The position numbers and the translations under genes were made by a program. DNA of 64,000 nt from an uncultured Senegalimassilia sp. (GTDB lineage Bacteria > Actinomycetota > Coriobacteriia > Coriobacteriales > Eggerthellaceae): contig CAKTWI010000009.1 of NCBI GenBank assembly GCA_934630815.1, positions 1-64,000 on the forward strand. Reading direction: 5' to 3'. Each line of letters starts with the position of its first letter. Position 1 is the stretch's first letter. The notes under the pieces were generated by a model, which was not told the origin of the DNA, did no database searches, and saw only the letters and a program-made list of their open reading frames with translations. Shown here one piece after another: positions 1-64,000 of the stretch.

Positions 1-339
1 GTTCAGGGCATGGCGGGTCCGGCGTTCATCCTGATCATGATGCTGCTGTTCTTCCTGCTCGGCTTCGTGGTCCCGTCCTCTTCCGGTCTGGCCGTTCTGG
101 CAATGCCCATTATGGCTCCTCTGGCCGATACGGTCGGCATCGATCGCTACTCCATCGTCTGCGCTTATCAGTGGGGTCAGTACGCGATGCTCTACCTCGC
201 ACCGACCGGCCTGGTTTTGGCAACCCTGACCATGTTGGATATGAAGTACTCCAAGTGGTTCAAGTTCGTGTGGCCCATCGTGGTGTTCACGTTGGTGTTC
301 GGCGGTATCCTCCTGTGCGCGCAGGTCATGCTCGCATAA
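1..339 (+). CDS. YfcC-family integral membrane transporter, C-terminal end (partial)
   Basis: The reading frame is open from the first base of the window and ends at the TAA at 337-339, so only the last 112 residues are present. The visible part is almost all hydrophobic, with about three membrane segments. It contains the run PSSSGLAVLAMPIMAPLAD followed by an AYQ/GQ helix and a closing Y-x-x-W-x-K-F amphipathic segment. This is the C-terminal pattern of the YfcC / C4-dicarboxylate-anaerobic-carrier-like family, which includes predicted basic amino acid antiporters. The substrate cannot be read from this fragment. A strong hairpin at 361-390 closes the transcript. Confidence 0.7.
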   Translation, partial: VQGMAGPAFILIMMLLFFLLGFVVPSSSGLAVLAMPIMAPLADTVGIDRYSIVCAYQWGQYAMLYLAPTGLVLATLTMLDMKYSKWFKFVWPIVVFTLVFGGILLCAQVMLA

Positions 340-360
340 TGCCGCAAACATACTCCTTAT

Positions 361-390
361 GAAGAAGGCTCCCCGCGGGGAGCCTTCTTC
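361..390 (+). terminator. Bidirectional hairpin terminator after the YfcC-type gene
   Basis: A perfect inverted repeat has 14-bp arms (GAAGAAGGCTCCCC and its complement) around a 2-base centre. It starts 21 bases after the transporter stop. The 3' arm ends in TTCTTC rather than a pure T run. It could also end the minus-strand degV transcript. Positions 391-577 between it and the degV stop contain no gene I can support. Confidence 0.6.
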
Positions 391-577
391 ACGTCTGTGC
401 CGGTTGTGGAATCGACGGACCGTCGGGGCACGTCACGCTGCTGCAATAGACCGTGCATTCATCTGTTCGCTTTGCGCGGTCGCTCGTCAACCAAGCAAGG
501 CGAGGTCGACGTTTCGGATTCCGATTCGAGCGGATCGGGCGATCAAGCTTGGGCGTGCTTTTGCATCGGACGGGCAC

Positions 578-1465
578 TTAGTCGCGGCTTGATGCCAGGA
601 AGAACAGCGCCATGGTGCCCGGGCCGGAATGAGCTCCGATGACGGGGTCGACGTAGTTGATGCGGATGTCTTGGACGCCGAAACGCTCCCGGATCTTCTT
701 CTCGAGCCATTGCGCGTCATCGATGCAATCGCCATGGGTGATGAACACCGTCTGCTCGTCAATCGGCGCCGTGGCGGTACGTTCCATGTGGTCGAGCAAT
801 GCGGACAGCGACTTCTTGCGCCCGCGCACCTTTTCCAAGGGGACAAGGTGCCCCTCGTCGTCGACATGCATGACCGGCTTGATGTTGAGCAGCGTGCCGG
901 CCCAGGCGCTCGTCTTCGAGACGCGGCCGCCGCGCCACAGGAACATGAGGTCGTCGACGGTGAACCAATGCGCCAGGTGAAGCTTGTTCGCCTCCGTCCA
1001 ATCGCGCACCTCTTCGATGCCCTCGCCCTGCTCGGCGTGCTGGCATGCGTGCCATACCAAAAGGCCTTGGCCTCCCGAGGCCGCCAGCGTGTCGACCGTC
1101 AGCACCTTGCGCTGCGGGTATTCCTCGCGCAATTGCTTCGCAAGCAGCTCGGTGGCCTCGTAGGTTCCCGATAGGCCGCTGGAAAAGCCAAGGTACAGGA
1201 TGTCCCTGCCTTGATCGAGCAAGCTGCGGAACAGCTTCTCGGTATCGGCAAGGTTGGGAAGCGAGGTGCGGAACACCTTTCCCTCGCGCATCATGGCGTA
1301 GAACTGCGAAAGGTCGGTCTTCTCGCCTTTGAGATAGCTGCGATACACCGTGTCGTCGCCATCGGCCATGAACGTGAGCGGCAGCACGTGCAGCTCGTAG
1401 CGGTCGATGGTTTCCTCGGTAAGGTTGCAGCAGGAGTCGGTCACTATCTCGAAGCTTCGGTTCAT
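578..1465 (-). CDS. DegV family protein (fatty-acid-binding EDD fold)
   Basis: This 295-residue protein has the family hallmarks: an N-terminal IVTDSCCNL strand-loop, TSLPN near residue 90, SSGLSGTY, a GRVSK element, and HSGPGTMALFF close to the C-terminus. DegV proteins bind fatty acids; FakB members present them to the FakA kinase for phosphorylation. No fakA is visible here. The frame is open further upstream, but the ATG at 1465 is preferred because it begins MNRSFEIVTDS like other family members and has an AAAGG ribosome-binding site just upstream. A TATACT box at 1585-1580 on this strand may serve as its -10. Length is normal. The ligand and physiological role are not known from the sequence. 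Confidence 0.88.
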   Translation of the reverse strand: MNRSFEIVTDSCCNLTEETIDRYELHVLPLTFMADGDDTVYRSYLKGEKTDLSQFYAMMREGKVFRTSLPNLADTEKLFRSLLDQGRDILYLGFSSGLSGTYEATELLAKQLREEYPQRKVLTVDTLAASGGQGLLVWHACQHAEQGEGIEEVRDWTEANKLHLAHWFTVDDLMFLWRGGRVSKTSAWAGTLLNIKPVMHVDDEGHLVPLEKVRGRKKSLSALLDHMERTATAPIDEQTVFITHGDCIDDAQWLEKKIRERFGVQDIRINYVDPVIGAHSGPGTMALFFLASSRD

Positions 1466-1767
1466 GGTCGTGCCTTTCGTAGCAGGTTGCTCGTCTGCGG
1501 GGTGAGACGTCGCAAAACCCTTGGATTCGATGCGGCGCATACGGCGCATCGCCCCGTATTCAGCTTAATGGTCTGTAACAGTATAACCTTACGAAACCAT
1601 ATCGCTGCGCTACCGCAATGAACGGTACCGCGTTTTCTCTGAGTGCTTTTTCGGAATGTGCCCTGCGTGCGTTTCGTAGCCGCGGATTTCCTATATACTA
1701 ATCGGGTTTATAAGCAAGGACGGCATGCGCCGTCTGGGCATAGTTAGGCAAAGGAAGGCGCGATCTC
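1466..1767. promoter_or_regulatory. Divergent intergenic region between degV and ileS
   Basis: About 300 bases without a gene. On the minus strand, TATACT (1585-1580) is a candidate -10 for degV, without a convincing -35. On the plus strand, TTTCGT (1672-1677), a 16-bp spacer and TATACT (1694-1699) form a candidate ileS promoter. The predicted leader then holds a perfect small hairpin, GACGGC-ATGC-GCCGTC (1719-1734). The strong ribosome-binding site AAGGAAGG (1751-1758) sits nine bases before the GTG start of ileS. Confidence 0.45.
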
Positions 1768-4614
1768 GTGGCGAACACGTACAAGAACACCATGAATCTC
1801 CCGCAGACGGATTTCCCGATGCGAGGCAACCTGCCGGCATCCGAGCCGAAAAGGCTTGAGAAGTGGGAGCAGGAGCACATCTACGAACAGGTTCTCGAGA
1901 AGAACAAGGACGGCAAGCCCTTCGTCCTGCACGACGGCCCGCCTTACGCCAACGGCCCCATCCACATCGGCCACGCCTTCAACAAGGTGCTGAAGGACTT
2001 CGTGAACAAAAGCCATGCCCAGCGCGGTTACTTCACCCCGTATGTGCCGGGTTGGGACTGCCACGGCCAGCCTATCGAGCATATGGTCGAGGTCACCCTG
2101 GGCCCCGACAAGATGAAGGAAACGCCGCAGCCCGAGCTGCGACGCCTGTGCCGCGAGTGGGCAACGAAGTACGTCGGCATCCAGCGCGACGGCTTCAAAC
2201 GCCTGGGCGTCAACGCCGACTGGGATCATCCGTACCTCACCTATATCCCGAACTTCGAGGCCGGCAACGTCGAGATCTTCCGCGATATGTACCTCAAGGG
2301 TCAGGTCTACCGTGGCCGCAAGCCTATCCATTGGTGCAAGAAGTGCCACACGGCTCTGGCCGAGGCCGAAATCGAATATTCCGACGAGGTTTCTCCGTCC
2401 GTTTACGTGAAGTTCAAGCTTGACGCCATGCCCGGCATCTTCGAGGCCGCAGGCGCCACGGGCGATGCCTACGTGCTTATCTGGACCACCACGCCGTGGA
2501 CCCTTCCGGCCAACGCCGCCGTCTGCCTGATGCCCGACGCCGACTACGTCATGGTCCAAGTCGACGGCAGCAACGTCATCTTCGCCAAGGAGCTCGTCGA
2601 GGAAGTCGCCGAGATCGCCGGCTGGGAGGATTACGCGCTGGTGTGCGGCCAGGACGGTCAGCCCGTCGTGCTCAAGGGCACCGAGCTGTGCGGTCTTACC
2701 TATACCTGCCCCATCCGCCAGGACCTCAAGGGCAAGATCATCTACGGCGACCACGTCACGCTCGACTCCGGTACCGGTTGCGTCCACACTGCTCCGGGCC
2801 ACGGCCAGGACGACTACCTGGTGGGCCTGCAGTTCGATATCCCCATCCTCATGCCCGTCGACGACAATGGCGTGCTCACCGAGGATGCCGGCCCGTTCGC
2901 GGGTCTGGATACCGATGACGCCAACCCCGTCATCATCGATTGGCTGCGCGAGCAGGGCACGCTCGTGGCTGCGCGCAAGATCAGCCACAGCTACCCGCAT
3001 TGCTGGCGTTGCCATGAGCCCGTCATCTTCCGCGCCACCGACCAGTGGTTCGTCTCCATGGAGGAGAACGGCCTGCGCGGCAAGGCCATGGACGCCATCG
3101 AGCGCGATGTGACCTTCTATCCCGGCTGGGCCGTCAACCGCATCGGCTCCATGGTGTCCGACCGTCCCGACTGGTGCATCTCGCGTCAGCGCAGCTGGGG
3201 CGTGCCCATCCCCGTGTTCAAGTGCGCGAAGTGCGGCGAGACCGTTGCCAATGAGGCAACGTTCGACGCCGTTATCAAGCTGTTCTACGAAGAGGGCGCC
3301 GATGCTTGGTTCACCAAGAAGCCCAGCGAGTACCTGCCGCACGGCACGCACTGCGAGAAGTGCGGTTGCACCGAGCTCGTCCCCGAGAAGGACATCCTCG
3401 ATGTGTGGTGGGAATCCGGCGTCACGCACACCAGCGTGCTCAAGCACCGCGCTGACGAGGGCCTGACGTTCCCGGCCGACATGTACCTGGAAGGCTCCGA
3501 CCAGCATCGCGGTTGGTTCCAGTCCAGCCTGCTCACCAGCGTGGGCGCATATGGCTGCGCACCGTATAAGAACATCCTGTCCTGCGGCTTCACCGTCGAC
3601 GAGCAGGGTCGCAAGATGTCCAAGTCCCTGGGCAACGGCGTCGACCCGGCCGATGTCACCAGCAAGTGGGGCGCCGATGTTCTACGCCTGTGGGTCGCAT
3701 CCGCCGATTACGCGCAGGACGTGTCCATTTCCGACAACATCTTGAAGCAGGTCTCCGACGCGTATCGCCGCTTCCGCAATACGTTCCGCTTCCTGCTGGG
3801 CAACCTGTCCGATTTCGACGATCAGGCGAACGCGGTTTCCAACTGGGACGACCTCGAGCCCATCGACCAGTACATGATGGCCAAGACCGCCCAGCTGCTC
3901 GCCGACGTCGAGCAGGCCTACGACAGCTTCAAGTTCAACGGCGTCTACCGTGCCGTCTATGACTTCGTCAACGACCTGTCCAGCGTGTACATGGATGTCA
4001 CGAAGGACCGCCTGTACTCCGAGTCGCCCGACAGCCCGCGCCGTCGCGCCGTGCAGACGGTGCTGTTCAACATCCTGGAAGTGCTCGTGCGCGTGCTTTC
4101 GCCCATCCTGTCGTTCACGGCCGATGAGGTGTGGGAGTGCTATCCCGAGGCCATGCGCAACCGCGAAGGCCGCGTGTGCAACGTGCAGCTGGCAGGCTGG
4201 CCGCATCGCTCCGACTTCGTGCCTGCGCTTCCCGGCAAGCAGGCCGAGGAGAAGGTGCTCGCCGCGTTCGTCGGCGCCCTCGAGGTGCGCGACGTGGTCA
4301 CCAAGGCGCTTGAGGATGCTCGCGGCGCCAAGGTCATCAACAAGAGCCAGGAAGCTACCGTTTCGGTTACCGCTCCGCAGGCAACCCTCGATGCGCTTTC
4401 CTCCTTCGACGCCTCCGTGTTCGAGGAGCTGTTCATCGTGTCCGGCGTGACGTTTGCTGCAGGTGATGAGCTTGCATGCGAGGTTAAGCCCGCCGAGGGC
4501 GACAAGTGCCCGCGTTGCTGGAACTATCGCGAGCTCGGCGGCAACGCCAACCACGCGGATGTGTGCCAGCGTTGCGGCGACGCCCTCGACGCCATCGGCT
4601 TCACCGAGGAGTAA
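1768..4614 (+). CDS. ileS: Isoleucyl-tRNA synthetase
   Basis: A 948-residue class I aminoacyl-tRNA synthetase that charges tRNA-Ile in the cytoplasm. The HIGH signature is at residues 66-69, in a context identical in style to bacterial IleRS (DGPPYANGPIHIGHA). KMSKS is at 616-620. A C-terminal zinc finger with two C-x2-C pairs (CPRC...CQRC, about residues 914-937) marks the ordinary bacterial form rather than the mupirocin-resistant eukaryote-like form. The connective editing domain region is present, and length is typical. The start is GTG, supported by AAGGAAGG nine bases upstream. The end of the gene contains GAGGAG, which probably serves as the ribosome-binding site for lspA, so the two are coupled. 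Confidence 0.98.
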   Translation: MANTYKNTMNLPQTDFPMRGNLPASEPKRLEKWEQEHIYEQVLEKNKDGKPFVLHDGPPYANGPIHIGHAFNKVLKDFVNKSHAQRGYFTPYVPGWDCHGQPIEHMVEVTLGPDKMKETPQPELRRLCREWATKYVGIQRDGFKRLGVNADWDHPYLTYIPNFEAGNVEIFRDMYLKGQVYRGRKPIHWCKKCHTALAEAEIEYSDEVSPSVYVKFKLDAMPGIFEAAGATGDAYVLIWTTTPWTLPANAAVCLMPDADYVMVQVDGSNVIFAKELVEEVAEIAGWEDYALVCGQDGQPVVLKGTELCGLTYTCPIRQDLKGKIIYGDHVTLDSGTGCVHTAPGHGQDDYLVGLQFDIPILMPVDDNGVLTEDAGPFAGLDTDDANPVIIDWLREQGTLVAARKISHSYPHCWRCHEPVIFRATDQWFVSMEENGLRGKAMDAIERDVTFYPGWAVNRIGSMVSDRPDWCISRQRSWGVPIPVFKCAKCGETVANEATFDAVIKLFYEEGADAWFTKKPSEYLPHGTHCEKCGCTELVPEKDILDVWWESGVTHTSVLKHRADEGLTFPADMYLEGSDQHRGWFQSSLLTSVGAYGCAPYKNILSCGFTVDEQGRKMSKSLGNGVDPADVTSKWGADVLRLWVASADYAQDVSISDNILKQVSDAYRRFRNTFRFLLGNLSDFDDQANAVSNWDDLEPIDQYMMAKTAQLLADVEQAYDSFKFNGVYRAVYDFVNDLSSVYMDVTKDRLYSESPDSPRRRAVQTVLFNILEVLVRVLSPILSFTADEVWECYPEAMRNREGRVCNVQLAGWPHRSDFVPALPGKQAEEKVLAAFVGALEVRDVVTKALEDARGAKVINKSQEATVSVTAPQATLDALSSFDASVFEELFIVSGVTFAAGDELACEVKPAEGDKCPRCWNYRELGGNANHADVCQRCGDALDAIGFTEE

Positions 4615-4619
4615 ACGGT

Positions 4620-5180
4620 TTGACCCAGCATGAACCTATGAACATCGCTGGAAGCGAAGGGGCCGACGCGGTATGCGCCGGCCCCGCGCCTTCGGTGCGG
4701 TCCCAGGCGCTTCGCTTGGGGGCTATGGGCGCTTTGGCCCTTTGCTGGATCGTCTTGGACCAGGCGGTCAAGTTGTGCATGAACGTTCATGCGGCGGGCA
4801 GCGTCCTTTCCGGTCCCATTGCCGGTTTGTTCAGGCTCCACCTTGTGCATAACACCGGCGGTGCCTGGAGCATGTTTTCCGGCGCCACGGCCGCTTTGGG
4901 CGTGTTCTCCATCGTCATGTGCGCGGCGCTTGCGGCGTTCGCGGTGCACGAGCGCGCCCGCATCAGTTGGCCTGAGCTCATCGGGCTAGGGCTTGTTATC
5001 GGCGGCGGTATAGGCAACGCCATCGATCGTTTCGCCTTAGGCTACGTGGTGGACTTCATCGACCTCAGCTTCATGGATTTCCCCGTGTTCAATATCGCCG
5101 ACATCGGCGTGACCTGCGGTCTTGCATTGTTTTTAATCGGATGGATCGTCCGCGAACGACATCATGAGGAGGTGCGCTAG
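4620..5180 (+). CDS. lspA: Lipoprotein signal peptidase (signal peptidase II)
   Basis: An integral membrane aspartyl protease that cleaves prolipoproteins before the lipid-modified cysteine. The protein (186 residues from the chosen start) has four hydrophobic segments. The two catalytic aspartate motifs are present: GNAIDR, and FNIADIGVT near the C-terminus. The conserved HNTGGAWS loop lies between the first and second membrane segments. A TTG start at 4620 is preferred because GAGGAG (4606-4611, inside the end of ileS) lies eight bases upstream. The ATG at 4638 is the alternative and has no visible ribosome-binding site. The stop codon abuts the ATG of the following pseudouridine synthase gene, so ileS-lspA-rluD is read as one operon. 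Confidence 0.92.
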   Translation: MTQHEPMNIAGSEGADAVCAGPAPSVRSQALRLGAMGALALCWIVLDQAVKLCMNVHAAGSVLSGPIAGLFRLHLVHNTGGAWSMFSGATAALGVFSIVMCAALAAFAVHERARISWPELIGLGLVIGGGIGNAIDRFALGYVVDFIDLSFMDFPVFNIADIGVTCGLALFLIGWIVRERHHEEVR

Positions 5181-6248
5181 ATGGGCGCGTTGAAAAGCTA
5201 TACCGCCTGCGCCGAAGATGCCGGTTCGCGTATCGACGCCGTGCTGGCCGCACGCGGGTTGTATCCCAGCCGCAGCGCTGCGGCCCGCGCCGTGGAAGAC
5301 GGCGCAGTGTACGTCAACGGCGCCACCGTCGCCAAGAAGCATACGCTGTGCGCGGGCGATACGGTGGTGTACGAGGTGCCGGACGCCCCCGAGCAGGGTC
5401 CCGTGCAAGGCCAGGCCATCCCGCTCGATATCCGCTACGAGGACGACGACGTGCTCGTCATCTCCAAGCAGGCAGGGCTCGTTTGCCATCCGTCGGTCGA
5501 TCATGCCGATGGCACGTTGGTCAATGCTCTGGTCTATCATTGCGGCGTCGAGCACCTATGTAACGTCCAGGGCGAAAGCGATCGCCCCGGTATCGTGCAT
5601 CGCCTCGACCGCGACACTACGGGCCTTATGCTTGCCGCGAAAAACGATGCCGCCGGCTTGGCGCTTATGGCCGATATCCGCGATCGCGCGGTCGACCGTC
5701 GCTACCTTGCCTTGGTGCATGGTGTCATCCCGCACGATACCGGCATGATCGATGCGCCCATCGCCCGTTCGCTTAACGAGCGTACGCGCATGGCGGTTCG
5801 CGAATGCCCTTCGGCGCGAGATGCGCTTACCACCTTCCGCGTGCTCGAGCGCTTCGAGCACGGTCCGCGCGACAACGGCTACACCCTTATCGACTGCAAG
5901 CTGTACACGGGCAGAACCCATCAGATTCGCGTTCACATGCAGTACGCGAAGCATCCCCTGGTGGGCGATCCGGTGTATAACTCCGGTGCGCCAAAGGACG
6001 CCGATGCCAATTTCGGGTTGGATCGTCAGTTCCTGCATTCCTTCCAGGTAGGATTCACTCAGCCTATGACGGGCGAGGACTTGTTCTTCGCCGACAACCT
6101 TACCGACGACCTTGCTGCCGTGCTCGATAAGCTGGCATCTCGCAGCCGGGGTCGCACTGAAGCGGGTAGGGAAGTGTTCGAGTTGCTCGCCGATGCGCCG
6201 CATCCCATGGCCCCGGTACACCATCTGGAGGATTTCGGCATCCTATAG
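5181..6248 (+). CDS. RluD-family 23S rRNA pseudouridine synthase
   Basis: This 355-residue protein has an N-terminal S4 RNA-binding domain (roughly residues 12-70) followed by the RluA/RluD catalytic domain. The catalytic motif HRLDRDTTG begins at His140, placing the catalytic aspartate at 143. RTHQIRVHM, the second family signature, follows in the C-terminal half. Such enzymes convert specific uridines of large-subunit rRNA to pseudouridine. The exact target (RluD-like helix 69 or another) cannot be assigned from sequence alone. It starts immediately after the lspA stop, using the GGAGG at the end of lspA. An lspA-rlu pair is a common arrangement. A terminator hairpin follows at 6286-6315. 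Confidence 0.93.
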   Translation: MGALKSYTACAEDAGSRIDAVLAARGLYPSRSAAARAVEDGAVYVNGATVAKKHTLCAGDTVVYEVPDAPEQGPVQGQAIPLDIRYEDDDVLVISKQAGLVCHPSVDHADGTLVNALVYHCGVEHLCNVQGESDRPGIVHRLDRDTTGLMLAAKNDAAGLALMADIRDRAVDRRYLALVHGVIPHDTGMIDAPIARSLNERTRMAVRECPSARDALTTFRVLERFEHGPRDNGYTLIDCKLYTGRTHQIRVHMQYAKHPLVGDPVYNSGAPKDADANFGLDRQFLHSFQVGFTQPMTGEDLFFADNLTDDLAAVLDKLASRSRGRTEAGREVFELLADAPHPMAPVHHLEDFGIL

Positions 6249-6285
6249 TATTTGGTAACGTGCTTTCCGTAAGGCGCGTTATTCG

Positions 6286-6315
6286 AGGCGGCTTCAATAG
6301 CCGCCTTCTTATTTT
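6286..6315 (+). terminator. Rho-independent terminator after the pseudouridine synthase gene
   Basis: AGGCGGC (6286-6292), a 7-base loop and GCCGCCT (6300-6306) are followed by TCTTATTTT. It ends the ileS-lspA-rlu transcript 40 bases after the stop. Confidence 0.8.
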
Positions 6316-6342
6316 CGCAGGTCAAGTTTGGAGACGCTACCT

Positions 6343-7374
6343 ATGACGGCATGTGAGAACACACGTATCGGCGTATTGCTCGCGAACACGGGCACGCCGA
6401 AAAGCCCCGAGCCGCGCGATGTTCGCAGGTACCTGGGCAGGTTTTTGATGGACGAGCGCATACGCCCTATGGCCAAGGCGCCATGGTGGCTGATCCTTCA
6501 CTTGTTCATCCTTCCCACGCGTTCGGTGAAGTCCGGAAGGAAATACGGGAAGATCTGGACTGAAGCTGGGTCGCCTTTCGACGTGGAGCATGCCAAGCTC
6601 CGGGATCTGCTGGAGCAGCGCTTGCAAGACGACGGCATTGATGCCCGGGTACAGGTGGGGCAGAGCTATGGCGAGGACTCCATCGAGCAAGCCCTTGCCG
6701 CCCTTCGCGAGCAAGGATGCGCGCAGGTGGTGGCGCTTCCCCTGTATCCGCAAAGCGCCCATTCCACCACGCTGAGCGTCAAGGACGGCGTGGCGGCGGC
6801 TATGACCGAGCTGTCATGGCGGGCACCGGTGACATTCGTGGATTCTTATGGCATGGATAGCGCCTATGTCGAAGCGATCGCTCAAACCGTTTCGGCTGCG
6901 GGCTTCAACGCGCAGGCGGGCGACAGGCTGCTGTTCAATTACCATTCCATACCGATGAAAGATATCGAACAGGGCGATACGTACGAGCCTCAGACCGGCG
7001 CGACCGCTTTGGCGGTGGCGGGTCGCCTTCGTCTCGATCGAACGCAGTGGACCATCGGCTACAACTGCCGGTTCGATAAAAGCCGCGAATGGCTGCGGCC
7101 GTTTACCCGAGGCGTTCTCAAGCGTTGGGCGCAGGCGCGAGATGGCCGTGTCTTCATGGTTTGCCCGAATTTCGCGGTAGATTGCCTTGAAACCCTTTAT
7201 GATATCGATTATGAATTAGTGCCTTGGTACCGGCAGGCCGTCGAGGAAGCTGGCCGACCGTACGAAGGTAGCGAGTTCGTATATGTCCCGTGCCTTAATG
7301 GCACGCCGATGCATGCTTCGGTGCTTGCCCACGTGCTCGTGCCGTATCTTACCGGGAAGGATCATCATGAGTAG
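6343..7374 (+). CDS. hemH: Ferrochelatase (HemH/CpfC family)
   Basis: A 343-residue ferrochelatase that inserts ferrous iron into a porphyrin. The N-terminus (VLLANTGTPKS...DVRRYLGRFLMD) is characteristic, as is the catalytic histidine region FNYHSIPMKDIEQGDTY. The C-terminal CPNFAVDCLETLYDIDYE carries the conserved acidic residues. Gram-positive members of the family often use coproporphyrin III (CpfC); sequence inspection alone does not decide this. The ATG at 6343 is chosen because GGAG (6330-6333) sits nine bases upstream. A TTG at 6328 is in frame but less likely. The last codons overlap the start of coaBC by eight bases. No other haem-biosynthesis gene is in the window. Confidence 0.92.
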   Translation: MTACENTRIGVLLANTGTPKSPEPRDVRRYLGRFLMDERIRPMAKAPWWLILHLFILPTRSVKSGRKYGKIWTEAGSPFDVEHAKLRDLLEQRLQDDGIDARVQVGQSYGEDSIEQALAALREQGCAQVVALPLYPQSAHSTTLSVKDGVAAAMTELSWRAPVTFVDSYGMDSAYVEAIAQTVSAAGFNAQAGDRLLFNYHSIPMKDIEQGDTYEPQTGATALAVAGRLRLDRTQWTIGYNCRFDKSREWLRPFTRGVLKRWAQARDGRVFMVCPNFAVDCLETLYDIDYELVPWYRQAVEEAGRPYEGSEFVYVPCLNGTPMHASVLAHVLVPYLTGKDHHE

Positions 7375-8578
7375 CGAGGCTCAAAAACCTCAGAAAACAG
7401 TGCTGCTGGGCGTAACCGGCGGCATTGCCGCATACAAAGCCTGCGAAATCGTCCGCGGTCTTCAAAAGGCCGGGGTCCGCGTGAAGGTGTGCATGACCGA
7501 GCATGCCACGCATTTTGTCGATCCCGTCACGTTCCGATCGCTTACCCACGAGAAGGTGGCGGTCGACCTGTTCGACGACCCTACCGATCCCATTCATCAC
7601 ATCTCGCTTGCCGAGGAGGCCGATGCCTTCGTCATCGCGCCTTGCACGGCTAACGTTCTGGCAAAGCTGGCAAACGGCATCGCCGACGATCTGCTCACCA
7701 CCACGGCCCTTGCGTGCACTGCGCCGCTGGTTTTGGCGCCGGCCATGAACGTGCACATGTACGAGGCGGCTGCCACGCGCTATAACATCGGCAAGCTCGG
7801 CATCCGCGGCGCCGTGTTCGTCGAGGCTGACGAAGGGTATCTGGCATGCGGGGACGTGGGACGCGGCCGTTTGGCCGACCCTGCGGCCATCGTCGCGCGC
7901 ACGCTAGAGGTTCTGGGCGTGAAGCAAGATCTTGAGGGCAAGCGCATCATGATCACCGCCGGTCCCACCGTCGAGCCTATCGACCCGGTGCGCTATATCT
8001 CCAACCGTTCCAGCGGCAAGACGGGGTACGCCATAGCGCGCGCGGCCCGCCGCCGTGGCGCCAACGTAACGCTCATCACCGGGCCGGTTTCCATTCCCGC
8101 TCCCTCAGACGTTCACGTGGTGCACGTGAACACTGCGCTCGAGATGCTGCAGGCGTGCGAAGAGGCGTTCCCCTCGGCGGATATCGCGTTGTTCTCCGCG
8201 GCCGTCGCCGATATGCGCCCGGCGCATGCGGCGGACCATAAGCTGAAGAAGGGCGCGGCGGACGCCGACCTTGGCACCATCACGTTGGTCGAGAACCCGG
8301 ATATCCTGGCAACGCTCGGGGCGAAGAAAGGCCCGCATCAGGTTGTGGTGGGTTTCGCTGCCGAAACCGACAATGTCATCGCTAACGCCCAGGCGAAGCT
8401 TGTGAAAAAGAACGCCGACGTTATCGTCGCTAATCGCGTGGGCGAGGGGCTGGCGTTCGGCACCGACGACAACGCCGTGTGCTTCGTGGATGCAGACGAA
8501 ATCGACGAGACGCCCAGCATGCCTAAGGATAAGCTGGCAGATGTGATTCTCGATCATGCGTTGGAGTATTTGCGCTAG
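7367..8578 (+). CDS. coaBC: Bifunctional phosphopantothenoylcysteine decarboxylase / phosphopantothenate-cysteine ligase
   Basis: This 403-residue protein catalyses two steps of coenzyme A biosynthesis from 4'-phosphopantothenate. The N-terminal flavin-dependent decarboxylase domain (CoaC, about residues 10-185) shows TGGIAAYK, the catalytic histidine in HHISLAEEAD, PAMNVHMY, and the substrate-clamp cysteine in YLACGDVGRGRL. The C-terminal ligase domain (CoaB) shows GPTVEPIDPVRYISNRSSG and the KKNADVIVANRV segment. The ATG at 7367 follows GGAAGG with a short spacer and overlaps the end of the ferrochelatase gene, implying translational coupling. The open frame continues upstream, but that extension lies inside hemH and does not look like CoaC. 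Length is normal. Confidence 0.96.
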   Translation: MSSEAQKPQKTVLLGVTGGIAAYKACEIVRGLQKAGVRVKVCMTEHATHFVDPVTFRSLTHEKVAVDLFDDPTDPIHHISLAEEADAFVIAPCTANVLAKLANGIADDLLTTTALACTAPLVLAPAMNVHMYEAAATRYNIGKLGIRGAVFVEADEGYLACGDVGRGRLADPAAIVARTLEVLGVKQDLEGKRIMITAGPTVEPIDPVRYISNRSSGKTGYAIARAARRRGANVTLITGPVSIPAPSDVHVVHVNTALEMLQACEEAFPSADIALFSAAVADMRPAHAADHKLKKGAADADLGTITLVENPDILATLGAKKGPHQVVVGFAAETDNVIANAQAKLVKKNADVIVANRVGEGLAFGTDDNAVCFVDADEIDETPSMPKDKLADVILDHALEYLR

Positions 8579-8647
8579 GCCGCTCAGCGTAGATACCGCG
8601 CACGGGCGGACTTTTTCATGATTCGCGAAAAAGTTTGAAATTACCCC

Positions 8648-8675
8648 TTGCGCGCTATCCTGGTTTTGGTATTAT
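8648..8675 (+). promoter_or_regulatory. Candidate promoter of tRNA-Pro
   Basis: TTGCGC (8648-8653), a 16-bp spacer and TATTAT (8670-8675) lie 36 bases before the tRNA. Confidence 0.55.
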
Positions 8676-8711
8676 GAATGAGCTGCTTCGGACAGCAGCA
8701 GTTTGAAAGTT

Positions 8712-8788
<77 letters not shown>

Positions 8789-8796
8789 GCTTACAC

Positions 8797-8838
8797 AAGC
8801 GGGTCTCAAGATTTCTTGAGACCCGCTTTTTCTTTTCC
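8797..8838 (+). terminator. Rho-independent terminator of the tRNA gene
   Basis: A 14-bp stem beginning AAGCGGGTCTC (8797-8810) pairs with 8815-8828 around an ATTT loop. The tail is TTCTTTTCCTT. Confidence 0.92.
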
Positions 8839-8912
8839 TTCGACAGATTCGGTATTGCATCCCGATAGGCCCCATCCGCATGTTACGGCCATAACGTTTG
8901 CTTATCGCGTAC

Positions 8913-8996
8913 CTCGCATTTAGCAGCCTCGGCTTTAGTTTTGCGAGCACGTCGCATGTGACAGCCTCGGCTGTTGAATTTCGAACGCTCCGCATG
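8913..8996. repeat. Imperfect 38-bp tandem repeat in the tRNA-SBP gap
   Basis: TCGCAT recurs at 8914 and 8952, and CAGCCTCGGCT recurs at 8924 and 8962, both with a 38-bp offset. A third partial copy (CCGCAT, about 8990) follows. The gap 8789-9144 otherwise holds the tRNA terminator and a TATACT (9113-9118) that may be the -10 for the next gene. Confidence 0.5.
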
Positions 8997-9144
8997 GCGC
9001 ATGCTATCTGCCGATGACGCTACATCTTTGTCTCTGGGAGCGGCCCTACATTGCGATATTGCGACGAGTTATGCGATTCGCCGTTTTTCCGAGGTAACAC
9101 CTATGATTCGGTTATACTGCGTAGGGGGTGTCAGCGAGGTAAGG

Positions 9145-9981
9145 ATGTACATGGGTAGCAAGAAGCTGTTTGCGCTTATTGCACTAATCGCCGTTTTGGC
9201 GTTATCGGCGTGCACGCTTGCTGCCTGCGTTTTCCCAAATCCAAGCGAACCTTCGGATTCAAACGAGTTGAAAACCCTCGTGATCGGCACCGATCCCTAC
9301 CCTCCGTTCGTCTCCGACGATGCGGAGGGCAATGCAAGCGGCATCGATGTCGATATTCTCAACGAGGCGTTTGGCCGTATCGGCTATAAGCCCGAGTTCA
9401 AATATATCGCTTGGGAGAAGAAAAACGAGATGCTTGCCAGCGGTGAGCTTGACTGCATCGCCGGCAGCTTCTCGATGACGGGTCGCGAGGCCGATTATCG
9501 ATGGGCTGGACCCTATATGAAGAGTCGCCAAGTGGTGGCGGTGGAGCCTTCAAGCCCCATCACCTCGTTTGCCGACCTTGAGGGCAAAACCATTGCCGTG
9601 CAATCCACTACCAAGCCGGAAGGCATCCTGTTGAATCGCACAAACCCCGACGTGCCGGAGGTGGCAAGCGTTCTGAGCTTCTCCGATCGCTCGTACCTTG
9701 TCCCCGCTCTCTTGAAGGGTTACGTGGACGCCATTGCAGCTCATGAGACCTCCATCTTGCAATACGAGCAGGATTATGGGGTCGATGTGCGCATTCTGAA
9801 TGATTCTTTGCTCGATGTCGGCCTTGGGTGTGCCTTCGACCTCAACGATGATCGAGGTATCGATGTTGCGCTTGCGGGCGCGTTTCGGGACATGATTGAC
9901 GACGGCACCATGCGCACGATCCTCTCGAAGTACTTCGAGGATCCCTCGCCGTATCTGCGAGTAGGCGATGTGCGTGGCTAG
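9145..9981 (+). CDS. Extracellular solute-binding lipoprotein (family 3, amino-acid type)
   Basis: A 278-residue exported lipoprotein with an SBP_bac_3 domain. The signal peptide (GSKKLFALIALIAVLALS) ends in two overlapping lipobox candidates, LSAC and LAAC. The mature part begins LVIGTDPYPPFV and continues with GIDVDILNEAFGRIGYK, DCIAGSFSMTGREADYRWAGPY and a hinge region LEGKTIAVQSTTKPEG, the usual order for polar amino acid binding proteins. No ABC permease or ATPase gene lies next to it. Its 3' end overlaps a hybrid sensor kinase gene by 14 bases, so it may act as a ligand-sensing partner of that kinase rather than as a transporter subunit. ATG at 9145 or 9151 is possible; GAGG and AAGG sit just upstream. 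The frame is open further upstream without signal-peptide character. Confidence 0.85.
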   Translation: MYMGSKKLFALIALIAVLALSACTLAACVFPNPSEPSDSNELKTLVIGTDPYPPFVSDDAEGNASGIDVDILNEAFGRIGYKPEFKYIAWEKKNEMLASGELDCIAGSFSMTGREADYRWAGPYMKSRQVVAVEPSSPITSFADLEGKTIAVQSTTKPEGILLNRTNPDVPEVASVLSFSDRSYLVPALLKGYVDAIAAHETSILQYEQDYGVDVRILNDSLLDVGLGCAFDLNDDRGIDVALAGAFRDMIDDGTMRTILSKYFEDPSPYLRVGDVRG

Positions 9982-12145
9982 AAACAATCATCCCGGCAGA
10001 CGCTTTTGGGCAATCGGCATCGCAGTCGGGGTTGCTGTGGCGTGCGTGAGCGGCCTGATCAGCTTCGGCTCGGTGTTCCGGCAAGCCGCTGAGCGCTCTG
10101 ACAACGTGGTCGCCTTCGCAAAGTCGCAGAGCCTGACTTATGACTCATTCAATGATTCCGCTGCTATGACCAGTCAGGTGCTTGCGCTTGAAAACGCGGC
10201 GCAACTTGCTCGTAATATCTCCTACAGCATTGACGGCATCGACCAAGCCGGTCTTGAAGGATCTGCGCGGCAGCTCGGCTTGTCGAACGCTTTCGTGTTG
10301 TCCGCCGATGGTCAGCTTGTGCGGTCATACTCCAACAATGACGTCACCTTCGACATGGTGCAACGGGAGGTGACGGACGAAGTCGCCCTCGAGGTGATCG
10401 ATGATCCTAGGAAAATGTACGCTACGCGTATCGTTTTAGATGACGGATCGTACATCGATGTAGGTTGTGCGGCGCGCATCGATGAACCGGGCATGGTCGT
10501 TGCGGGTTACTATACAAGCGAGGTGTTCTCGAATCGTTATCTGCTGCCGTTGCAGAATATGCTGGCGGGTTACGATGTGCGGGGCAGCGGCGATATCGTC
10601 GTGGAATCCGACGGCAAGGTGGTTGCCGCCAACATGCTTCCAAATCAGGTCAGCGGCGATATCCAGCTTGATGCCCCCGATACGAAGGTCGTCGAGGATA
10701 TCAAGAGCCGCTGCCCGCTTGGCAAGACCACGCTGCTGGTCTCGGGTTCGAACCCTTATATCGCCTCCCTTGACAAGGCCCGTGATTATTACGTGTACAC
10801 ATTCATGCCCGTTTCGTCTTGTTTGGGCGAAGTCGCCGGGTTCGTAGCCGTTGCCCTTGCGCTGTACAGCGTCGTGGTCGCCGTGTTCGCTCTTTCCAGG
10901 CGCAAATCCGAGCACGAGCACCTCCATGAGCTCGTGGCGCAGGAGCGCGAATATGCGGAACGCCTGGCGCAATCCGCCCTTCAGGCGCAAAGCGCCAACC
11001 GCGCGAAGACCGAGTTTCTGCAGCGTATGAGCCATGATATCCGTACGCCTATCAACGGTATCCGGGGCATGGTAGAAGTCGCCAACGCCTACGACGACGA
11101 CCTTGCCAAGCAGCGCGATTGCCGGCAGAAGATCTGGGCGGCATCGGGCATCCTTTCCGACTTGGTCAATGAAGTCCTCGACATGAGCAAGCTCGAAAGC
11201 GGTGAAGTGGAGCTCGATCTGCGTCCCGTGAATCTTGTAGAACTCATCAACGAGGTTTGCCAGATCATGGAGCGTCAGGCGCAACAACTTGGCGTGAGCA
11301 TCAGCTGCGATCTAAGCGGGGTCGTCCATCCCTCTATCATGGCAAGCCCGCTTCATCTGAAACGGTTGATCATGAACATCGCGAGCAATGCGGTGAAATA
11401 CAACAAGCCGGGCGGCGCGGTACGCGTCGCCTGCACGGAGCATGCGCATGAAGGCGAAGTCGCCGTGTACGATATCGTTATCGCCGATACTGGCATCGGC
11501 ATGAGCCCTGATTTTCAGGCGCACATGTTCGAACCGTTTGCACGAGAGCAGCAAAAGGACGCCGAGCACGCGACCGGCACGGGTTTGGGAACCGCGATCG
11601 CCAAGCAACTCGCGGAGCTTATGGGCGGCGGTGTTGCGTATGAGAGTAGGTTGGGCGTCGGCACAACCTGCACCATTACCTTGCCGTCGATTATCGCCTT
11701 TGATGCGTCATCAGGACCGGCCGATCGTCGAGCGCCTAATATAGTCACGTTAGACGGTTTGAGCGTGCTGTTAGTCGAGGATAACGACCTGAATCGTGAA
11801 ATCGCCGAATTCGTGCTCTTCAATGCCGGCGCGAAGGTGACATGCGTTGATGACGGCAACGAGGCGGTAAGCGCGTTCGAGCAGTCGGATGCGGGCACCT
11901 ACGACCTAATCCTCATGGACATCATGATGCCAAACATGGATGGATACGAGGCGATGCGCGCCATTCGCTCGCTTGCGCGCGAGGATGCGGGCACTATCCC
12001 CATCGTGGCCATGAGCGCAAACGCCTTCACCGAGGATAAGGTCCGCTGCCGAGAAGCCGGTATGGACGAGCATCTTGCCAAACCTATCGATTCGCAGAAG
12101 CTCATCGAGGCCTTGTCTAAGATCATGGCGGGGAAGCAGAGGTAA
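9968..12145 (+). CDS. Hybrid sensor histidine kinase with C-terminal receiver domain
   Basis: A 725-residue membrane sensor. One membrane segment lies at about residues 13-34 and another at about 283-306, enclosing some 250 extracytoplasmic residues. A charged linker is followed by the dimerisation/phosphoacceptor motif SHDIRTPING with His356. The ATPase domain shows the N box (IASNAVKYNKPGG), G1 (DTGIGMS), F box (FEPFAREQQ) and G2 (GTGLGTAIAKQ). The receiver domain at about 598-720 has LLVEDN, the phosphoacceptor Asp651 in LMDIMMPNMDGY, MSANAF and the lysine in HLAKPID. No separate response regulator or HPt gene is adjacent, so the output partner is unknown. Overlap with the upstream binding-protein gene suggests the two proteins act together. 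Confidence 0.93.
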   Translation: MCVARNNHPGRRFWAIGIAVGVAVACVSGLISFGSVFRQAAERSDNVVAFAKSQSLTYDSFNDSAAMTSQVLALENAAQLARNISYSIDGIDQAGLEGSARQLGLSNAFVLSADGQLVRSYSNNDVTFDMVQREVTDEVALEVIDDPRKMYATRIVLDDGSYIDVGCAARIDEPGMVVAGYYTSEVFSNRYLLPLQNMLAGYDVRGSGDIVVESDGKVVAANMLPNQVSGDIQLDAPDTKVVEDIKSRCPLGKTTLLVSGSNPYIASLDKARDYYVYTFMPVSSCLGEVAGFVAVALALYSVVVAVFALSRRKSEHEHLHELVAQEREYAERLAQSALQAQSANRAKTEFLQRMSHDIRTPINGIRGMVEVANAYDDDLAKQRDCRQKIWAASGILSDLVNEVLDMSKLESGEVELDLRPVNLVELINEVCQIMERQAQQLGVSISCDLSGVVHPSIMASPLHLKRLIMNIASNAVKYNKPGGAVRVACTEHAHEGEVAVYDIVIADTGIGMSPDFQAHMFEPFAREQQKDAEHATGTGLGTAIAKQLAELMGGGVAYESRLGVGTTCTITLPSIIAFDASSGPADRRAPNIVTLDGLSVLLVEDNDLNREIAEFVLFNAGAKVTCVDDGNEAVSAFEQSDAGTYDLILMDIMMPNMDGYEAMRAIRSLAREDAGTIPIVAMSANAFTEDKVRCREAGMDEHLAKPIDSQKLIEALSKIMAGKQR

Positions 12146-12485
12146 GCTAACGCGATAAGGTTCGCGCGGCACGGTTTTCGACCGGTGTGGATGTGCGGCG
12201 TCGACTACAGCACGTCAGGCAAGGGTATTGCGTCGGCAACGGCGCTGCTGGCCGACGTCGTGCGCTCGAAGGACGTGTTCTCCAGGTGCGGGGAACGACG
12301 CGTCTCGATCGATTAGTGCCGATTTTGACGCATATGCCGCTCAAATGTGCGCGTGAAGGCGTAGGGTGAAATGAAAGGAACCGGCCCCGGGGTTGTTCCG
12401 GAACCGGTCCCTTGCGGTATCGATCTTGCTAGATAGCTCGTCCAAGCGTCTGTTGCGTTGGCGGGCAAGCGTGTTTTGCGCTACG
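12146..12485. other. Intergenic stretch with possible coding remnant
   Basis: The sequence stays open in the kinase frame after its TAA up to a TAG at 12314-12316, giving about 56 codons. The part from 12185 reads like ordinary protein (for example GVDYSTSGKGIASATALLADV), but I do not recognise it. It may be a decayed gene end or chance. The rest of the interval, on the exporter side, holds the hairpin at 12377-12399 and nothing else I can name. Confidence 0.25.
12371..12404 (-). terminator. Weak terminator candidate for the DHA2 exporter gene
   Basis: Read on the minus strand, GGAAC...GTTCC (12399-12377) encloses a GC-rich interior and is followed by TTTCATTTC. The adjoining GTTCCGGAAC palindrome (12395-12404) offers an alternative fold. 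Confidence 0.35.
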
Positions 12486-13946
12486 CTACTCGGTTGCTTG
12501 CGCAGCATTAGCTGCCGTGTCGCGAATCACATGAGGCTGCTGTTGCGTCTCCTTCGAAACGCGGATCTTCAGCACGCCGAATATCAAAGCAACCAGGCCG
12601 ATAGCGGCGCACGCCATATAAGCTGCGCTCGTCCCCGACACCGTCGCCTCTACGGTTGCCGCGCCTTGCAGGGCCGCGTTCGAGGTGACCGTGGTCATAA
12701 GCGTGACGATGATGGCGGTTCCCAGGCCGCCTGCAACCTGGCGCCCGGTGTTGGCGATGGCGTTTCCGTGAGCGATCTGGCTGTTCTCAAGCGCGTTGAT
12801 GCCCCAGGTGTTCACCGGCATGTTCGCCAACGATTGACCTGCCGCTTGGGCGGCGCACAACACCGCCACCATCAAGATCGAGCAGCTTGCATCCATGCGC
12901 GAAAGAGCGAACAGCGCCGCAGTCATGAGTGTCAAACCGCCCACGGAAATGGCTCGCGGGCCGAACTTGTCGAAGACCACGCCCGAGATAGGGCTGATAA
13001 GAATGCCGACTGCGGCGGCGGGAAGCATCGCCATGCCCGTTTGCAGCGCCGTCGCGCCCATCGCGGTCTGCAGCAAAATGGGCAGAATGGTGTTGGTGAC
13101 CAGGCATGCCGCGTTGATAAGGGTGACGACGATGGCGGCCACGGCGAAATCGCTCGATTTCAGGCACCTCAGATCGAGCAGAGGATCTTCCAAGCGAAGC
13201 TGACGGCGAGCGAACAACACCAGGCAGGCCACGCCTGCGATGATGCATCCGAGCACCACTGGGCTCGTCCAACCCATCGAGGATGCGCTGGAGAAACCGT
13301 ACAGCATGCCTCCGAATGCCACGGTGGAAAGCGCGATGGACGGCACGTCGAGATGCGGTCGCTTTCCTTCTCCAACGTTATCGAGCAAGAATACGGCACA
13401 GACAAGCGCTGCAAGGGCCAACGGGACGATGCAGCCTAGGCATGCGCGCCATCCGTAAGCGTCGATGATGGCGCCGCCGACCACGGGCCCGATGGCGGGA
13501 CCTGCTGACATCACGATGCCGGCCATGCCCATGGCGGTTCCGCGCTTCTCCACGGGAAACACGAGCATCGGAACCACCGATACCAACGGCAGAAGCACGC
13601 CGGATGCGGCGGCCTGCAGCACGCGTCCGCAAATCAGCAGGAAAAACGTTGGAGCAGCGGCGCACAGCGCCGTACCCGCGGCGAACGCCCCGGTTGCCGC
13701 GAAGAACAGCTGGCGGGTGGTGAAACGGTCGATCAAAAAGGCGGAAACCGGCACCATGATGCCGCTGACCAGAGGGTATATGGACATGATCCACTGCGCC
13801 GTGGAGGCATCGATGGCGAAGTCGGCCATGATGACGGGCAGGGCAGGGGACATGACGGTTTGATTGAGAAGCGCCAGGAAGGCACCGAAGACCACAACAC
13901 CCGTGATACGCACACGGTGCGCTGCGGCGGAGCTTGCATTGTTCAA
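12486..13946 (-). CDS. MFS drug:H+ antiporter of the DHA2 (EmrB/QacA) 14-TM type
   Basis: A 486-residue major facilitator protein predicted to export hydrophobic compounds using the proton gradient. It has the DHA2 hallmarks: FLALLNQTVMSPALPVIMADF in helix 1, STAQWIMSIYPLVSGIMVPVSAFL, the cytoplasmic loop LIDRFTTRQLFF (motif A region), a GRVLQA helix, and a GPAIGPVVGGAI motif C that marks antiporters. About 14 hydrophobic segments are visible. The TTG at 13946 is chosen as start because GGAGG lies eight bases upstream. The open frame extends to 14111, but that part is cysteine- and alanine-rich and unlike MFS N-termini. It is divergent from the hydrogenase operon. Substrate unknown; no regulator gene sits beside it. 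Confidence 0.88.
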   Translation of the reverse strand: MNNASSAAAHRVRITGVVVFGAFLALLNQTVMSPALPVIMADFAIDASTAQWIMSIYPLVSGIMVPVSAFLIDRFTTRQLFFAATGAFAAGTALCAAAPTFFLLICGRVLQAAASGVLLPLVSVVPMLVFPVEKRGTAMGMAGIVMSAGPAIGPVVGGAIIDAYGWRACLGCIVPLALAALVCAVFLLDNVGEGKRPHLDVPSIALSTVAFGGMLYGFSSASSMGWTSPVVLGCIIAGVACLVLFARRQLRLEDPLLDLRCLKSSDFAVAAIVVTLINAACLVTNTILPILLQTAMGATALQTGMAMLPAAAVGILISPISGVVFDKFGPRAISVGGLTLMTAALFALSRMDASCSILMVAVLCAAQAAGQSLANMPVNTWGINALENSQIAHGNAIANTGRQVAGGLGTAIIVTLMTTVTSNAALQGAATVEATVSGTSAAYMACAAIGLVALIFGVLKIRVSKETQQQPHVIRDTAANAAQATE

Positions 13947-14525
13947 AAGAAGATCCTCCAAAAGCCGATATGATACGTGTTCGAAAAGCGCGGTTTGCGC
14001 GCACGCATCATATGAGCATGGAGGTGAGGCTGCAGGCGCCGAAGGCGCGCAGCGGGCATGGTGCGCACAGCATGGAATCCGTGCGGCGGATGCGTTGAAA
14101 TATGTTGGCAAGCGTTTGAAACATGACGGGGGGTTATCCTAGCAAAACCATTGGCGTGCGTACGGACGTTTCTGTTATGTCATGGAATCGTCATGTGCGC
14201 TTTCGTTTCGCAAACCGGGCGAAAGAGCGGTTTTCGATTCCCCGCGGGTTCAGGTTGCAACGAAATATCGGTCCTTCTTGTACCCCAATATCTTCGGAAT
14301 GGGCAATCCCTGCGCCCACGATATGCCGCCTACCGGTATTTTGTTGTCAAAACGGACCCATTTACCGAGCATACCGCCCGCCCTCAATGCGTGCAGGGGA
14401 AACGGCCGGTGGGATGGTAGAGTGCTATCCGTGCCCGACGTCCGGGCACGTTCGGCTTTATGCGGCGCTACAAGGTTTCGCGGGGTCGGATTCGGCTAGC
14501 AAGGAAAATGAAAGGGGGAGGCAGC
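13947..14525. promoter_or_regulatory. Divergent control region between the exporter and the ech operon
   Basis: About 580 bases without a supportable gene; the overlapping open frames here lack ribosome-binding sites and recognisable content. Close to the hydrogenase side is a perfect inverted repeat: CGTGCCCG (14430-14437), loop ACGTC, CGGGCACG (14443-14450), followed by TTCGGCTTT. It lies in the presumed leader and could be an operator or an attenuator. The strong purine run GGGGGAGG (14514-14521) precedes the GTG chosen for echA. Confidence 0.45.
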
Positions 14526-16445
14526 GTGGCTCTCATCGGGTTTCTGATTCTGTTCCCGTTGCTCGTGGCCGGTGTGCTGCTGCTCGTGGGCAACGAGACG
14601 GCGCGACGCGTCATCGTGTGCTCTTCAGCGGTGATCATCGGATTCGGGTCGGTTTGGCTGGTTTTGGCCAACCTGGGCACGCCGTGGGTCGGGATCGAGT
14701 TCTCTTCAGGTGCGATCGATATCGTATGCACGCTCATCGGCTTGGTCATCGCCGCGGTCATCTTGTGCTTCGGCGTAAAGTACAAGAACGTATTGGCGTG
14801 CGTGCTTGCCGTGGTGCAGGTTGTGGGCTCTTTGGTGTTTGACGTGTTCGTCGCCCATGGCATCGAAGTGCAATATGGGTTGTACCTGGACAGCCTTACG
14901 CTGGTTACCACGTTCATCATCGGCGTCGTCGGCAGCGGCATCTGCATCTACGCTTTGGGTTACATGGAGGATTTCCAGGCTCATGAGCCCGCCGATGCCA
15001 AGGATCGCCGTCCGAGGTTCTTCGCCCTCATGTTCCTGTTCCTGTCTGCTATGTACGTCATCGTGTTCTCCAACAACCTGTTGTGGATGTTCACTGGCTG
15101 GGAAATCACCACGGTGTGCTCGTTCCTGCTCATCGGTTACACCAAAACGACGGAGGCCATCAACAACGCGTTTCGCCAGATCATCATGAACCTGGCTGGC
15201 GGCATCGGCTTTTTGGTGGCGCTGTTCGCCATCGCGCTGACTATGGATACGCTTTCGCTCGTGGAGTTCATCGCCGCCGGCGTCATGGCTCCGGCGCTTG
15301 CGGCCCTGCCCGCGGTGGCGCTGGCGTTCGCCGGCATCACCAAGGCGGCTCAAATGCCGTTCCACACCTGGCTCCTCGGCGCTATGGTGGCACCTACCCC
15401 CACCTCCGCGCTCCTGCATTCGTCCACCATGGTCAAGGCCGGTGTGTTCTTGCTCATCAAGCTCTCGCCGATCTTCCTCGTCTGCCCGGCGGCAGCAGTC
15501 ATGACCATCCTTGTGGGCGGCCTGACCTTCCTGCTGTGCAGCTTCATGGCCATCTCGCAGACCAACGCCAAGCGCGTGCTTGCATACTCCACCATCGCCA
15601 ACCTGGGTCTGATCGTGGCCTGCGCCGGCGTGGGTACCCCCGAGGCCGTGTGGGCGGCAACGTTCCTGGTGCTGTTCCATGCTGTGGCCAAGAGCCTTCT
15701 GTTCCTGTGCGTTGGCACCGCCGAGCACCACATCGGCAGCCGCGACATCGAGGATATGGACCTCATGTTCGAGCGTATGCCTCGTCTGGCCCGCTTCATG
15801 ATGGCCGGCATCATGATCATGTTCGTGGCGCCCTTCGGCATGCTTGTGGCGAAGTGGGGCACGCTCGTCAGCTTCGCCGACACCGGCAACGTCGCCCTTA
15901 TCCTCATCCTGGGCTTCGGCTCTGCCGCCACGTTCCTGTTCTGGGCCAAGTGGCTCGGAAAGCTTTCGGGCATCGCCGCCCATCCCCTGAACGTTGAGAC
16001 CACCGTGCATCGCAGCGAGTGGATCGCGCTCATGGTCATGGCCGTGCTCTCCATGCTGTGCTGCGTAGGCCTGCCCGTCCTGTCCACGTTCCTGGTCGAG
16101 CCTTACATCTTCGATGTGTTCGGCATTTGCTCCCAGGGCGTCAGCCAGGCGAACCTGTGGGTTGCCGCTCTGCTGTCGGCTGTGGTGTTCGTGGTGCTGT
16201 TCGGCGGCTTGGGCTCCAAGCAGGTCAAGCAAGTGCCCGTTTACCTTGCCGGCGTCAGCGAGAACAACGCCAACCGCACGTTCCGCAACTCCTTGTCCGG
16301 TGAGACCATGGCAACGTCCCGCAACTGGTACATGGAGGGCATCTTCGGCGAGCCCAAGATCACCCCGGTGGGAGTTTGGGCCACCAGCATCATCATCGTC
16401 GTCGGGTACTGTGCAGCTATCGCCACGCTGTACGGGCTGCTCTAG
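14526..16445 (+). CDS. echA: Ech hydrogenase subunit A (NuoL/antiporter-like membrane subunit)
   Basis: A 639-residue polytopic membrane protein related to NuoL and Mrp-type antiporters, forming the ion-pumping arm of an energy-converting hydrogenase. Recognisable parts are a helix-breaking TWEI-like WMFTGWEITTVCSFLLIGY, the lysine-bearing helix AGITKAAQMPFHTWLLGAMVAPTP, the SALLHSSTMVKAGVFL loop, and AYSTIANLGLIVACAG. The GTG at 14526 follows GGGGGAGG closely. The ATG at 14508 is an alternative with AAGGA only three or four bases upstream. It opens a six-gene operon whose order matches echABCDEF. Hyf/Hyc-type hydrogenases have similar subunits, but the compact six-gene set and the neighbours favour Ech. 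Confidence 0.88.
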   Translation: MALIGFLILFPLLVAGVLLLVGNETARRVIVCSSAVIIGFGSVWLVLANLGTPWVGIEFSSGAIDIVCTLIGLVIAAVILCFGVKYKNVLACVLAVVQVVGSLVFDVFVAHGIEVQYGLYLDSLTLVTTFIIGVVGSGICIYALGYMEDFQAHEPADAKDRRPRFFALMFLFLSAMYVIVFSNNLLWMFTGWEITTVCSFLLIGYTKTTEAINNAFRQIIMNLAGGIGFLVALFAIALTMDTLSLVEFIAAGVMAPALAALPAVALAFAGITKAAQMPFHTWLLGAMVAPTPTSALLHSSTMVKAGVFLLIKLSPIFLVCPAAAVMTILVGGLTFLLCSFMAISQTNAKRVLAYSTIANLGLIVACAGVGTPEAVWAATFLVLFHAVAKSLLFLCVGTAEHHIGSRDIEDMDLMFERMPRLARFMMAGIMIMFVAPFGMLVAKWGTLVSFADTGNVALILILGFGSAATFLFWAKWLGKLSGIAAHPLNVETTVHRSEWIALMVMAVLSMLCCVGLPVLSTFLVEPYIFDVFGICSQGVSQANLWVAALLSAVVFVVLFGGLGSKQVKQVPVYLAGVSENNANRTFRNSLSGETMATSRNWYMEGIFGEPKITPVGVWATSIIIVVGYCAAIATLYGLL

Positions 16446-16460
16446 GAAGGGAAGTGTCTC

Positions 16461-17330
16461 ATGTATTTGATCCCCATCATCGTGGGCACCATCGCCTTCG
16501 CCGTGCTCGCTCCTGTGGTCGGCTGCCTGCTCGCCGGCCTTGACCGCAAGCTGTCCGCTCGCATGCAGGGTCGCGTCGGCCCGCCCATCCTGCAGCCTTA
16601 CTACGATGTGCGCAAGCTTCTGGAGAAGGATCGCGCAGCGGTGAACAACGTCGAAGGCACTTACATCACCTGCGCCCTCGTGTTCGCCATCCTGGCAGGC
16701 GGCATCTTCTTCGGCGGCGGCAACCTGCTGCTGTCCGTGTTCGTTCTCACGCTCTCCAGCCTGTTCTTCATCCTGGCGGCGTACTGCACCCGCAGCCCCT
16801 ACTCCGAGGTCGGTGCAGCCCGTGAGGCGCTGCAGATCATGGCCGAAGAGCCTATGAGCCTGTTCATCGCCGTGGTGTTCTTCCTGGCCACGGGATCGTT
16901 CGATGCCAGCGCGGTGTTCGGCCTGGAGGTTCCGGCTATCGCCGTAACTTGGATCGCCTTCCTGGGCTTCCTGTTCATCCTTACCATCAAGATGCGCAAA
17001 AGCCCCTTCGATCTGAGCTATTCGCACCACGCCCATCAGGAGCTCGTCAAGGGCGTCACCACTGAGATGAGCGGCCGCACGCTCGCGAAGGTGGAGGTCA
17101 TGCACTGGTGCGAGAACGTGCTGGCGCTCGGCTGGATCGGCCTGTTCTTCGTGTGGGGCAACCCCGTCTCCCTCGTTGTGGCCGTGGTGGCAGCTCTTGC
17201 CGCGTTCTTCCTGGAAATCCTCATCGACAACAACTTCGCCCGCGTGAAGTGGCAGCTCATGCTCAAGAGCGCGTGGGCGGTGGCCCTGGTGGCCGGCGGC
17301 ATCAACATCGCCGTCCTTATGTACCTGTAA
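16461..17330 (+). CDS. echB: Ech hydrogenase subunit B (NuoH-like membrane subunit)
   Basis: A 289-residue, eight-helix membrane protein homologous to NuoH/HycD, which connects the hydrogenase module to the membrane arm. The family loop LDRKLSARMQGRVGPPILQPYYDVRKLLEKD is present near the N-terminus. AAYCTRSPYSEVGAAREALQIMAEEP and the later KSPFDLSYSHHAHQELVKGV loop carry the conserved acidic residues. It starts 15 bases after the echA stop behind GGAAGGGAAG. Its own 3' end is followed by TAAGGAGGTCGCA and then the ATG of echC, which indicates tight coupling. Length is typical for EchB. Confidence 0.92.
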   Translation: MYLIPIIVGTIAFAVLAPVVGCLLAGLDRKLSARMQGRVGPPILQPYYDVRKLLEKDRAAVNNVEGTYITCALVFAILAGGIFFGGGNLLLSVFVLTLSSLFFILAAYCTRSPYSEVGAAREALQIMAEEPMSLFIAVVFFLATGSFDASAVFGLEVPAIAVTWIAFLGFLFILTIKMRKSPFDLSYSHHAHQELVKGVTTEMSGRTLAKVEVMHWCENVLALGWIGLFFVWGNPVSLVVAVVAALAAFFLEILIDNNFARVKWQLMLKSAWAVALVAGGINIAVLMYL

Positions 17331-17340
17331 GGAGGTCGCA

Positions 17341-17781
17341 ATGGCTTATTTCGCGAAATCGCCGTGGGTCATCCACTACGACGCCTCAAGCTGCAACGGC
17401 TGCGACATCGAGGTTTTGGCGGCCCTCTGCCCGGGCTTCGACGCCGAGCGTTTCGGCGTGATCAACACCGGCAACCCCAAGCACGCTGACATCTTCCTGG
17501 TCACGGGCAGCGTCAACGAGCAGAACATCTCGGTCGTCAAGGAAATTTACGACCAGATGCTCGAACCCAAGGTGGTCGTGGCGTGCGGCATCTGCGCATG
17601 CTCCGGCGGCATCTTCCATGATTGCTACAACGTCATCGGCGGCGTCGACCAGGCCATCCCCGTCGACGTGTACGCTCCGGGCTGCGCGGTGCGCCCCGAG
17701 GCCATCATCGATGCGGTCGTCGAGGCCGTGGGCATCCTTGAGGAGAAGCGCGCCGCAATGAAGAACGGGAAGGAGGCGTAA
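17341..17781 (+). CDS. echC: Ech hydrogenase small subunit C (NuoB-like, [4Fe-4S])
   Basis: The 146-residue electron-transfer subunit of the [NiFe] hydrogenase, carrying the proximal [4Fe-4S] cluster. Cysteine ligands are visible in SSCNGCDIE (C-x2-C), ACGICACSGG and YAPGCAVRPE. There is no twin-arginine signal, so the enzyme faces the cytoplasm, as expected for Ech. The ribosome-binding site AAGGAGG lies directly before the ATG. It is the third gene of the operon. NuoB of complex I is homologous, but the short length and the [NiFe] ligands in the partner EchE settle the hydrogenase assignment. Confidence 0.93.
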   Translation: MAYFAKSPWVIHYDASSCNGCDIEVLAALCPGFDAERFGVINTGNPKHADIFLVTGSVNEQNISVVKEIYDQMLEPKVVVACGICACSGGIFHDCYNVIGGVDQAIPVDVYAPGCAVRPEAIIDAVVEAVGILEEKRAAMKNGKEA

Positions 17782-17786
17782 GCGCC

Positions 17787-18833
17787 ATGGCAATACCCGC
17801 ACAGTACCAGGAGATCTCGGTCGAGGGCCTGCCTGCCTTGTCCGAGCGCATGCAGGCGGAGGGCCACCGTTTCGTGCAAGTGCTCGCCGTCAACACCGAG
17901 GCCGGCATCGACGTGCAGTACACGTTCATGAAAGATGGCGTGCTCGAGGTCTTCACCATCAAGGGCGTCACACCTGAGATTCCCATCCCCAGCATCACCG
18001 ATCGCTTCATCGCCGCGTTCGTGTTCGAGAACGAGATTCACGACCTGTTCGGCGTGAACGTCCGCGACATCGCCATCGATTTCGGCGGCAACTTCTACGT
18101 GACGGCGCAGCCCACTCCTATGACCATCATCTCGCCGGCTCAGAAGGCCGCCCGCGAGAAGGCCAAGAAGGCGGCGGCGGCCAAGGCCGAGCGCGCCCGC
18201 CAGGCGGCTGCGGCCAATGCAAGCTTCGTCACGTCTCATCCCGACGCCAAGGGCAAGGTCGCAGGCGTGGCCCCTTCGGCGAACGCCGAGGATATCGAGT
18301 TGAAGATGGCCGGCGCCGACCCCGAGAAGATCGCCCGCGTCAAGGCTGCGCTCGCTGCGAAGGCCAAGCGCGCCGAGGCCGAGGCGCAGGCCGCCCGCCC
18401 GCAGGTCTACGACGAGGCGCTCGAGGCCAAGCTTGCCACCATGGACCCGGAGAAGGCCGCCAAGGTTCGTGCGGCCATGGCCGCGAAGGCCAAGCTTTCG
18501 GGCATGGAGCCTGAGAAGGCCCAGGCGGTGCGCGGGGCGCTTGCCAATGAAGCGAAGCTGGAAAGCCAGCGCGCCACCGGCCAGGCAACGGCCCAGCAAC
18601 AAGCTGAGCTCGATGCCAAGCTTGCCCAGCTCGACCCCGAGAAGGCCGCCAAGGTGCGCGCCGCGCTCGATGCGCGCGCTCGCCAGGAGACCGCTCAGGC
18701 CGAGCGCGATGAGAAGGTCGCCGTGCTCGAGGAGCGTTTAAAGAACATGGACCCCGAGAAGGCCGCCAAGGTGCGCGCCGCGTTCGAGGAGAAGCAGCGT
18801 CAAGCGCAGGAAAACGGAAAGGCTGGTGAATAG
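17787..18833 (+). CDS. echD: Ech hydrogenase subunit D (NuoC-like) with a long repeat-bearing C-terminal extension
   Basis: This 348-residue protein begins with a NuoC / 30-kDa-like domain (about residues 5-115; FENEIHDLFGVNVRDIAIDFGG is the family core). The remaining 230 residues are rich in Ala, Lys and Glu, and are probably helical. They contain five units with a [DE]PEK core, starting at residues 178, 220, 241, 283 and 322. Three of these read DPEKAAKVRAA. Spacings are 42, 21, 42 and 39, close to multiples of 21. Family members are usually near 110-160 residues, so this extension is unusual. It may be a coiled coil or a scaffold binding nearby subunits or a partner; no function is known to me. 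The ATG follows GGAGG at the end of echC. Confidence 0.88.
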   Translation: MAIPAQYQEISVEGLPALSERMQAEGHRFVQVLAVNTEAGIDVQYTFMKDGVLEVFTIKGVTPEIPIPSITDRFIAAFVFENEIHDLFGVNVRDIAIDFGGNFYVTAQPTPMTIISPAQKAAREKAKKAAAAKAERARQAAAANASFVTSHPDAKGKVAGVAPSANAEDIELKMAGADPEKIARVKAALAAKAKRAEAEAQAARPQVYDEALEAKLATMDPEKAAKVRAAMAAKAKLSGMEPEKAQAVRGALANEAKLESQRATGQATAQQQAELDAKLAQLDPEKAAKVRAALDARARQETAQAERDEKVAVLEERLKNMDPEKAAKVRAAFEEKQRQAQENGKAGE

Positions 18834-18834
18834 C

Positions 18835-19923
18835 ATGGGAAAGGCAACCGTCATCCCCTTCGGACCGCAGCATCCGGTTCTCCCCGAGCCGCTTCACCTG
18901 GACCTTGTCGTCGAGGACGAGAAGGTCATCGAGGCTATGCCCCAGATTGGGTTCGTGCATCGCGGTCTTGAGAAGCTCGTGGAAACGCGCGACTACAACC
19001 AGTTCATCTACGTAGCAGAGCGCATCTGCGGCATCTGCGCTTTCGGCCATTCCATGGGCTATGCCGAAACCGTCGAGCAGCTTATGGGCGTGGAGGTGCC
19101 CGACAGGGCCCAGGCGCTGCGCGTCATGTGGCATGAGCTTTCGCGTATCCACTCGCATGTCCTGTGGCTCGGTCTTGCCGCCGACGCCTTCGGCTTCGAG
19201 AGCCTGTTCATGCACTGCTGGCGCCTGCGCGAGCGCGTGCTCGACATCTTCGAGAAGACCACCGGCGGCCGCGTCATCTTCTCCGTGGTCAAGGTCGGCG
19301 GCGTGGTGCGCGATGTCGATGACGCCATGTTCGCCTACATCAAGCAAGTGCTCGAAGGTCTGAAGGACGAGTATCGCCAGATCATGAACACGCTGCTCAC
19401 CGATACCTCGGTGAAGAACCGCCTGGTGGGCGTCGGCTACGTTAGCCACGACGATGCCGTTGCGGAAAGCATGGTCGGCCCGTTCGGCCGCTCTTCGGGC
19501 GTGAACTACGATGTGCGCATGCTCGGCAACGGCTGGTACGGCAAGCTTTCCGAGTTCCAGCCCATCTTGTCCAACGACGGCGATTGCTATGCGCGCGTCC
19601 AAGTCCGCTGCCTTGAGGTGCTGCAGTCCATCGACATCATTGAAGAGGTCATCTCCCGTATGCCCGCCGGCGATATCGAGGTAAAAGTCAAGGGCAATCC
19701 CGCCGATGGCGCCGAGGCTTGCAACGTGCTCGAGCAGCCTCGCGGCGAGTGCTATTACTATGCTCGCGGCAACGGCACGAAGTTCTTGGAGCGCATGCGC
19801 ATGCGCACGCCAACCTCCCAGAACATCGCAGGCATGACCATCGCCCTGAAGGGCTGCGATCTGGCTGATGTGAACAACATCATCCTGACGATCGACCCTT
19901 GCATCAGCTGCACGGAAAGGTAG
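18835..19923 (+). CDS. echE: Ech hydrogenase large subunit E ([NiFe] catalytic subunit)
   Basis: The 362-residue catalytic subunit that reduces protons or oxidises H2. Both nickel-ligating motifs are intact: ERICGICAFGH (Cys65, Cys68, His72) near the N-terminus and DPCISCTER as the last nine residues. This distinguishes it from NuoD, which lacks these cysteines. The protein ends at the arginine of the second motif, so there is no C-terminal peptide for a maturation protease to remove. To my knowledge EchE and CooH proteins share this feature. The ATG at 18835 follows the echD stop directly. A GTG at 18826, overlapping echD, is the alternative start. No hyp maturation genes lie in the window. 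Confidence 0.94.
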   Translation: MGKATVIPFGPQHPVLPEPLHLDLVVEDEKVIEAMPQIGFVHRGLEKLVETRDYNQFIYVAERICGICAFGHSMGYAETVEQLMGVEVPDRAQALRVMWHELSRIHSHVLWLGLAADAFGFESLFMHCWRLRERVLDIFEKTTGGRVIFSVVKVGGVVRDVDDAMFAYIKQVLEGLKDEYRQIMNTLLTDTSVKNRLVGVGYVSHDDAVAESMVGPFGRSSGVNYDVRMLGNGWYGKLSEFQPILSNDGDCYARVQVRCLEVLQSIDIIEEVISRMPAGDIEVKVKGNPADGAEACNVLEQPRGECYYYARGNGTKFLERMRMRTPTSQNIAGMTIALKGCDLADVNNIILTIDPCISCTER

Positions 19924-19927
19924 AGCG

Positions 19928-20308
19928 ATGAGCGGATTCAAACTTGGAAAAATGACGTTCGGCTCGCTGTTCAAGAAGCCCGAGACCGTGCTGTATCCGG
20001 TGGTGAAGCCTGAGCCTCCCGCGGGTTTGAAGGGCCATGTGGTGGTCGACGAGTCCACCTGCATCCTGTGCAGCCTGTGCGTGAAGCGCTGCCCCTGCGG
20101 CGCCATCGAAGTGGACAAGAAGGCCCGCACCTGGGCAATCGACCACTTCCGCTGCGTCCAATGCGGCAGCTGCACCTATGAGTGCCCCAAAGGTAGCCTG
20201 ACCATGCTGCCCACCTACGAGACCGTCTCAAGGCAGAAGCGCGTGCATACCTTCACCATCCCTGAGCGGCCCAAGGCGGCTCCCAAACGTGAAGATGCCG
20301 GTGAATAG
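19928..20308 (+). CDS. echF: Ech hydrogenase subunit F (two-[4Fe-4S] ferredoxin-like)
   Basis: This 126-residue polyferredoxin-type subunit passes electrons from soluble ferredoxin to the small subunit. Two classical C-x2-C-x2-C-x3-C-P motifs are present: CILCSLCVKRCP and CVQCGSCTYECP, spaced as in NuoI and HycF. It starts four bases after the echE stop behind GGAAAGG and is the last gene of the operon. The Lys/Arg-rich tail after the clusters has no special motif. Confidence 0.93.
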   Translation: MSGFKLGKMTFGSLFKKPETVLYPVVKPEPPAGLKGHVVVDESTCILCSLCVKRCPCGAIEVDKKARTWAIDHFRCVQCGSCTYECPKGSLTMLPTYETVSRQKRVHTFTIPERPKAAPKREDAGE

Positions 20309-20346
20309 GTAGCCCAATCGTAACCTTTGGATGCGCGGTAGGTTAG

Positions 20347-20390
20347 TATAATCGCATTCGAAACTTGCGCGGGGCGCTTTCGGGCGCCCC
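20347..20390 (+). promoter_or_regulatory. TATAAT box and GC-rich leader hairpin before the PgsA-like gene
   Basis: A consensus TATAAT (20347-20352) has only a weak -35 upstream. It is followed by the hairpin GGGGCGC (20371-20377), loop TTTCGG, GCGCCCC (20384-20390). The hairpin could instead end the ech transcript, although its tail GTCTTGCGTT is poor for a terminator. Confidence 0.45.
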
Positions 20391-20423
20391 GTCTTGCGTT
20401 GCAGGCCACGGGGTAGGGAACAC

Positions 20424-21068
20424 ATGTCATCTCAGAAAACCGAAGAAGTCACCAATCGCATCTTCACGCTTCCCAACGTCATATCATTTATCAGGTTATG
20501 CATGGTGCCGGTGTATATGGTGCTGTTGCTCAACGGCTATGATCTGCTCGCCACGTTCATGTTTGCGCTGGCAGCGGGCACCGATTGGATTGACGGCCAG
20601 CTTGCGCGGCGTACGAACTGCGTGTCAAAGCTCGGGCAGCTGCTCGACCCTGCGGTAGACAGAATCCTTATGAGTTGCGGCGTCATTGGGCTTATGCTTG
20701 TCGGTCGCTTGCCCGTCTGGATCGTCGTGGTCGTCTTGGGCCGCGACCTTATGCTCCTTGTCGGGGGATCGTATCTGTTGAAGCGCTATCACGAGCGCGT
20801 CGCCGTCATCTATCCCGGCAAGGTGGCCACTACGTTTTTGTTCGTCGGATTCGCGGGCTTGTTGCTGAACATGCCGCTTATTGGCGGGCTTGGCTGGTTC
20901 GAAGCGTCCTGGTTGCCGGGTTTCGGTTCCGAGGCATGCTCTTGGGGCATTTGGTTCGTGTACGCCGGCTTGCTGCTGGGTCTGTTCACCACGCTGTACT
21001 ACGTGTTGGCCGGGTATCGTAAGATGCAGAGGGCTCGCCGGCTTGAGGCGAAAGGGCGCGTAAGGTGA
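20424..21068 (+). CDS. CDP-alcohol phosphatidyltransferase (PgsA-like)
   Basis: A 214-residue membrane enzyme of the CDP-alcohol phosphatidyltransferase family, which joins a CDP-diacylglycerol to an alcohol. The diagnostic motif D-G-x2-A-R-x8-G-x3-D-x3-D is complete in WIDGQLARRTNCVSKLG followed by QLLDPAVDR. Four to five membrane helices follow, and the N-terminal TLPNVISFIRLCMVPVYM is typical of PgsA. A second PgsA copy exists as a fusion at 49631-50854, so this paralogue may use another acceptor such as a second phosphatidylglycerophosphate or cardiolipin-type substrate. The ATG at 20424 follows a TAGGGA ribosome-binding site. The last four bases overlap the VanW gene. Confidence 0.85.
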   Translation: MSSQKTEEVTNRIFTLPNVISFIRLCMVPVYMVLLLNGYDLLATFMFALAAGTDWIDGQLARRTNCVSKLGQLLDPAVDRILMSCGVIGLMLVGRLPVWIVVVVLGRDLMLLVGGSYLLKRYHERVAVIYPGKVATTFLFVGFAGLLLNMPLIGGLGWFEASWLPGFGSEACSWGIWFVYAGLLLGLFTTLYYVLAGYRKMQRARRLEAKGRVR

Positions 21069-23431
21069 GTGCTCCGCAACATAGCAGGTCTTCACGAGGG
21101 GGTGCTTCGCGCCCTGGTTCGCAAACGCGCTCAGGTGAGTACGCCCGCGTAAACGCAGGAAGGCCCAGGCGCAGCGACGGATCGCCTCGACATGCGGCCG
21201 TGCGCCCTTCTTCCGGCGGATCTTCTCAACATGCATCCGCGCGCTCCTCTGCGGGTGCACGCTCGCCTCGTGCGTCAAGACAAGGGAATAGAACGTCATC
21301 GACGGCCCGAACCGCTCAGCGGTCGGGTCGTCGCATGCATTCTGCGGGGGCCGAACGTTCGGGCGTGCAGCCAAATCTGTGGACCAAGCAGCAGCGCGCC
21401 TCTTCGCGTCCTTCCGGTGCTCGCGACCGCGGGCAAGCGCGTTCTGACGGCGGGTCTGCCTTTGCGTCGGCTGCCGGAAGCGTGCTTTCCTGGTTGTTCG
21501 GCGTTTTTGCAACCCTTGTCCGCGCCATCGGACATGTGCTTGGTGCCTTGCTTCGCACTTGGTTCAAACTTGTGCGGAAGAGCAGGCCTGCGCTTATCGT
21601 GTCGGTGTGCGCTATCGCGCTCGTGATCGTTTGTACCGTCGATGGGGTCTCCCATGCCGGACGTGCATACTCCGGCGTCAAAGTCGGCGATATCGATGTC
21701 TCCGGGCTGAACGTCGAGGAGATTGAGCAAGCGCTCGATCAGGCGTATGAGCAGCCGCTTCAGCAGGCTAGCGCCACGGTGTTCGCTTCCGACGAGGCGG
21801 CGCAGCAAACCGACGAGGCCGCTGCGGCGCAAAACCAACAGGATGCTGCGCTTGCCGAGCAGATGGCGGTGGACGAGGCCATGGCCTCGAAGCAGGCGTG
21901 GCAGACCACCGGCGCCGAGCTGGGGGCATCGTTGGATTGCGGCCAGCTTGCCCAGCAGGCGCTTGCCGTCGGGCGTTCCGACGGCGGCGTGCTTGCGCGC
22001 ATGGGCGCGGGCATGTTCGGCAAACGCATCGAAGTGGAGCCTTCCTTCGACGAGGGGGCGCTTGAGGAGTTCGCCTCAGGTATTGATGCGGCCATCGGGC
22101 AGGCGCGGGTGGATTACGATGTGAAGGTTTCCGGCGGCGTGGCCTATGTGGTGCAGGGCAATGACGGCTGGGAGGTCAACCGGCAAACGCTGGCAGGCCT
22201 TCTCGGCGATACCATGCTCGGAGCCTCTGATGGGCGCATCGTCGCGCATACCGAGTACACGCCCGTTCGCATATCATCCGAAGCCGCGACCCAGGTAGCG
22301 CAGGACGTCACCTCGGCGCTCGCCAGCGGAGCACGTTTTCAGTTCGGTGGTCATACGTGGCAGGCAACTGCTTCTGAGATCGGCGCCTGGGTGTCCACCT
22401 GTGTGGAGCAGGCGGGGGATGGTTGGCGTTTGCGCCCCTACATCGATCAGCAGCTTTCCAAGTCGGCCATGGCGTCGGGCATCCGCCAGGCTGAGGGCGA
22501 TTCGCTCTCGGGCGTCGGTTTCGAGACGGATGGATCGGGCCAGGTGAGCGTCACTACCGACGGGCAAGGCAAGCTTCCCGATGTGTCGGATGCCGCCGAG
22601 GCTCTGTCCGCGGCGCTGTTCGGGCAAGGGGGTAGCGTAACTCCGACTCAGCAAGCTCCCACGATCGCAGTCGATGCTGAAGATATGCCTCAGCGCCTCA
22701 CCTTCCAGGAGGCCGTCGATAAAGGCGTGGTCGGCCCTATAGGCACCTTCACCACCACCTACACCACGGGTCAAGGCACCGAGAACCGCAACCACAACAT
22801 CGAGTTGGTCTCCCAGATACTCGACAACTCCATCTGCAAATCGGGCGAGACGTGGTCGTATAACGGGACTACGGGAGATTGCAACGAGGAGAAGGGGTTC
22901 CTGGGAGCGGGCGCCATCATCGACGGCGAGTACACCGATTCGGTGGGCGGCGGCATCTGCCAGGTTGCCACCACGGTGTTCGATGCGGTTTACGAGTCCG
23001 GCCTTCCCGTCGTCGAGCGTCACAACCATTCGCTCTACATCGCCAGCTATCCGGCCGGACGCGATGCGGCCGTCTCGTACCCCGAACTTGACCTTGTGTG
23101 GCGAAACGACACCGCCAGCGATGTTTTGGTAAAGGTTTCCACCCAAGTCGGGTCGGTAACCGCTACACTGTATGGAGTCGATCCCGGCTATCAGGTAACC
23201 ACCGAAACCGGTCAATGGGAGGCGGGCAAGAAGTATTCCACCACCACCAAAGTGGACGATACCCTTGCGCCGGGCACCAGCTACGTGAAAACGCGCGGCA
23301 CCGACGGTTCGACCATCGAGGTGACGCGTACGGTCAAGGACGTGAACGGAAACATCGTGCGCCAAGACCTGTTCGCCAGCGTGTACGATCCCATCAACGA
23401 GGTTATCTTGAAGGGTCCGGATCGAAGCTAG
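21065..23431 (+). CDS. VanW-domain cell-envelope protein with PG_binding_4-type repeats
   Basis: A 788-residue surface protein. Residues 1-150 are a disordered Ser/Arg/Gly-rich cytoplasmic tail. A single membrane anchor lies at about 175-191, followed by peptidoglycan-binding-4-like domains beginning YSGVKVGDIDVSGLNVEEIEQAL. The first of these seems interrupted by an Ala/Gln/Asp/Glu-rich insert of about 40 residues near residue 240. The VanW domain occupies roughly 575-710 (GETWSYNGTTGDCNEEKGF, VGGGICQVATTVFDAVYESG, ERHNHSLYIASYP). A beta-rich tail follows. Such proteins are envelope-associated; their biochemical role is unclear, and VanW itself has no settled function. It starts with GTG overlapping the upstream phosphatidyltransferase stop by four bases. 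Confidence 0.88.
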   Translation: MSAPQHSRSSRGGASRPGSQTRSGEYARVNAGRPRRSDGSPRHAAVRPSSGGSSQHASARSSAGARSPRASRQGNRTSSTARTAQRSGRRMHSAGAERSGVQPNLWTKQQRASSRPSGARDRGQARSDGGSAFASAAGSVLSWLFGVFATLVRAIGHVLGALLRTWFKLVRKSRPALIVSVCAIALVIVCTVDGVSHAGRAYSGVKVGDIDVSGLNVEEIEQALDQAYEQPLQQASATVFASDEAAQQTDEAAAAQNQQDAALAEQMAVDEAMASKQAWQTTGAELGASLDCGQLAQQALAVGRSDGGVLARMGAGMFGKRIEVEPSFDEGALEEFASGIDAAIGQARVDYDVKVSGGVAYVVQGNDGWEVNRQTLAGLLGDTMLGASDGRIVAHTEYTPVRISSEAATQVAQDVTSALASGARFQFGGHTWQATASEIGAWVSTCVEQAGDGWRLRPYIDQQLSKSAMASGIRQAEGDSLSGVGFETDGSGQVSVTTDGQGKLPDVSDAAEALSAALFGQGGSVTPTQQAPTIAVDAEDMPQRLTFQEAVDKGVVGPIGTFTTTYTTGQGTENRNHNIELVSQILDNSICKSGETWSYNGTTGDCNEEKGFLGAGAIIDGEYTDSVGGGICQVATTVFDAVYESGLPVVERHNHSLYIASYPAGRDAAVSYPELDLVWRNDTASDVLVKVSTQVGSVTATLYGVDPGYQVTTETGQWEAGKKYSTTTKVDDTLAPGTSYVKTRGTDGSTIEVTRTVKDVNGNIVRQDLFASVYDPINEVILKGPDRS

Positions 23432-23508
23432 CGGGTTACTTCATATTTAAGCGGCGATACGCGCCCACCGCACGCCAGGCGCCGCGCACAAAGAAAGGTA
23501 AGAGAAAG

Positions 23509-24810
23509 GTGTACTTCCAGCCGGAAATCGAAACGATGTCACGTGAGGAGCTGCGCGACCTGCAGCTCGAGCGCATGAAGTGGTGCGTGCAGTATACGTA
23601 TGACAACGTCCCTTTCTATCAGAAGAGCTTCAAGGACGCCGGCGTCGAACCGGGCGACCTGAAAACGCTCGAAGACATCACGAAGTTCCCGTTCGTCCTT
23701 AAGCAGGATATGCGCGACAACTACCCTGACGGTCTGTTCGCCGTGCCGCGATCCAAGGTCGTCCGCCTGCATGCCTCTTCCGGCACCACCGGTCAGGCCA
23801 CGGTCGTCGGGTGCACGGAAAACGATCTGAAGCATTGGGGCGAGTGCTTTGCGCGCGGTCTTGCCATCTGCGATTGCGACGAGAACGCCACCATGCAGAT
23901 CGCCTACGGCTACGGTCTGTTCACCGGCGGCCTGGGCGCCCACAGGGGTGGCGAAACGGCCGGTTGCGCCGTCATCCCCATTTCCTCGGGCAACACCAAG
24001 CGCCAGATCCAGATGCTTAAGGACATGGAGGTCGACGTGTTGGCGTGCACGCCGTCCTACGCCTTGCATATCGCCGATACTGCCATCGAGATGGGTATCA
24101 ACCCTGCAACCGATCTGAAGGTTCGCGCCGGCATCTTCGGGGCCGAGCCCTGCAGCCAGGGCATGCGCGACGAGATCGCCGAGAAGCTTGGCGTGCAGTA
24201 TTGCGACGTGTACGGCCTCTCCGAGGTCATGGGCCCGGGCGTGGCCTTCGAGTGCAAGGAGATGAGCGGCTTGCATCTGGCCGAGGACCATTTCTTTGCC
24301 GAAATCATCGATCCCGACACCCTGCAGCCCGTGCCCGATGGCGAATACGGCGAGCTGGTTTTCACCACGCTCACGCGCGAGTGCTGCCCGCTCGTGCGCT
24401 ACCGTACCCGCGACATCACCCGCATCATCTCCGAGCCCTGCGCCTGCGGCCGCACGCATCGCAAGATCGACCGCATCATCGGCCGTTCCGACGACATGCT
24501 CATCCTGCGCGGCGTGAACGTGTTCCCGTCCCAGATTGAGCAGGTCCTCACCGGCTTCCCCGAGATTGCCACGCAGTACCAGATCATCCTCACCACGCGC
24601 GGCCCGCTCGACCATGTCGAGCTGCGCGTCGAGACCGTGCCCGAGTTCCCGTTCGACGAGATCCGCAAGCTCGAAACGCTCAAGAAGCGTCTGGCCACCG
24701 AGCTCAAGGGCAACCTACAGATCGCCGTGGACATCAAGCTCGTCGAGCCCAAGTCCATCGAGCGCAGCGAGGGCAAGGCCAAGCGCATCATCGACCTGCG
24801 AAAGGAGTAA
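23509..24810 (+). CDS. paaK: Phenylacetate-CoA ligase family protein (PaaK-like), copy 1
   Basis: A 433-residue adenylate-forming enzyme predicted to couple aryl-acetates to CoA with ATP, or to run in reverse to conserve energy. The P-loop-like motif is LHASSGTTGQATVVG near residue 95. YGLSEVMGPGV is the adenylate-binding motif, VRYRTRDITRI and GRSDDMLILRGVNVFPSQIE follow, and a lysine near the C-terminus lies in SEGKAKRI. The GTG at 23509 is chosen because MYFQPEIETMSREEL is the expected N-terminus and AAAGG lies ten bases upstream. The frame is open far upstream but inside the VanW gene. It is followed after four bases by an ACT-domain gene. A second copy is at 29969. Confidence 0.9.
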   Translation: MYFQPEIETMSREELRDLQLERMKWCVQYTYDNVPFYQKSFKDAGVEPGDLKTLEDITKFPFVLKQDMRDNYPDGLFAVPRSKVVRLHASSGTTGQATVVGCTENDLKHWGECFARGLAICDCDENATMQIAYGYGLFTGGLGAHRGGETAGCAVIPISSGNTKRQIQMLKDMEVDVLACTPSYALHIADTAIEMGINPATDLKVRAGIFGAEPCSQGMRDEIAEKLGVQYCDVYGLSEVMGPGVAFECKEMSGLHLAEDHFFAEIIDPDTLQPVPDGEYGELVFTTLTRECCPLVRYRTRDITRIISEPCACGRTHRKIDRIIGRSDDMLILRGVNVFPSQIEQVLTGFPEIATQYQIILTTRGPLDHVELRVETVPEFPFDEIRKLETLKKRLATELKGNLQIAVDIKLVEPKSIERSEGKAKRIIDLRKE

Positions 24811-24814
24811 TGCC

Positions 24815-25243
24815 ATGATTTCCCAGCTCACCGTATTTTTGGAGAACGAAAAGGGCCGTTTAGCCGCAGCCACTCGCGCGGTCGCGGATGCCGGTGTCAA
24901 CATGCATGCGCTGTATTTGGCCGATACCGAGGATTTCGGCGTGGCCCGTATGCTGTGCGATACGCCTAACAAAGCCGCTGAGAAGCTGACGCTTGCCGGT
25001 TGGCGAGCCGCCGTCACGCCGGTCATGGCCGTTCGCGTCCCGGATGTGCCTGGCGGTTTGGCCTCGTTGCTCGAGTTTTTGGACGAGTGCGATGTCAATG
25101 TTGAATACGGTTACTGCATGTCTGTCGAAGGCGGGCACGCCATCGACGTATTGAAGGTATCCGGAGACGAGGAGATCGAGCGCAAGCTTGCCGATGCCGG
25201 CTTCGCGCCCGTTTCCGCGGAGGAAGTGTACATTGTCGACTAG
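24815..25243 (+). CDS. Double ACT-domain protein, copy 1
   Basis: This 142-residue protein consists of two ACT domains (about residues 1-70 and 71-142). The first begins SQLTVFLENEKGRLAAATRAVADAGVNMHALYLADTEDF; the second has the DVPGGLASLLEFLDECDVNVEYGY pattern. ACT domains bind amino acids and regulate metabolic enzymes. A stand-alone pair next to PaaK/Ior genes suggests an amino-acid-responsive regulator of that pathway, but this is inference. AAAGGAG lies seven bases before the ATG. The 3' end overlaps the following carboxypeptidase gene by 11 bases. Confidence 0.87.
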   Translation: MISQLTVFLENEKGRLAAATRAVADAGVNMHALYLADTEDFGVARMLCDTPNKAAEKLTLAGWRAAVTPVMAVRVPDVPGGLASLLEFLDECDVNVEYGYCMSVEGGHAIDVLKVSGDEEIERKLADAGFAPVSAEEVYIVD

Positions 25244-26651
25244 CTTCACGTTGCATAGTGGGCTGAACAAGCACGCACGCGCCATCGCGTGCGTGCTTGT
25301 GTTCGTGCTGGCCCTCACCCCTGTCGCCGGCGGCGTCGGCAATGCGTACGCCGATGTGCGCAAAGCAGACATCGTCATGGGCGAAACGGTGGACGCTCGC
25401 GGCTTGGCCGTCGCGCAGTGTCCGAACATCGACGCCGAACGAGCGATCGTGGTGGATACCGACGGTACCGTGTATTTCGAGCGCAACGCCGATGATGCCG
25501 CCTGCATCGCCTCGGTCACGAAGATCATGACGGGCGTGGTGGCGCTCGACGCCGTCGCCTCCGGCTTGACGTCCCTAGATTCCACCATCACCGTTTCGGC
25601 TGCTGCCGCTGCGGTGGGCGAGTCCTCCGCAGGCTTGCAGGAAGGCGACACCATGACGCTGAAAACTGCGCTGTACGCGCTGTTGGTGCCGTCTGGCAAC
25701 GATGCCGCCATCGCCATCGCCGAATCGGTGGGCGCGGCCTTAAGGTCGAGCGGCACCGCCTCGGGCGATTCGGATGTGAAGGCGTTCGTTGCGCAGATGA
25801 ACGCTACCGCGCAAAAGCTCGGCTGCACGAACACGGTCTACGAGAATCCGCATGGCCTTGACTTCGACCAATATGATGGCAACTTGCATTCCACGGCTGC
25901 CGACCAGGCTAAAGTGGTTGCCTATGCTATGACTAACCAGACGTTCCGGTCGGTAGTCGGCGGCGGGTCCACCACCATTACGGTGAAACGTGGCGGGTCC
26001 TCCGCCGATGTGTTCCTTGAAACCACCGACGGTTTCTTCGATATCAACGATGATGCCATCGGCGTTAAAACGGGCTACACCGAGAAGGCTGGCGCGTCGT
26101 TCGCGGGCGCCGTCAACAAAGACGGGCAGGAGCTGTACGCCATCGTATTGGGGTCGACGTCGGACAGCCAGCGCTTTTTCGATGCGGACGAGCTGGTAGA
26201 GTGGGTATTTGAACATCGTAAGTCATATCAGCTTGCCAATTGCGATCAGAACACGCAGATGAACGGCACCTCCGTGCCCTTGGTGGCTCAGGTGGCGCAC
26301 GATGACTGGATAGACCGTACGGTGCCCGCCACGTTTGCCGATCCGCAAAGCGCTGTGGAGGTCTTCGACTTGAACGGCAACGTCAGCCAAACCGTGCAGT
26401 TCAACGAGCTGCACGGTTCGGTGAAGGCGGGCCAAGTCGTTGGGACCGTCACATTCAAGCAGCGCAACCAGGTCATCGCAACGCAAGATCTGGTGGCTTG
26501 CAAGGATGTTCCCGCGCCGAACTTCTTCGAGAGCATCGGCATCGCCTTCGACAGGTTCATGCGCGGATTTTCTGGCGAGGCCAAAACGGCAACCTCGCAG
26601 CTTTTGAACGCCACGCCGCTTATCGTGGACAAAACCACGTCGACGCAATAG
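25233..26651 (+). CDS. D-alanyl-D-alanine carboxypeptidase (PBP5/DacA family)
   Basis: A 472-residue penicillin-binding enzyme that trims the terminal D-Ala of peptidoglycan stem peptides outside the membrane. Signal peptide residues 1-40 end in AYA. The serine peptidase motifs are complete: SVTK at 94-97 (nucleophile Ser94), SGND, and VKTGYTEKAG. The C-terminal beta domain continues to about residue 440, without a clear amphipathic anchor helix. The start is a TTG at 25233 preceded by GGAGGAAG, overlapping the ACT gene. The longer open frame begins inside that gene and lacks signal-peptide character. Its placement between amino-acid catabolism genes looks like operon sharing rather than shared function. 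Confidence 0.92.
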   Translation: MSTSFTLHSGLNKHARAIACVLVFVLALTPVAGGVGNAYADVRKADIVMGETVDARGLAVAQCPNIDAERAIVVDTDGTVYFERNADDAACIASVTKIMTGVVALDAVASGLTSLDSTITVSAAAAAVGESSAGLQEGDTMTLKTALYALLVPSGNDAAIAIAESVGAALRSSGTASGDSDVKAFVAQMNATAQKLGCTNTVYENPHGLDFDQYDGNLHSTAADQAKVVAYAMTNQTFRSVVGGGSTTITVKRGGSSADVFLETTDGFFDINDDAIGVKTGYTEKAGASFAGAVNKDGQELYAIVLGSTSDSQRFFDADELVEWVFEHRKSYQLANCDQNTQMNGTSVPLVAQVAHDDWIDRTVPATFADPQSAVEVFDLNGNVSQTVQFNELHGSVKAGQVVGTVTFKQRNQVIATQDLVACKDVPAPNFFESIGIAFDRFMRGFSGEAKTATSQLLNATPLIVDKTTSTQ

Positions 26652-26673
26652 CGGCATGTAGGAAGGAGCAATC

Positions 26674-27114
26674 ATGGCCAATGTATGCCCGGTATGTAAC
26701 AACCCGGTAGGTCCCGAGGATTCGGCCTGCCCGCACTGCGGCTTCAAGCTGCAGGGTTCTACGCAGCGTTTCGCACCGCTGCAGTTCGGCGAGGATCAAC
26801 TGGTTGCCGCCGCGAAGACCAAGCCCACGGCCGTGCTTCACGTGGTCCGCGGGCCTCAAACCGGCGTGTCGTTCAAGCTGGGTGACCAAAAGCTCAGCAT
26901 CGGACGCAGCCCTCAGTGCGACATCTTCCTCAACGATATGACCGTCTCCCGTACGCACGCCTCCGTCGAGCCGGTGGATTCGGGCTACGAGATCTCCGAT
27001 GAGGCATCGTTTAACGGGGTATGGGTGAACAACAACAGCATCGATACGTATCTCCTGGCTGACGGCGACGTCGTGCAAATCGGCGCGTTCTGCTTGGTGT
27101 ACAAAGAAGAGTAA
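26674..27114 (+). CDS. Zinc-ribbon plus FHA-domain protein
   Basis: A 146-residue protein. Residues 1-25 hold a C-x2-C...C-x2-C zinc ribbon (CPVCNN...CPHCGF). Residues 55-145 form an FHA domain with GRSPQCDI, the phosphothreonine-binding SRTHASVE, and NGVWVNN. FHA domains bind phosphothreonine peptides, so this is a candidate reader of Ser/Thr protein kinase signalling. No kinase or phosphatase gene is in the window. The ATG follows AGGAAGGAG. Two small hairpins separate it from iorA. Confidence 0.88.
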   Translation: MANVCPVCNNPVGPEDSACPHCGFKLQGSTQRFAPLQFGEDQLVAAAKTKPTAVLHVVRGPQTGVSFKLGDQKLSIGRSPQCDIFLNDMTVSRTHASVEPVDSGYEISDEASFNGVWVNNNSIDTYLLADGDVVQIGAFCLVYKEE

Positions 27115-27115
27115 C

Positions 27116-27160
27116 GCCGCGGGAGTCCGCGGTTTCAGATAAACGCGTTCGCGCGTTTTC
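27116..27160 (+). terminator. Paired hairpins between the FHA gene and iorA
   Basis: CCGCGG-GAGT-CCGCGG (about 27117-27132) is followed by AAACGCG-TTCG-CGCGTTT (27141-27158) with a short T run. The second resembles a terminator, but iorA starts only 17 bases later, so it may attenuate rather than end transcription. Confidence 0.5.
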
Positions 27161-27175
27161 ACAGACGGGAGCGAC

Positions 27176-28915
27176 ATGGAACTGTTATCAGGAAACGAGG
27201 CGATAGCCCAGGGCGCATGGGAGGCCGGTTGCCGTATCGGCGTGGCCTATCCGGGCACGCCTTCCACCGAAACGCTTGAGTCCTTTGCGAAGATGGACGG
27301 CGTGTACGCGGAATGGTGCGTCAACGAGAAGGTCGCTGTCGAAGTGGGCGTCGGTGCCAGCGCGGCCGGCGCGCGCGTGCTGTCTACCATGAAGCACGTC
27401 GGCGTCAACGTTGCGGCTGACCCGCTGTTCACCGCCGCCTATACCGGCGTCGGCGGTGGGTATGTGGTGCTTGCAGCCGACGATCCCGGCATGTACTCCT
27501 CTCAAAACGAGCAGGACTCCCATTACTATGCCGCGGCGGCTCATATCCCGATGATGGACCCTGCCGATTCCGCAGAGGCCTTGGCGTTCACCCGCAATGC
27601 CTTCGATCTCTCCGAGCGCTTCGACGTGCCGTTCTTTATCCGCTCCTCCGTGCGCGTGTCCCATACGAAGACCCCGGTCGAGCGCGGTGTGCGTTGCGAG
27701 CACGAACCCAAGCCCTATGAAAGCAACCCGGCGAAGTGGGTCATGATGCCCGCTTTCGCCAAGCCGCGCCGCAAGGTGCAGCTTGAGCGCATCGAGCAGC
27801 TTTCCGAATGGGTTGAAACCTGCGAGTTCAACCGTATCGAGCGCAAGGGCGCTTCCGTTGGCGTGGTGTGCGCTGGAGCCGCCTACCAGCATGTGGTTGA
27901 GGCCCTTCCGGATGCATCGGTGTTCAAGCTTGGCGTCACGTATCCCTTGCCCGAGCAGGCGCTGCGCGAGTTCGAGGCGGGCGTGGATGCGCTGTACGTC
28001 GTAGAGGAAGGTTCGACCTACTTGACTGACGCGGTGCGTGCGTTGGGCGTTCGTGTTGCCGATTTCCCGTGCGGCTTGGCGCGCGACGGCGAACTGAGCC
28101 CCGGCCTTATCCGAGCGGCGTTCGGTCAGGGAGCTCCCGCCCATACGCAGGCGCCTGCCGATGTCCCGGGCCGTCCGCCCGCGTTGTGCGCCGGCTGCCC
28201 GCATCGCCTGGTGTTCAAGGAGCTCTCGCGCATCAAGGCCGTCGTCACGGGCGATATCGGATGCTACACGCTGGGCGCTTTGCCTCCGCTTTCTGCAATG
28301 GACACGTGCATCGATATGGGCGCCTCCGTTTCCATGTCGCATGGTTTCGAGCTTGCCTGGGCGGGCACAGATCATCGTCCCGTGGTCGCGGTCATCGGCG
28401 ATTCCACCTTCGCCCATTCCGGCCTTTCGGCGCTCATCAGCACCGTATATAACAAGGGTGCCGGCACCGTTTGCGTGCTCGACAACCGCACCACGGCCAT
28501 GACCGGCCGACAGGGCAACCCCTTCAACGGCGAAACGCTGCAGCATCGTCCGTCGCGCGAGCTTGACCTGGAAGGCGTGCTCCATGCCATCGGCGTGCCC
28601 GATGTGCGCACCGTAGACCCCAACGACATGAAGGCCGTGCGTCTTGCCCTGCGCGAGGCCACGCGCTCCGACGAGCTGTCCGTCATCGTCTTCCGCAGCC
28701 CCTGCGTGCTCATCGACCGCATCCGCAAGCCCGCGTATGCCATTGCGGATACGTGCACCGCGTGCGGCGTATGCACCACGCTTGGGTGTCCGGCTATCGC
28801 TAAGACCGAGGACGGGCATGCGGTCATCGACGGCAGCATGTGCATCGGCTGCGGGCAATGCGAGCAGTATTGCGCGTTCAAGAGCATTGTATCCACGGCC
28901 AAGGAAGGGGAATAG
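27176..28915 (+). CDS. iorA: Indolepyruvate ferredoxin oxidoreductase, alpha subunit
   Basis: This 579-residue thiamine-diphosphate subunit oxidatively decarboxylates aryl-pyruvates (from Trp, Phe, Tyr) to aryl-acetyl-CoA while reducing ferredoxin. The N-terminus LLSGNEAIAQGAWEAGCRIGVAYPGTPSTE is diagnostic. The TPP-binding region is GDSTFAHSGLSAL...NKGAG. The C-terminus carries two ferredoxin clusters, CTACGVCTTLGCP and CIGCGQCEQYC. It is followed after three bases by iorB, then by an ACT protein and a PaaK-type ligase, forming a complete aromatic amino acid fermentation unit. Length is slightly below the usual 600 or so residues, with all domains present. Confidence 0.96.
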   Translation: MELLSGNEAIAQGAWEAGCRIGVAYPGTPSTETLESFAKMDGVYAEWCVNEKVAVEVGVGASAAGARVLSTMKHVGVNVAADPLFTAAYTGVGGGYVVLAADDPGMYSSQNEQDSHYYAAAAHIPMMDPADSAEALAFTRNAFDLSERFDVPFFIRSSVRVSHTKTPVERGVRCEHEPKPYESNPAKWVMMPAFAKPRRKVQLERIEQLSEWVETCEFNRIERKGASVGVVCAGAAYQHVVEALPDASVFKLGVTYPLPEQALREFEAGVDALYVVEEGSTYLTDAVRALGVRVADFPCGLARDGELSPGLIRAAFGQGAPAHTQAPADVPGRPPALCAGCPHRLVFKELSRIKAVVTGDIGCYTLGALPPLSAMDTCIDMGASVSMSHGFELAWAGTDHRPVVAVIGDSTFAHSGLSALISTVYNKGAGTVCVLDNRTTAMTGRQGNPFNGETLQHRPSRELDLEGVLHAIGVPDVRTVDPNDMKAVRLALREATRSDELSVIVFRSPCVLIDRIRKPAYAIADTCTACGVCTTLGCPAIAKTEDGHAVIDGSMCIGCGQCEQYCAFKSIVSTAKEGE

Positions 28916-28918
28916 CCC

Positions 28919-29509
28919 ATGTCCAACGCAACTACCGTTTTACTGTGCGGCGTCGGCGGGCAGGGCACCATCCTTGCCGCTGACCTGCTGGCTCGCACGG
29001 CCCTTGCAAGCAATTACGACGTAAAGGTTTCCGAGATCCACGGCATGTCCCAGCGAGGCGGCGCGGTCACCACGGTCGTCCGCTTCGGTACCGAGCCGGT
29101 TGCCACCATGGTCGCCGACCACGGTTGCGTCGATTGCGTCGTGTCCTTCGAAACCACCGAGGCACTGCGCAACCTTCCCTTCGTTCGTGAAGGCGGCTAT
29201 CTGCTGGTGGCAGATGAGGCCATCAAGCCGCTGCCCGTGCTGACCGGTAAGGCGGGCATGCCTGAGAACGCGCGCGAGAAGCTTCAGGCCGCGGGTGCTT
29301 CGCTTATCCCTGCGGGCCCCATTGCCGAACAGGTGGCAACCGCGAAATCGGTGAATGTGGTGCTGCTCGGTGCCTTGGCCACGCGTTTGGACTTCTCCGA
29401 AGAAGTTTGGAAGGAAGTCATCTCCAAGCGCGTTCCGCCTAAGACCGTGGAGGCTAACCTGCGTGCGTTCGACGCCGGTTACGAATTTGCCCGAAAGGGG
29501 GCCGAATAA
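28919..29509 (+). CDS. iorB: Indolepyruvate ferredoxin oxidoreductase, beta subunit
   Basis: The 196-residue gamma-type (pyruvate/ketoisovalerate oxidoreductase) subunit that partners IorA. The characteristic start is LLCGVGGQGTILAADLLARTAL, followed by VSEIHGMSQRGGAVTTVVRFG. It binds CoA and completes the active enzyme. The stop TAA overlaps the ATG of the next ACT gene by one base (TAATG), which indicates translational coupling. Confidence 0.95.
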   Translation: MSNATTVLLCGVGGQGTILAADLLARTALASNYDVKVSEIHGMSQRGGAVTTVVRFGTEPVATMVADHGCVDCVVSFETTEALRNLPFVREGGYLLVADEAIKPLPVLTGKAGMPENAREKLQAAGASLIPAGPIAEQVATAKSVNVVLLGALATRLDFSEEVWKEVISKRVPPKTVEANLRAFDAGYEFARKGAE

Positions 29510-29940
29510 TGAGCGTTCAGCAAATCAGCGTGTTTGTGGAAAGCAAGCCGGGGCATCTGTCCCGCGTGGTTGATGCGTTCACACAGGCAAACGTCAGCGT
29601 TCGAGGGTATAGCGCTTCGGACACCGGCGATTATGGCATCGTTCGATTCGTGGTCGATGACCCCGATCGCGCGCTGCAGGTTTTGCATGATATGAACTGC
29701 GCTGCCACGAAAACCTCTGTGCTGTGCCTTCGCCTTGAGGACAAGCCCGGCGAGTTGGCGCGCGTTTTGAAGGTGCTCTCCTCGTGCGGCATCAACGTGC
29801 AGTACAGCTATTCGCTGATTTCCACGTATATTTGCCTGTACGTCAAAGACCTCGATCAAGCGGAGAAGCTGTTGGCCGACCAGCCCGTCGAGCTGCTTGA
29901 TCAGAAGGATTTTCTTCACATGACGGCCGATATTGCCTAA
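29509..29940 (+). CDS. Double ACT-domain protein, copy 2
   Basis: A 143-residue protein of two ACT domains. The first is QISVFVESKPGHLSRVVDAFTQANVSVRGYSASDTGDYGIVRFVVDDP. The second begins LRLEDKPGELARVLKVLSSCGINVQYSYS. It is a paralogue of the protein at 24815 and sits in the same position relative to a PaaK gene, here between iorB and the ligase. Amino acid binding and control of Ior or PaaK activity is the likely role, by inference. Coupled to iorB by a one-base overlap. Confidence 0.9.
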   Translation: MSVQQISVFVESKPGHLSRVVDAFTQANVSVRGYSASDTGDYGIVRFVVDDPDRALQVLHDMNCAATKTSVLCLRLEDKPGELARVLKVLSSCGINVQYSYSLISTYICLYVKDLDQAEKLLADQPVELLDQKDFLHMTADIA

Positions 29941-29968
29941 CCTCGCACGTTAGATAAGGTGTTGTTTC

Positions 29969-31333
29969 ATGATCGATATCACGGAAAAGGGCGCGGCGCT
30001 TCGCGCGGCTTCTGAAGGACGCTTCGATGAGCTGCCTATTCATAACCCCTATGTGGAATGCTGCTCGCGCGAGCGCATCCGCGCCATCCAGCTTGAAAAG
30101 CTGATCGCGCAGGTGGAGTGGACTTATGAGCGCGTCGCGTGGTATCGCGACCAGATGGACGAGATGGGTGTGAAGCCCTCCGACATCAAGTGCTTGGAGG
30201 ATGTGCGAAAGCTTCCCTTCACCGACAAGCATGCACTTCGCAAGACGTTCCCGTATGGCATGTTCGCCGTTCCTTTGGACGAAGTCGTTGAGCTTCATTC
30301 GTCTTCGGGCACTACGGGAAAGCCTATCGTGGTGGGTTATAATCGCCACGACATGGACGTTTGGAACGATTGCATCATGCGTTTGGTGCAAATGGCGGGC
30401 GTCGTGCCTACCGATCGCGTGCAGATGGCGTTCGGCTACGGCATGTTCACCGGCGGTTTCGGCTTGCATTACGGCCTGCAGCGTCTTGGCTGCATGATGA
30501 TCCCTGCCGGCTCGGGCAATACCGAGCGTCAAATCCAGATGATCCAGGATTACGGCACCACAGTGCTGGTGGCTACTCCTTCCTACGCCATGCATATTTG
30601 CGAAGTCGGCGAGAAGATGGGCTATGACTGGGAGACCTCCACACTGCGCGTCGGTCTGTTCGGCGGAGAGCCGTGCCCTCCGGGTCTGAAGGCTGAAATC
30701 GAATCCCGTATGCATATCGTTTGTACGGACAACTACGGTCTGACTGAGGTCATGGGCCCTGGTGTGTCGGGCGAGTGCCTTGCCGAGCGCGATATGCAGC
30801 ATATCGCCGAAGACCATTTCCTGTGGGAAGTGGTAAACCCCGAAACCGGCGAGCCCGTTGCCGATGGCGAGATGGGCGAGCTTGTCCTTACCCCGCTCGA
30901 TAAGCAGGCTATCCCGGTTCTGCGCTATCGTACCCATGACTTGACGCGTGTGGTTACGGAGCCCTGCAAGTGCGGCCGCACTTCTGCAAGGATGCAGAAG
31001 GTCCGTTCCCGCTGCGACGATATGCTCATCATTCGCGGAACGAACGTGTTCCCCAGCCAAGTGGAAGACGTGCTTTCCGGCATTGACGGCGTCACCCCGC
31101 ATTATCGCATCGTCGTCGACAATGAAACGGGTTTGGATCGCATGGTCGTGCATGTGGAGCTCAAGCCTGAGGCGTTCAGCGATTCCTTTGAGGAAATGGA
31201 TAAGTTCCGCAAGCAAATCGAAAAGGAACTCAAGAGCGTTCTGCTTGTTGCCTCAAAGGTCAAGCTTGTCGAGCCTGGCGGTATCGAGCGCTCGTTCGGC
31301 AAAACGAAGCATGTTCAGGACCTGCGTAAGTAA
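29969..31333 (+). CDS. paaK: Phenylacetate-CoA ligase family protein (PaaK-like), copy 2
   Basis: A 454-residue adenylate-forming enzyme, paralogous to the one at 23509 with an N-terminal extension of about 20 residues. Motifs: LHSSSGTTGKPIVVGY, FGYGMFTGGFGLHYG, DNYGLTEVMGPGVSGE, LRYRTHDLTRV, and RSRCDDMLIIRGTNVFPSQVED. It is located directly downstream of iorAB and the ACT gene, which supports a role on the aryl-acetyl-CoA made by Ior, possibly recovering ATP in the reverse direction. That direction is inference. gluQRS starts at the base after its stop. Confidence 0.9.
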   Translation: MIDITEKGAALRAASEGRFDELPIHNPYVECCSRERIRAIQLEKLIAQVEWTYERVAWYRDQMDEMGVKPSDIKCLEDVRKLPFTDKHALRKTFPYGMFAVPLDEVVELHSSSGTTGKPIVVGYNRHDMDVWNDCIMRLVQMAGVVPTDRVQMAFGYGMFTGGFGLHYGLQRLGCMMIPAGSGNTERQIQMIQDYGTTVLVATPSYAMHICEVGEKMGYDWETSTLRVGLFGGEPCPPGLKAEIESRMHIVCTDNYGLTEVMGPGVSGECLAERDMQHIAEDHFLWEVVNPETGEPVADGEMGELVLTPLDKQAIPVLRYRTHDLTRVVTEPCKCGRTSARMQKVRSRCDDMLIIRGTNVFPSQVEDVLSGIDGVTPHYRIVVDNETGLDRMVVHVELKPEAFSDSFEEMDKFRKQIEKELKSVLLVASKVKLVEPGGIERSFGKTKHVQDLRK

Positions 31334-32293
31334 ATGATGCCGCAATCACATTTTTTCGAACCGAATGCGAACCGTCCCGTGGTGGGGCGGTTCGCTCCAT
31401 CTCCGACGGGTCGAATGCACGCGGGGAATATTTACGCTGCTCTTTCGGCTTGGCTGGTTGCAAAGTCCCAGGGCGGAACTATCGTTCTCCGTATCGAGGA
31501 TTTAGATCGCGACCGCTCGAAGGCGGAGTATATCAGCGGTGTCCAGCGAGATTTCGAGTTGTTGGGCCTTACCTGGGATCACGGTCCCTTCTTTCAGCAT
31601 GATAGGGATGAGGTTTATCTCGAGGCGTTCAGCGCTTTGGAGCGTAAAGGTCTGGTGTATCCGTGCTTCTGCACGCGTGCTGACCTGCATGCGGCATCTG
31701 CTCCGCATAGGGGAGAGAAATTCGTCTACCCTGGCACCTGCCGCGGTTTGTCTACGGAACAGATTGCCGAAAAGAGCTTGCGCAGGGCTCCAGCGCAGCG
31801 TTTACACGTGCCAAATGCCGTGTATTCTTTCGAGGATATGGTGCAGGGGCGCTATGAGCAGAACTTGGCTCACGAGTGCGGAGATTTCCTTATCCGTCGT
31901 TCTGATCAGGCGTTCGCGTATCAGCTTGCCGTGGTAGTGGACGATGCGGCTCAGGGCGTTACAAGCGTCGTGAGGGGCGTTGATTTGCTCTGCTCCACTC
32001 CTCAGCAGCTGTACTTGCAGGAACTGCTTGGGCTTGATCATCCTCACTATGCGCATATTCCCTTATTGGTTGCGGAGAAGAATCGCCGGCTTTCGAAGCG
32101 TGATCATGATGCCGGTATCGAAGAGCTGCTCGCAAGGTTCAAAACTCCGGAAGCGATTATCGGGCATATCGCGGGCATATGTGGACTTGCTCCAACGTGT
32201 GACCCCGCAACCCCTGAACAGCTGCTTGCTACGTTCGATGTGGAGCGATTGCCTGAGCTGTTTTGCGACCCGGTTCAAATTCCCTGGGGATAA
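31334..32293 (+). CDS. gluQ: Glutamyl-Q tRNA(Asp) synthetase
   Basis: A 319-residue paralogue of the GluRS catalytic domain that attaches glutamate to the queuosine base of tRNA-Asp. It has the class I HIGH-type motif GRFAPSPTGRMHAGN, the zinc site CFC plus Y-x3-C (YPGTC, Cys at about residue 137), and SKRDHD in place of KMSKS. It lacks the anticodon-binding domain of true GluRS, consistent with its length. ATG at 31334 or 31337 directly abuts the upstream ligase stop, and no strong ribosome-binding site is visible. It is the last plus-strand gene before the orientation switch. Confidence 0.92.
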   Translation: MMPQSHFFEPNANRPVVGRFAPSPTGRMHAGNIYAALSAWLVAKSQGGTIVLRIEDLDRDRSKAEYISGVQRDFELLGLTWDHGPFFQHDRDEVYLEAFSALERKGLVYPCFCTRADLHAASAPHRGEKFVYPGTCRGLSTEQIAEKSLRRAPAQRLHVPNAVYSFEDMVQGRYEQNLAHECGDFLIRRSDQAFAYQLAVVVDDAAQGVTSVVRGVDLLCSTPQQLYLQELLGLDHPHYAHIPLLVAEKNRRLSKRDHDAGIEELLARFKTPEAIIGHIAGICGLAPTCDPATPEQLLATFDVERLPELFCDPVQIPWG

Positions 32294-32427
32294 CGGCTGT
32301 TTGACTTATATCAGGGTTATAGGGGCAGTAGGGTATGGACTCGATTGTTTATCGTGGTGAGACAGTGGCAATTCAATAGCGTTGATGACCCCCCTTTTTT
32401 TTGATGCTCATGTTTTTCGGAGGGGCC

Positions 32428-32472
32428 ATGTTAGCTCTTGAAGCGATCAATCTAGATTCTGTTGCTTGGTGA
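32428..32472 (+). CDS. Very short ORF (14 codons) with strong ribosome-binding site
   Basis: GGAGGGG lies two bases before ATG. The product would be MLALEAINLDSVAW, ending inside the left arm of the palindrome. If the palindrome and one direct repeat are removed, the frame ends at TAG after 13 residues instead. It could be a leader peptide or chance. No downstream gene on this strand would profit from it. Confidence 0.2.
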   Translation: MLALEAINLDSVAW

Positions 32473-32540
32473 GGAGATGCGGGTAAATAGCTGGATCGAT
32501 TCGGTCCAGCTATTTACCCGCATCTCCTCACCTGTTGCTT
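32460..32540. mobile_element. 65-bp perfect palindromic insertion flanked by 8-bp direct repeats (MITE/REP-like)
   Basis: The left arm 32468-32495 (begins GGTGAGGAGATGC, ends TAGCTGGA) is exactly complementary to the right arm 32505-32532 over 28 bases. The 9-base centre can pair further to leave an ATT loop. TGTTGCTT occurs immediately left (32460-32467) and immediately right (32533-32540), as expected for a target-site duplication. There is no T run on either side, which argues against a plain terminator. It carries no gene, so it would depend on a transposase elsewhere. Confidence 0.6.
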
Positions 32541-32567
32541 AGATAAGCGTTTTGCCTTCTATACACA

Positions 32568-32604
32568 AAGACGACGATCTTTGATTTCCGAAGATCTCCG
32601 TCTT
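32568..32604. terminator. Bipartite stem between convergent transcripts
   Basis: AAGACG...CGTCTT and inner GATCTT...AAGATC pair with a small internal loop (ac/tc) and a 9-base apical loop. Tails are not T-rich, so this is only a tentative terminator for the 32634 gene on the minus strand. Confidence 0.35.
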
Positions 32605-32633
32605 GCATTCCTATAGGTTGTTGCGTAGTCGCT

Positions 32634-33074
32634 TTAAAAAACTATCGCCATCAGGCTGAGAAGCACGCATTGCACCAAGACGAAAACGGTTACACGAACA
32701 TTGCTGCTTTTGAACTTAGCTTTGTGGTCTTTTGAACCGACAAGCTTCACGTACAGTCGAACCACGGTGACCAGAAACGCCACCATGGCTACATCGCAAA
32801 CAAGGGAGAAGATCGTAGCAAGATCGGAAACGCCCATGGTTCGCCCGAGTTCGTAGAACAACAAGCTGGCATCAGTAGCGAAAAATGCGAAGGTAACGGC
32901 ACTTGCCAATTTGGCGATTTCCTTGGCCTTGGCTTCTTGTTGCTGTTTCTGATGATTTGCGCTCTCGTCATATTTGTAGACCAACTGAAGGTATTTTCCG
33001 TTCATCAGCTGAAAAGCCACAAGCAGCGAAACGGCTCCGAAAATCACAGCGAAAAAGATTTGAAGCAATCCCAT
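32634..33074 (-). CDS. Small four-helix membrane protein of unknown function
   Basis: A 146-residue protein I do not recognise. It has hydrophobic segments at about residues 3-22, 56-75, 85-107 and 124-145. A charged Gln/Lys/Glu-rich stretch (HQKQQQEAKAKEIAK) lies after the first helix and a Lys-rich loop before the last. GAGG precedes the ATG by eight bases, so translation is likely. It lies downstream of the menA-type gene on the same strand, with a 38-base gap. Lower GC than the operons to the left. Confidence 0.65.
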   Translation of the reverse strand: MGLLQIFFAVIFGAVSLLVAFQLMNGKYLQLVYKYDESANHQKQQQEAKAKEIAKLASAVTFAFFATDASLLFYELGRTMGVSDLATIFSLVCDVAMVAFLVTVVRLYVKLVGSKDHKAKFKSSNVRVTVFVLVQCVLLSLMAIVF

Positions 33075-33112
33075 TGAGCAAACCTCGTCTCTTTAAAGTA
33101 CTGAAAACCTCT

Positions 33113-34060
33113 TTAACATACGATAACAGAATTGCTTGCCAGAATTGCAGCGGCATACCAAGCACCTAAGGCGATATTCACCGAGCAAATCTGTGACATG
33201 GCCGCTTGTCGGCTTTGGGGCGCCAAGGGATTATTTCGCAAAGCTTTGAGAAGCGGATAGGTCGAAAGCAGCAAGAAGGGGAGCACGATTAGGCCTTGCG
33301 TGAAGAAGATGCCGACGATAAGGATGATAGCGACCAGCCATAGCCACATTACCGCGTGGTATAGCTTTCGGGCCTTGTCGCGATCAAGCAGCACGGATAA
33401 CGTACGGCGGTGGGCCAAGGCGTCTTTCTCGATATCGCATGTGTTGTTGGTGAACATGATCAAGCCGATGCCAAGGATTTCCGGGATTGCCCAAAGCACA
33501 GCTAGGGGAGTGAGCAACCCGGTGAGAACTTGGTAACATGCCAGAGGGATAAGGCCCCCCATGACGATGCCGCTGACAGCTTCTCCAAGAGGAAGGTAAG
33601 AAATCGGTGTTTTGCCTGCAGAATAGAGAACGACGAACACCGCGCCGATAGCACCGATTGCAAGAGGAATCAGTCCGGCGTGATAAATCACGTAGCCGCC
33701 CAGGATAAAAGCCGAAACCAGCAAACCGATAGCAAACACCAGCGCGCAAGTAGGATTCACATTGTTATAAATCAGCACAGCATCGGTGGGGTCTACGTCA
33801 TCGTCTGAGGAATCGGTGCCCTTGACGTAGTCGTAGTAGTCATTAAACGTGTTCACCGAGCTTTGCATGAGGATGCAAATACTAAGGAGCGCAACAGTTA
33901 AAGTCGCGGAAACCTGATAACCTGTCGCTATCGTCAGCGCGACGGCTATTGCAACAGGCACTATCGATGCCGGCCAAGTATGAGGTGCGGCAAGGTCGAG
34001 CGCCATCTTCGCGGTGAATCGATTATAGGAATGGTCAACAAGGTTCTGTGACTGGCTCAT
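33113..34060 (-). CDS. menA: 1,4-dihydroxy-2-naphthoate polyprenyltransferase-type UbiA enzyme
   Basis: A 315-residue, eight- to nine-helix UbiA-family prenyltransferase, most like MenA, which attaches the isoprenoid tail in menaquinone synthesis. The first aspartate motif is NTFNDYYDYVKGTDSSDDD and the second is NNTCDIEKDALAHRRTL. The RRTL sequence after the second motif is usual in MenA. No other menaquinone gene is in the window. Its ATG overlaps the stop of the upstream DUF2974 gene by one base (TAATG), so the two are translationally coupled. An alternative within UbiA would be another quinone-type substrate. Confidence 0.85.
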   Translation of the reverse strand: MSQSQNLVDHSYNRFTAKMALDLAAPHTWPASIVPVAIAVALTIATGYQVSATLTVALLSICILMQSSVNTFNDYYDYVKGTDSSDDDVDPTDAVLIYNNVNPTCALVFAIGLLVSAFILGGYVIYHAGLIPLAIGAIGAVFVVLYSAGKTPISYLPLGEAVSGIVMGGLIPLACYQVLTGLLTPLAVLWAIPEILGIGLIMFTNNTCDIEKDALAHRRTLSVLLDRDKARKLYHAVMWLWLVAIILIVGIFFTQGLIVLPFLLLSTYPLLKALRNNPLAPQSRQAAMSQICSVNIALGAWYAAAILASNSVIVC

Positions 34061-35247
34061 TACTGATTGCTTCGCTTTCTAGAATCGTTTTGCAACAGAC
34101 CGTTACCTGCGTCTTTGATGCGGGCTATGGTTTGGTTTTTCAGCGTTGCACCCAGACTTCCCAATGTTGAAATGAGGAATTGCTTGGTGTCGGCGTCAAG
34201 TTTTGAACCGGCTCCCATCACGGTTGCCATGTTCGCTCCCAAACGGGTTTGAAAATCTGCCCAGCTTGTTGCGTTGGTTTGCATGATCAAATCATATATG
34301 GTTTGAATAAAGCGCTCTCGCTCAGCAGGAGTTTTGCTTCGCAACCACGTATCCAACGCTTCATCGAAGAACTGCGCGGATGCATTCAAATCTTCTTGAT
34401 ATACAAAATCATCCCCATCAACCATCCATGAGAATGGGTGATGCTGAAAGATGGCAGAAGCTGACGACTGAACTACGCGATAGTCATCGCGACGTTCCAA
34501 AATCATTCCGAACGCAGAAGACTCGGGAACGAGTTTATGGAGTTTGCGGTCGTACTCTGCGGTAGTTCGACGAGGGGAGGGGTCTTCAAGGAACGAGGGC
34601 CCATCGTGATCGTATATAGCGATGATCCGATGATAGGTGCCTTCGTCGGTGCATAATGCCGCGTATTGGGCGAGGTTTCCGCCTTTTGAATGTCCACCGA
34701 GTATCAGCGGGCATGTCGTGGCTGATGATACACCGGAAACATAAGCGAGCGCGGAGCGCTGGGAGGGGATAACCGGTTTATATGATAGATTGAAATCCTC
34801 TTTCCAGCCCGTCAGCGTTCCGTCGGTTCCACGGAACGCAATATAGGCCATGATTCCTTGCTCGGACTCGAAGAAAAAAGTGCATGCCGAGAATTGCTTA
34901 TCAACCGCATCGGAGGTTTCGTCGACGAACAGTGCAACGGAAACATCTCGATAACGTCTGCTAGCCCTAATGGCCTGAATGAAGCGAAAGGTGTCCTCGG
35001 AGTCCTTCAGCCAGCTCCCTTCCGTAAGCAAGTTGGCTTCGCAAAGAGCTAGTATGTCAGACAGCAAGACGGGCGTTGAGGTATGCGTGTCCAAAGAGCA
35101 TCTAACCGCAGACAGTTCAGGTTTAAGAATAAGCTGTCCGAAATTGAAATAGCACAGCGATGAAAATACAAGTGAATCAACCGGGTTTACGGGTAATTCG
35201 ATAAACGTTCGCTGCTCGCGTTCAATATACGTTACGATTGAGTCCAT
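34060..35247 (-). CDS. DUF2974 (Mbeg1-like) alpha/beta hydrolase family protein
   Basis: A 395-residue protein with the DUF2974 pattern. The N-terminal part has FSSLCYFNFG; a middle segment has MAYIAFRGTDGTLTGWKEDFNLSY. The nucleophile elbow is GGHSKGGNLAQYAA (Gly-x-Ser-x-Gly), then YDHDGPSF and a HHPFSWMVDGDDF block. The fold resembles lipases, and the serine motif is intact, so hydrolytic activity is plausible, but substrate and role are unknown to me. It is coupled to menA by a one-base overlap. It diverges from the thioesterase gene across only 41 bases. Confidence 0.85.
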   Translation of the reverse strand: MDSIVTYIEREQRTFIELPVNPVDSLVFSSLCYFNFGQLILKPELSAVRCSLDTHTSTPVLLSDILALCEANLLTEGSWLKDSEDTFRFIQAIRASRRYRDVSVALFVDETSDAVDKQFSACTFFFESEQGIMAYIAFRGTDGTLTGWKEDFNLSYKPVIPSQRSALAYVSGVSSATTCPLILGGHSKGGNLAQYAALCTDEGTYHRIIAIYDHDGPSFLEDPSPRRTTAEYDRKLHKLVPESSAFGMILERRDDYRVVQSSASAIFQHHPFSWMVDGDDFVYQEDLNASAQFFDEALDTWLRSKTPAERERFIQTIYDLIMQTNATSWADFQTRLGANMATVMGAGSKLDADTKQFLISTLGSLGATLKNQTIARIKDAGNGLLQNDSRKRSNQ

Positions 35248-35288
35248 GGCTTCATTCTAATCGTTTTGCTAGGCACTTGGAGGTTGCT

Positions 35289-35720
35289 ATGAAAGTTTGC
35301 ACCGCGATACCAGTTCGATATGCGGAAACCGACAAGATGGCGGTCGTATATCATGCAAACTATTTGCTGTATTTCGAGGATGCAAGGACTCGCTTTCTTG
35401 AAGAGCTCGGATATCCGTATGCGCGTATCGAGCAAGCCGGCTACTTATCTCCGGTTGTTTCATTCGAAGTGCACTACGGAGAGCCTTTGCGATATGGTGA
35501 CGTTGCCATCGTGCGCACTTGGGTCAGTGAATCTCGTGGTACCAAAACCACGTATTCGTATGAGGTGTTCAGGCAGGGTGATGATGTGGAAACCGCTAAG
35601 CCTTGTGTTACCGGCACGAGCACTCACTGTCTTGTTGATGCGAACACGTTTAAGCCGGTAAGCATCAAGCGCACGCTGCCTGAACTGTTTGATCTCTATG
35701 AACAGGTTTGCGAACGATAA
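35289..35720 (+). CDS. YbgC/4-hydroxybenzoyl-CoA-type acyl-CoA thioesterase
   Basis: A 143-residue hotdog-fold thioesterase. The family signature is complete: VRYAETDKMAVVYHANYLLYFEDARTRFLEELG, with the catalytic aspartate in the ETD segment. Acyl-CoA hydrolysis is expected; the natural substrate is not apparent. The ATG at 35289 follows GGAGG with a six-base spacer. The longer frame from 35238 overlaps the divergent gene and is rejected. One of only two plus-strand genes right of 32.3 kb. Confidence 0.9.
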   Translation: MKVCTAIPVRYAETDKMAVVYHANYLLYFEDARTRFLEELGYPYARIEQAGYLSPVVSFEVHYGEPLRYGDVAIVRTWVSESRGTKTTYSYEVFRQGDDVETAKPCVTGTSTHCLVDANTFKPVSIKRTLPELFDLYEQVCER

Positions 35721-35795
35721 GTTTCGTGTATTAGCGAAAAACAAGTTCTTCCATATACAGCATCTGAATCTCACTGTGCGTTCTTGTGACATTAG

Positions 35796-36383
35796 CTAGC
35801 CTTGCAGCGCTTTCAGCAAGGCCCCATTGATGTCGCTGTCAACGATCCATGATTTATCAACCTTATGCAAGGTTACCGTGATTGGATCGTGTTGTACCGG
35901 TGCTGCCGCATTGATGAGGTCAAGTGTGTTTTCGGCAACTTCGGATTTCGTCTGCTCTTCAGTGTTGTTTGCACTCGCACTGGATTCAAAATCTTCCTTG
36001 GCTTTCTGATCAAGTGCGGCAAAGATGCTGTCCGTTGTTTTACAGGTGATGGTGAGATCGACGGTTGCCGTGTCCTTGTTGATATCGATAGGGCCGAGCG
36101 CGTAGTCAAACCCATCAAGGTAAGCAGAGATGTACGCTATAGGGTCTATTCCGATGTCTGAGATCTGCTGATTGGCATCGTCCGAAAGTAAGCTACTCAA
36201 TGTTGCTTCATCTTTTGCTTTGATGGCTTCCAGAGGTTGAGAGATAGCTTGCTCGATGCGTTCCTCGTTGGAGGGGCCGCAACCTGTTAATCCTAACAGC
36301 AGAAAACCAGCAGCGATCATTACTGCAGCGACGCAGACGACATGAATCGATATCGACTTGAAATCTAGCGTTTTAGAGTTCAT
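35796..36383 (-). CDS. Predicted lipoprotein of unknown function
   Basis: This 195-residue protein starts with basic and polar residues and a hydrophobic stretch (VVCVAAVMIAAGFLLLGL) ending in the lipobox LTGC. The mature part opens with GPSNEERIEQAISQPLEAIKAKDEATLSSLLS, reminiscent of DUF4878/NTF2-like lipoproteins that begin with a helix and a folded beta sheet. I cannot assign a family. The ATG at 36383 has AGGTGG upstream; a TTG 24 bases earlier is less likely. The candidate dif site lies 30 bases upstream of this start. Confidence 0.7.
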   Translation of the reverse strand: MNSKTLDFKSISIHVVCVAAVMIAAGFLLLGLTGCGPSNEERIEQAISQPLEAIKAKDEATLSSLLSDDANQQISDIGIDPIAYISAYLDGFDYALGPIDINKDTATVDLTITCKTTDSIFAALDQKAKEDFESSASANNTEEQTKSEVAENTLDLINAAAPVQHDPITVTLHKVDKSWIVDSDINGALLKALQG

Positions 36384-36413
36384 GGGCCGACCACCTTTGA
36401 AATTCAATTTGCT

Positions 36414-36441
36414 AGTTTACATAACATATATTATCAATGCT
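36414..36441 (-). other. Candidate dif site (XerC/XerD recombination site, replication terminus)
   Basis: Read on the minus strand the 28 bases divide as XerC arm AGCATTGATAA, 6-bp centre TATATG, and XerD arm TTATGTAAACT. The XerD arm is identical over 11 bases to the Bacillus subtilis arm as I recall it and close to the E. coli arm TTATGTTAAAT. The XerC arm ends in GATAA, as in actinobacterial sites. It lies between two genes, where transcription changes from mostly plus to mostly minus. ftsK, whose product activates XerCD at dif, is 18 kb away. Confidence 0.65.
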
Positions 36442-36465
36442 AAATACAGTTCAATCACACGGTTG

Positions 36466-36495
36466 ACGATAAGTCTGTATAAGCAGACATATCGT
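36466..36495. repeat. Inverted repeat next to the dif candidate
   Basis: ACGATA-A-GTCTG, six-base loop TATAAG, CAGAC-A-TATCGT: 12-base arms with one A/A mismatch. It may end transcription of the dut-side operon or belong to the terminus region; no T run follows. The rest of 36384-36614 shows no gene. Confidence 0.55.
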
Positions 36496-36614
36496 ATCAA
36501 ATACATGAACCCAGCTTGAACTTAGACAGTTGTGTTGTGCTTATAGAAACGATTTCGACCTTCCTGTCATGTATACGTTTCATGCCAAGCTCAGCTCAAT
36601 TCGGGAAATATCCA

Positions 36615-37097
36615 CTAACCCCATGTTGAGGTTCCTGCAGCGGTTCCTGCGCTCATATTGCCGGCAACGCTTGCGAAGTCTCCGCTCTGAAGCATCTGCT
36701 CGATTACGGGAAACATAATTGCAAAGGAAACCGCGTTGAGTGCTACGGCTACCAAGCAGATAACCAATGCGGTCCGTGCGGACTTGAGCATTCCGCGAGC
36801 TATGGATGCGGTCTCGTTAGTCTTTTGGGCAAGTGAGTGCAGTTTTCGATAAGCCAAAAACGCACAGATCACACCGATGGTCCCTAATAGCATTCCGCCT
36901 ACAAACAGGGACAACGGGCCCGCGATAAATGCAAATGTCGTTTGGGAGCGAGCTGACCTCAGCGTTTGTTCGTCTAAGGTGTTCGGCCTGAACTGATGGT
37001 TTCCGTCATTAGGGTCAGGTTGCGTTTCCGCGTTTCCATACGGCTCGTGATTTTCGTCAAGGTATGGGCTGGGACGGTTGTTATGTTGGTCGGCCAC
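36615..37097 (-). CDS. Small membrane protein of unknown function
   Basis: A 160-residue protein. The first 45 residues are polar, with many Asn, Pro, Asp and His. Two hydrophobic hairpin helices follow at about 54-83, then a linker with KLHSLAQKT, and another hydrophobic segment at about 110-133. The arrangement resembles DUF4190-type membrane proteins, without a decisive motif. It begins eight bases after the dut stop on the same strand and is probably the last gene of an nrdR-dut operon. The C-terminus is Gly/Ala/Ser/Thr-rich. Confidence 0.65.
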   Translation of the reverse strand: MADQHNNRPSPYLDENHEPYGNAETQPDPNDGNHQFRPNTLDEQTLRSARSQTTFAFIAGPLSLFVGGMLLGTIGVICAFLAYRKLHSLAQKTNETASIARGMLKSARTALVICLVAVALNAVSFAIMFPVIEQMLQSGDFASVAGNMSAGTAAGTSTWG

Positions 37098-37105
37098 GTT
37101 AGCTC

Positions 37106-37552
37106 CTAATTGCGGATTCCGCTGCTGCCGAAACCCGATTCTCCTCGTTGTGATTCCGTCAACTCCTCGACCTGCTCGAAGTTAATCGTAGGTACCGGCA
37201 TGACGATAAGCTGTGCGATTCGGTCACCGATTTCAATGGTAAATGAATTGTCGGGGTCGGTATTCAGCAAAATCACTTTCAGCTCGCCGCGATAATTGCT
37301 ATCAATAAGACCAGGTGCGTTGACGATAGAAATGCCGTGTTTCGCAGCTAAGCCGCTGCGAGGCAATACAAAACCCGCATATCCTTCTGGTAGCGCGATT
37401 GCCAGTCCTGTGGCGACCATAGCGTGTTCTTGCGGTTTCAACACAATACGCTCAACGGATCTCAGGTCTACTCCAGCATCACCGTTGTATGCCTTGTGAG
37501 GGATCTGAGCATCGCGTGAGAGAATTTTAATAGGGACGCGTACGTTGTCCAT
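37106..37552 (-). CDS. dut: dUTP diphosphatase
   Basis: The 148-residue trimeric dUTPase that hydrolyses dUTP to dUMP and prevents uracil incorporation into DNA. All five motifs are present in order: GDAGVDLRS, PRSGLAAKHGIS, NAPGLIDSNYRGELKV, IGDRIAQLIVMP, and the C-terminal RGESGFGSSG that closes the active site. It follows nrdR after two bases on the same strand, linking it to deoxyribonucleotide supply. Confidence 0.96.
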   Translation of the reverse strand: MDNVRVPIKILSRDAQIPHKAYNGDAGVDLRSVERIVLKPQEHAMVATGLAIALPEGYAGFVLPRSGLAAKHGISIVNAPGLIDSNYRGELKVILLNTDPDNSFTIEIGDRIAQLIVMPVPTINFEQVEELTESQRGESGFGSSGIRN

Positions 37553-37554
37553 CG

Positions 37555-38001
37555 CTACTTCAACCCCTCAAGAGCCGCAGCAAATTCCTCTACATTCTGA
37601 AAATCTTTGTATACGCTTGCGAATCGCACGTAGGCTACATCGTCAAGCTTCGCCAATCGCACCAAAGCCATGTCGCCAAGTTCTTTTGAGCCGATTTCGC
37701 TTTTAGATGCATTGCGAAGCTCAGCTTCTATACTATCGATCAATGCACCCAATTGCTCAGGAGCTATCGGTCGCTTAGCGCACGCAATGAGGAGACCTCT
37801 CATGAGCTTTTGTCTGTCGTAAGCTTCGGACGAACCATCGGATTTGATGATGATAAGCGGATTGTCGCCTAAGCGCTCATACGTGGTAAATCTTCGACCG
37901 CATTGGAGGCATTCCCGCCTGCGGCGGATGCTGCTGCCATCATCAGAAGGACGGGAATCAACTACTTTGGATTCTAAATTTCCGCATGCCGGGCATTTCA
38001 T
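37555..38001 (-). CDS. nrdR: Transcriptional repressor NrdR
   Basis: A 148-residue zinc-finger and ATP-cone repressor of ribonucleotide reductase genes. The zinc ribbon uses Cys3, Cys6, Cys31 and Cys34 (MKCPAC...CLQCGRRFTTYE). The ATP-cone follows from IIIKSDGSSEAYDRQKLMRGL. It senses ATP/dATP balance and binds NrdR boxes; none was identified in this window. Co-transcribed with dut. Located head-to-tail with the ORF at 38135, whose stop is 134 bases upstream. Confidence 0.96.
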   Translation of the reverse strand: MKCPACGNLESKVVDSRPSDDGSSIRRRRECLQCGRRFTTYERLGDNPLIIIKSDGSSEAYDRQKLMRGLLIACAKRPIAPEQLGALIDSIEAELRNASKSEIGSKELGDMALVRLAKLDDVAYVRFASVYKDFQNVEEFAAALEGLK

Positions 38002-38134
38002 ACAATCGCACTCCTTCGTTCGATGATATGTAGCCTAACATACAAGATATAGCGGTTTATACATTGTTACAAAAGAGTGCATCAAATCGTGACACAAGAT
38101 ATTGCCCTTAACGGAAGTGCGGATAAGCAATGAT

Positions 38135-38428
38135 TCACATAATTCCAGCGATGATGGTAAGCAATGCGAACAAGGTGATTGCGCCGGCGGTTTGAGCTGG
38201 AGTTGCGCGAGGTCCTGTTTGATGTGGCTGACGGAGGTCGCCACGTTGCCTGATACGTGCGTTAATGCATCGAGACTCGCCGCCAGGATGACAGGATGAT
38301 ATTTCGTCGACCTGCCGGGCGCTGTATCCAGATCCGGGAAATTGAATGATATGCGCAGATGAAACGCGTGCGTCTAGTTTAAGCGCCGCTGTGCCGCTGA
38401 TTGTCAAACGAGAATCACGGTGTTGCAT
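38135..38428 (-). CDS. SOS-controlled small ORF divergent from lexA, possibly frameshifted
   Basis: A 97-residue ORF behind the strong ribosome-binding site GGGGAGGAAAT, under a consensus promoter that overlaps both LexA boxes. It ends in a hydrophobic helix (AGAITLFALLTIIAGIM). The middle of the gene reads more like protein, with higher GC at third positions, one frame over. There it gives DLDTAPGRSTKYHP, then ILAASLDALTHVSGN, then a helical VATSVSHIKQDL. Two compensating frameshifts would join N-terminus, this middle and the C-terminal helix into about 100 residues. The location matches SOS cell-division inhibitors of other bacteria (YneA, DivS, Rv2719c), but no LysM domain is visible. Confidence 0.4.
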   Translation of the reverse strand: MQHRDSRLTISGTAALKLDARVSSAHIIQFPGSGYSARQVDEISSCHPGGESRCINARIRQRGDLRQPHQTGPRATPAQTAGAITLFALLTIIAGIM

Positions 38429-38446
38429 ATTTCCTCCCCTTTGCTC

Positions 38447-38476
38447 TTGCGTAGAACCTTTGTTCGCATATATAAT
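38447..38476 (+). promoter_or_regulatory. lexA promoter
   Basis: TTGCGT (38447-38452), an 18-bp spacer and TATAAT (38471-38476). One LexA box lies in the spacer and the second at the expected start of transcription, so the gene is autoregulated. Confidence 0.8.
38454..38467 (-). promoter_or_regulatory. LexA operator 1
   Basis: On the minus strand this reads CGAACAAAGGTTC (38466-38454), matching the Gram-positive SOS box CGAAC-N4-GTTY. It is the mirror image of operator 2. Confidence 0.85.
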
Positions 38477-38500
38477 AGAGCGAACAAAGGTTCATGTCAA
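38472..38500 (-). promoter_or_regulatory. Divergent SOS promoter for the ORF at 38428-38135
   Basis: Minus-strand TTGACA (38500-38495), a 17-bp spacer and TATTAT (38477-38472). Operator 2 fills the spacer and operator 1 lies just downstream of the -10. Confidence 0.75.
38481..38494 (+). promoter_or_regulatory. LexA operator 2
   Basis: CGAACAAAGGTTCA on the plus strand, at the lexA start of transcription. With operator 1 it forms a 12-base inverted repeat separated by 14 bases. Confidence 0.88.
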
Positions 38501-38548
38501 CAAAAAACAAACGGATGTTCGTTATAGCTCACCTCGAAAGGATGGCCC

Positions 38549-39187
38549 ATGACCGACAAGATCACCAAGCGCCAGCAGGCGGTGCTCGACGTCATCGAGC
38601 AATGCATCCGCGAAAAGGGCTTCGGTCCCACTGTTCGCGAAGTGTGTCAGGCTTTGGGGCTCTCCTCCCCTTCCACTGTGCACGTTCATTTAAAGGCGCT
38701 CGAGGAGAAGGGCCTTATCAAGCGCGATGCGCTGAAATCGCGATCGATAGCGCTTACCTACCCGCTCGACCATACCGAAGATGCTACGAATATCGTTCAC
38801 GCTCAGTTTGACGATATCGTGTCCGTACCATTGGTTGGGGACGTTGCGGCCGGAGTTCCCATCCTTGCCGAGCAGAACATCACCAACACTATGTCTTTGC
38901 CTATTGAAATCGTTGGCGATGCACCTTCTTTCATGCTGTCTGTGCATGGGGAAAGCATGATCGAGGCGGGTATCAATGACGGCGATTACGTCGTGGTCAA
39001 AGAGCAGCCGGTTGCAAACAATGGGGACATCGTTGTTGCCATAATCGACGATGGGGCTACGGTTAAGCGCTTCTATAAAGAACAAGATCATATTCGACTG
39101 CAGCCAGAAAACTCTTCCATGGATCCCATCATTACCACTGATTGTTCGATTGCCGGCAAGGTTGTCGCCGTGTTTCGCCGCCTATAA
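38549..39187 (+). CDS. lexA: LexA repressor
   Basis: The 212-residue SOS repressor. The N-terminal winged helix-turn-helix runs to about residue 70 (KRQQAVLDVIEQCIREKGFGPTVREVC). The self-cleavage site is Ala101-Gly102 in GDVAAGVPIL. The catalytic serine is Ser136 (HGESMIEAGI) and the catalytic lysine Lys173 (GATVKRFY). GAAAGGA lies seven bases before the ATG. It controls its own gene, the divergent ORF and, by its box, recA-recX. Confidence 0.97.
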   Translation: MTDKITKRQQAVLDVIEQCIREKGFGPTVREVCQALGLSSPSTVHVHLKALEEKGLIKRDALKSRSIALTYPLDHTEDATNIVHAQFDDIVSVPLVGDVAAGVPILAEQNITNTMSLPIEIVGDAPSFMLSVHGESMIEAGINDGDYVVVKEQPVANNGDIVVAIIDDGATVKRFYKEQDHIRLQPENSSMDPIITTDCSIAGKVVAVFRRL

Positions 39188-39271
39188 AAGGAATGCATGG
39201 GGCAGCTTCTGCAATTGGGAAGCTTGAGTTGACGGATCGCGTCGCCCAAGGATCTTATCCTGGTGACACAT

Positions 39272-39320
39272 AACAGAAGCCTTAATGCAAAATGGATGCA
39301 TTAAGGCTTCTGTTTATTTG
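39272..39320. terminator. Bidirectional terminator between lexA and hflX
   Basis: An 18-bp perfect stem starting AACAGAAGCCTTAATG (39272-39289) has a 7-base loop and its complement (39297-39314). TATTTG follows on the plus side. It separates two convergent genes. Confidence 0.9.
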
Positions 39321-39390
39321 GGTTCGTACGTGTGAACCTGCTATTGCGCAATTGGTTCTATGTTGCTGGTAAAGGTACAGACTGTCTGCT

Positions 39391-40704
39391 TTAATTATCC
39401 GAATCGCAGATTGCTTTGAACTCATCAACATAGGCTTTTGGCACCAACATGGTCAGATGAGTCCCGGTTTCGATATGCTCTTCAGTCAAGATTCTGCAAC
39501 GCTCGTGAGCCTTCGATACCAAATCACCGCGTTGGTACGGAACAACTACATCAAGGTGCGTGTCTTGAGCGGATGCTACATGTGCGATCCTATCGACAAG
39601 CTGATCTATTCCCTCCCCTGTTTCCGCTGATACGAGTAGCGCATCATAGCGATTGGCCAATGCTTCCTGTTGCTCGATCGGCAATAAATCGCACTTGTTG
39701 AAAACGAGCACCCTTGGTAAGGTTTGCGCATTGATCTGCTCCAAGACTTCTTCAACAGCCATGATCTGTTCTTCAAATTCGTCAGAAGAGGCATCGACCA
39801 CATGCAAAATCAAATCCGAGCCGGTGATTTCATCCAGCGTAGATTTAAATGCTTCAACCAAGGTGGTCGGAAGCTTCTGAATGAAGCCGACCGTATCGGT
39901 TAACGTGATTTCGCGTCCTTCGGGCAGTTCGTATTTTCTTGTAGTGGAGTCGAGCGTTGCAAATAATTTGTCGTATGCAAGCACATCGGCATTGGTGAGC
40001 CGGTTGAGCAAACTTGATTTACCAGCATTGGTATACCCCGCGAGCGAGACCTTAAACATCCCGCTTTCATACCTGCTCTCTCGTTGAACGGCTCGAACTT
40101 CAGCTAAATGCGCAAGTTCGCGTTTAATGGTGGTGATACGCTTGCGAACTAATCGACGGTCAACTTCAAGCTGGCTTTCGCCTTCGCCGAATCGGCTGCC
40201 TACGCCACCGCCCATGCGGTTTGAGGCTAAATGCGACCACATACCGCGAAGTCGAGGGAGCAGATATTGGTTCTGAGCAAGGCGAACTTGCAAACGTCCT
40301 TCTTTGGTCGTCGCATGAAGTGCGAAGATGTCCAAGATCAAAGCGGTGCGATCGATGACTTTTAAGTCGCGATCAACGGACTTCTCCAGGTTTGATTGCT
40401 GCGATGGCGTTAACTCATCATCGAAAATGATCAAATCCGCTCCAGTTGATCGGCAAAGTCGAGATATCTCCTCCACCTTGCCGCTACCCACAAAAGTCCT
40501 GGGATTTGGAGAATCAAGCTTTTGGGTTGTAACGGCAACCGTATCTGCTCCTGCGGTATCCGCTAATCGCTCAAGCTCCGCTAATGAAGATGAGACGTTC
40601 CAACGCATGCCGGGTCGTTCGACGCCAACAAGCACGGCCTTTTCCCTCTTCTCTTCAACAGTTGTTTTCGCGCCCTTAACTAAGACCGATTGATATTCCG
40701 ACAT
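39391..40704 (-). CDS. hflX: Ribosome-associated GTPase HflX
   Basis: A 437-residue GTPase that splits or rescues stalled ribosomes under stress. The N-terminal HflX domain contains GSGKVEEI and an ATPase-like glycine-rich GGGVGSRFGEGESQLE linker. The G domain shows G1 GYTNAGKSS, G3 DTVGFIQKLP, and G4 FNKCD. A helical and ferredoxin-like tail follows. GGAGAGGA precedes the ATG. The dapF terminator at 40782-40819 isolates it, so it needs its own promoter in the 75 bases upstream; none is obvious. Confidence 0.96.
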   Translation of the reverse strand: MSEYQSVLVKGAKTTVEEKREKAVLVGVERPGMRWNVSSSLAELERLADTAGADTVAVTTQKLDSPNPRTFVGSGKVEEISRLCRSTGADLIIFDDELTPSQQSNLEKSVDRDLKVIDRTALILDIFALHATTKEGRLQVRLAQNQYLLPRLRGMWSHLASNRMGGGVGSRFGEGESQLEVDRRLVRKRITTIKRELAHLAEVRAVQRESRYESGMFKVSLAGYTNAGKSSLLNRLTNADVLAYDKLFATLDSTTRKYELPEGREITLTDTVGFIQKLPTTLVEAFKSTLDEITGSDLILHVVDASSDEFEEQIMAVEEVLEQINAQTLPRVLVFNKCDLLPIEQQEALANRYDALLVSAETGEGIDQLVDRIAHVASAQDTHLDVVVPYQRGDLVSKAHERCRILTEEHIETGTHLTMLVPKAYVDEFKAICDSDN

Positions 40705-40781
40705 CGGTAATCCTCTCCGGTGGGTTCAAGCTGAAATGCGTACATTGGAATGGATTACGGCTTGTGCTTGATCTGGTCCCC

Positions 40782-40819
40782 CAAAATGAAAACAAGCGCA
40801 GGTTCATTCCTGCGCTTGT
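40782..40819 (-). terminator. Terminator of the miaB-miaA-dapF transcript
   Basis: The minus-strand stem ACAAGCGCAGG...CCTGCGCTTGT (40819-40792), loop AATGAA, is followed by TTTCATTTTGG. Confidence 0.88.
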
Positions 40820-40852
40820 CGATAGTAGCATAATGTATCAGATAATGAGCGG

Positions 40853-41773
40853 CTACAACTCAACGGTACCCTGGAAGGCTTCCGTGGCAGAACCCGTCAT
40901 CATCACATGATCATCGGCATCCCACTTGATATGAAGCGTACCGCCGCGCAATACGACATTGTTCTCCCTAGAAGCACGGCCGGTTAATGCTGCTGCCACA
41001 TTAGTGGCACACGCCCCGGTACCGCAGGCAAGGGTCTCGCCGCAACCGCGTTCAAACACGCGCATCGCAATGGCATCTTCGCCGACGTGAGCGAATTCGA
41101 CGTTGGTTTTCTCAGGGAACGCCGAATGGCTTTCGTAATATGCGCCGATTCGATTCAAATCCAGCGTTGCGAGACATTTATCGTTCGCGTTTACGAACAG
41201 TTCATCGGGCAGTGTGCTGAAATCGTCGATGAAGCAGATAGCATGCGGATTCCCCATAGAGACACACGTGAAGGCAAACGCCCCCCAGGGAGATTCGATA
41301 GCGCTGTCTTTTACGAAACCTGTACCTTCTTCGGTGTGAGCGTTTGCAGGAAGGTCAACCGGTACATCTTGCGGGTCGAGAACAGGATGGCCCATATCAA
41401 CGGTTGCAAAGGTCAACTTGTCATGCTTGTCTACGTCAAAGCTGATCGGTTTCGGACCCGCCAACGTGTCGGCCACGAAGGAGCCATCGCTTGCAAGTAC
41501 GAACCCGCGGTCCACGAGATACTTCGCAAAACAACGAACTCCGTTACCGCACATTTGAGCTAGCGTGCCATCAGCGTTGATGTAGTGCATGTATGCAGCA
41601 CACTCGGAGCGTTTCGAAGGGCGCACCATAATCACGCCATCTGCGCCGATGCCGAAATGACGATCGCACAGCAAAGCGACCTGTTCCTGCGTCAGCTCGA
41701 TATCTCGTGAAAAATCATCGATGAAAACGAAGTCATTGCCAAGACCGTGAAGCTTAACAAAATCCAATTCCAT
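40853..41773 (-). CDS. dapF: Diaminopimelate epimerase
   Basis: This 306-residue enzyme interconverts LL- and meso-diaminopimelate for lysine and peptidoglycan. Both catalytic cysteines are present: Cys75 in AQMCGNGVRCF and the second in GCGETLACGTGACA. The N-terminus LDFVKLHGLGNDFV is typical. The only ribosome-binding-site-like AAAGGAG is about 15 bases before the ATG, longer than usual, and an in-frame stop just upstream rules out an earlier start. Together with dapA and dapB at 58.6-60.5 kb, three lysine-pathway genes lie in the window. Confidence 0.96.
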   Translation of the reverse strand: MELDFVKLHGLGNDFVFIDDFSRDIELTQEQVALLCDRHFGIGADGVIMVRPSKRSECAAYMHYINADGTLAQMCGNGVRCFAKYLVDRGFVLASDGSFVADTLAGPKPISFDVDKHDKLTFATVDMGHPVLDPQDVPVDLPANAHTEEGTGFVKDSAIESPWGAFAFTCVSMGNPHAICFIDDFSTLPDELFVNANDKCLATLDLNRIGAYYESHSAFPEKTNVEFAHVGEDAIAMRVFERGCGETLACGTGACATNVAAALTGRASRENNVVLRGGTLHIKWDADDHVMMTGSATEAFQGTVEL

Positions 41774-41813
41774 GAGGGTTTACGCACGCTCCTTTAAGAA
41801 GGTTATATATGGA

Positions 41814-42791
41814 TTACAGTGTATCAATCAAGGCTAATGCATCGTCTGCAAGTGCGGCGGTATCCCCCGAATCTGCGCAAAGCCAATGAATCCGCGAATC
41901 TTTTCTAAACCACGTGCGCTGACGTTTGGCGTATCGGCACGTGGACACCTTTATGGATTCGATTGCCTCTTCCATGCTGGTTCGGCCATCAAGTGCAGCG
42001 ACTATCTCCTTGTATCCGATCGCCTGCGGCGCAGTGATTCCATCGCGGAAGCCAGATGCAAGCAAAGTTTCCACTTCTTGGATAAGTCCGTTGGCTACCA
42101 TGGAGTCAACACGTGTTCGAATACGTGCGCGTAAAACATCGGGGTCAACCGCTAACCCGACGAAAATTGCGGGGACCCATTGTGGTAAGGATTGGAGCCG
42201 TTGCTTTTGAACGGCGTAGCTATCTCCTGTTTCAAGCAGCTCAAAAGCGCGAACCACACGTTTGACATCTGCCGGAGGTATTAACTGGGCGCTCTTTGGG
42301 TCGCGCTGGTGCAGTTCGTTCCACAACCGTTCGGGGCCATGCTCTGCAGCGAATGCATTCCAGTGATTTCGGACTGGATTATCGATCTGCTCGCCATCGG
42401 GGAACTCATAGGCATCGATGGCTGCGCGAACGTAAAAACCAGTACCACCAGCCAAAATGCTGCGCTTGCCCTTTGACTCGATTTCTACGAAACTCTGACG
42501 CGCATACGTTTGGAACAAAGCCGCGGAGAATGGCTCCCCAGGATCGACCAAATCGAAGCCATAATGGGGTACCAGTCGCTCGCTCGCGGGAAGTTTGCCC
42601 GTTCCGATATCCATGCCGCGGTACACCTGCATGGAGTCGGCGCTTACCACTTCCCCATCCAAATGCGTTGCGATAAGTTGCGCGACATCGGTCTTCCCTG
42701 AAGCAGTAGGGCCTACCACGCAAATCACTGGTTGTGAGAGAGCTGCCACCGCCGCGTTTGCGGTTGCAGCAGTCTTTGAGGCGTTATTCAA
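41814..42791 (-). CDS. miaA: tRNA dimethylallyltransferase
   Basis: This 325-residue enzyme adds the isopentenyl group to A37 of UNN-reading tRNAs. The P-loop GPTASGKT is at residues 27-34, followed by VSADSMQVYRGMDIGTGKLP, and LAGGTGFYVRA. A C-terminal tRNA-binding part contains the FVGLAVDPDVLRARI segment. It overlaps the end of miaB by eight bases, so the two consecutive modification steps (MiaA, then MiaB methylthiolation) are encoded together, although in the reverse order of action. Confidence 0.96.
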   Translation of the reverse strand: MNNASKTAATANAAVAALSQPVICVVGPTASGKTDVAQLIATHLDGEVVSADSMQVYRGMDIGTGKLPASERLVPHYGFDLVDPGEPFSAALFQTYARQSFVEIESKGKRSILAGGTGFYVRAAIDAYEFPDGEQIDNPVRNHWNAFAAEHGPERLWNELHQRDPKSAQLIPPADVKRVVRAFELLETGDSYAVQKQRLQSLPQWVPAIFVGLAVDPDVLRARIRTRVDSMVANGLIQEVETLLASGFRDGITAPQAIGYKEIVAALDGRTSMEEAIESIKVSTCRYAKRQRTWFRKDSRIHWLCADSGDTAALADDALALIDTL

Positions 42792-44139
42792 CGATATCGC
42801 CGGCCAAATACCAGGTTTTTGCTTCGTTAATTTGAACGTTGACGATGCTTCCAGCTAATTGTTCGGGTGTTTTGCCGGCAGGAACCGGCGCATGTACCGT
42901 TTGGTTCTTCGGGCTTTTACCGGCAATAAGCAGCTCGTCTCGCTTCGATGAGCCCTCAACCAAAACCGGGATGGTCGTTCCCAGGTCAAGCTGGTTTTTC
43001 TCGAAAGCATGAGCCTGAACGATATCGACCAGGCGATCGAATCGTTTCTGAATCACCTCATGAGGGGTGTTATCCTCCATACTTGCAGCAGGAGTCCCCT
43101 CTCGCTTGGAATAAATAAAGGTGAATACCTGGTGGTACCCGACCTCATCGACCAGACGAGCCGTGTCCATGAAGTCTTTTTCGGTTTCGCCCGGGAATCC
43201 TACGATGATGTCGGTAGACAGGGCGATATCGGGGCAAGCATCGCGCAATTTGCTGACGAGCTCCCGGTAATGCGCCGAGGTGTAGCGACGATTCATCAGC
43301 TGCAAAATACGATCAGAGCCGGATTGCGCCGGGAGATGCAGTGCCGGCATAAGCGAACGCAGCGAGCCGAACTGTGCGATAACCTCATCGGACAGATCTT
43401 TGGGATGGCTGGTGGCGAAACGCAAGCGCTCAACCCCCGTCTCGTCAAGAGCTTTGAGGATTTGAGCGAAACGAGGGCTGCCATACAGGTCGCGTCCATA
43501 TGAGTTGACGTTTTGACCAAGCAGCGTGATCTCCTTCACACCAGCTGCTACATAACGTTCTGCTTCGGCGACAATATCTTCAATTGGACGCGATTTTTCC
43601 CGACCGCGCACGTAAGGAACGATGCAGTACGTGCAGAAGTTATTGCATCCAATGGTAATGGGCAGCCACGCAGCCCACGAATGTTCACGGCTTGTCGGGA
43701 GTTCGGTCGGAAAGGAGGAAGAAGCATCGAGCACCTCAACCTGATGACCGCCTTCTTCTATAGCTGCTTGAAGCAGATGCGGCAGCGAAGCTAAATTATG
43801 CGTGCCGAAGACCACATCAAGATGAGGGAGCTTTTTCGTCAGCTCATTACCATCGCGTTGGCCGATGCAGCCACCTACCGCAACGATTCTCTTGCTTAGC
43901 GGGGACCCGCTTCTCACGGGAGTGTTCTTCAGCGATGCAACCTGACCGTACAAACGAGTATCTGCCGCTTCGCGCACGCAGCATGTCATGTAAATCAGGA
44001 TATCGGCTTCCTCTACGGTGTCGACCATAAGGCCGCCGAGGCCTTCCAGCATGCCCGCAATACGTTCGGAGTCATGCTTGTTCATCTGGCATCCGAAGGT
44101 GCGGACGCAAAAAGTCATATTCATGAATGGTGTGTGCAT
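42784..44139 (-). CDS. miaB: tRNA-2-methylthio-N6-dimethylallyladenosine synthase
   Basis: A 451-residue radical-SAM methylthiotransferase acting on i6A37 of tRNA. The UPF0004 N-terminal domain has three cluster cysteines (FGCQMNKHDSE, MTCCVRE, VGGCIGQRDG). The radical-SAM motif is GCNNFCTYCIVPYVRGRE (C-x3-C-x2-C). A C-terminal TRAM domain follows. The start is uncertain: ATG at 44139, 44124 or 44118 are in frame and none has a clear ribosome-binding site. RimO at 50858 is its paralogue for ribosomal protein S12. Confidence 0.95.
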   Translation of the reverse strand: MHTPFMNMTFCVRTFGCQMNKHDSERIAGMLEGLGGLMVDTVEEADILIYMTCCVREAADTRLYGQVASLKNTPVRSGSPLSKRIVAVGGCIGQRDGNELTKKLPHLDVVFGTHNLASLPHLLQAAIEEGGHQVEVLDASSSFPTELPTSREHSWAAWLPITIGCNNFCTYCIVPYVRGREKSRPIEDIVAEAERYVAAGVKEITLLGQNVNSYGRDLYGSPRFAQILKALDETGVERLRFATSHPKDLSDEVIAQFGSLRSLMPALHLPAQSGSDRILQLMNRRYTSAHYRELVSKLRDACPDIALSTDIIVGFPGETEKDFMDTARLVDEVGYHQVFTFIYSKREGTPAASMEDNTPHEVIQKRFDRLVDIVQAHAFEKNQLDLGTTIPVLVEGSSKRDELLIAGKSPKNQTVHAPVPAGKTPEQLAGSIVNVQINEAKTWYLAGDIVE

Positions 44140-44190
44140 ATGGATATAGTTCCGATCGAATCGAGAATAACAGCGCTATGTGAAATGAAG

Positions 44191-44520
44191 TTACTCGCCA
44201 AGAGCGGAATCGGCGATTGGCGTGCCGTGCGTATATCGAGGCTCTACGGCGAAGCGGATGGCCGTGCGATATTCGCCATCGATCACGATGTCGGCAAATG
44301 AAGGAATGCAGGCGATCTCGATGCCGATAGGTGACAAGAATCCTCGAGAGATGGCGATCGCTTTCACGGCTTGATTCACGGCGCCGGCGCCGACAGCTTG
44401 GATCTCAACGCCAACGCCGTCTTTCACCATGCCGGCAATTGCGCCCGCAACTGATGCGGGGGAAGATTTTGAGGAAACTTTCAAACACCCTGATTCCGGG
44501 GCTTGTTGTTCGGCATTCAT
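44191..44520 (-). CDS. spoVS: SpoVS-like protein
   Basis: A 109-residue protein whose residues 12-97 match stage V sporulation protein S: LKVSSKSSPASVAGAIAGMV, GAVNQAVKAIAISRGFL, and a final RTAIRFAVEP. SpoVS is an Alba-like nucleic-acid-binding family, also found in non-sporulating bacteria. About 22 extra residues follow at the C-terminus. ATG 44520 is chosen over the upstream one because AAAGGTGA precedes it and the extension is not SpoVS-like. It sits between a GHKL ATPase gene and miaB, an order shared in part with Bacillus (rny-ymdB-spoVS, with miaB nearby). Confidence 0.93.
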   Translation of the reverse strand: MNAEQQAPESGCLKVSSKSSPASVAGAIAGMVKDGVGVEIQAVGAGAVNQAVKAIAISRGFLSPIGIEIACIPSFADIVIDGEYRTAIRFAVEPRYTHGTPIADSALGE

Positions 44521-44628
44521 GCATTCACCTTTTCGTGTTCTGTTTGACGTGTGTTTCGGCGTATTCAAATGCAAGTTAAATTGTAGCTATAACGAAATCC
44601 GTCCGCAACATGATGTGGAGGGCCTGCG

Positions 44629-45732
44629 CTAAGACTGCACGAGCACGGGTATGGTGATGTGGATGGCATCCTTGCTTACCCTGATGTGCGGTTCGACGCC
44701 CGCATCAAGATAATATGCATCGGCCAACTCTGCGTACGCCTGCGATATCTGGCGGGCGAAACGGGCAGCATCTTCGTCTGCAACCTTCAATCCTTTTGCG
44801 TGTCGGGGCGTAGCAGCTTTTCTTTGAGTGTCGGCTCCTTCTTTTCCGAGGGTATCGGTTGTCCGCAGACCTTCGATTTTGATTTTTGCCAGCAATGGGG
44901 ATAACGGTGCGATCTGGCCATCGAGAATACGCCGAGCAGAACGTTCGGACATCAATAGCCCAAGAGATTCAGCGGTTCGATGAAACGCCGGAAGACTCGA
45001 GCATGCGGACAGGCGCTTGCACACTGGCAATCGGGGATCGTTTTCTCCGGAAAGCCTCTCTTCCGCAGAAAGCTTGCCGAGCCCAAAAGCATACAGCGTT
45101 GCCGCGATATCCGTTGAGGAACCGATGAACACATTGACGGCAGCACGAGATTCGATGGCGAATTCGCACGTGGTTCGCAGGATATTCTTCGGGCCGCGCA
45201 CTGCCACCGTCCCTGCTTCATTGAGTTCGAACGTCGGAAAGCTCGATTGGTCGGTTTTTTCTGGGAGCTTGGTAAGATCCGTTTGAATGACGAATGCCGA
45301 CCCAAGGCCCGAATCCGATGACGAAATTGTTGCAGATTCGGCGTTCACCGCGATTGAATACAAAGCCATGCCTCGGCCGTGTACGCCCCATTTGTCCATA
45401 TGCATGGAGTCAAGCTTTGAGGTAACGCGCGGTTCGAAAACCGTGCGCTGCAGGTGCTTCGGAACGCCGTCCCCGTCGTCGATCATGACGATTCGCCTGG
45501 TTGTTCCTTCGCGGGTGCAAGCTACAAAAATATTCGACGCTTGAGCATCGCGTGCATTTCGAAGCATTTCGATGATGATGTCCTCAGAAGATCGGATATC
45601 CTGCGCCGCTTGTCGGCGCTCTGCTTCCGAGCTGCGTAAACGAACGAAGCCACCTCCGAGATCGGTTTCGACTCGAAGGTGGCCTTCTCCGCAAACGTCT
45701 TCGATAAACGAGGCAAGGTTGCCGTCGCCCAT
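44629..45732 (-). CDS. GHKL-type ATP-binding protein (MutL/Hsp90-like N-terminal fold), unknown role
   Basis: A 367-residue protein with a Bergerat ATP-binding fold: N box EMLRNARDAQA (Glu55, Asn59), G1 DDGDG (85-89), then FEPRVTSKLD and the G2/lid WGVHGRGMALYSI (115-127). The lid pattern recalls the TSK...GFRGEAL segment of MutL. There is no phosphoacceptor domain, so it is not a histidine kinase. Residues 190-367 match nothing I know; one Lys/Ala/Thr-rich stretch near 300-315 looks like a linker. It lies 15 bases after rny and directly before spoVS, suggesting a role in RNA turnover or nucleoid/RNA-binding assemblies. That is inference. Confidence 0.75.
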   Translation of the reverse strand: MGDGNLASFIEDVCGEGHLRVETDLGGGFVRLRSSEAERRQAAQDIRSSEDIIIEMLRNARDAQASNIFVACTREGTTRRIVMIDDGDGVPKHLQRTVFEPRVTSKLDSMHMDKWGVHGRGMALYSIAVNAESATISSSDSGLGSAFVIQTDLTKLPEKTDQSSFPTFELNEAGTVAVRGPKNILRTTCEFAIESRAAVNVFIGSSTDIAATLYAFGLGKLSAEERLSGENDPRLPVCKRLSACSSLPAFHRTAESLGLLMSERSARRILDGQIAPLSPLLAKIKIEGLRTTDTLGKEGADTQRKAATPRHAKGLKVADEDAARFARQISQAYAELADAYYLDAGVEPHIRVSKDAIHITIPVLVQS

Positions 45733-45747
45733 AGTTGACGCCTTTCG

Positions 45748-47301
45748 TTATTTTGCGATACCGATAGCTCGGCTCTCGCGGATGACAACGACTTTGACCT
45801 GGCCGGGATACTGCATCTCGTCTTCAATGCGCTTGGCGATATCATGAGCCAAAACGGTGGTTTGAGCCTCATCAACCACTTCTGGTTGCACCATAACGCG
45901 AACCTCGCGTCCAGCCTGGATTGCGTAAGTGCGCTCAACGCCCTTGTAGGAATTAGCGATTTCCTCAAGCTTTTCCAGACGCTTAATATAGGCGTCCAGG
46001 GTTTCCTTACGAGCACCGGGACGTGCCGCGGAAACGGCATCGGCGGCTTGCACAAGCACGTCGAGGACGCTGTTGGGCTCGACGTCGTTGTGATGTGCCT
46101 CGATTGCATGCACGATGGACGGCTTTTCCCCGAATCGACGGGCAAGGTCGGCGCCGATGACCGCATGGCTGCCCTCGACTTCATGGTCGACGGCCTTACC
46201 GAGGTCATGAAGAAGGCCCGCACGCTTTGCCGGAACAGGGTCAAGGCCAAGCTCAGACGCCATGACTCCGGACAGATACGCAACTTCCAGCGAGTGGTTA
46301 AGAACGTTTTGACCATACGAGGTACGGTAACGCAAGCGTCCAAGCGTACGCACGAGCTCGGGATGCAGGTCATGGATTCCTGTATCGAATGCAGCCTGAT
46401 CGCCGGCTTCCTGTACGCGCTGGTTCACAAGCTTCTCGGCCTTGCTGAACATTTCTTCGATGCGGGCGGGATGGATACGACCGTCAGCGATGAGGTTCTC
46501 CATGGTCACGCGACCGATTTCGCGGCGCACCGGATCGAAGCAGGAGATGGTGACGCATTCCGGCGTGTCATCGATGATGAGGTTGGTGCCAGTAAGCTGT
46601 TCGAAAGAGCGGATATTTCGACCTTCGCGACCGATGATGCGACCCTTCAGGTCATCAGAAGGGATATGGATTGCAGAAACGGTTGTTTCCGCCGTATGGT
46701 CCGCAGCGACACGTTGGATGGCAAGGCTGAGAATGGAGCGGGCTTTCTTGTCCGCCTCAGCCTTGGTGCGGGCCTCGGAATCGCGGATGATGGCAGCGGA
46801 CTGATGCGCAACTTCATCTTTGAGCGTATCGAGCAGTTCGGTCTTTGCTTCGTCGGCGGTCATGCCCGCGACTTGCTGCAAGCGAATACCGATTTGCTCT
46901 TCGGATTCATCGAGATCGCGCTGACGGCGGTCGAGCTGGCCTTGCATAGAAGAGATCTGATGCTCTCGGGAGTCCAGAGACTTCTCACGCGTGTCCAGCG
47001 ACTCAACGCGGCGATCAAGAGACTCTTCGCGCTGATTGACGCGCTGTTCTGCAGCGCGCACCTCCTTCAAGCGCTCCTTGTTCTCTGCCTGGGCCTCCTG
47101 GCGAAGTCGCAATGCTTCGTCCTTGGCTTCGACAACCGCTTCGCGACGCAAAGTTTCCGCCTGGCGTTTTGCGTCTTCGACAACGGTATGAGCTTCGTCG
47201 GCAGCGCGCTGGGCCGTGGATTTGGCGACGAATTTGTTGATGACGAAACCGGCGGCGATGCCGACGACGGCGCCAACGATAAGCCAAATGATGGATTCCA
47301 T
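45748..47301 (-). CDS. rny: Ribonuclease Y
   Basis: A 517-residue membrane-anchored endoribonuclease that initiates mRNA decay. It has an N-terminal membrane helix ([18 protein letters not shown]), a long coiled coil to about residue 185, a KH domain ([23 protein letters not shown]), and an HD domain with His365-Asp366 ([12 protein letters not shown]). AAAGGGGG lies seven bases before the ATG. The recX terminator upstream means it has its own promoter in 47302-47510, where the inverted repeat GTGCC-GTATAA-GGCAC (47436-47451) is also found. RNase J and PNPase are encoded in the same window. Confidence 0.97.
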
Positions 47302-47513
47302 GCTTGTCCCCCTTTCGAGTTTGGACGGGTACTGTGGGTTTCATAGGTTCCATTGCATAAAAAATCCCGGCATAACCGGGCAAGAGCGTACGTGCGCAAC
47401 GATTGGACGTATACATTTGTTTATATATTCCAACAGTGCCGTATAAGGCACGATAGCTCAGGCTTGCTTTTCATGATAAAGGTTCTCTTTCAAATGGAAA
47501 AGAGCAAGTGAGC

Positions 47514-47549
47514 AAAAAAGCCGGTTCTACAGGAGAAACCGGCTTTTTA
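47514..47549 (-). terminator. Terminator of the recA-recX transcript
   Basis: Minus-strand AAAAAGCCGGTT, 10-base loop, AACCGGCTTTTTT (47548-47514). A-rich and T-rich flanks make it effective in both directions. Confidence 0.9.
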
Positions 47550-47567
47550 ATTTGAAGATGTCGAGAT

Positions 47568-48314
47568 TTAACAAGTTTCGAGGGTGGCGCAATCATACTG
47601 CTCCGCGAATATTCGAGCAGCCGATGCTGCTACACCTGATTCATAGCCTTTCTGCACGAGCTTTCGATATGCGGCTTCGCGGATTCGTTTGGCTTTCGGC
47701 GGTTTAGCGGCAAGCAGGCTTAATGCTCGGGCTAGCTCATCGGGGCCTGAATCGGGGAACAACGCTTCCTGATACGCTGGCACGTTATGGGGATCAATGT
47801 CAGCCTGCTTAAGCTCGAACGCAATGCCGCGCAGGCCCTTTCCCTGAGACAGTCTGCTTCGAACCAAAACATCTGCGTAGCGTTCATCACTTACAAGCCC
47901 GCAGTCGATTGCGCGTTGTACCGCCTCGGAAGCGATACGATCTTCATACCCGCTTGCCAACAGCCGCTCATACAGCAGGGCGCTGGCATGCTCGCGCATG
48001 CACAGCAATCGTTGGATCTTCGCAAATGCCGAATCTGCTTGATCGCGATCGGCATCCGATTGCATTGACCCCCCGAAGGGTAGCTTATCGTTTTCGGAAT
48101 CGCCTAAGGTCGTACACCCCGCAGACCAAGACACTGGCGTTTGCTGGATTTCGGTGATGGCATCTTCCCTGCACTCGCGTTTGTCGGGGCGCGAAGGGCT
48201 GCCTTCGGCTTGCAGTGCATGGGCCTCAGAACGCACATACACACTCGAACCGTCTTCGATGGCTTTGATCTGCGCACGCAAATTCGCAATGCTTTGCGCC
48301 CTTGCATCAATCAT
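47568..48314 (-). CDS. recX: RecX family regulator of RecA
   Basis: A 248-residue protein. Residues 90-248 carry the RecX helical repeats (LCMREHASALLYERLLASGYED, CGLVSDERYADVLVRSRLSQGKGLRGIAFELKQ, a final LVQKGYESGVAASAARI). The first 90 residues are a variable, probably flexible extension. RecX limits RecA filament growth. Its ATG is two bases after the recA stop, so it is co-transcribed and under the same SOS control. Confidence 0.9.
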   Translation of the reverse strand: MIDARAQSIANLRAQIKAIEDGSSVYVRSEAHALQAEGSPSRPDKRECREDAITEIQQTPVSWSAGCTTLGDSENDKLPFGGSMQSDADRDQADSAFAKIQRLLCMREHASALLYERLLASGYEDRIASEAVQRAIDCGLVSDERYADVLVRSRLSQGKGLRGIAFELKQADIDPHNVPAYQEALFPDSGPDELARALSLLAAKPPKAKRIREAAYRKLVQKGYESGVAASAARIFAEQYDCATLETC

Positions 48315-48316
48315 GG

Positions 48317-49375
48317 CTATTTCTTGCCCTTAGGCTTTGCTACGGGATTGACGGCATCGAAGTCTTCCTGCTCTTTCGTGATGATCGGGATATCGAACGC
48401 CTCTCGAACCTTCGTTTCCAGTTCTTCTCGCAAATCGGGATTCTCTTTCAACGTATGCTTCGCCGCTTCGCGTCCTTGTCCTAGGCGCTCTTCGCCATAC
48501 GTGTACCAAGCACCGGATTTCTTGGCGACTCCAGCTTCAACCGCCATATCGACGATACAACCCTCACGCGAAATGCCCTCACCGTACATAAGGTCGAATT
48601 CTGCCTGACGAAACGGAGGCGCAACCTTGTTCTTGACGACCTTGGCGCGAACGCGGTTTCCCACGATCTCGCCATCGCGTTTGATGGAGTCGATGCGACG
48701 TACGTCGATTCGAACGCTGGAGAAGAACTTCAGAGCACGACCGCCTGTTGTGGTTTCGGGATTGCCGAACATCACGCCGATTTTCTCACGCAGCTGATTG
48801 ATGAAGATACACGTGGTATTCGATTTGGAAAGCGAGCCGGCAAGCTTTCGAAGAGCTTGGGACATCAGCCTTGCTTGCAGACCAACGGTGGTATCGCCGA
48901 TCTCGCCCTCGATTTCTGCTCGGGGAACCAATGCCGCGACGGAGTCGATGACGACGCAGTCGATTGCACCCGAGCGAACGAGCATATCGCAGATTTCGAG
49001 CGCTTGCTCGCCAAAATCGGGCTGGGAGATAAGGACGTCATCGATATCCACGCCAAGTCGAGCCGCATAGACCGGATCGAGCGCATGTTCCGCGTCGATG
49101 AACGCCACGACACCGCCGAGTGCTTGCGCCTCGGCGAGGATTTGCAGCGCAAGCGTGGTTTTACCGCTGGACTCTGGTCCGTACACCTCGATGATTCGAC
49201 CACGCGGAACGCCGCCGATACCCAGCGCGGCATCAAGCGGCAATGCGCCGGTGGGTATAGCGCCGATGTTCAGGTCATGGCCGCCATCTCCGTATTTCAT
49301 GATGGAGCCTTTGCCGAACTTTGACTCGATTTGGTCGGTTGTGACCTTGAGCATCTTGGTTTTTTCTTCGTTCAT
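48317..49375 (-). CDS. recA: Recombinase RecA
   Basis: The 352-residue strand-exchange ATPase. Walker A is GPESSGKTT at about residues 66-74, with [27 protein letters not shown] (Walker B), [31 protein letters not shown] and a Lys-rich tail. It starts at ATG 49375 behind GGAAGGG. The promoter carries a LexA box between -35 and -10. Confidence 0.99.
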
Positions 49376-49417
49376 GCGCTGGTTACCCTTCCTTTGCGCC
49401 GCTTTGCAACGCTATTG

Positions 49418-49445
49418 ATTATACGAACGCCTGTTTCATAGTCAA
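49418..49445 (-). promoter_or_regulatory. recA promoter with LexA box
   Basis: Minus-strand TTGACT (49445-49440), 16-bp spacer, TATAAT (49423-49418). The spacer contains the SOS box, which reads CGAAC-GCCT-GTTTC on the plus strand (49424-49437). Confidence 0.85.
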
Positions 49446-49468
49446 GTACCAAATACAAACATTGGTAC
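49446..49468. repeat. Inverted repeat directly upstream of the recA -35
   Basis: GTACCAA, nine-base spacer, TTGGTAC. Its position immediately upstream of the -35 suggests a protein-binding site; it does not match the LexA box. Confidence 0.45.
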
Positions 49469-49520
49469 GACTATTACCATCATAGCTCCAGCTTCTTACA
49501 CAACCCTTGCCCGAAATACC

Positions 49521-49566
49521 GAACAGGTTCACCTGAACCTTACATGGTCATCTGGTGAACCTGTTC
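49521..49566. terminator. Large hairpin between pgsA-cinA and recA
   Basis: GAACAGGTTCACC (49521-49533) and its exact complement (49554-49566) enclose 20 bases. The left part is also a palindrome by itself (GGTTCACCTGAACC, 49526-49539). It probably ends the rimO-pgsA-cinA transcript, although no T run follows on the minus strand. Confidence 0.5.
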
Positions 49567-49630
49567 AATTTGGTTGCTGTTGTCGACGCTTCAGCGTATC
49601 GCTTGCGCCGTTGTACGCAAAGGGGCAAAC

Positions 49631-50854
49631 CTAGCTTGATGCTTGCTGCCGCCCGCATACCGCTGCATCGATCATACGCAGCGCCTCACAGGTAGTCTGC
49701 ATGCGAACCTGGTTGCGATCACCCTCGAAATGCTTCCGCTGTGCAGTAATCCCGGCGTCACTTGCACAGGCGAAGCAGATGGTCCCGACGGGCTTTCCCG
49801 GTTCCGCCCCGGACGGGCCCGCGATACCGGTAACGGCTACGGCTACGTTACAGGCGAGGTCTTTACGGGCGCCCTGCGCCATGTGACGGGCAACCTGCGT
49901 GCTGACCACGCCGAATTCGCTGATAACCGATTCGGGCACATCGAGAACGTCGGTTTTCACGCCGGTCGCATAGCTGGCTATCCCGCCTCGCACAACGGCG
50001 GAGCTTCCGGAAACCGAAGTCAATGCAGCGCTGATCATGCCGCCGGTAAGGCTTTCGGCGGTACCGATGGTTATGCCTCGCTCGCAGGCGTGGGAAACAA
50101 CCTGGGCCGCAAGACGCTCGATATCTGCAGCCTCAACGGTGCCTTGTGCTTCTTCGACGCCTTCTCCGTGCGGGCTTTCAGCCTTTTCCTTACGCTTTGC
50201 CCGCTTGGAGGGCCCCAAACCGATAAGCTCACGAGCCTTGGAGATGTAATCGAGCATAGATACCACCGTGAGCAGCAAGGCGATTGCCATGACGATCCAG
50301 CTGATCACCCACATCACGTCAGAAAACGCCTCGACGAGCGTGCCCATCATGTAGCTGTCCTTGATGGTGAACAACACGATGGCGATCATCTGGAACACCG
50401 TTTTGAACTTACCGTACCAGCTGGCGGAGATGACGGTGCCCTTGCTGGCCGCCACCATGCGCACACCGGATACGATGAACTCGCGCGCGACGATGATAAG
50501 CGCAACCCAACTGGGCAGCGATCCCAGCTCGATCAACGCCAAGAGGGCTGCCATTACCAAGATCTTATCGGCAAGCGGATCCATGAACTTGCCGAAGTCG
50601 GTGACTTCGCCACGGCTTCGCGCCAAATACCCATCCAGCCAGTCCGTACAAGAGATCAGCACGAAGATGGCTGCGGCGATGAGGCTTTTGGAGTGTTCGG
50701 CCAAATCGGGCAGATGAAACCATTGCGGCCAAGGGCTCAAGAGCACGACGACGAACACGGGAACCAAACATATGCGGATGAGCGTGACGATGTTAGCCGG
50801 GGTCCACAAGTTTGTAGCAGCTTGCGGCGCGGCTTCCACTTGCAGCTTGTGCAT
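49631..50854 (-). CDS. Fusion of phosphatidylglycerophosphate synthase (PgsA) and CinA C-terminal amidase domain (PncC)
   Basis: A 407-residue protein of two enzymes. Residues 15-205 are a PgsA: TPANIVTLIRICLVPVFV, then the CDP-alcohol motif DWLDGYLARSRGEVTDFGK with FMDPLADK, and four to five membrane helices. A charged linker (SKRAKRKEKAESPHGEG) leads to residues 240-405, a CinA C-terminal domain with AESLTGGMISAALTSVSGSS and AVTGIAGPSGAEPGKPVGT, the nicotinamide-nucleotide amidase family. The two genes are neighbours upstream of recA in Bacillus; here no stop or start separates them. Whether the chain stays intact is unknown. A second PgsA-like protein is at 20424. Confidence 0.9.
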   Translation of the reverse strand: MHKLQVEAAPQAATNLWTPANIVTLIRICLVPVFVVVLLSPWPQWFHLPDLAEHSKSLIAAAIFVLISCTDWLDGYLARSRGEVTDFGKFMDPLADKILVMAALLALIELGSLPSWVALIIVAREFIVSGVRMVAASKGTVISASWYGKFKTVFQMIAIVLFTIKDSYMMGTLVEAFSDVMWVISWIVMAIALLLTVVSMLDYISKARELIGLGPSKRAKRKEKAESPHGEGVEEAQGTVEAADIERLAAQVVSHACERGITIGTAESLTGGMISAALTSVSGSSAVVRGGIASYATGVKTDVLDVPESVISEFGVVSTQVARHMAQGARKDLACNVAVAVTGIAGPSGAEPGKPVGTICFACASDAGITAQRKHFEGDRNQVRMQTTCEALRMIDAAVCGRQQASS

Positions 50855-50857
50855 GGG

Positions 50858-52204
50858 CTATTCGCCTTCCATTTCATACAGCAGCGTATCGGTTATAGCG
50901 ACTCGGACGATATGGCCCGGTTCGCCCTTGTCGACATAGGTTACGCCATCGACCTCGGGGGCTTGGCGCATCGCGCGACCGAACAGCTGACCGTCCTCTT
51001 CCCTGCCTTCGATAAGCACGTCCATGGTTTTCCCAACGCGGGAGGCGACGAGCGGCGTGCAAACATCGTCCGCAAGGTCGCGCAACCGTTGCGCGCGGTA
51101 CGTTTTCTCATCGTCATCGACCTGATCGGGCAGATCGTATGCGCGGGTTCCCTCTTCACGAGAGTACGCGAACACGCCGATGTAATCGAAAAAGCCCTCT
51201 TCAACGAAATCACAAAGCTCGTCGAAGTCCTCTTCGGTTTCGCCAGGAAAACCAGCGATAAGCGTGGTGCGCAGCGTTACCTCGGGGACGATGCGGCGAA
51301 TGCGTTCCACCAGCGATTCATATTCTTCGCGCGATCCCTTGCGATGCATGGCCTTCAGGATATTCGGCTGAACATGCTGAAGCGGGATGTCGAAATAAGA
51401 GCAGATATTGTCATGCTCGGCTACGGTTTGCAGCAGCTCGTCGGTGATTCCCTCGGGCTGGATATACATGACGCGGAACCAGGTATCGGCAAATTCATCT
51501 GCAAGCGTTCCTACAAGCCACGCAAGGCTTGACATATCCTCGAAATCCTGACCCCAACGCCCCGTATCCTGGGCGATGAGGACGATTTCCTTAACCCCTT
51601 CGGACACGCGATCGGCTACATCCGCGCGTACGGTTTCGTAGTCGAAGCTGTGATACCTGCCACGAATATAGGGAATGGTGCAATACGAGCAGAAGCGGTC
51701 GCATCCATCCGAAATCTTCACATAAGCTGAAACGGCACGCGAGCCATTGATTGCGATTGCGCCTTCGGGCACGGCTCCGAGCATGGCAGCCTTCATGCGC
51801 TCCAGGTGCGCCTCATCAATGTCAAGAGCCTGGGCGATGACCTGAACGATATCGTCTTCCTTGCTGCACGGAACGAATGCGGAGGCCTCGGAAAGCTCGG
51901 ATTCCAGGTCTTTCCCGTAACGAGCGGGCATGCAGCCGGCGACGATGAGCGCAGCGCCCGCAGCCACGTTGGGCATGCCCGCAACCTCGAAGATGGCTTC
52001 AAGGCTTTCCTCGGTGGCGCTTTGGATGAACGAGCAGGTGTTCACCACCACGGCGTCGGCGGCTTCGGGATCCTGCTCGATCACGAAGCCGCAACGGCTG
52101 AGCTGCGATTGCATGCGCTGGGTATCTACCTCGTTTTTCGCGCAGCCCATGGTGACGAACGCGACGCGAGGGCTCTCGATTTCAAACACGTTTTCGGTTT
52201 CCAC
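50858..52204 (-). CDS. rimO: Ribosomal protein S12 methylthiotransferase
   Basis: A 448-residue radical-SAM enzyme that methylthiolates an aspartate of ribosomal protein S12. The N-terminal UPF0004 domain starts VAFVTMGCAKNEVDTQRM; the radical-SAM motif is CDRFCSYCTIPYIRGRY. A C-terminal TRAM domain ends LPD..., with the GEDGQLFGRAMRQAPEVDGV-like RNA-binding sheet. The start is GTG, with AAGGA five bases upstream. Four bases separate it from pgsA-cinA. Confidence 0.96.
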   Translation of the reverse strand: METENVFEIESPRVAFVTMGCAKNEVDTQRMQSQLSRCGFVIEQDPEAADAVVVNTCSFIQSATEESLEAIFEVAGMPNVAAGAALIVAGCMPARYGKDLESELSEASAFVPCSKEDDIVQVIAQALDIDEAHLERMKAAMLGAVPEGAIAINGSRAVSAYVKISDGCDRFCSYCTIPYIRGRYHSFDYETVRADVADRVSEGVKEIVLIAQDTGRWGQDFEDMSSLAWLVGTLADEFADTWFRVMYIQPEGITDELLQTVAEHDNICSYFDIPLQHVQPNILKAMHRKGSREEYESLVERIRRIVPEVTLRTTLIAGFPGETEEDFDELCDFVEEGFFDYIGVFAYSREEGTRAYDLPDQVDDDEKTYRAQRLRDLADDVCTPLVASRVGKTMDVLIEGREEDGQLFGRAMRQAPEVDGVTYVDKGEPGHIVRVAITDTLLYEMEGE

Positions 52205-52212
52205 GGAAATCC

Positions 52213-52710
52213 TTAGCGATAGTTAACGTACTGGAGCGGCTGGCCGTAATCCTGGCCTTTCAAGAACGCGATAACCTCTTGAAGCGTATCGCGGGAAGCA
52301 GAGGAAACACGCAGCTTATCACCTTCAATGGTGACCTTCACCTTGAGCTTTTGCGCCTTGATATCCTTGTTGATTTTGCCGGCCGTTTCCTTGTCGATGC
52401 CTTCAACGATGGTTGCCGTCTGACGCACGCTTTGACCGGTAGCCGCTTGAGGGTCGCCCCATTTGACGGCGGCCAGATCGATGCCTCGCTTGATGAGCTT
52501 GCTGCCCATGATATCGATCACCTGGCGAGCCACGAAATCGGCAGGAGCCGCCACCGTGATGGTCTTCTTCTGCTTGTCGAGCGACAGCTCGGCGCCGGAG
52601 CCTTTCAGGTCGTAGCGCTGCGTCAGCTCCTTCTTCGCTTGCTGATATGCATTGTCGATTTCCTGCATATCGACGGTGGACACTACATCGAAGCTAGATT
52701 CCTTGGCCAT
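52213..52710 (-). CDS. YajQ-family nucleotide-binding protein
   Basis: A 165-residue protein with two ferredoxin-like domains: ESSFDVVSTVDMQEIDNAYQ at the N-terminus and LRVSSASRDTLQEVIAFLKGQDYGQPLQYVNYR at the C-terminus, both typical of YajQ. Members bind nucleotides, cyclic di-GMP in some species. GAAAGG is eight bases before the ATG. Closely followed by rimO. Confidence 0.95.
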   Translation of the reverse strand: MAKESSFDVVSTVDMQEIDNAYQQAKKELTQRYDLKGSGAELSLDKQKKTITVAAPADFVARQVIDIMGSKLIKRGIDLAAVKWGDPQAATGQSVRQTATIVEGIDKETAGKINKDIKAQKLKVKVTIEGDKLRVSSASRDTLQEVIAFLKGQDYGQPLQYVNYR

Positions 52711-52726
52711 GATGTTTGCCTTTCAA

Positions 52727-54109
52727 CTAGTAAGACGAATACGTTGATGACGAGTACTGGGTTCCCGTTGTGCCAGATCCGGTGCCGCTCGTTGTGGTAG
52801 AACCGGTGCCGGAGGTGTTGACCGACCCGGTCCCCGTCGACGACGTCGAAGAACCGACCGACGAACCGGTGCCGTTAGCTGACTGCGACGAGACACCGCT
52901 TGATGCCGAGTTCGTAGTGGACGAGGTAGACCCGGTGTTGCTCGAGGAGGTGCTGGAGCTATCAAGCCCCTCGACCTTCACATCAGGATGGTCTTTCGCC
53001 CAAGAGGCAAGGTAATCCTTGAAATTCACCGTGGCCGTGGGCATGCCCGTGGTCGCATCGCTGGTGAATTCAACCTCTTTGCCGTCCATGGTTACGGTAA
53101 AGCCGGAAGAAACCCACGTGGCCAAGCTCCAGGTACCGGAAACATCTACCGTTTCATCAACCGGTCCGGTGAGCATCTGCTCGGTTGCCTGGCCGTCCTG
53201 CGTGATGATGACGTAAGCCTGCTGACCCTTGGCCAGCTTGTATTCCACCTTTACGCTCGTAGGCACAGTTGCCGTCGAAGATGCTTTGGCCTCCGAATCG
53301 TTGCTATTGTTACCGTTATCGTTATTGGAGTTTTCCTGGCTAACGCCTGTGCCATCCGCCGAAGTGTCGGTGACACCGGTAATGGGAACCTTGGCCACAT
53401 CCTGCGTGGAGCCGGCACCGCGGTTTCCGAATGCAAGCGCCACGATGATGACGAGCAGCAGCAAGATAATCACGATGACCGCGACATAGGGCAATCGCGC
53501 TTGCATCCCGCGACCCGCATTGTTCTGCGAACCGGAATAGAAATTGGTGAACTGCGTGGTGACAGCGCCGCCGAAATGGTTGGAGCGACGGCTTTCGTTC
53601 TCGGCGCGTGCCGCTCGCGAAGCAAGCGACTCGCGATATTCTCGTTGCGGCTGCTGCTCACGACGCGGCATACGCTGCGTGCCCTGGCGCTGACCTCGCT
53701 GGGTGCGCTGCGAACGACGACCATCGCCGGAGCGGTCTTCACTGTAGCGCGATGAGCGCTGCGAACCTTGCCCACGACCATCATGGCGCCCGTCGCCGCG
53801 CGACACCGACCTACGACCCGAAACATGCGCCGGCGAATCGGATTCGCCACGGGTTCGTCCAACCTGATAGGCGTATGCATCGTCGAGATACATACGCGTG
53901 ATGTCGGCAGGGTTGAGCCCAACCAATTTCGCATATGCGTTCACCATATTGCGCGTGTAGCCGCGCGCAGGCAAACGGGAAAAATCATTGTTCTCGAGGG
54001 CGCGGAGGATGTCGGGGCGGATGCGCAGCCGACGAGCGGCCGACTGCACGTCGTAGCCCTTCCGCTCGCGCGCTTCGCGCAATACGGTGCCGAATGAAAC
54101 CTGGCCCAT
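52727..54109 (-). CDS. RodZ-like membrane protein with N-terminal HTH and Ser/Thr/Gly-rich tail
   Basis: A 460-residue protein. Residues 5-75 are a helix-turn-helix of the RodZ type (LREARERKGYDVQSAARRLRIRPDILRALE, then RGYTRNMVNAYAKLVGL). A long Arg/Gln/Ser-rich cytoplasmic linker follows, one membrane helix at about 210-232, and a DUF4115-like extracytoplasmic domain. About 85 low-complexity residues of Ser, Thr and Gly form the tail, a likely wall-spanning or glycosylated stretch. RodZ proteins link MreB to the membrane, but no mreB is seen here. Its place next to ftsK, pgsA and cinA matches ymfM of Bacillus. Confidence 0.85.
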   Translation of the reverse strand: MGQVSFGTVLREARERKGYDVQSAARRLRIRPDILRALENNDFSRLPARGYTRNMVNAYAKLVGLNPADITRMYLDDAYAYQVGRTRGESDSPAHVSGRRSVSRGDGRHDGRGQGSQRSSRYSEDRSGDGRRSQRTQRGQRQGTQRMPRREQQPQREYRESLASRAARAENESRRSNHFGGAVTTQFTNFYSGSQNNAGRGMQARLPYVAVIVIILLLLVIIVALAFGNRGAGSTQDVAKVPITGVTDTSADGTGVSQENSNNDNGNNSNDSEAKASSTATVPTSVKVEYKLAKGQQAYVIITQDGQATEQMLTGPVDETVDVSGTWSLATWVSSGFTVTMDGKEVEFTSDATTGMPTATVNFKDYLASWAKDHPDVKVEGLDSSSTSSSNTGSTSSTTNSASSGVSSQSANGTGSSVGSSTSSTGTGSVNTSGTGSTTTSGTGSGTTGTQYSSSTYSSY

Positions 54110-54121
54110 GCCTTCTCCTTA

Positions 54122-56599
54122 TTAATTGTCGTCGTCATGTTGCTCGAACGCTTTGAGCGTTTCGAGCTCCATGGCATCGACGAGCACTTCTCTGGGCTTG
54201 CTGCCGTTCGGAGGACCGACGACGCCCTTATCTTCCAACATATCCATTATACGCCCGGCGCGGGAGTATCCCACTTTGAGGCGACGCTGGATATTGGACG
54301 TGGAACCCAAGCCGCTGGACACCACCAACTCGGCCGCCTCCCAAATGAGCGGATCGTCATCGGCGCAGGTGCCGCCGCTGGCATCCGAGGGGCACGATCC
54401 CAACGTGATTAGATTGGTGGATAAGATCTCGGAATGATACTCCGGCTCGCCCTGACTGCGCAACTTCTCCACAACCGCGTTAATCTCGTCCTCGGATACG
54501 TAACAGCCCTGGATACGCATAGGCTTTGCGTACTCAGGCTTGCTCAGGAGCAGGTCACCTAGGCCGATAAGATTTTCCGCGCCCGGCGTATCCAGGATAA
54601 CGCGGCTGTCGATACCGCTTGCCACGTTGAAGGCGATGCGGTTCGTGATGTTTGCCTTGATAAGGCCCGTGACCACGTTGGTGGAGGGACGCTGAGTGGC
54701 GACGATCAGGTGAATGCCGGCAGCGCGCGCTAGCTGGGCGATGCGGCTAATGGAGAACTCTACCTCCTTGCCGACGTTCATCATAAGGTCGGCAAGCTCG
54801 TCGATGATGATGACGATATAGGGCAACTCGTCGCCAAGCTCGTTTTCGGGCAGCTCCTCCCCTGCTTCCTGCGCGGCCTTCGCTTCGGCCTGCGCCGCCT
54901 GCACCTTGGCATTGTACTGGCCGATGTTGCGCGCGCCTACCTTCGAAAACACCTTCAAGCGGCGTTCCATTTCCGCAACGCCCCAGCTCAAAGCGCTTGC
55001 CGCTTCCTTGGGCTCGGTGACAACGGGAACGTACAGATGCGGGATGCCGTTATAGGGCGTGAACTCGACGCGCTTCGGGTCGATCATGATGAAACGCACC
55101 TCAGACGGAGTTGCCCGCATGAGGATGGACATGATCATCGCGTTGATGGAAACCGACTTACCGGAACCAGTGGTGCCGCCGATAAGCAGATGGGGCATCT
55201 TCGCAAGGTCGGAAACAATGCAGTGGCCTTCGACGTCCTTGCCGATAGCGATCTGCAAAGGACCGGGGGCTGCGTCCTTGATGACATCGCCGAGCAGTAC
55301 CGTCTGGCGAGTACGGTTAGGCACCTCGATGCCGACGTAATTGGTACCGGGAATAGGCGCGAAGATGCGCACGCCGGGCGCGGCGAGCGCCAACGCGATA
55401 TCGTCTTCAAGCGCAGTGACGCGGCTGACGCGCACGCCTGCCGGAAGGTCCACTTTGAACAAGGTGACCGTCGGACCGGCAACCCAGCCCACCACCTTGG
55501 CCATGATATTGAAGTCTTCAAGCGTTTCCTGCAGGCAGGCGCCGGTTTCCTGAAGCTCCGAATCGGTCGCCAGGTCCTTTTCTGGATCGGTTGACGTGGC
55601 AAGAAGATCGAACGGCGGAAGTTCGAAACCCTGCTCGGGGCGTGGAGTGGCAACCGGCGTGGCCGCCTTAGAAGGCTTTTTCGGCATGGTCGGCGCAGCA
55701 GCACGCTCGATAGGCTTGCGGCGCCCTAGTTTACGCGTGATGGTTTCAGGTGCGTTGTTCGCGTCCTTACCAGCAGCGTCGTCCGTCGCGATTGCGACGG
55801 CGCTGCCGTGTCGGCGATTCGAAGGCGCAGACTGCTTGAGCGCTTGGGTTTTAGCAGTTTCAAGCTCATCGAGCTCGGCTTCATCGACGGCTTTCGCCTT
55901 CGAACGGGAAACCCCGGCGAAGGCTGGCGGCGGGACCACGCCATGCTCGCGCTCGTCGGCTTCTTCTCGAGCTGCAGCCAGCGCGCGCAGCTTCTCCACG
56001 ATGCTGGATACGGAGAAGCCGATGACGATCAGCCCGGCAATCGCAAGGCCGAACAACACGATCGCCGATATCACCTTACCGAACAACGTCAGGCCGCACC
56101 ATGCGATACCCGCACCGATATAGCCCCCGCGCGCGGAAAGCTGATCAGCCAAGAACAGGTTGTCCGTTGCGTCAGGGGCGGCTTCGGGCGTGAACAACGC
56201 CAACAGGGAAAGCACCGCAACGAACAACATGGCCAAACCCACTGAAACACGCAGAGGGACGCCCTCCTTGTCGATGCGTACGAGACAACTTGCCCCGATT
56301 GCCACCAGGAAAAACGGCAGCAGATACGCGCCGATACCCAAGCACAGATGCAAAAGCTGTGACACGAAGGAGGTGATGAGCGCATCGGTGGGAACGACAG
56401 CGGCGACGAACAAAACGATGCCCAACAACGTTACGGCAACACCGGTGATGTCGCGCTTGGTGCGCTCATCGAGGATCTGCGGTTGAGCGGGAGCCGATGC
56501 TGCCTGTTTGGCAGCGCGTTTCTGCGCAGGGCTTGCGGCTTTGGATTTGCCAGCGGCCTTTTTAGATGAGGTTGATTTGTTCGAAGCAGTTCGGGCCAC
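54122..56599 (-). CDS. ftsK: DNA translocase FtsK/SpoIIIE
   Basis: An 825-residue septal DNA pump. Lys/Ala/Ser-rich N-terminus, four membrane helices (about 50-210), a charged linker, then the motor domain with Walker A GGTTGSGKS (Lys481) and Walker B IVIIIDELADLMM. The C-terminal gamma winged-helix domain (SSGLGSTSNIQRRLKVGYSRAGRIMDMLED) reads polar DNA motifs. The GTG at 56599 is chosen because AAAGGGG precedes it; the open frame continues another 21 codons. Relevant to the candidate dif site at 36414. Confidence 0.95.
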   Translation of the reverse strand: MARTASNKSTSSKKAAGKSKAASPAQKRAAKQAASAPAQPQILDERTKRDITGVAVTLLGIVLFVAAVVPTDALITSFVSQLLHLCLGIGAYLLPFFLVAIGASCLVRIDKEGVPLRVSVGLAMLFVAVLSLLALFTPEAAPDATDNLFLADQLSARGGYIGAGIAWCGLTLFGKVISAIVLFGLAIAGLIVIGFSVSSIVEKLRALAAAREEADEREHGVVPPPAFAGVSRSKAKAVDEAELDELETAKTQALKQSAPSNRRHGSAVAIATDDAAGKDANNAPETITRKLGRRKPIERAAAPTMPKKPSKAATPVATPRPEQGFELPPFDLLATSTDPEKDLATDSELQETGACLQETLEDFNIMAKVVGWVAGPTVTLFKVDLPAGVRVSRVTALEDDIALALAAPGVRIFAPIPGTNYVGIEVPNRTRQTVLLGDVIKDAAPGPLQIAIGKDVEGHCIVSDLAKMPHLLIGGTTGSGKSVSINAMIMSILMRATPSEVRFIMIDPKRVEFTPYNGIPHLYVPVVTEPKEAASALSWGVAEMERRLKVFSKVGARNIGQYNAKVQAAQAEAKAAQEAGEELPENELGDELPYIVIIIDELADLMMNVGKEVEFSISRIAQLARAAGIHLIVATQRPSTNVVTGLIKANITNRIAFNVASGIDSRVILDTPGAENLIGLGDLLLSKPEYAKPMRIQGCYVSEDEINAVVEKLRSQGEPEYHSEILSTNLITLGSCPSDASGGTCADDDPLIWEAAELVVSSGLGSTSNIQRRLKVGYSRAGRIMDMLEDKGVVGPPNGSKPREVLVDAMELETLKAFEQHDDDN

Positions 56600-56705
56600 G
56601 CCCTCCCCTTTCGTGCTAAAGCGTTTCAGCAGTTGTGCGAGCAAGCGAGCACCTGCGCGCAATGCAACGCAGGTGCTCGTGAACAGATTCTTGTGTGCGG
56701 CGATG

Positions 56706-58553
56706 TTAGATGTCCAGCAGGTTCACCACCGTCATGGGACGGGTTTTCGTGCGCTCCCAAAGCAGGGAAAGCAGAGCATCGCGGGCGGCCTTCTTGAGCT
56801 CCTTACCCGAAGCACCCTTGGACAACGCCCGGGTCAGCGCGTTTTTGACGCACTTCTCGCACTCCTGGACCAGATAGCCATCGTCTCCGCCGGTGATACC
56901 GTGCATCTCAACCTGAACGTTGCCGGCAACGGCCTTCTTGCGACCGGAAACCGCTGCCGCGATGGCAGCGAAGCCCTGTGCGGAAAGCGCCGTGCGCTCT
57001 TCGAGCACCTGCTCGGAGGTATCGCCGACCGACAGGCCGTCGACCAAAACGATGCCGGACTGAACGAACTCACCATGCTTGACGCCCTTCGTGGACAGTT
57101 CCAGGCTCTCGCCGTTTTCGCAGATGAACACGTTTTCAGCAGGAACGCCGACAGCCTCAGCCAAACGTGCATGAGCGCGAAGATGCGTGGCCTCGCCGTG
57201 CACCGGCATGAACGCCTTGGGCTGCACGATGGTCAACATGATCTTCAGCTCCTCTGCCGATGCATGACCCGACACATGCACGCGGGCACGAGACTTGTCA
57301 TACACATCGGCGCCGATCTTGGCCAAGGAGTTGACCACCTTCGTGACGGCCTTTTCGTTACCGGGAACCGGCGTTGCCGAGATGATGACGGTGTCTCCCG
57401 CTTCCATATCAATGGTCTTATGCTCGCCTGCGGCGATACGGGCAAGAGCCGACAGCGGCTCGCCCTGGCTGCCCGTGCACATGATGACCACCTGCTCGGG
57501 CGGGATGCCCTTCAGGTCGTACGCATCGATGATGTCCTGGTCGGAGATCTTCAGATATCCGAGCTTGCGAGCGATATCGGTGTTCTGCACCATGGAACGT
57601 CCGGTGACAACCACCTTGCGCCCGTTTGCCACGGCGGCATCGCAGATCTGCTGCAGGCGATGGATATGGCTGGCGAACGACGCGATGATGACGCGGCCCT
57701 TCGCCTGAGCGATGATGCGTTGAAGCTCCTTGCCCACTTCCGCCTCACTGGGGGTGAAGTTGGGGTTGGTGGCGTTCGTGGAATCCGACATCATCAGGTC
57801 CACGCCCTCGTCGGCGAAGCGCGCTAGCGCGCCAAAGTCGGTGTGCACGCCGTCGATGGGGGTTTGGTCGAGCTTGAAGTCGCCCGTGTGCAGCACGTTG
57901 CCTGCGGGGCTGCGGAAAAAGACGCCCACGGCACCAGGGATGGAGTGGTTCACGGCGAAGAACTCGGCCGTGATGCAGCCCAGGTTCACCTTGTCTCTCG
58001 GCTTGATTTCCACAAGCTTGGCGTTTTTGATTCGGTGCTCCTTGAACTTGCCTTCGATCAGGCCCAAGGTCATCTTCGTACCGTAGATGGGCACCTGACG
58101 ATCAAGATCCTTGATCAAATAAGGCAAGGAGCCCGTATGATCCTCATGGCCGTGCGTGATCACGATGCCGCGCAGCTTGTCGGCATGCTGCAGCACATAC
58201 GTGTAATCAGGCAGGATAAGGTCGACGCCGGGATGGTTATCGTCGGGGAACATCAGGCCAGCATCGTCAAGCACCATGTCGCCCTTGCATTCGAACACGG
58301 TCATGTTCTTGCCGATGGCGTCAAGGCCACCGAGCGGGATGATCTTCAGCGTGGCTCCACGGTCTTTTTTCGAGGAGTCGAAGGAGCGCTTACGAGAACG
58401 CGGACGCTTACGGCCCTGATCGGCGTTGCCCTCTTTCGTAAGCTTGGGGCGTTCAAGGTCAAGCTTGACGTGCTTGACCGTTTGCGTGCTTTTGCCGCTG
58501 TTCTCAGGGCGCACGTCACCATTGCGCTTTGAACGCTGTTCGTTTTGATCCAT
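56706..58553 (-). CDS. rnj: Ribonuclease J
   Basis: A 615-residue metallo-beta-lactamase/beta-CASP ribonuclease. The zinc-binding signature THGHEDHTG is near residue 132, SDSTNA and ATHLRAHARLA lie in the beta-CASP part, and the C-terminal domain closes with LLWERTKTRPMTVVNLLDI. The first 60 residues are a basic, disordered extension (KRPRSRKRS). It acts as a 5'-exo and endoribonuclease in mRNA decay and rRNA maturation. AAGGAAA precedes the ATG. It follows dapA on the same strand, as in many Gram-positives. Confidence 0.96.
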   Translation of the reverse strand: MDQNEQRSKRNGDVRPENSGKSTQTVKHVKLDLERPKLTKEGNADQGRKRPRSRKRSFDSSKKDRGATLKIIPLGGLDAIGKNMTVFECKGDMVLDDAGLMFPDDNHPGVDLILPDYTYVLQHADKLRGIVITHGHEDHTGSLPYLIKDLDRQVPIYGTKMTLGLIEGKFKEHRIKNAKLVEIKPRDKVNLGCITAEFFAVNHSIPGAVGVFFRSPAGNVLHTGDFKLDQTPIDGVHTDFGALARFADEGVDLMMSDSTNATNPNFTPSEAEVGKELQRIIAQAKGRVIIASFASHIHRLQQICDAAVANGRKVVVTGRSMVQNTDIARKLGYLKISDQDIIDAYDLKGIPPEQVVIMCTGSQGEPLSALARIAAGEHKTIDMEAGDTVIISATPVPGNEKAVTKVVNSLAKIGADVYDKSRARVHVSGHASAEELKIMLTIVQPKAFMPVHGEATHLRAHARLAEAVGVPAENVFICENGESLELSTKGVKHGEFVQSGIVLVDGLSVGDTSEQVLEERTALSAQGFAAIAAAVSGRKKAVAGNVQVEMHGITGGDDGYLVQECEKCVKNALTRALSKGASGKELKKAARDALLSLLWERTKTRPMTVVNLLDI

Positions 58554-58623
58554 GTATTGATTTCCTTACTGCCAACATACAGCAGGGCCGCATGGATTGG
58601 AGCGGCCCTGCTGCGTATCCTGG

Positions 58624-59514
58624 CTACAGGACGCCGACCTCGCGCATAGCGCGCTCAAGCTCGGCGGACTGCTCGGCAGTGGCATCGACCAGCGGCAGGC
58701 GCACTCCGCCTACCGGGAAACCGGCCAATTTCAGTGCCTCTTTGACCAGGATGGGGTTCGCTGTCTTGAACAGCCCTTCCATGAGGGGCATGAGGCGTTC
58801 GTTCGCAGCGGCGGCTTCTTCCCACTTGCCGGCTGCGCACAGCTCCACGATCTCCTTCATTCGAGCAGGAGCAACGTTTCCGATGGTGGAGATAACGCCC
58901 ACGCCACCCAGTTTCATAATGTCCAAGGTTGCCGAATCGTCGCCGGAGTATACGCAAAAACCTTCAGGCGCGCCCTCTACGATGGCCTTCACCTGATCGA
59001 AGTTTCCGGAAGCTTCCTTGATGGCAACCACGTTATCCAGATCATGCGCAAGACGCAGCGAGGTTTCTGCGGTCATGTTCACCGCGCAACGTCCCGGGAT
59101 GTTGTACAGGATGATCGGCAGCTCGACCGAACGCGCAATGGTGCTGAAATGCTGATACAAGCCCTCTTGCGGAGGCTTGTTGTAGTACGGCACGACGCAC
59201 ATGAAGCCGTCAACGCCAAGCTTGGCAACATCGTTTGCGAAGCCGACCGTGTCAGCCGTGCAGTTGTCGCCGACGTTGGCGATGACCGGGATACGGCCAT
59301 CAACCGCAGCTACTACGGCCTTGAACAGCTCGATCTTGTCCGGATAGAACACCGTGGGAGATTCGCCCGTGGTGCCGTTGATGATCAGCGAGTCGGCGCC
59401 GCCCTTTACCAAACGGTCAGCAAGCTCCTGAGCACGATCGAGATCGAGATCGAGATTGTCCTTCATGGGCGTGACCATGGCCGGGATCATGCGGCCGAAA
59501 CGAGGATTTCCCAT
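58624..59514 (-). CDS. dapA: 4-hydroxy-tetrahydrodipicolinate synthase
   Basis: A 296-residue class I aldolase that condenses pyruvate and aspartate semialdehyde. Signatures: IINGTTGESPTV, VPYYNKPPQEGLYQHF, ILYNIPGRCAVNM and the Schiff-base lysine in VAIKEASGNF. The ATG at 59514 (MGNPRFGRMIPAMVTPM) follows AAAGGTG; the upstream open frame is not DapA-like. dapB lies 191 bases upstream on the same strand. Confidence 0.97.
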   Translation of the reverse strand: MGNPRFGRMIPAMVTPMKDNLDLDLDRAQELADRLVKGGADSLIINGTTGESPTVFYPDKIELFKAVVAAVDGRIPVIANVGDNCTADTVGFANDVAKLGVDGFMCVVPYYNKPPQEGLYQHFSTIARSVELPIILYNIPGRCAVNMTAETSLRLAHDLDNVVAIKEASGNFDQVKAIVEGAPEGFCVYSGDDSATLDIMKLGGVGVISTIGNVAPARMKEIVELCAAGKWEEAAAANERLMPLMEGLFKTANPILVKEALKLAGFPVGGVRLPLVDATAEQSAELERAMREVGVL

Positions 59515-59590
59515 CGTTGGCACCTTTCTGTACAAGCATGGTTCGACACCATGCACCTGAATCGCATAATGCAACTTCGCCATATTATGC

Positions 59591-59614
59591 CACGGCACCC
59601 CGAAGGGCGCCGTG
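59591..59614. terminator. Stable hairpin between dapB and dapA
   Basis: Minus-strand CACGGCGCCC-TTCG-GGGTGCCGTG, ten pairs with a UUCG loop. Without a T run it may stabilise or attenuate the dapB-dapA transcript rather than end it. Nothing else is seen in 59515-59705. Confidence 0.45.
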
Positions 59615-59705
59615 AAGTCATTAAATTGTCACGCTCAAGAAACAATTGTTGCCGCCTAGGTGGTAATTCCTGCCATAAGCGGCAAAAGGCTAGCTTGGCG
59701 TGCGG

Positions 59706-60473
59706 CTATTCCATGAAGTTCTCAAGCCCGACGATAAGGCCCTGTCGCTCGCCGACGCTTCGGATGCCCAGCAGCACGCCAGGCATGTACGAGGTGCGAT
59801 CCCAGGAATCGTGACGGATGGTAAGGGTCTGACCCATGGAGCCGAACACTACTTCCTGGCTAGCCACATATCCCATGGAGCGAACGGAATGCACGGGCAC
59901 GCCTTCCACCAGCGCGCCGCGAGCGCCTTCGCAATCTGCAATCTCGGTCTCCTTGCCGGGCGCTGCGCTTTGACGGCCATCGCGGGCCTCGGAAATGATC
60001 TGCGCCGTGCGCACGGCGGTTCCGGAAGGAGCATCCTTCTTATTGCAGTGGTGGAACTCGAGCACTTCGGCTTCGGGGAAGAACGGCGCGGCGGCTTTTG
60101 CGAATTGCATCATGAGCACGGCTCCGGTGGTGAAGTTCGGAGCATAGAACAAGCAGGTTCCCTCAGGGGCAAGGGCGGCAAGCTCCTCGAGCTTGTCGTT
60201 GGCAAGACCCGTGGTGCCCACCACGCAATCGATGCCTGCCGCAAGGGCGACGCGAAGATTGCCCTCGACAACGGAAGGCTGCGTGAAATCGACGAGCACA
60301 TCGAACCCGCCGGCATGCACGGCCTGCTCGACCGTTTCATACACTGCGAAAACCTTCGAAGAGCCATGCGGGTCGATTCCGCAGGTTACCTGCATATCAT
60401 CGGCAGCGGTGACGGCATCGACCACGGCTGAACCCATACGTCCGGCAAAACCGGAAACGGCAACGTTGATCAT
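59706..60473 (-). CDS. dapB: 4-hydroxy-tetrahydrodipicolinate reductase
   Basis: A 255-residue NAD(P)H-dependent reductase, the step after DapA. The nucleotide-binding loop is VSGFAGRMGSAV. DFTQPSVVEGNLRVAL, VVGTTGL and APNFTTGAVLM follow, and the catalytic EFHHCNKKDAPSGTA. AAGGAGGAG precedes the ATG at 60473; a longer frame is discarded. It is 70 bases after pnp on the same strand. Confidence 0.97.
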   Translation of the reverse strand: MINVAVSGFAGRMGSAVVDAVTAADDMQVTCGIDPHGSSKVFAVYETVEQAVHAGGFDVLVDFTQPSVVEGNLRVALAAGIDCVVGTTGLANDKLEELAALAPEGTCLFYAPNFTTGAVLMMQFAKAAAPFFPEAEVLEFHHCNKKDAPSGTAVRTAQIISEARDGRQSAAPGKETEIADCEGARGALVEGVPVHSVRSMGYVASQEVVFGSMGQTLTIRHDSWDRTSYMPGVLLGIRSVGERQGLIVGLENFME

Positions 60474-60543
60474 GTTGAAGCTCCTCCTTAGAAAAGATGG
60501 CGGCCTAGGGGCGGCCGCCATCGATACCTATCGCATATAAGGC

Positions 60544-62778
60544 TTATTGGGACTCATGGCGGCGACGAGGGGTGCGGTTGGCACGACCCGGGCGCACGTC
60601 GCGCTGGCCGCCTTCGCGCTTGCCTCCCTCGTGGCGTTCGTGGCGCTCATGACCGCGATGCTCGCGCGGAGCAGGTGCGCTGCCTTCGGGAGCTTCCGGC
60701 TTGTCCAGACGATCGAGCGAGATCTTGCCCGTCTTGGGGTCGATCTCGAGGACCTGAACCTTGACGGTATCGCCGAGCTTCAGCACATCCTCGACCGAGC
60801 CGACGCGACCGTTGGCCACACGGGAGATGTGAAGCAGGCCGTCCTTGCCAGGGGTGAGCTTGACGAAAGCGCCGAAGTCCTTGATGCCGACGACCTCGCC
60901 CTCGAAGATCTCGCCGACCTCGGGCTCCTTGACGATGCCGAGGATCATGGCCTTGGCAGCCTCGCCCGCCGGGCCCTCGATGGCGGCGATATGGATGGTG
61001 CCATCTTCCTGGATGTCGATCTGCGCGCCGGTTTCATCCTGGATGCCGCGCACGACCTTGCCACCGGAGCCGATGACGTCGCGGATCTTATCAACGGGGA
61101 TATGGATGGTCTCGATGCGCGGGGCGGTGTCGCGCAGGCTTGCGCGCGGCTCGGGCAGCTCTGCGAGCATGGCCTTGAGGATGTGGGCACGGCCTTCATG
61201 AGCCTGCTTAAGCGCACGGCCGAGGATTTCGGTGGACAGGCCCTTGGCCTTGTTGTCCATCTGCAGGGCCGTGATGCCCTTCTCGGTGCCGCACACCTTG
61301 AAGTCCATGTCGCCGAGGAAGTCCTCGATGCCCTGGATGTCGGAGAGGATGACGATATCGTCGCCTTCCTTGATAAGACCCATGGCGATGCCGGAGACCG
61401 GGGCCTTGATCGGCACGCCAGCGTCCATGAGCGCAAGCGTGGAACCGCAGGTGGAGGCCATGGAGGAGGAGCCGTTGGACTCCAGGATCTCGGAAACCAC
61501 GCGGATGGCGTAGGGGAACTCGTCTTCAGAGGGGATCACCGGCAGCAGGGCGCGCTCAGCCAGCGCACCGTGGCCGACCTCGCGACGCTTCGGAGCGCCC
61601 ATGCGGCCCGTCTCGCCGGTGCAGTACGGCGGGAAGTTGTACTGGTGCATGTAGCGCTTGCCCTCGGCCGGGTCGATGGTGTCAAGACGCTGCCACTCGT
61701 TGAGCATGCCGAGCGTGGCGATGGAAAGCGCCTGGGTCTGGCCGCGCTGGAACAGACCGGAGCCGTGGACGCGGGGCAGATAACCGGGCACGATGTGCAG
61801 CGGACGGATCTCGTCGGCGCGGCGGCCGTCAGCGCGCTCGCCGGTTTCGATGACCATGGCGCGCATGGCCTTCTTCTCAAGCGACTTCAAGACAGCGGCA
61901 ATGTCGGAGCCCCAAGCGGCAAGCTCCTCCTCATTGAAGCACTCTTCCTTGATGCGGGTCTTGAGCTCCTCGACCTTGCCCATGCGAGCCTGCTTATCGG
62001 CATCGCTCAGAGCCTGGGACATCTCGTCGAAGAACGGGGAGATGCGCTCGTCGATGGACGGGTCGGCAACGTGGATAGGCCACTCGACCGGGGTGATGTC
62101 GCAACGATCGAGGAAGCGCTGTTGGGCTTCGCAGAACTTCGCGATGGCCTGCTGACCGAAGTCCATGGCGCGAAGCATAAGATCCTCAGAAACCTCGTTG
62201 GCACCGGCCTCGACCATGGAGATGTAGTCTGCGGTACCTGCAATGGTGAGCTCGAGATCGGAGGTCTCCTGCTCCTCGTAGGTGGGGTTCACGATGAACT
62301 CGTCGGTCTCGTGGTTATGGGCGATGCGCACGCAAGCCGCAGGGCCGTCGAACGGGGCGCTGCCGATCATAAGGGCTGCCGAAGCGCCGCCGACGCAGAT
62401 GCAGTCAGGAGCGTTCTTTCCATCGCACACGAGCGTAGTGGCGACGATATGCACCTCACGCTTGAAGCCGTCGACAAAGCCGGGACGGATGGGACGGTCG
62501 ATCATGCGGGCGGTCAGCGTGCCCTTCTCGGACGGACGCGCCTCACGCTTGAGGTAACCGCCGGGGATGCGCCCGACGGAGTACATCTTCTCCATGAAGT
62601 CGACGGTAAGCGGGAAGAAGTCGTAGTTCTTCTCCTCCTTGGAGATGACTGCCGTGACGAGCACGGTAGTCTCGCCCTGCGTGACCAGGACAGCGCCGGT
62701 AGCCTGCTTGGCCAGCTCGCCCGTTTCGAAGCGGTAGGTCTTGCCGTACAGCTCGAAGGACTCGACGATCTTTTCCAT
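60544..62778 (-). CDS. pnp: Polyribonucleotide nucleotidyltransferase (PNPase)
   Basis: A 744-residue phosphorolytic 3'-to-5' exoribonuclease. Two RNase PH-like domains (VTQGETTVLVTAV at the N-terminus; RADGRRADEIRPLHI opening the second), the KH domain IGSGGKVVRGIQDETG near 600, and an S1 domain with GIKDFGAFVKLTPGKDGLLHIS. The tail is rich in Glu, Arg, His and Gly. GAAGGAAAG precedes the ATG. It follows rpsO, a nearly universal pairing. Confidence 0.98.
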   Translation of the reverse strand: MEKIVESFELYGKTYRFETGELAKQATGAVLVTQGETTVLVTAVISKEEKNYDFFPLTVDFMEKMYSVGRIPGGYLKREARPSEKGTLTARMIDRPIRPGFVDGFKREVHIVATTLVCDGKNAPDCICVGGASAALMIGSAPFDGPAACVRIAHNHETDEFIVNPTYEEQETSDLELTIAGTADYISMVEAGANEVSEDLMLRAMDFGQQAIAKFCEAQQRFLDRCDITPVEWPIHVADPSIDERISPFFDEMSQALSDADKQARMGKVEELKTRIKEECFNEEELAAWGSDIAAVLKSLEKKAMRAMVIETGERADGRRADEIRPLHIVPGYLPRVHGSGLFQRGQTQALSIATLGMLNEWQRLDTIDPAEGKRYMHQYNFPPYCTGETGRMGAPKRREVGHGALAERALLPVIPSEDEFPYAIRVVSEILESNGSSSMASTCGSTLALMDAGVPIKAPVSGIAMGLIKEGDDIVILSDIQGIEDFLGDMDFKVCGTEKGITALQMDNKAKGLSTEILGRALKQAHEGRAHILKAMLAELPEPRASLRDTAPRIETIHIPVDKIRDVIGSGGKVVRGIQDETGAQIDIQEDGTIHIAAIEGPAGEAAKAMILGIVKEPEVGEIFEGEVVGIKDFGAFVKLTPGKDGLLHISRVANGRVGSVEDVLKLGDTVKVQVLEIDPKTGKISLDRLDKPEAPEGSAPAPREHRGHERHERHEGGKREGGQRDVRPGRANRTPRRRHESQ

Positions 62779-62900
62779 GTGGTGTTCTTTCCTTCTCTAT
62801 TCCTTAACCGCCGTAGTGCGGTCAAGCTTCTTCGGCCAGGGGTACTCACGTTTCCCGCTTGCCGCGAGCAGGCATGCCCTTGCATACCCGACCGCTATGC

Positions 62901-62930
62901 AAAAGCCCGCGCAAGGCTGCGCGGGCTTTC
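62901..62930 (-). terminator. Terminator between rpsO and pnp
   Basis: Minus-strand AAAGCCCGCGC, six-base loop, GCGCGGGCTTTT (62929-62901). It lies directly after the rpsO stop and may partially uncouple rpsO from pnp. Confidence 0.88.
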
Positions 62931-62935
62931 GTTGA

Positions 62936-63223
62936 CTAGATGTTGTCGCGGATGCCGAGCTTCTTGATGAGGGCACGGTAACGCTCGATGTCGCGCTCCT
63001 TGATGTACTTGAGCAGGCCACGACGCTTACCGATGAGCATCATCAGGCCACGGCGGGAATGGTTGTCCTTCTTGTGGGTCTTCAGGTGCTCGGTGAGGTT
63101 GCGGATACGCTCGGACAGGATGGCGACCTGCACGTCCGGGTTGCCGGTGTCATGCTCGTTGGCGCCGAACTCGGCCACCAGCTCTGCGGTGCGCTCTTTC
63201 GTGATGCTGAGTTTGCTAGGCAT
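62936..63223 (-). CDS. rpsO: Ribosomal protein S15
   Basis: A 95-residue primary 16S rRNA-binding protein. The sequence runs from the [16 protein letters not shown] helix through [23 protein letters not shown] to [20 protein letters not shown], the canonical S15 pattern. AAAGGTGGAG precedes the ATG. The S15 mRNA is often autoregulated, but no specific fold is claimed here. Confidence 0.98.
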
Positions 63224-63354
63224 GCTAACTCCACCTTTCCTGCGGGACTTGCCCGCCTTCCGTGCAGCTGTTGCTGCGCTCTACTTGCTTTCCGCTGGGA
63301 TCCATGCAAGATGGGGACCAAGCTGAAAGTGGCTGCCGATACGGCAACTTGTCT

Positions 63355-63384
63355 AGAATACGATGACCGAGTGCTTGCGCGCAA
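63355..63384 (-). promoter_or_regulatory. Candidate rpsO promoter
   Basis: Minus-strand TTGCGC (63384-63379), an 18-bp spacer and TATTCT (63360-63355), some 130 bases before the start codon. The -35 sits in a self-complementary CTTGCGCGCAAG. Confidence 0.5.
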
Positions 63385-63433
63385 GCCTGATTTGCCGACC
63401 TGCACAGCTTACGCACATCTCTGCTACCTGCGC

Positions 63434-63682
63434 TTATTGCGCCTGACGGGCTTCGCGTAGCGCGTGGACAAGCTGATCGGCGCAGCTGGTGGAACGACGA
63501 CCGCAGGTGTTGCCCTCCAGCAATGCGGCGACGTCCTCGACACTCTGGCCGTTGACCAGCTTGCCGATGGCCTTGAGGTTGCCGTCGCAGCCGCCGACGA
63601 AATCCACGTGCTTGATGGTGTCGCCATCAAGATCGACGTGAATCTCTCGCGAGCATACGCCCCGGGTTCGATAGGTATACAT
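63434..63682 (-). CDS. TSCPD-domain protein (TIGR03905 type)
   Basis: An 82-residue protein made of a single TSCPD domain: TRGVCSREIHVDLDGDTIKHVDFVGGC, GNLKAIGKLVNGQSVEDVAALLEG, and the name-giving TCGRRSTSCADQL. The domain also occurs at the end of class II ribonucleotide reductases. The stand-alone form is of unknown function and probably binds metal or an iron-sulfur cluster through its cysteines. The ATG at 63682 follows AGAGGAAA; the upstream open frame overlaps no known domain. Confidence 0.9.
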   Translation of the reverse strand: MYTYRTRGVCSREIHVDLDGDTIKHVDFVGGCDGNLKAIGKLVNGQSVEDVAALLEGNTCGRRSTSCADQLVHALREARQAQ

Positions 63683-63757
63683 ATACGTTTCCTCTCTCTT
63701 GGATGGTGCAAGTATGCCATAGCGGCATGCGGGTTTGCCCTTGTGCGTGACAAGCAC

Positions 63758-64000
63758 CTAAAACAATCCGCAGGTGAACAGGAAATTCAGCGACTTCAGG
63801 CGAATGGAGGCGTGTACCTGCGCCCAAGTCTGGCAAAGACGTAGCGTGTCGAAGACGCAGGATTGATCGACCTTGATCGAAGCGATATCCGAAAAACGCA
63901 TGCCCAGCAGCGCGATTGCCCATGAAAGCGTTTCCGGGGCAAGGCCGGCAACGTCGGACACGCGGCACGCATCGCATACCACGCCGCCCTCGCTGCACGA
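63758..64000 (-). CDS. recO: DNA repair protein RecO, C-terminal end (partial)
   Basis: The last 80 residues of a protein that runs off the window. GGVVCDACR is the second half of the RecO zinc finger. PETLSWAIALLGMRFSDI and the ending WAQVHASIRLKSLNFLFTCGLF are typical of actinobacterial RecO C-termini. RecO loads RecA onto SSB-coated DNA with RecF and RecR. Confidence 0.85.
   Translation of the reverse strand, partial: SCSEGGVVCDACRVSDVAGLAPETLSWAIALLGMRFSDIASIKVDQSCVFDTLRLCQTWAQVHASIRLKSLNFLFTCGLF

Follow-up and report, generated by a model that had tools for sequence, protein, structure and literature searches.

A probable dif site of a Coriobacteriia chromosome, around which G-rich polar words converge

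Introduction

A stretch of 64,000 nucleotides (hereafter the window) carries on its minus strand a 28-bp sequence, at 36414..36441, that raises a simple question: is this the chromosomal dif site, or a look-alike brought in by a mobile element or produced by chance? The first-pass annotation had named it a candidate dif site and had proposed that the window probably contains the replication terminus. Chromosome dimer resolution is anchored at dif, which also serves XerCD-using mobile elements as a landing site; with its form and position fixed in Coriobacteriia (e.g., the gut genus Collinsella) a terminus could be assigned in genomes whose skew is weak. No paper describing a dif site of Coriobacteriia was found among the open-access literature matches listed, judged by title and term counts; the 66 Actinobacteria covered by PMC3025954 (2011) may, as far as its accessible text goes, include Coriobacteriia (Table S1), and we therefore claim no priority for dif itself. 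We conclude, with a probability of about 0.9, that the 28 bp are the ordinary chromosomal dif site of a Coriobacteriia chromosome, i.e., a common housekeeping element of a class in which dif has been little examined. The reading is supported by a matrix of published dif sites, a Collinsella site near dut, converging polar words, and the gamma domain of the FtsK encoded in the window.

Sequence, Layout and Position of the Site

Read on the minus strand, the site is AGCATTGATAA TATATG TTATGTAAACT (plus-strand reading, AGTTTACATAA CATATA TTATCAATGCT) and has the layout of an XerCD-type chromosomal dif of 28 bp: an 11-bp arm predicted to bind XerC (36431..36441), six central bases (36425..36430), and a conserved 11-bp arm predicted to bind XerD (36414..36424). 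Sequence, coordinates, strand and 11-6-11 layout were re-read from the window and are all as first annotated, and the claim that the XerD arm equals that of Bacillus subtilis agrees with the sequence printed in the accessible text of PMC3025954. The B. subtilis dif, also 28 bp long with an 11-6-11 layout, matches the window site at 20 of 28 positions; its XerC arm, however, is ACTTCCTAGAA and differs from that of the window. The dif of Frankia alni, which serves as the Actinobacteria seed in the accessible text of PMC3025954, has the same layout and is identical at 17 of 28 positions, with TTATGTCAAGT as its XerD arm; the GATAA at the end of its XerC arm is common to the window site and recurs in the Collinsella site described below and in other published sites (e.g., Myxococcus). 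The E. coli dif shares the layout and 18 of 28 positions, and its system also has an FtsK gamma domain and G-rich converging words. Four of the six pairs of the inner palindrome (positions 7-12/17-22) are present in the window site, compared with four in the dif of B. subtilis, five in that of F. alni and six in that of E. coli; PMC3025954, in its accessible text, sets "more than four" such pairs for dif.

As the annotation had stated, the site is intergenic: it lies in a gap of 231 bases between two minus-strand ORFs, bounded by the likely ATG of a predicted lipoprotein gene (35796..36383) and by the end of the ORF at 36615..37097. The lipoprotein is recognized by an LTGC lipobox in the translation and by a weak, below cut-off match to DUF5105; its likely ATG is at 36383-36381, and the longest frame in the mechanical ORF list begins at a TTG (36407). 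The ORF on the other side matched no family above cut-off and gave weak matches to membrane-protein families.

Strength of the Match

We built a weight matrix from 31 published dif sites, comprising 29 of the 36 table rows of PMC2731167 (including E. coli), as available in its accessible text, and the B. subtilis and F. alni sites from that of PMC3025954. The site is the top match in the window with 25.2 bits, the next place reaching 7.1 bits when the site's own reverse reading (13.3 bits) is set aside, and it is single, with no second strong matrix match in the 64 kb. Among real sites a score of 25.2 bits is low: a single training site of the 31 falls below it (23.8), and the next stands at 29.0.

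An alternative is that the site arose by chance as an AT-rich match within the low-GC region at 32-41 kb, possibly in a promoter region of the lipoprotein gene, whose likely ATG is 30 bp downstream. With the B. subtilis dif as sole query, 20 of 28 matches were reached by 5 of 400 first-order random sequences modelled on the local 10 kb and by 2 of 100 whole-window random sequences, so that support from the B. subtilis sequence alone is weaker than that from the matrix. The matrix score, in turn, was reached by none of 150 random 64-kb sequences of the local, AT-richer composition; the largest random score was 24.6, and the tail of the null distribution is thus not far below the site. A simple scan showed no sigma-70-like promoter at 36000-37000, and in Collinsella the position near dut and the strand are kept between different genes. 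Taken with these results, a chance match or promoter element is extremely unlikely. Identity to the E. coli dif alone is a poor detector here: in the window, position 54230 outscores the site (19/28 vs. 18/28), and in Collinsella, position 177265 outscores the dif-like site (20/28 vs. 16/28).

A pattern search with AGTTTACATAAN6TTATCAATG matched one locus in the genome contig collection, in an Ignavibacteria MAG; by eye this match falls in a coding-looking stretch, and it was treated as chance (about 0.5 chance matches are expected, as estimated from the stated collection size). No Coriobacteriia contig of that collection was matched, and the viral contig collection gave 0 matches.

A Counterpart in Collinsella

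The comparison with a relative draws on one record, Collinsella NZ_OY725717.1, which was the one Coriobacteriia record of the plasmid collection among the best 20 of 1291 matches to RecA and the best 20 of 92 matches to HflX (79.6% and 58.8% identity, respectively, over the aligned parts). The record, from PLSDB, is about 900 kb long and was deposited as circular "plasmid 6", yet it carries recA, ftsK, pnp and the dif-like site; from this gene content, the record most likely represents part of a chromosome. In this record of Collinsella aerofaciens the site, AAGTACGATAATATATCTTATGTAAGGT, is located on the minus strand at 28548-28575, between coaBC and dut. It scores 29.0 bits, the next match in 899,693 bases being 16.5 bits (its own reverse reading aside), and none of 80 random 100-kb sequences scored as well; its core, GATAATATATNTTATGTAANNT, occurs once in the 900-kb record, even when up to three mismatches are allowed.

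The Collinsella and window sites are identical at 20 of 28 positions and have the core GATAATATATNTTATGTAA in common, whereas their first six bases differ, the central six bases are TATATC in place of TATATG, and the XerD arm, identical at 9 of 11 positions, ends in GGT instead of ACT. The distance to dut is 2.7 kb in Collinsella and 0.7 kb in the window, and the strand relative to the conserved genes is the same. The adjoining genes, in contrast, differ: in Collinsella they encode a DUF1836 protein and an FAD-dependent oxidoreductase, and the last two bases of the oxidoreductase gene overlap the dif-like site. When the flanking regions (1500 and 2000 bases) were aligned, the best alignment was 19 bp inside the site (95% identity, E 0.002), and the second best an unrelated 15-mer (E 0.009). 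As would be expected of dif, the site thus forms a conserved island close to the same conserved genes. To its right, the two genomes share the gene order dut, nrdR, lexA, hflX, miaA, miaB, rny, recX, recA, cinA/pgsA, rimO, yajQ, rodZ, ftsK, rnj and pnp, also with the same relative direction; pgsA and cinA are fused in the window, which in addition has dapF, dapA and dapB, genes that the corresponding Collinsella stretch lacks. On the left, coaBC is the sole gene matched between the two, and upstream of it the window has ileS, lspA and an rluA-type gene where Collinsella has other genes. From this gene order and the RecA and HflX identities, we take the window to be a piece of a Coriobacteriia chromosome, though probably not one of Collinsella.

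Conservation of position also bears on the possibility that the site was brought in, or is used, by an XerCD-exploiting integrative element, as an attachment or pdif-like site, and is not the chromosomal dif. Such sites do occur in phage contigs: in L026 and L020 dif-like sites (242-269 and 6163-6190, respectively) lie about 1 kb (1.1-1.4 kb) from terminase large-subunit genes, and L025, related to L026, has one at 5804-5831. In the window, the neighbours that were searched are housekeeping or small membrane and lipoprotein genes, there is no second strong site, the Collinsella site lies near the same conserved genes, and polar words converge on the window site (see below), all of which makes an integrative element a very unlikely source, and a chromosomal dif the preferred one.

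The three phage sites, in contigs with a GC content of 57-63%, sit in stretches without an ORF of at least 120 aa and resemble phage attachment sites at which the host XerCD may be used; ORFs were listed for the three contigs, and ten proteins of L020 and L026 were searched. The core GATAATATATNTTATGTAA was found in 31 IMG/VR contigs (L006-L036), compared as 28-mers, nine of which contain the full TTATGTAAACT arm; one contig (L029) agrees with the dif of B. subtilis in 26 of 28 positions.

Gene Direction, GC Content and GC Skew

Genes in the window were said to be mostly on the plus strand to the left of 32.3 kb and on the minus strand to the right, and our codon-usage gene calls, which are approximate and miss some low-GC genes, bear this out: 23 plus and 2 minus to the left of 32.3 kb, 0 plus and 2 minus between 32.3 and 36.4 kb, and 1 plus and 17 minus to the right of the site. 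Gene direction therefore switches at 32.3 kb and not at the site, whereas the polarity of the words described below switches around the site. The fall in GC that had been noticed at the site was found as well, from about 0.57-0.64 down to 0.47-0.51 at 32-41 kb; the low-GC dip is about 9 kb long (32000-41000) and climbs slowly rightward. Two strong inverted repeats, possibly terminators, were seen in this region: one just after the plus-strand block (32468-32532; 32-nt arms, 97% complementary, 1 nt between them) and one between lexA and hflX (39272-39314; perfect 18-nt arms and a 7-nt loop).

The cumulative GC skew of the window rises up to 40-48 kb, then dips and partially recovers, a weak signal that would fit a turning point. 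The right arm of Collinsella has mostly negative skew, as expected, and the 28 kb to the left of the site are negative in every 5-kb step, with no switch at the site. GC skew is thus weakly informative and alone not decisive; according to the accessible text of PMC3025954, dif and skew shift-points are close and need not coincide.

Polar Words Converge around the Site

In the Collinsella arm to the right of 31 kb, GGGGGAG is present 92 times on the minus and 6 times on the plus strand, i.e., it points to the dif-like site, and to the left of the site the counts are 4 plus and 1 minus (left vs. right, Fisher p 2.3e-4). It is the most one-sided of the 25 top-ranked 7-mers in the record. Its best switch point is at 26971-32996, around the site at 28548, and was matched by 21 of 2000 permutations when the first 120 kb were used and by 2 of 2000 with the whole record; over those 120 kb, GGGGAG has its switch at 29618-29679, which is 1.0 kb away.

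The window contains one GGGGGAG, on the plus strand at 14514, left of the site, as predicted. For the looser GGGNGAG, 11 plus and 2 minus occurrences were counted to the left of the site (1..36413) and 1 plus and 7 minus to its right (36442..64000), and for GGGGAG 6 plus and 2 minus to the left and 1 plus and 6 minus to the right, so that on both sides most words point to the site. The left-right difference of GGGNGAG (p 0.0022) is the smallest p among 30 letter permutations, and GGGNGAG is the most polar of its permutations in Collinsella too; two others flip the same way in the window (GAGGNGG, p 0.010; GGGNAGG, p 0.020), and GGGANGG leans the opposite way (p 0.07). Together, the 36 places of GGGNGAG and GGGGAG give a switch interval of 34668..38434, which brackets the site and was equalled by 1 of 2000 permutations; GGGNGAG alone switches at 34668-48902 (6 of 2000). 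With a set of six words taken from Collinsella, the switch falls at 37347-37774, at a distance of 0.9 kb. The counts in the window are low, several sets of words were tried, and GGGNGAG and GGGGAG are partly confounded with gene direction. In the window as in Collinsella, the reversal of word polarity falls at the site or no more than about 1 kb from it.

The words of the better known systems were also counted. The SRS word of B. subtilis, which we take to be GAGAAGGG, has four occurrences in the window (left 1:0, right 1:2), too few to judge, and is present 28:11 in the Collinsella arm. The KOPS of E. coli, presumably GGGNAGGG, gives 6:2 to the left and 0:2 to the right of the window site and 64:37 in the Collinsella arm, where GGGGGAG is the strongest word.

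The switch of words and genes might also reflect local operon transcription only, with the terminus elsewhere, an explanation that is compatible with a dif at this place. That gene direction changes nearby, at 32.3 kb, and that GC skew is weak would fit it. In the right arm of Collinsella, however, GGGGGAG ignores gene strand: the ratio of words pointing toward the site to those pointing away is 45:1 in minus genes, 27:1 in plus genes and 20:4 outside called genes, by gene calls that were made here, are approximate and were not compared with the annotation. As the ratio holds on both gene strands, transcription is not the source of this bias. Of the GGGNGAG and GGGGAG words of the window, four fall between 32.3 kb and the site (33278, 33505, 34574 and 34668); all are plus and oppose the local genes, which are minus. 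We therefore consider an origin in transcription only unlikely. The proposal of a terminus in the window is best taken to mean that the window contains dif, where the presumed FtsK motifs converge.

FtsK, Xer Recombinases and a Proposed Mechanism

The presumed partner of the site is encoded in the window itself: an FtsK DNA translocase (54122..56662, minus strand) with 4TM, alpha, motor and gamma domains, a domain set that is also found, gamma domain included, in the Collinsella FtsK. The C-terminal gamma domain of the E. coli FtsK reads KOPS and activates XerD. A contact between FtsK and XerD is also given in the accessible text of PMC3025954.

By analogy with E. coli, we infer that XerCD would bind and recombine at the site and that words of the GGGGGAG class, which meet there, may orient FtsK. 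An odd number of crossovers between sister chromosomes would yield a chromosome dimer; septal FtsK would then be loaded directionally by G-rich polar words of the GGGGGAG/GGGNGAG class, pump DNA from both sides toward dif, and stop there. Its gamma domain would activate XerD on TTATGTAAACT, and XerC on AGCATTGATAA would complete the exchange across the 6-bp centre.

GGGGGAG is a testable candidate for the FtsK-orienting word of Coriobacteriia, which looks related to, and distinct from, KOPS and SRS; a limited search of the open-access literature found no description of it in this role. A wider generalization, that the terminus of Coriobacteriia is marked by a dif of core GATAATATATNTTATGTAA, with FtsK guided by GGGGGAG (or the looser GGGNGAG), differing from both KOPS and SRS, and with word polarity locating dif more sharply than GC skew, is put forward tentatively, at slightly less than even odds.

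No XerC or XerD gene was seen among the window genes searched. The Collinsella record has one Xer-type recombinase gene at 95.1-96.0 kb, 67 kb from the dif-like site, which scores 305.2 bits with the XerD model and 296.5 bits with the XerC model, below both curated cut-offs.
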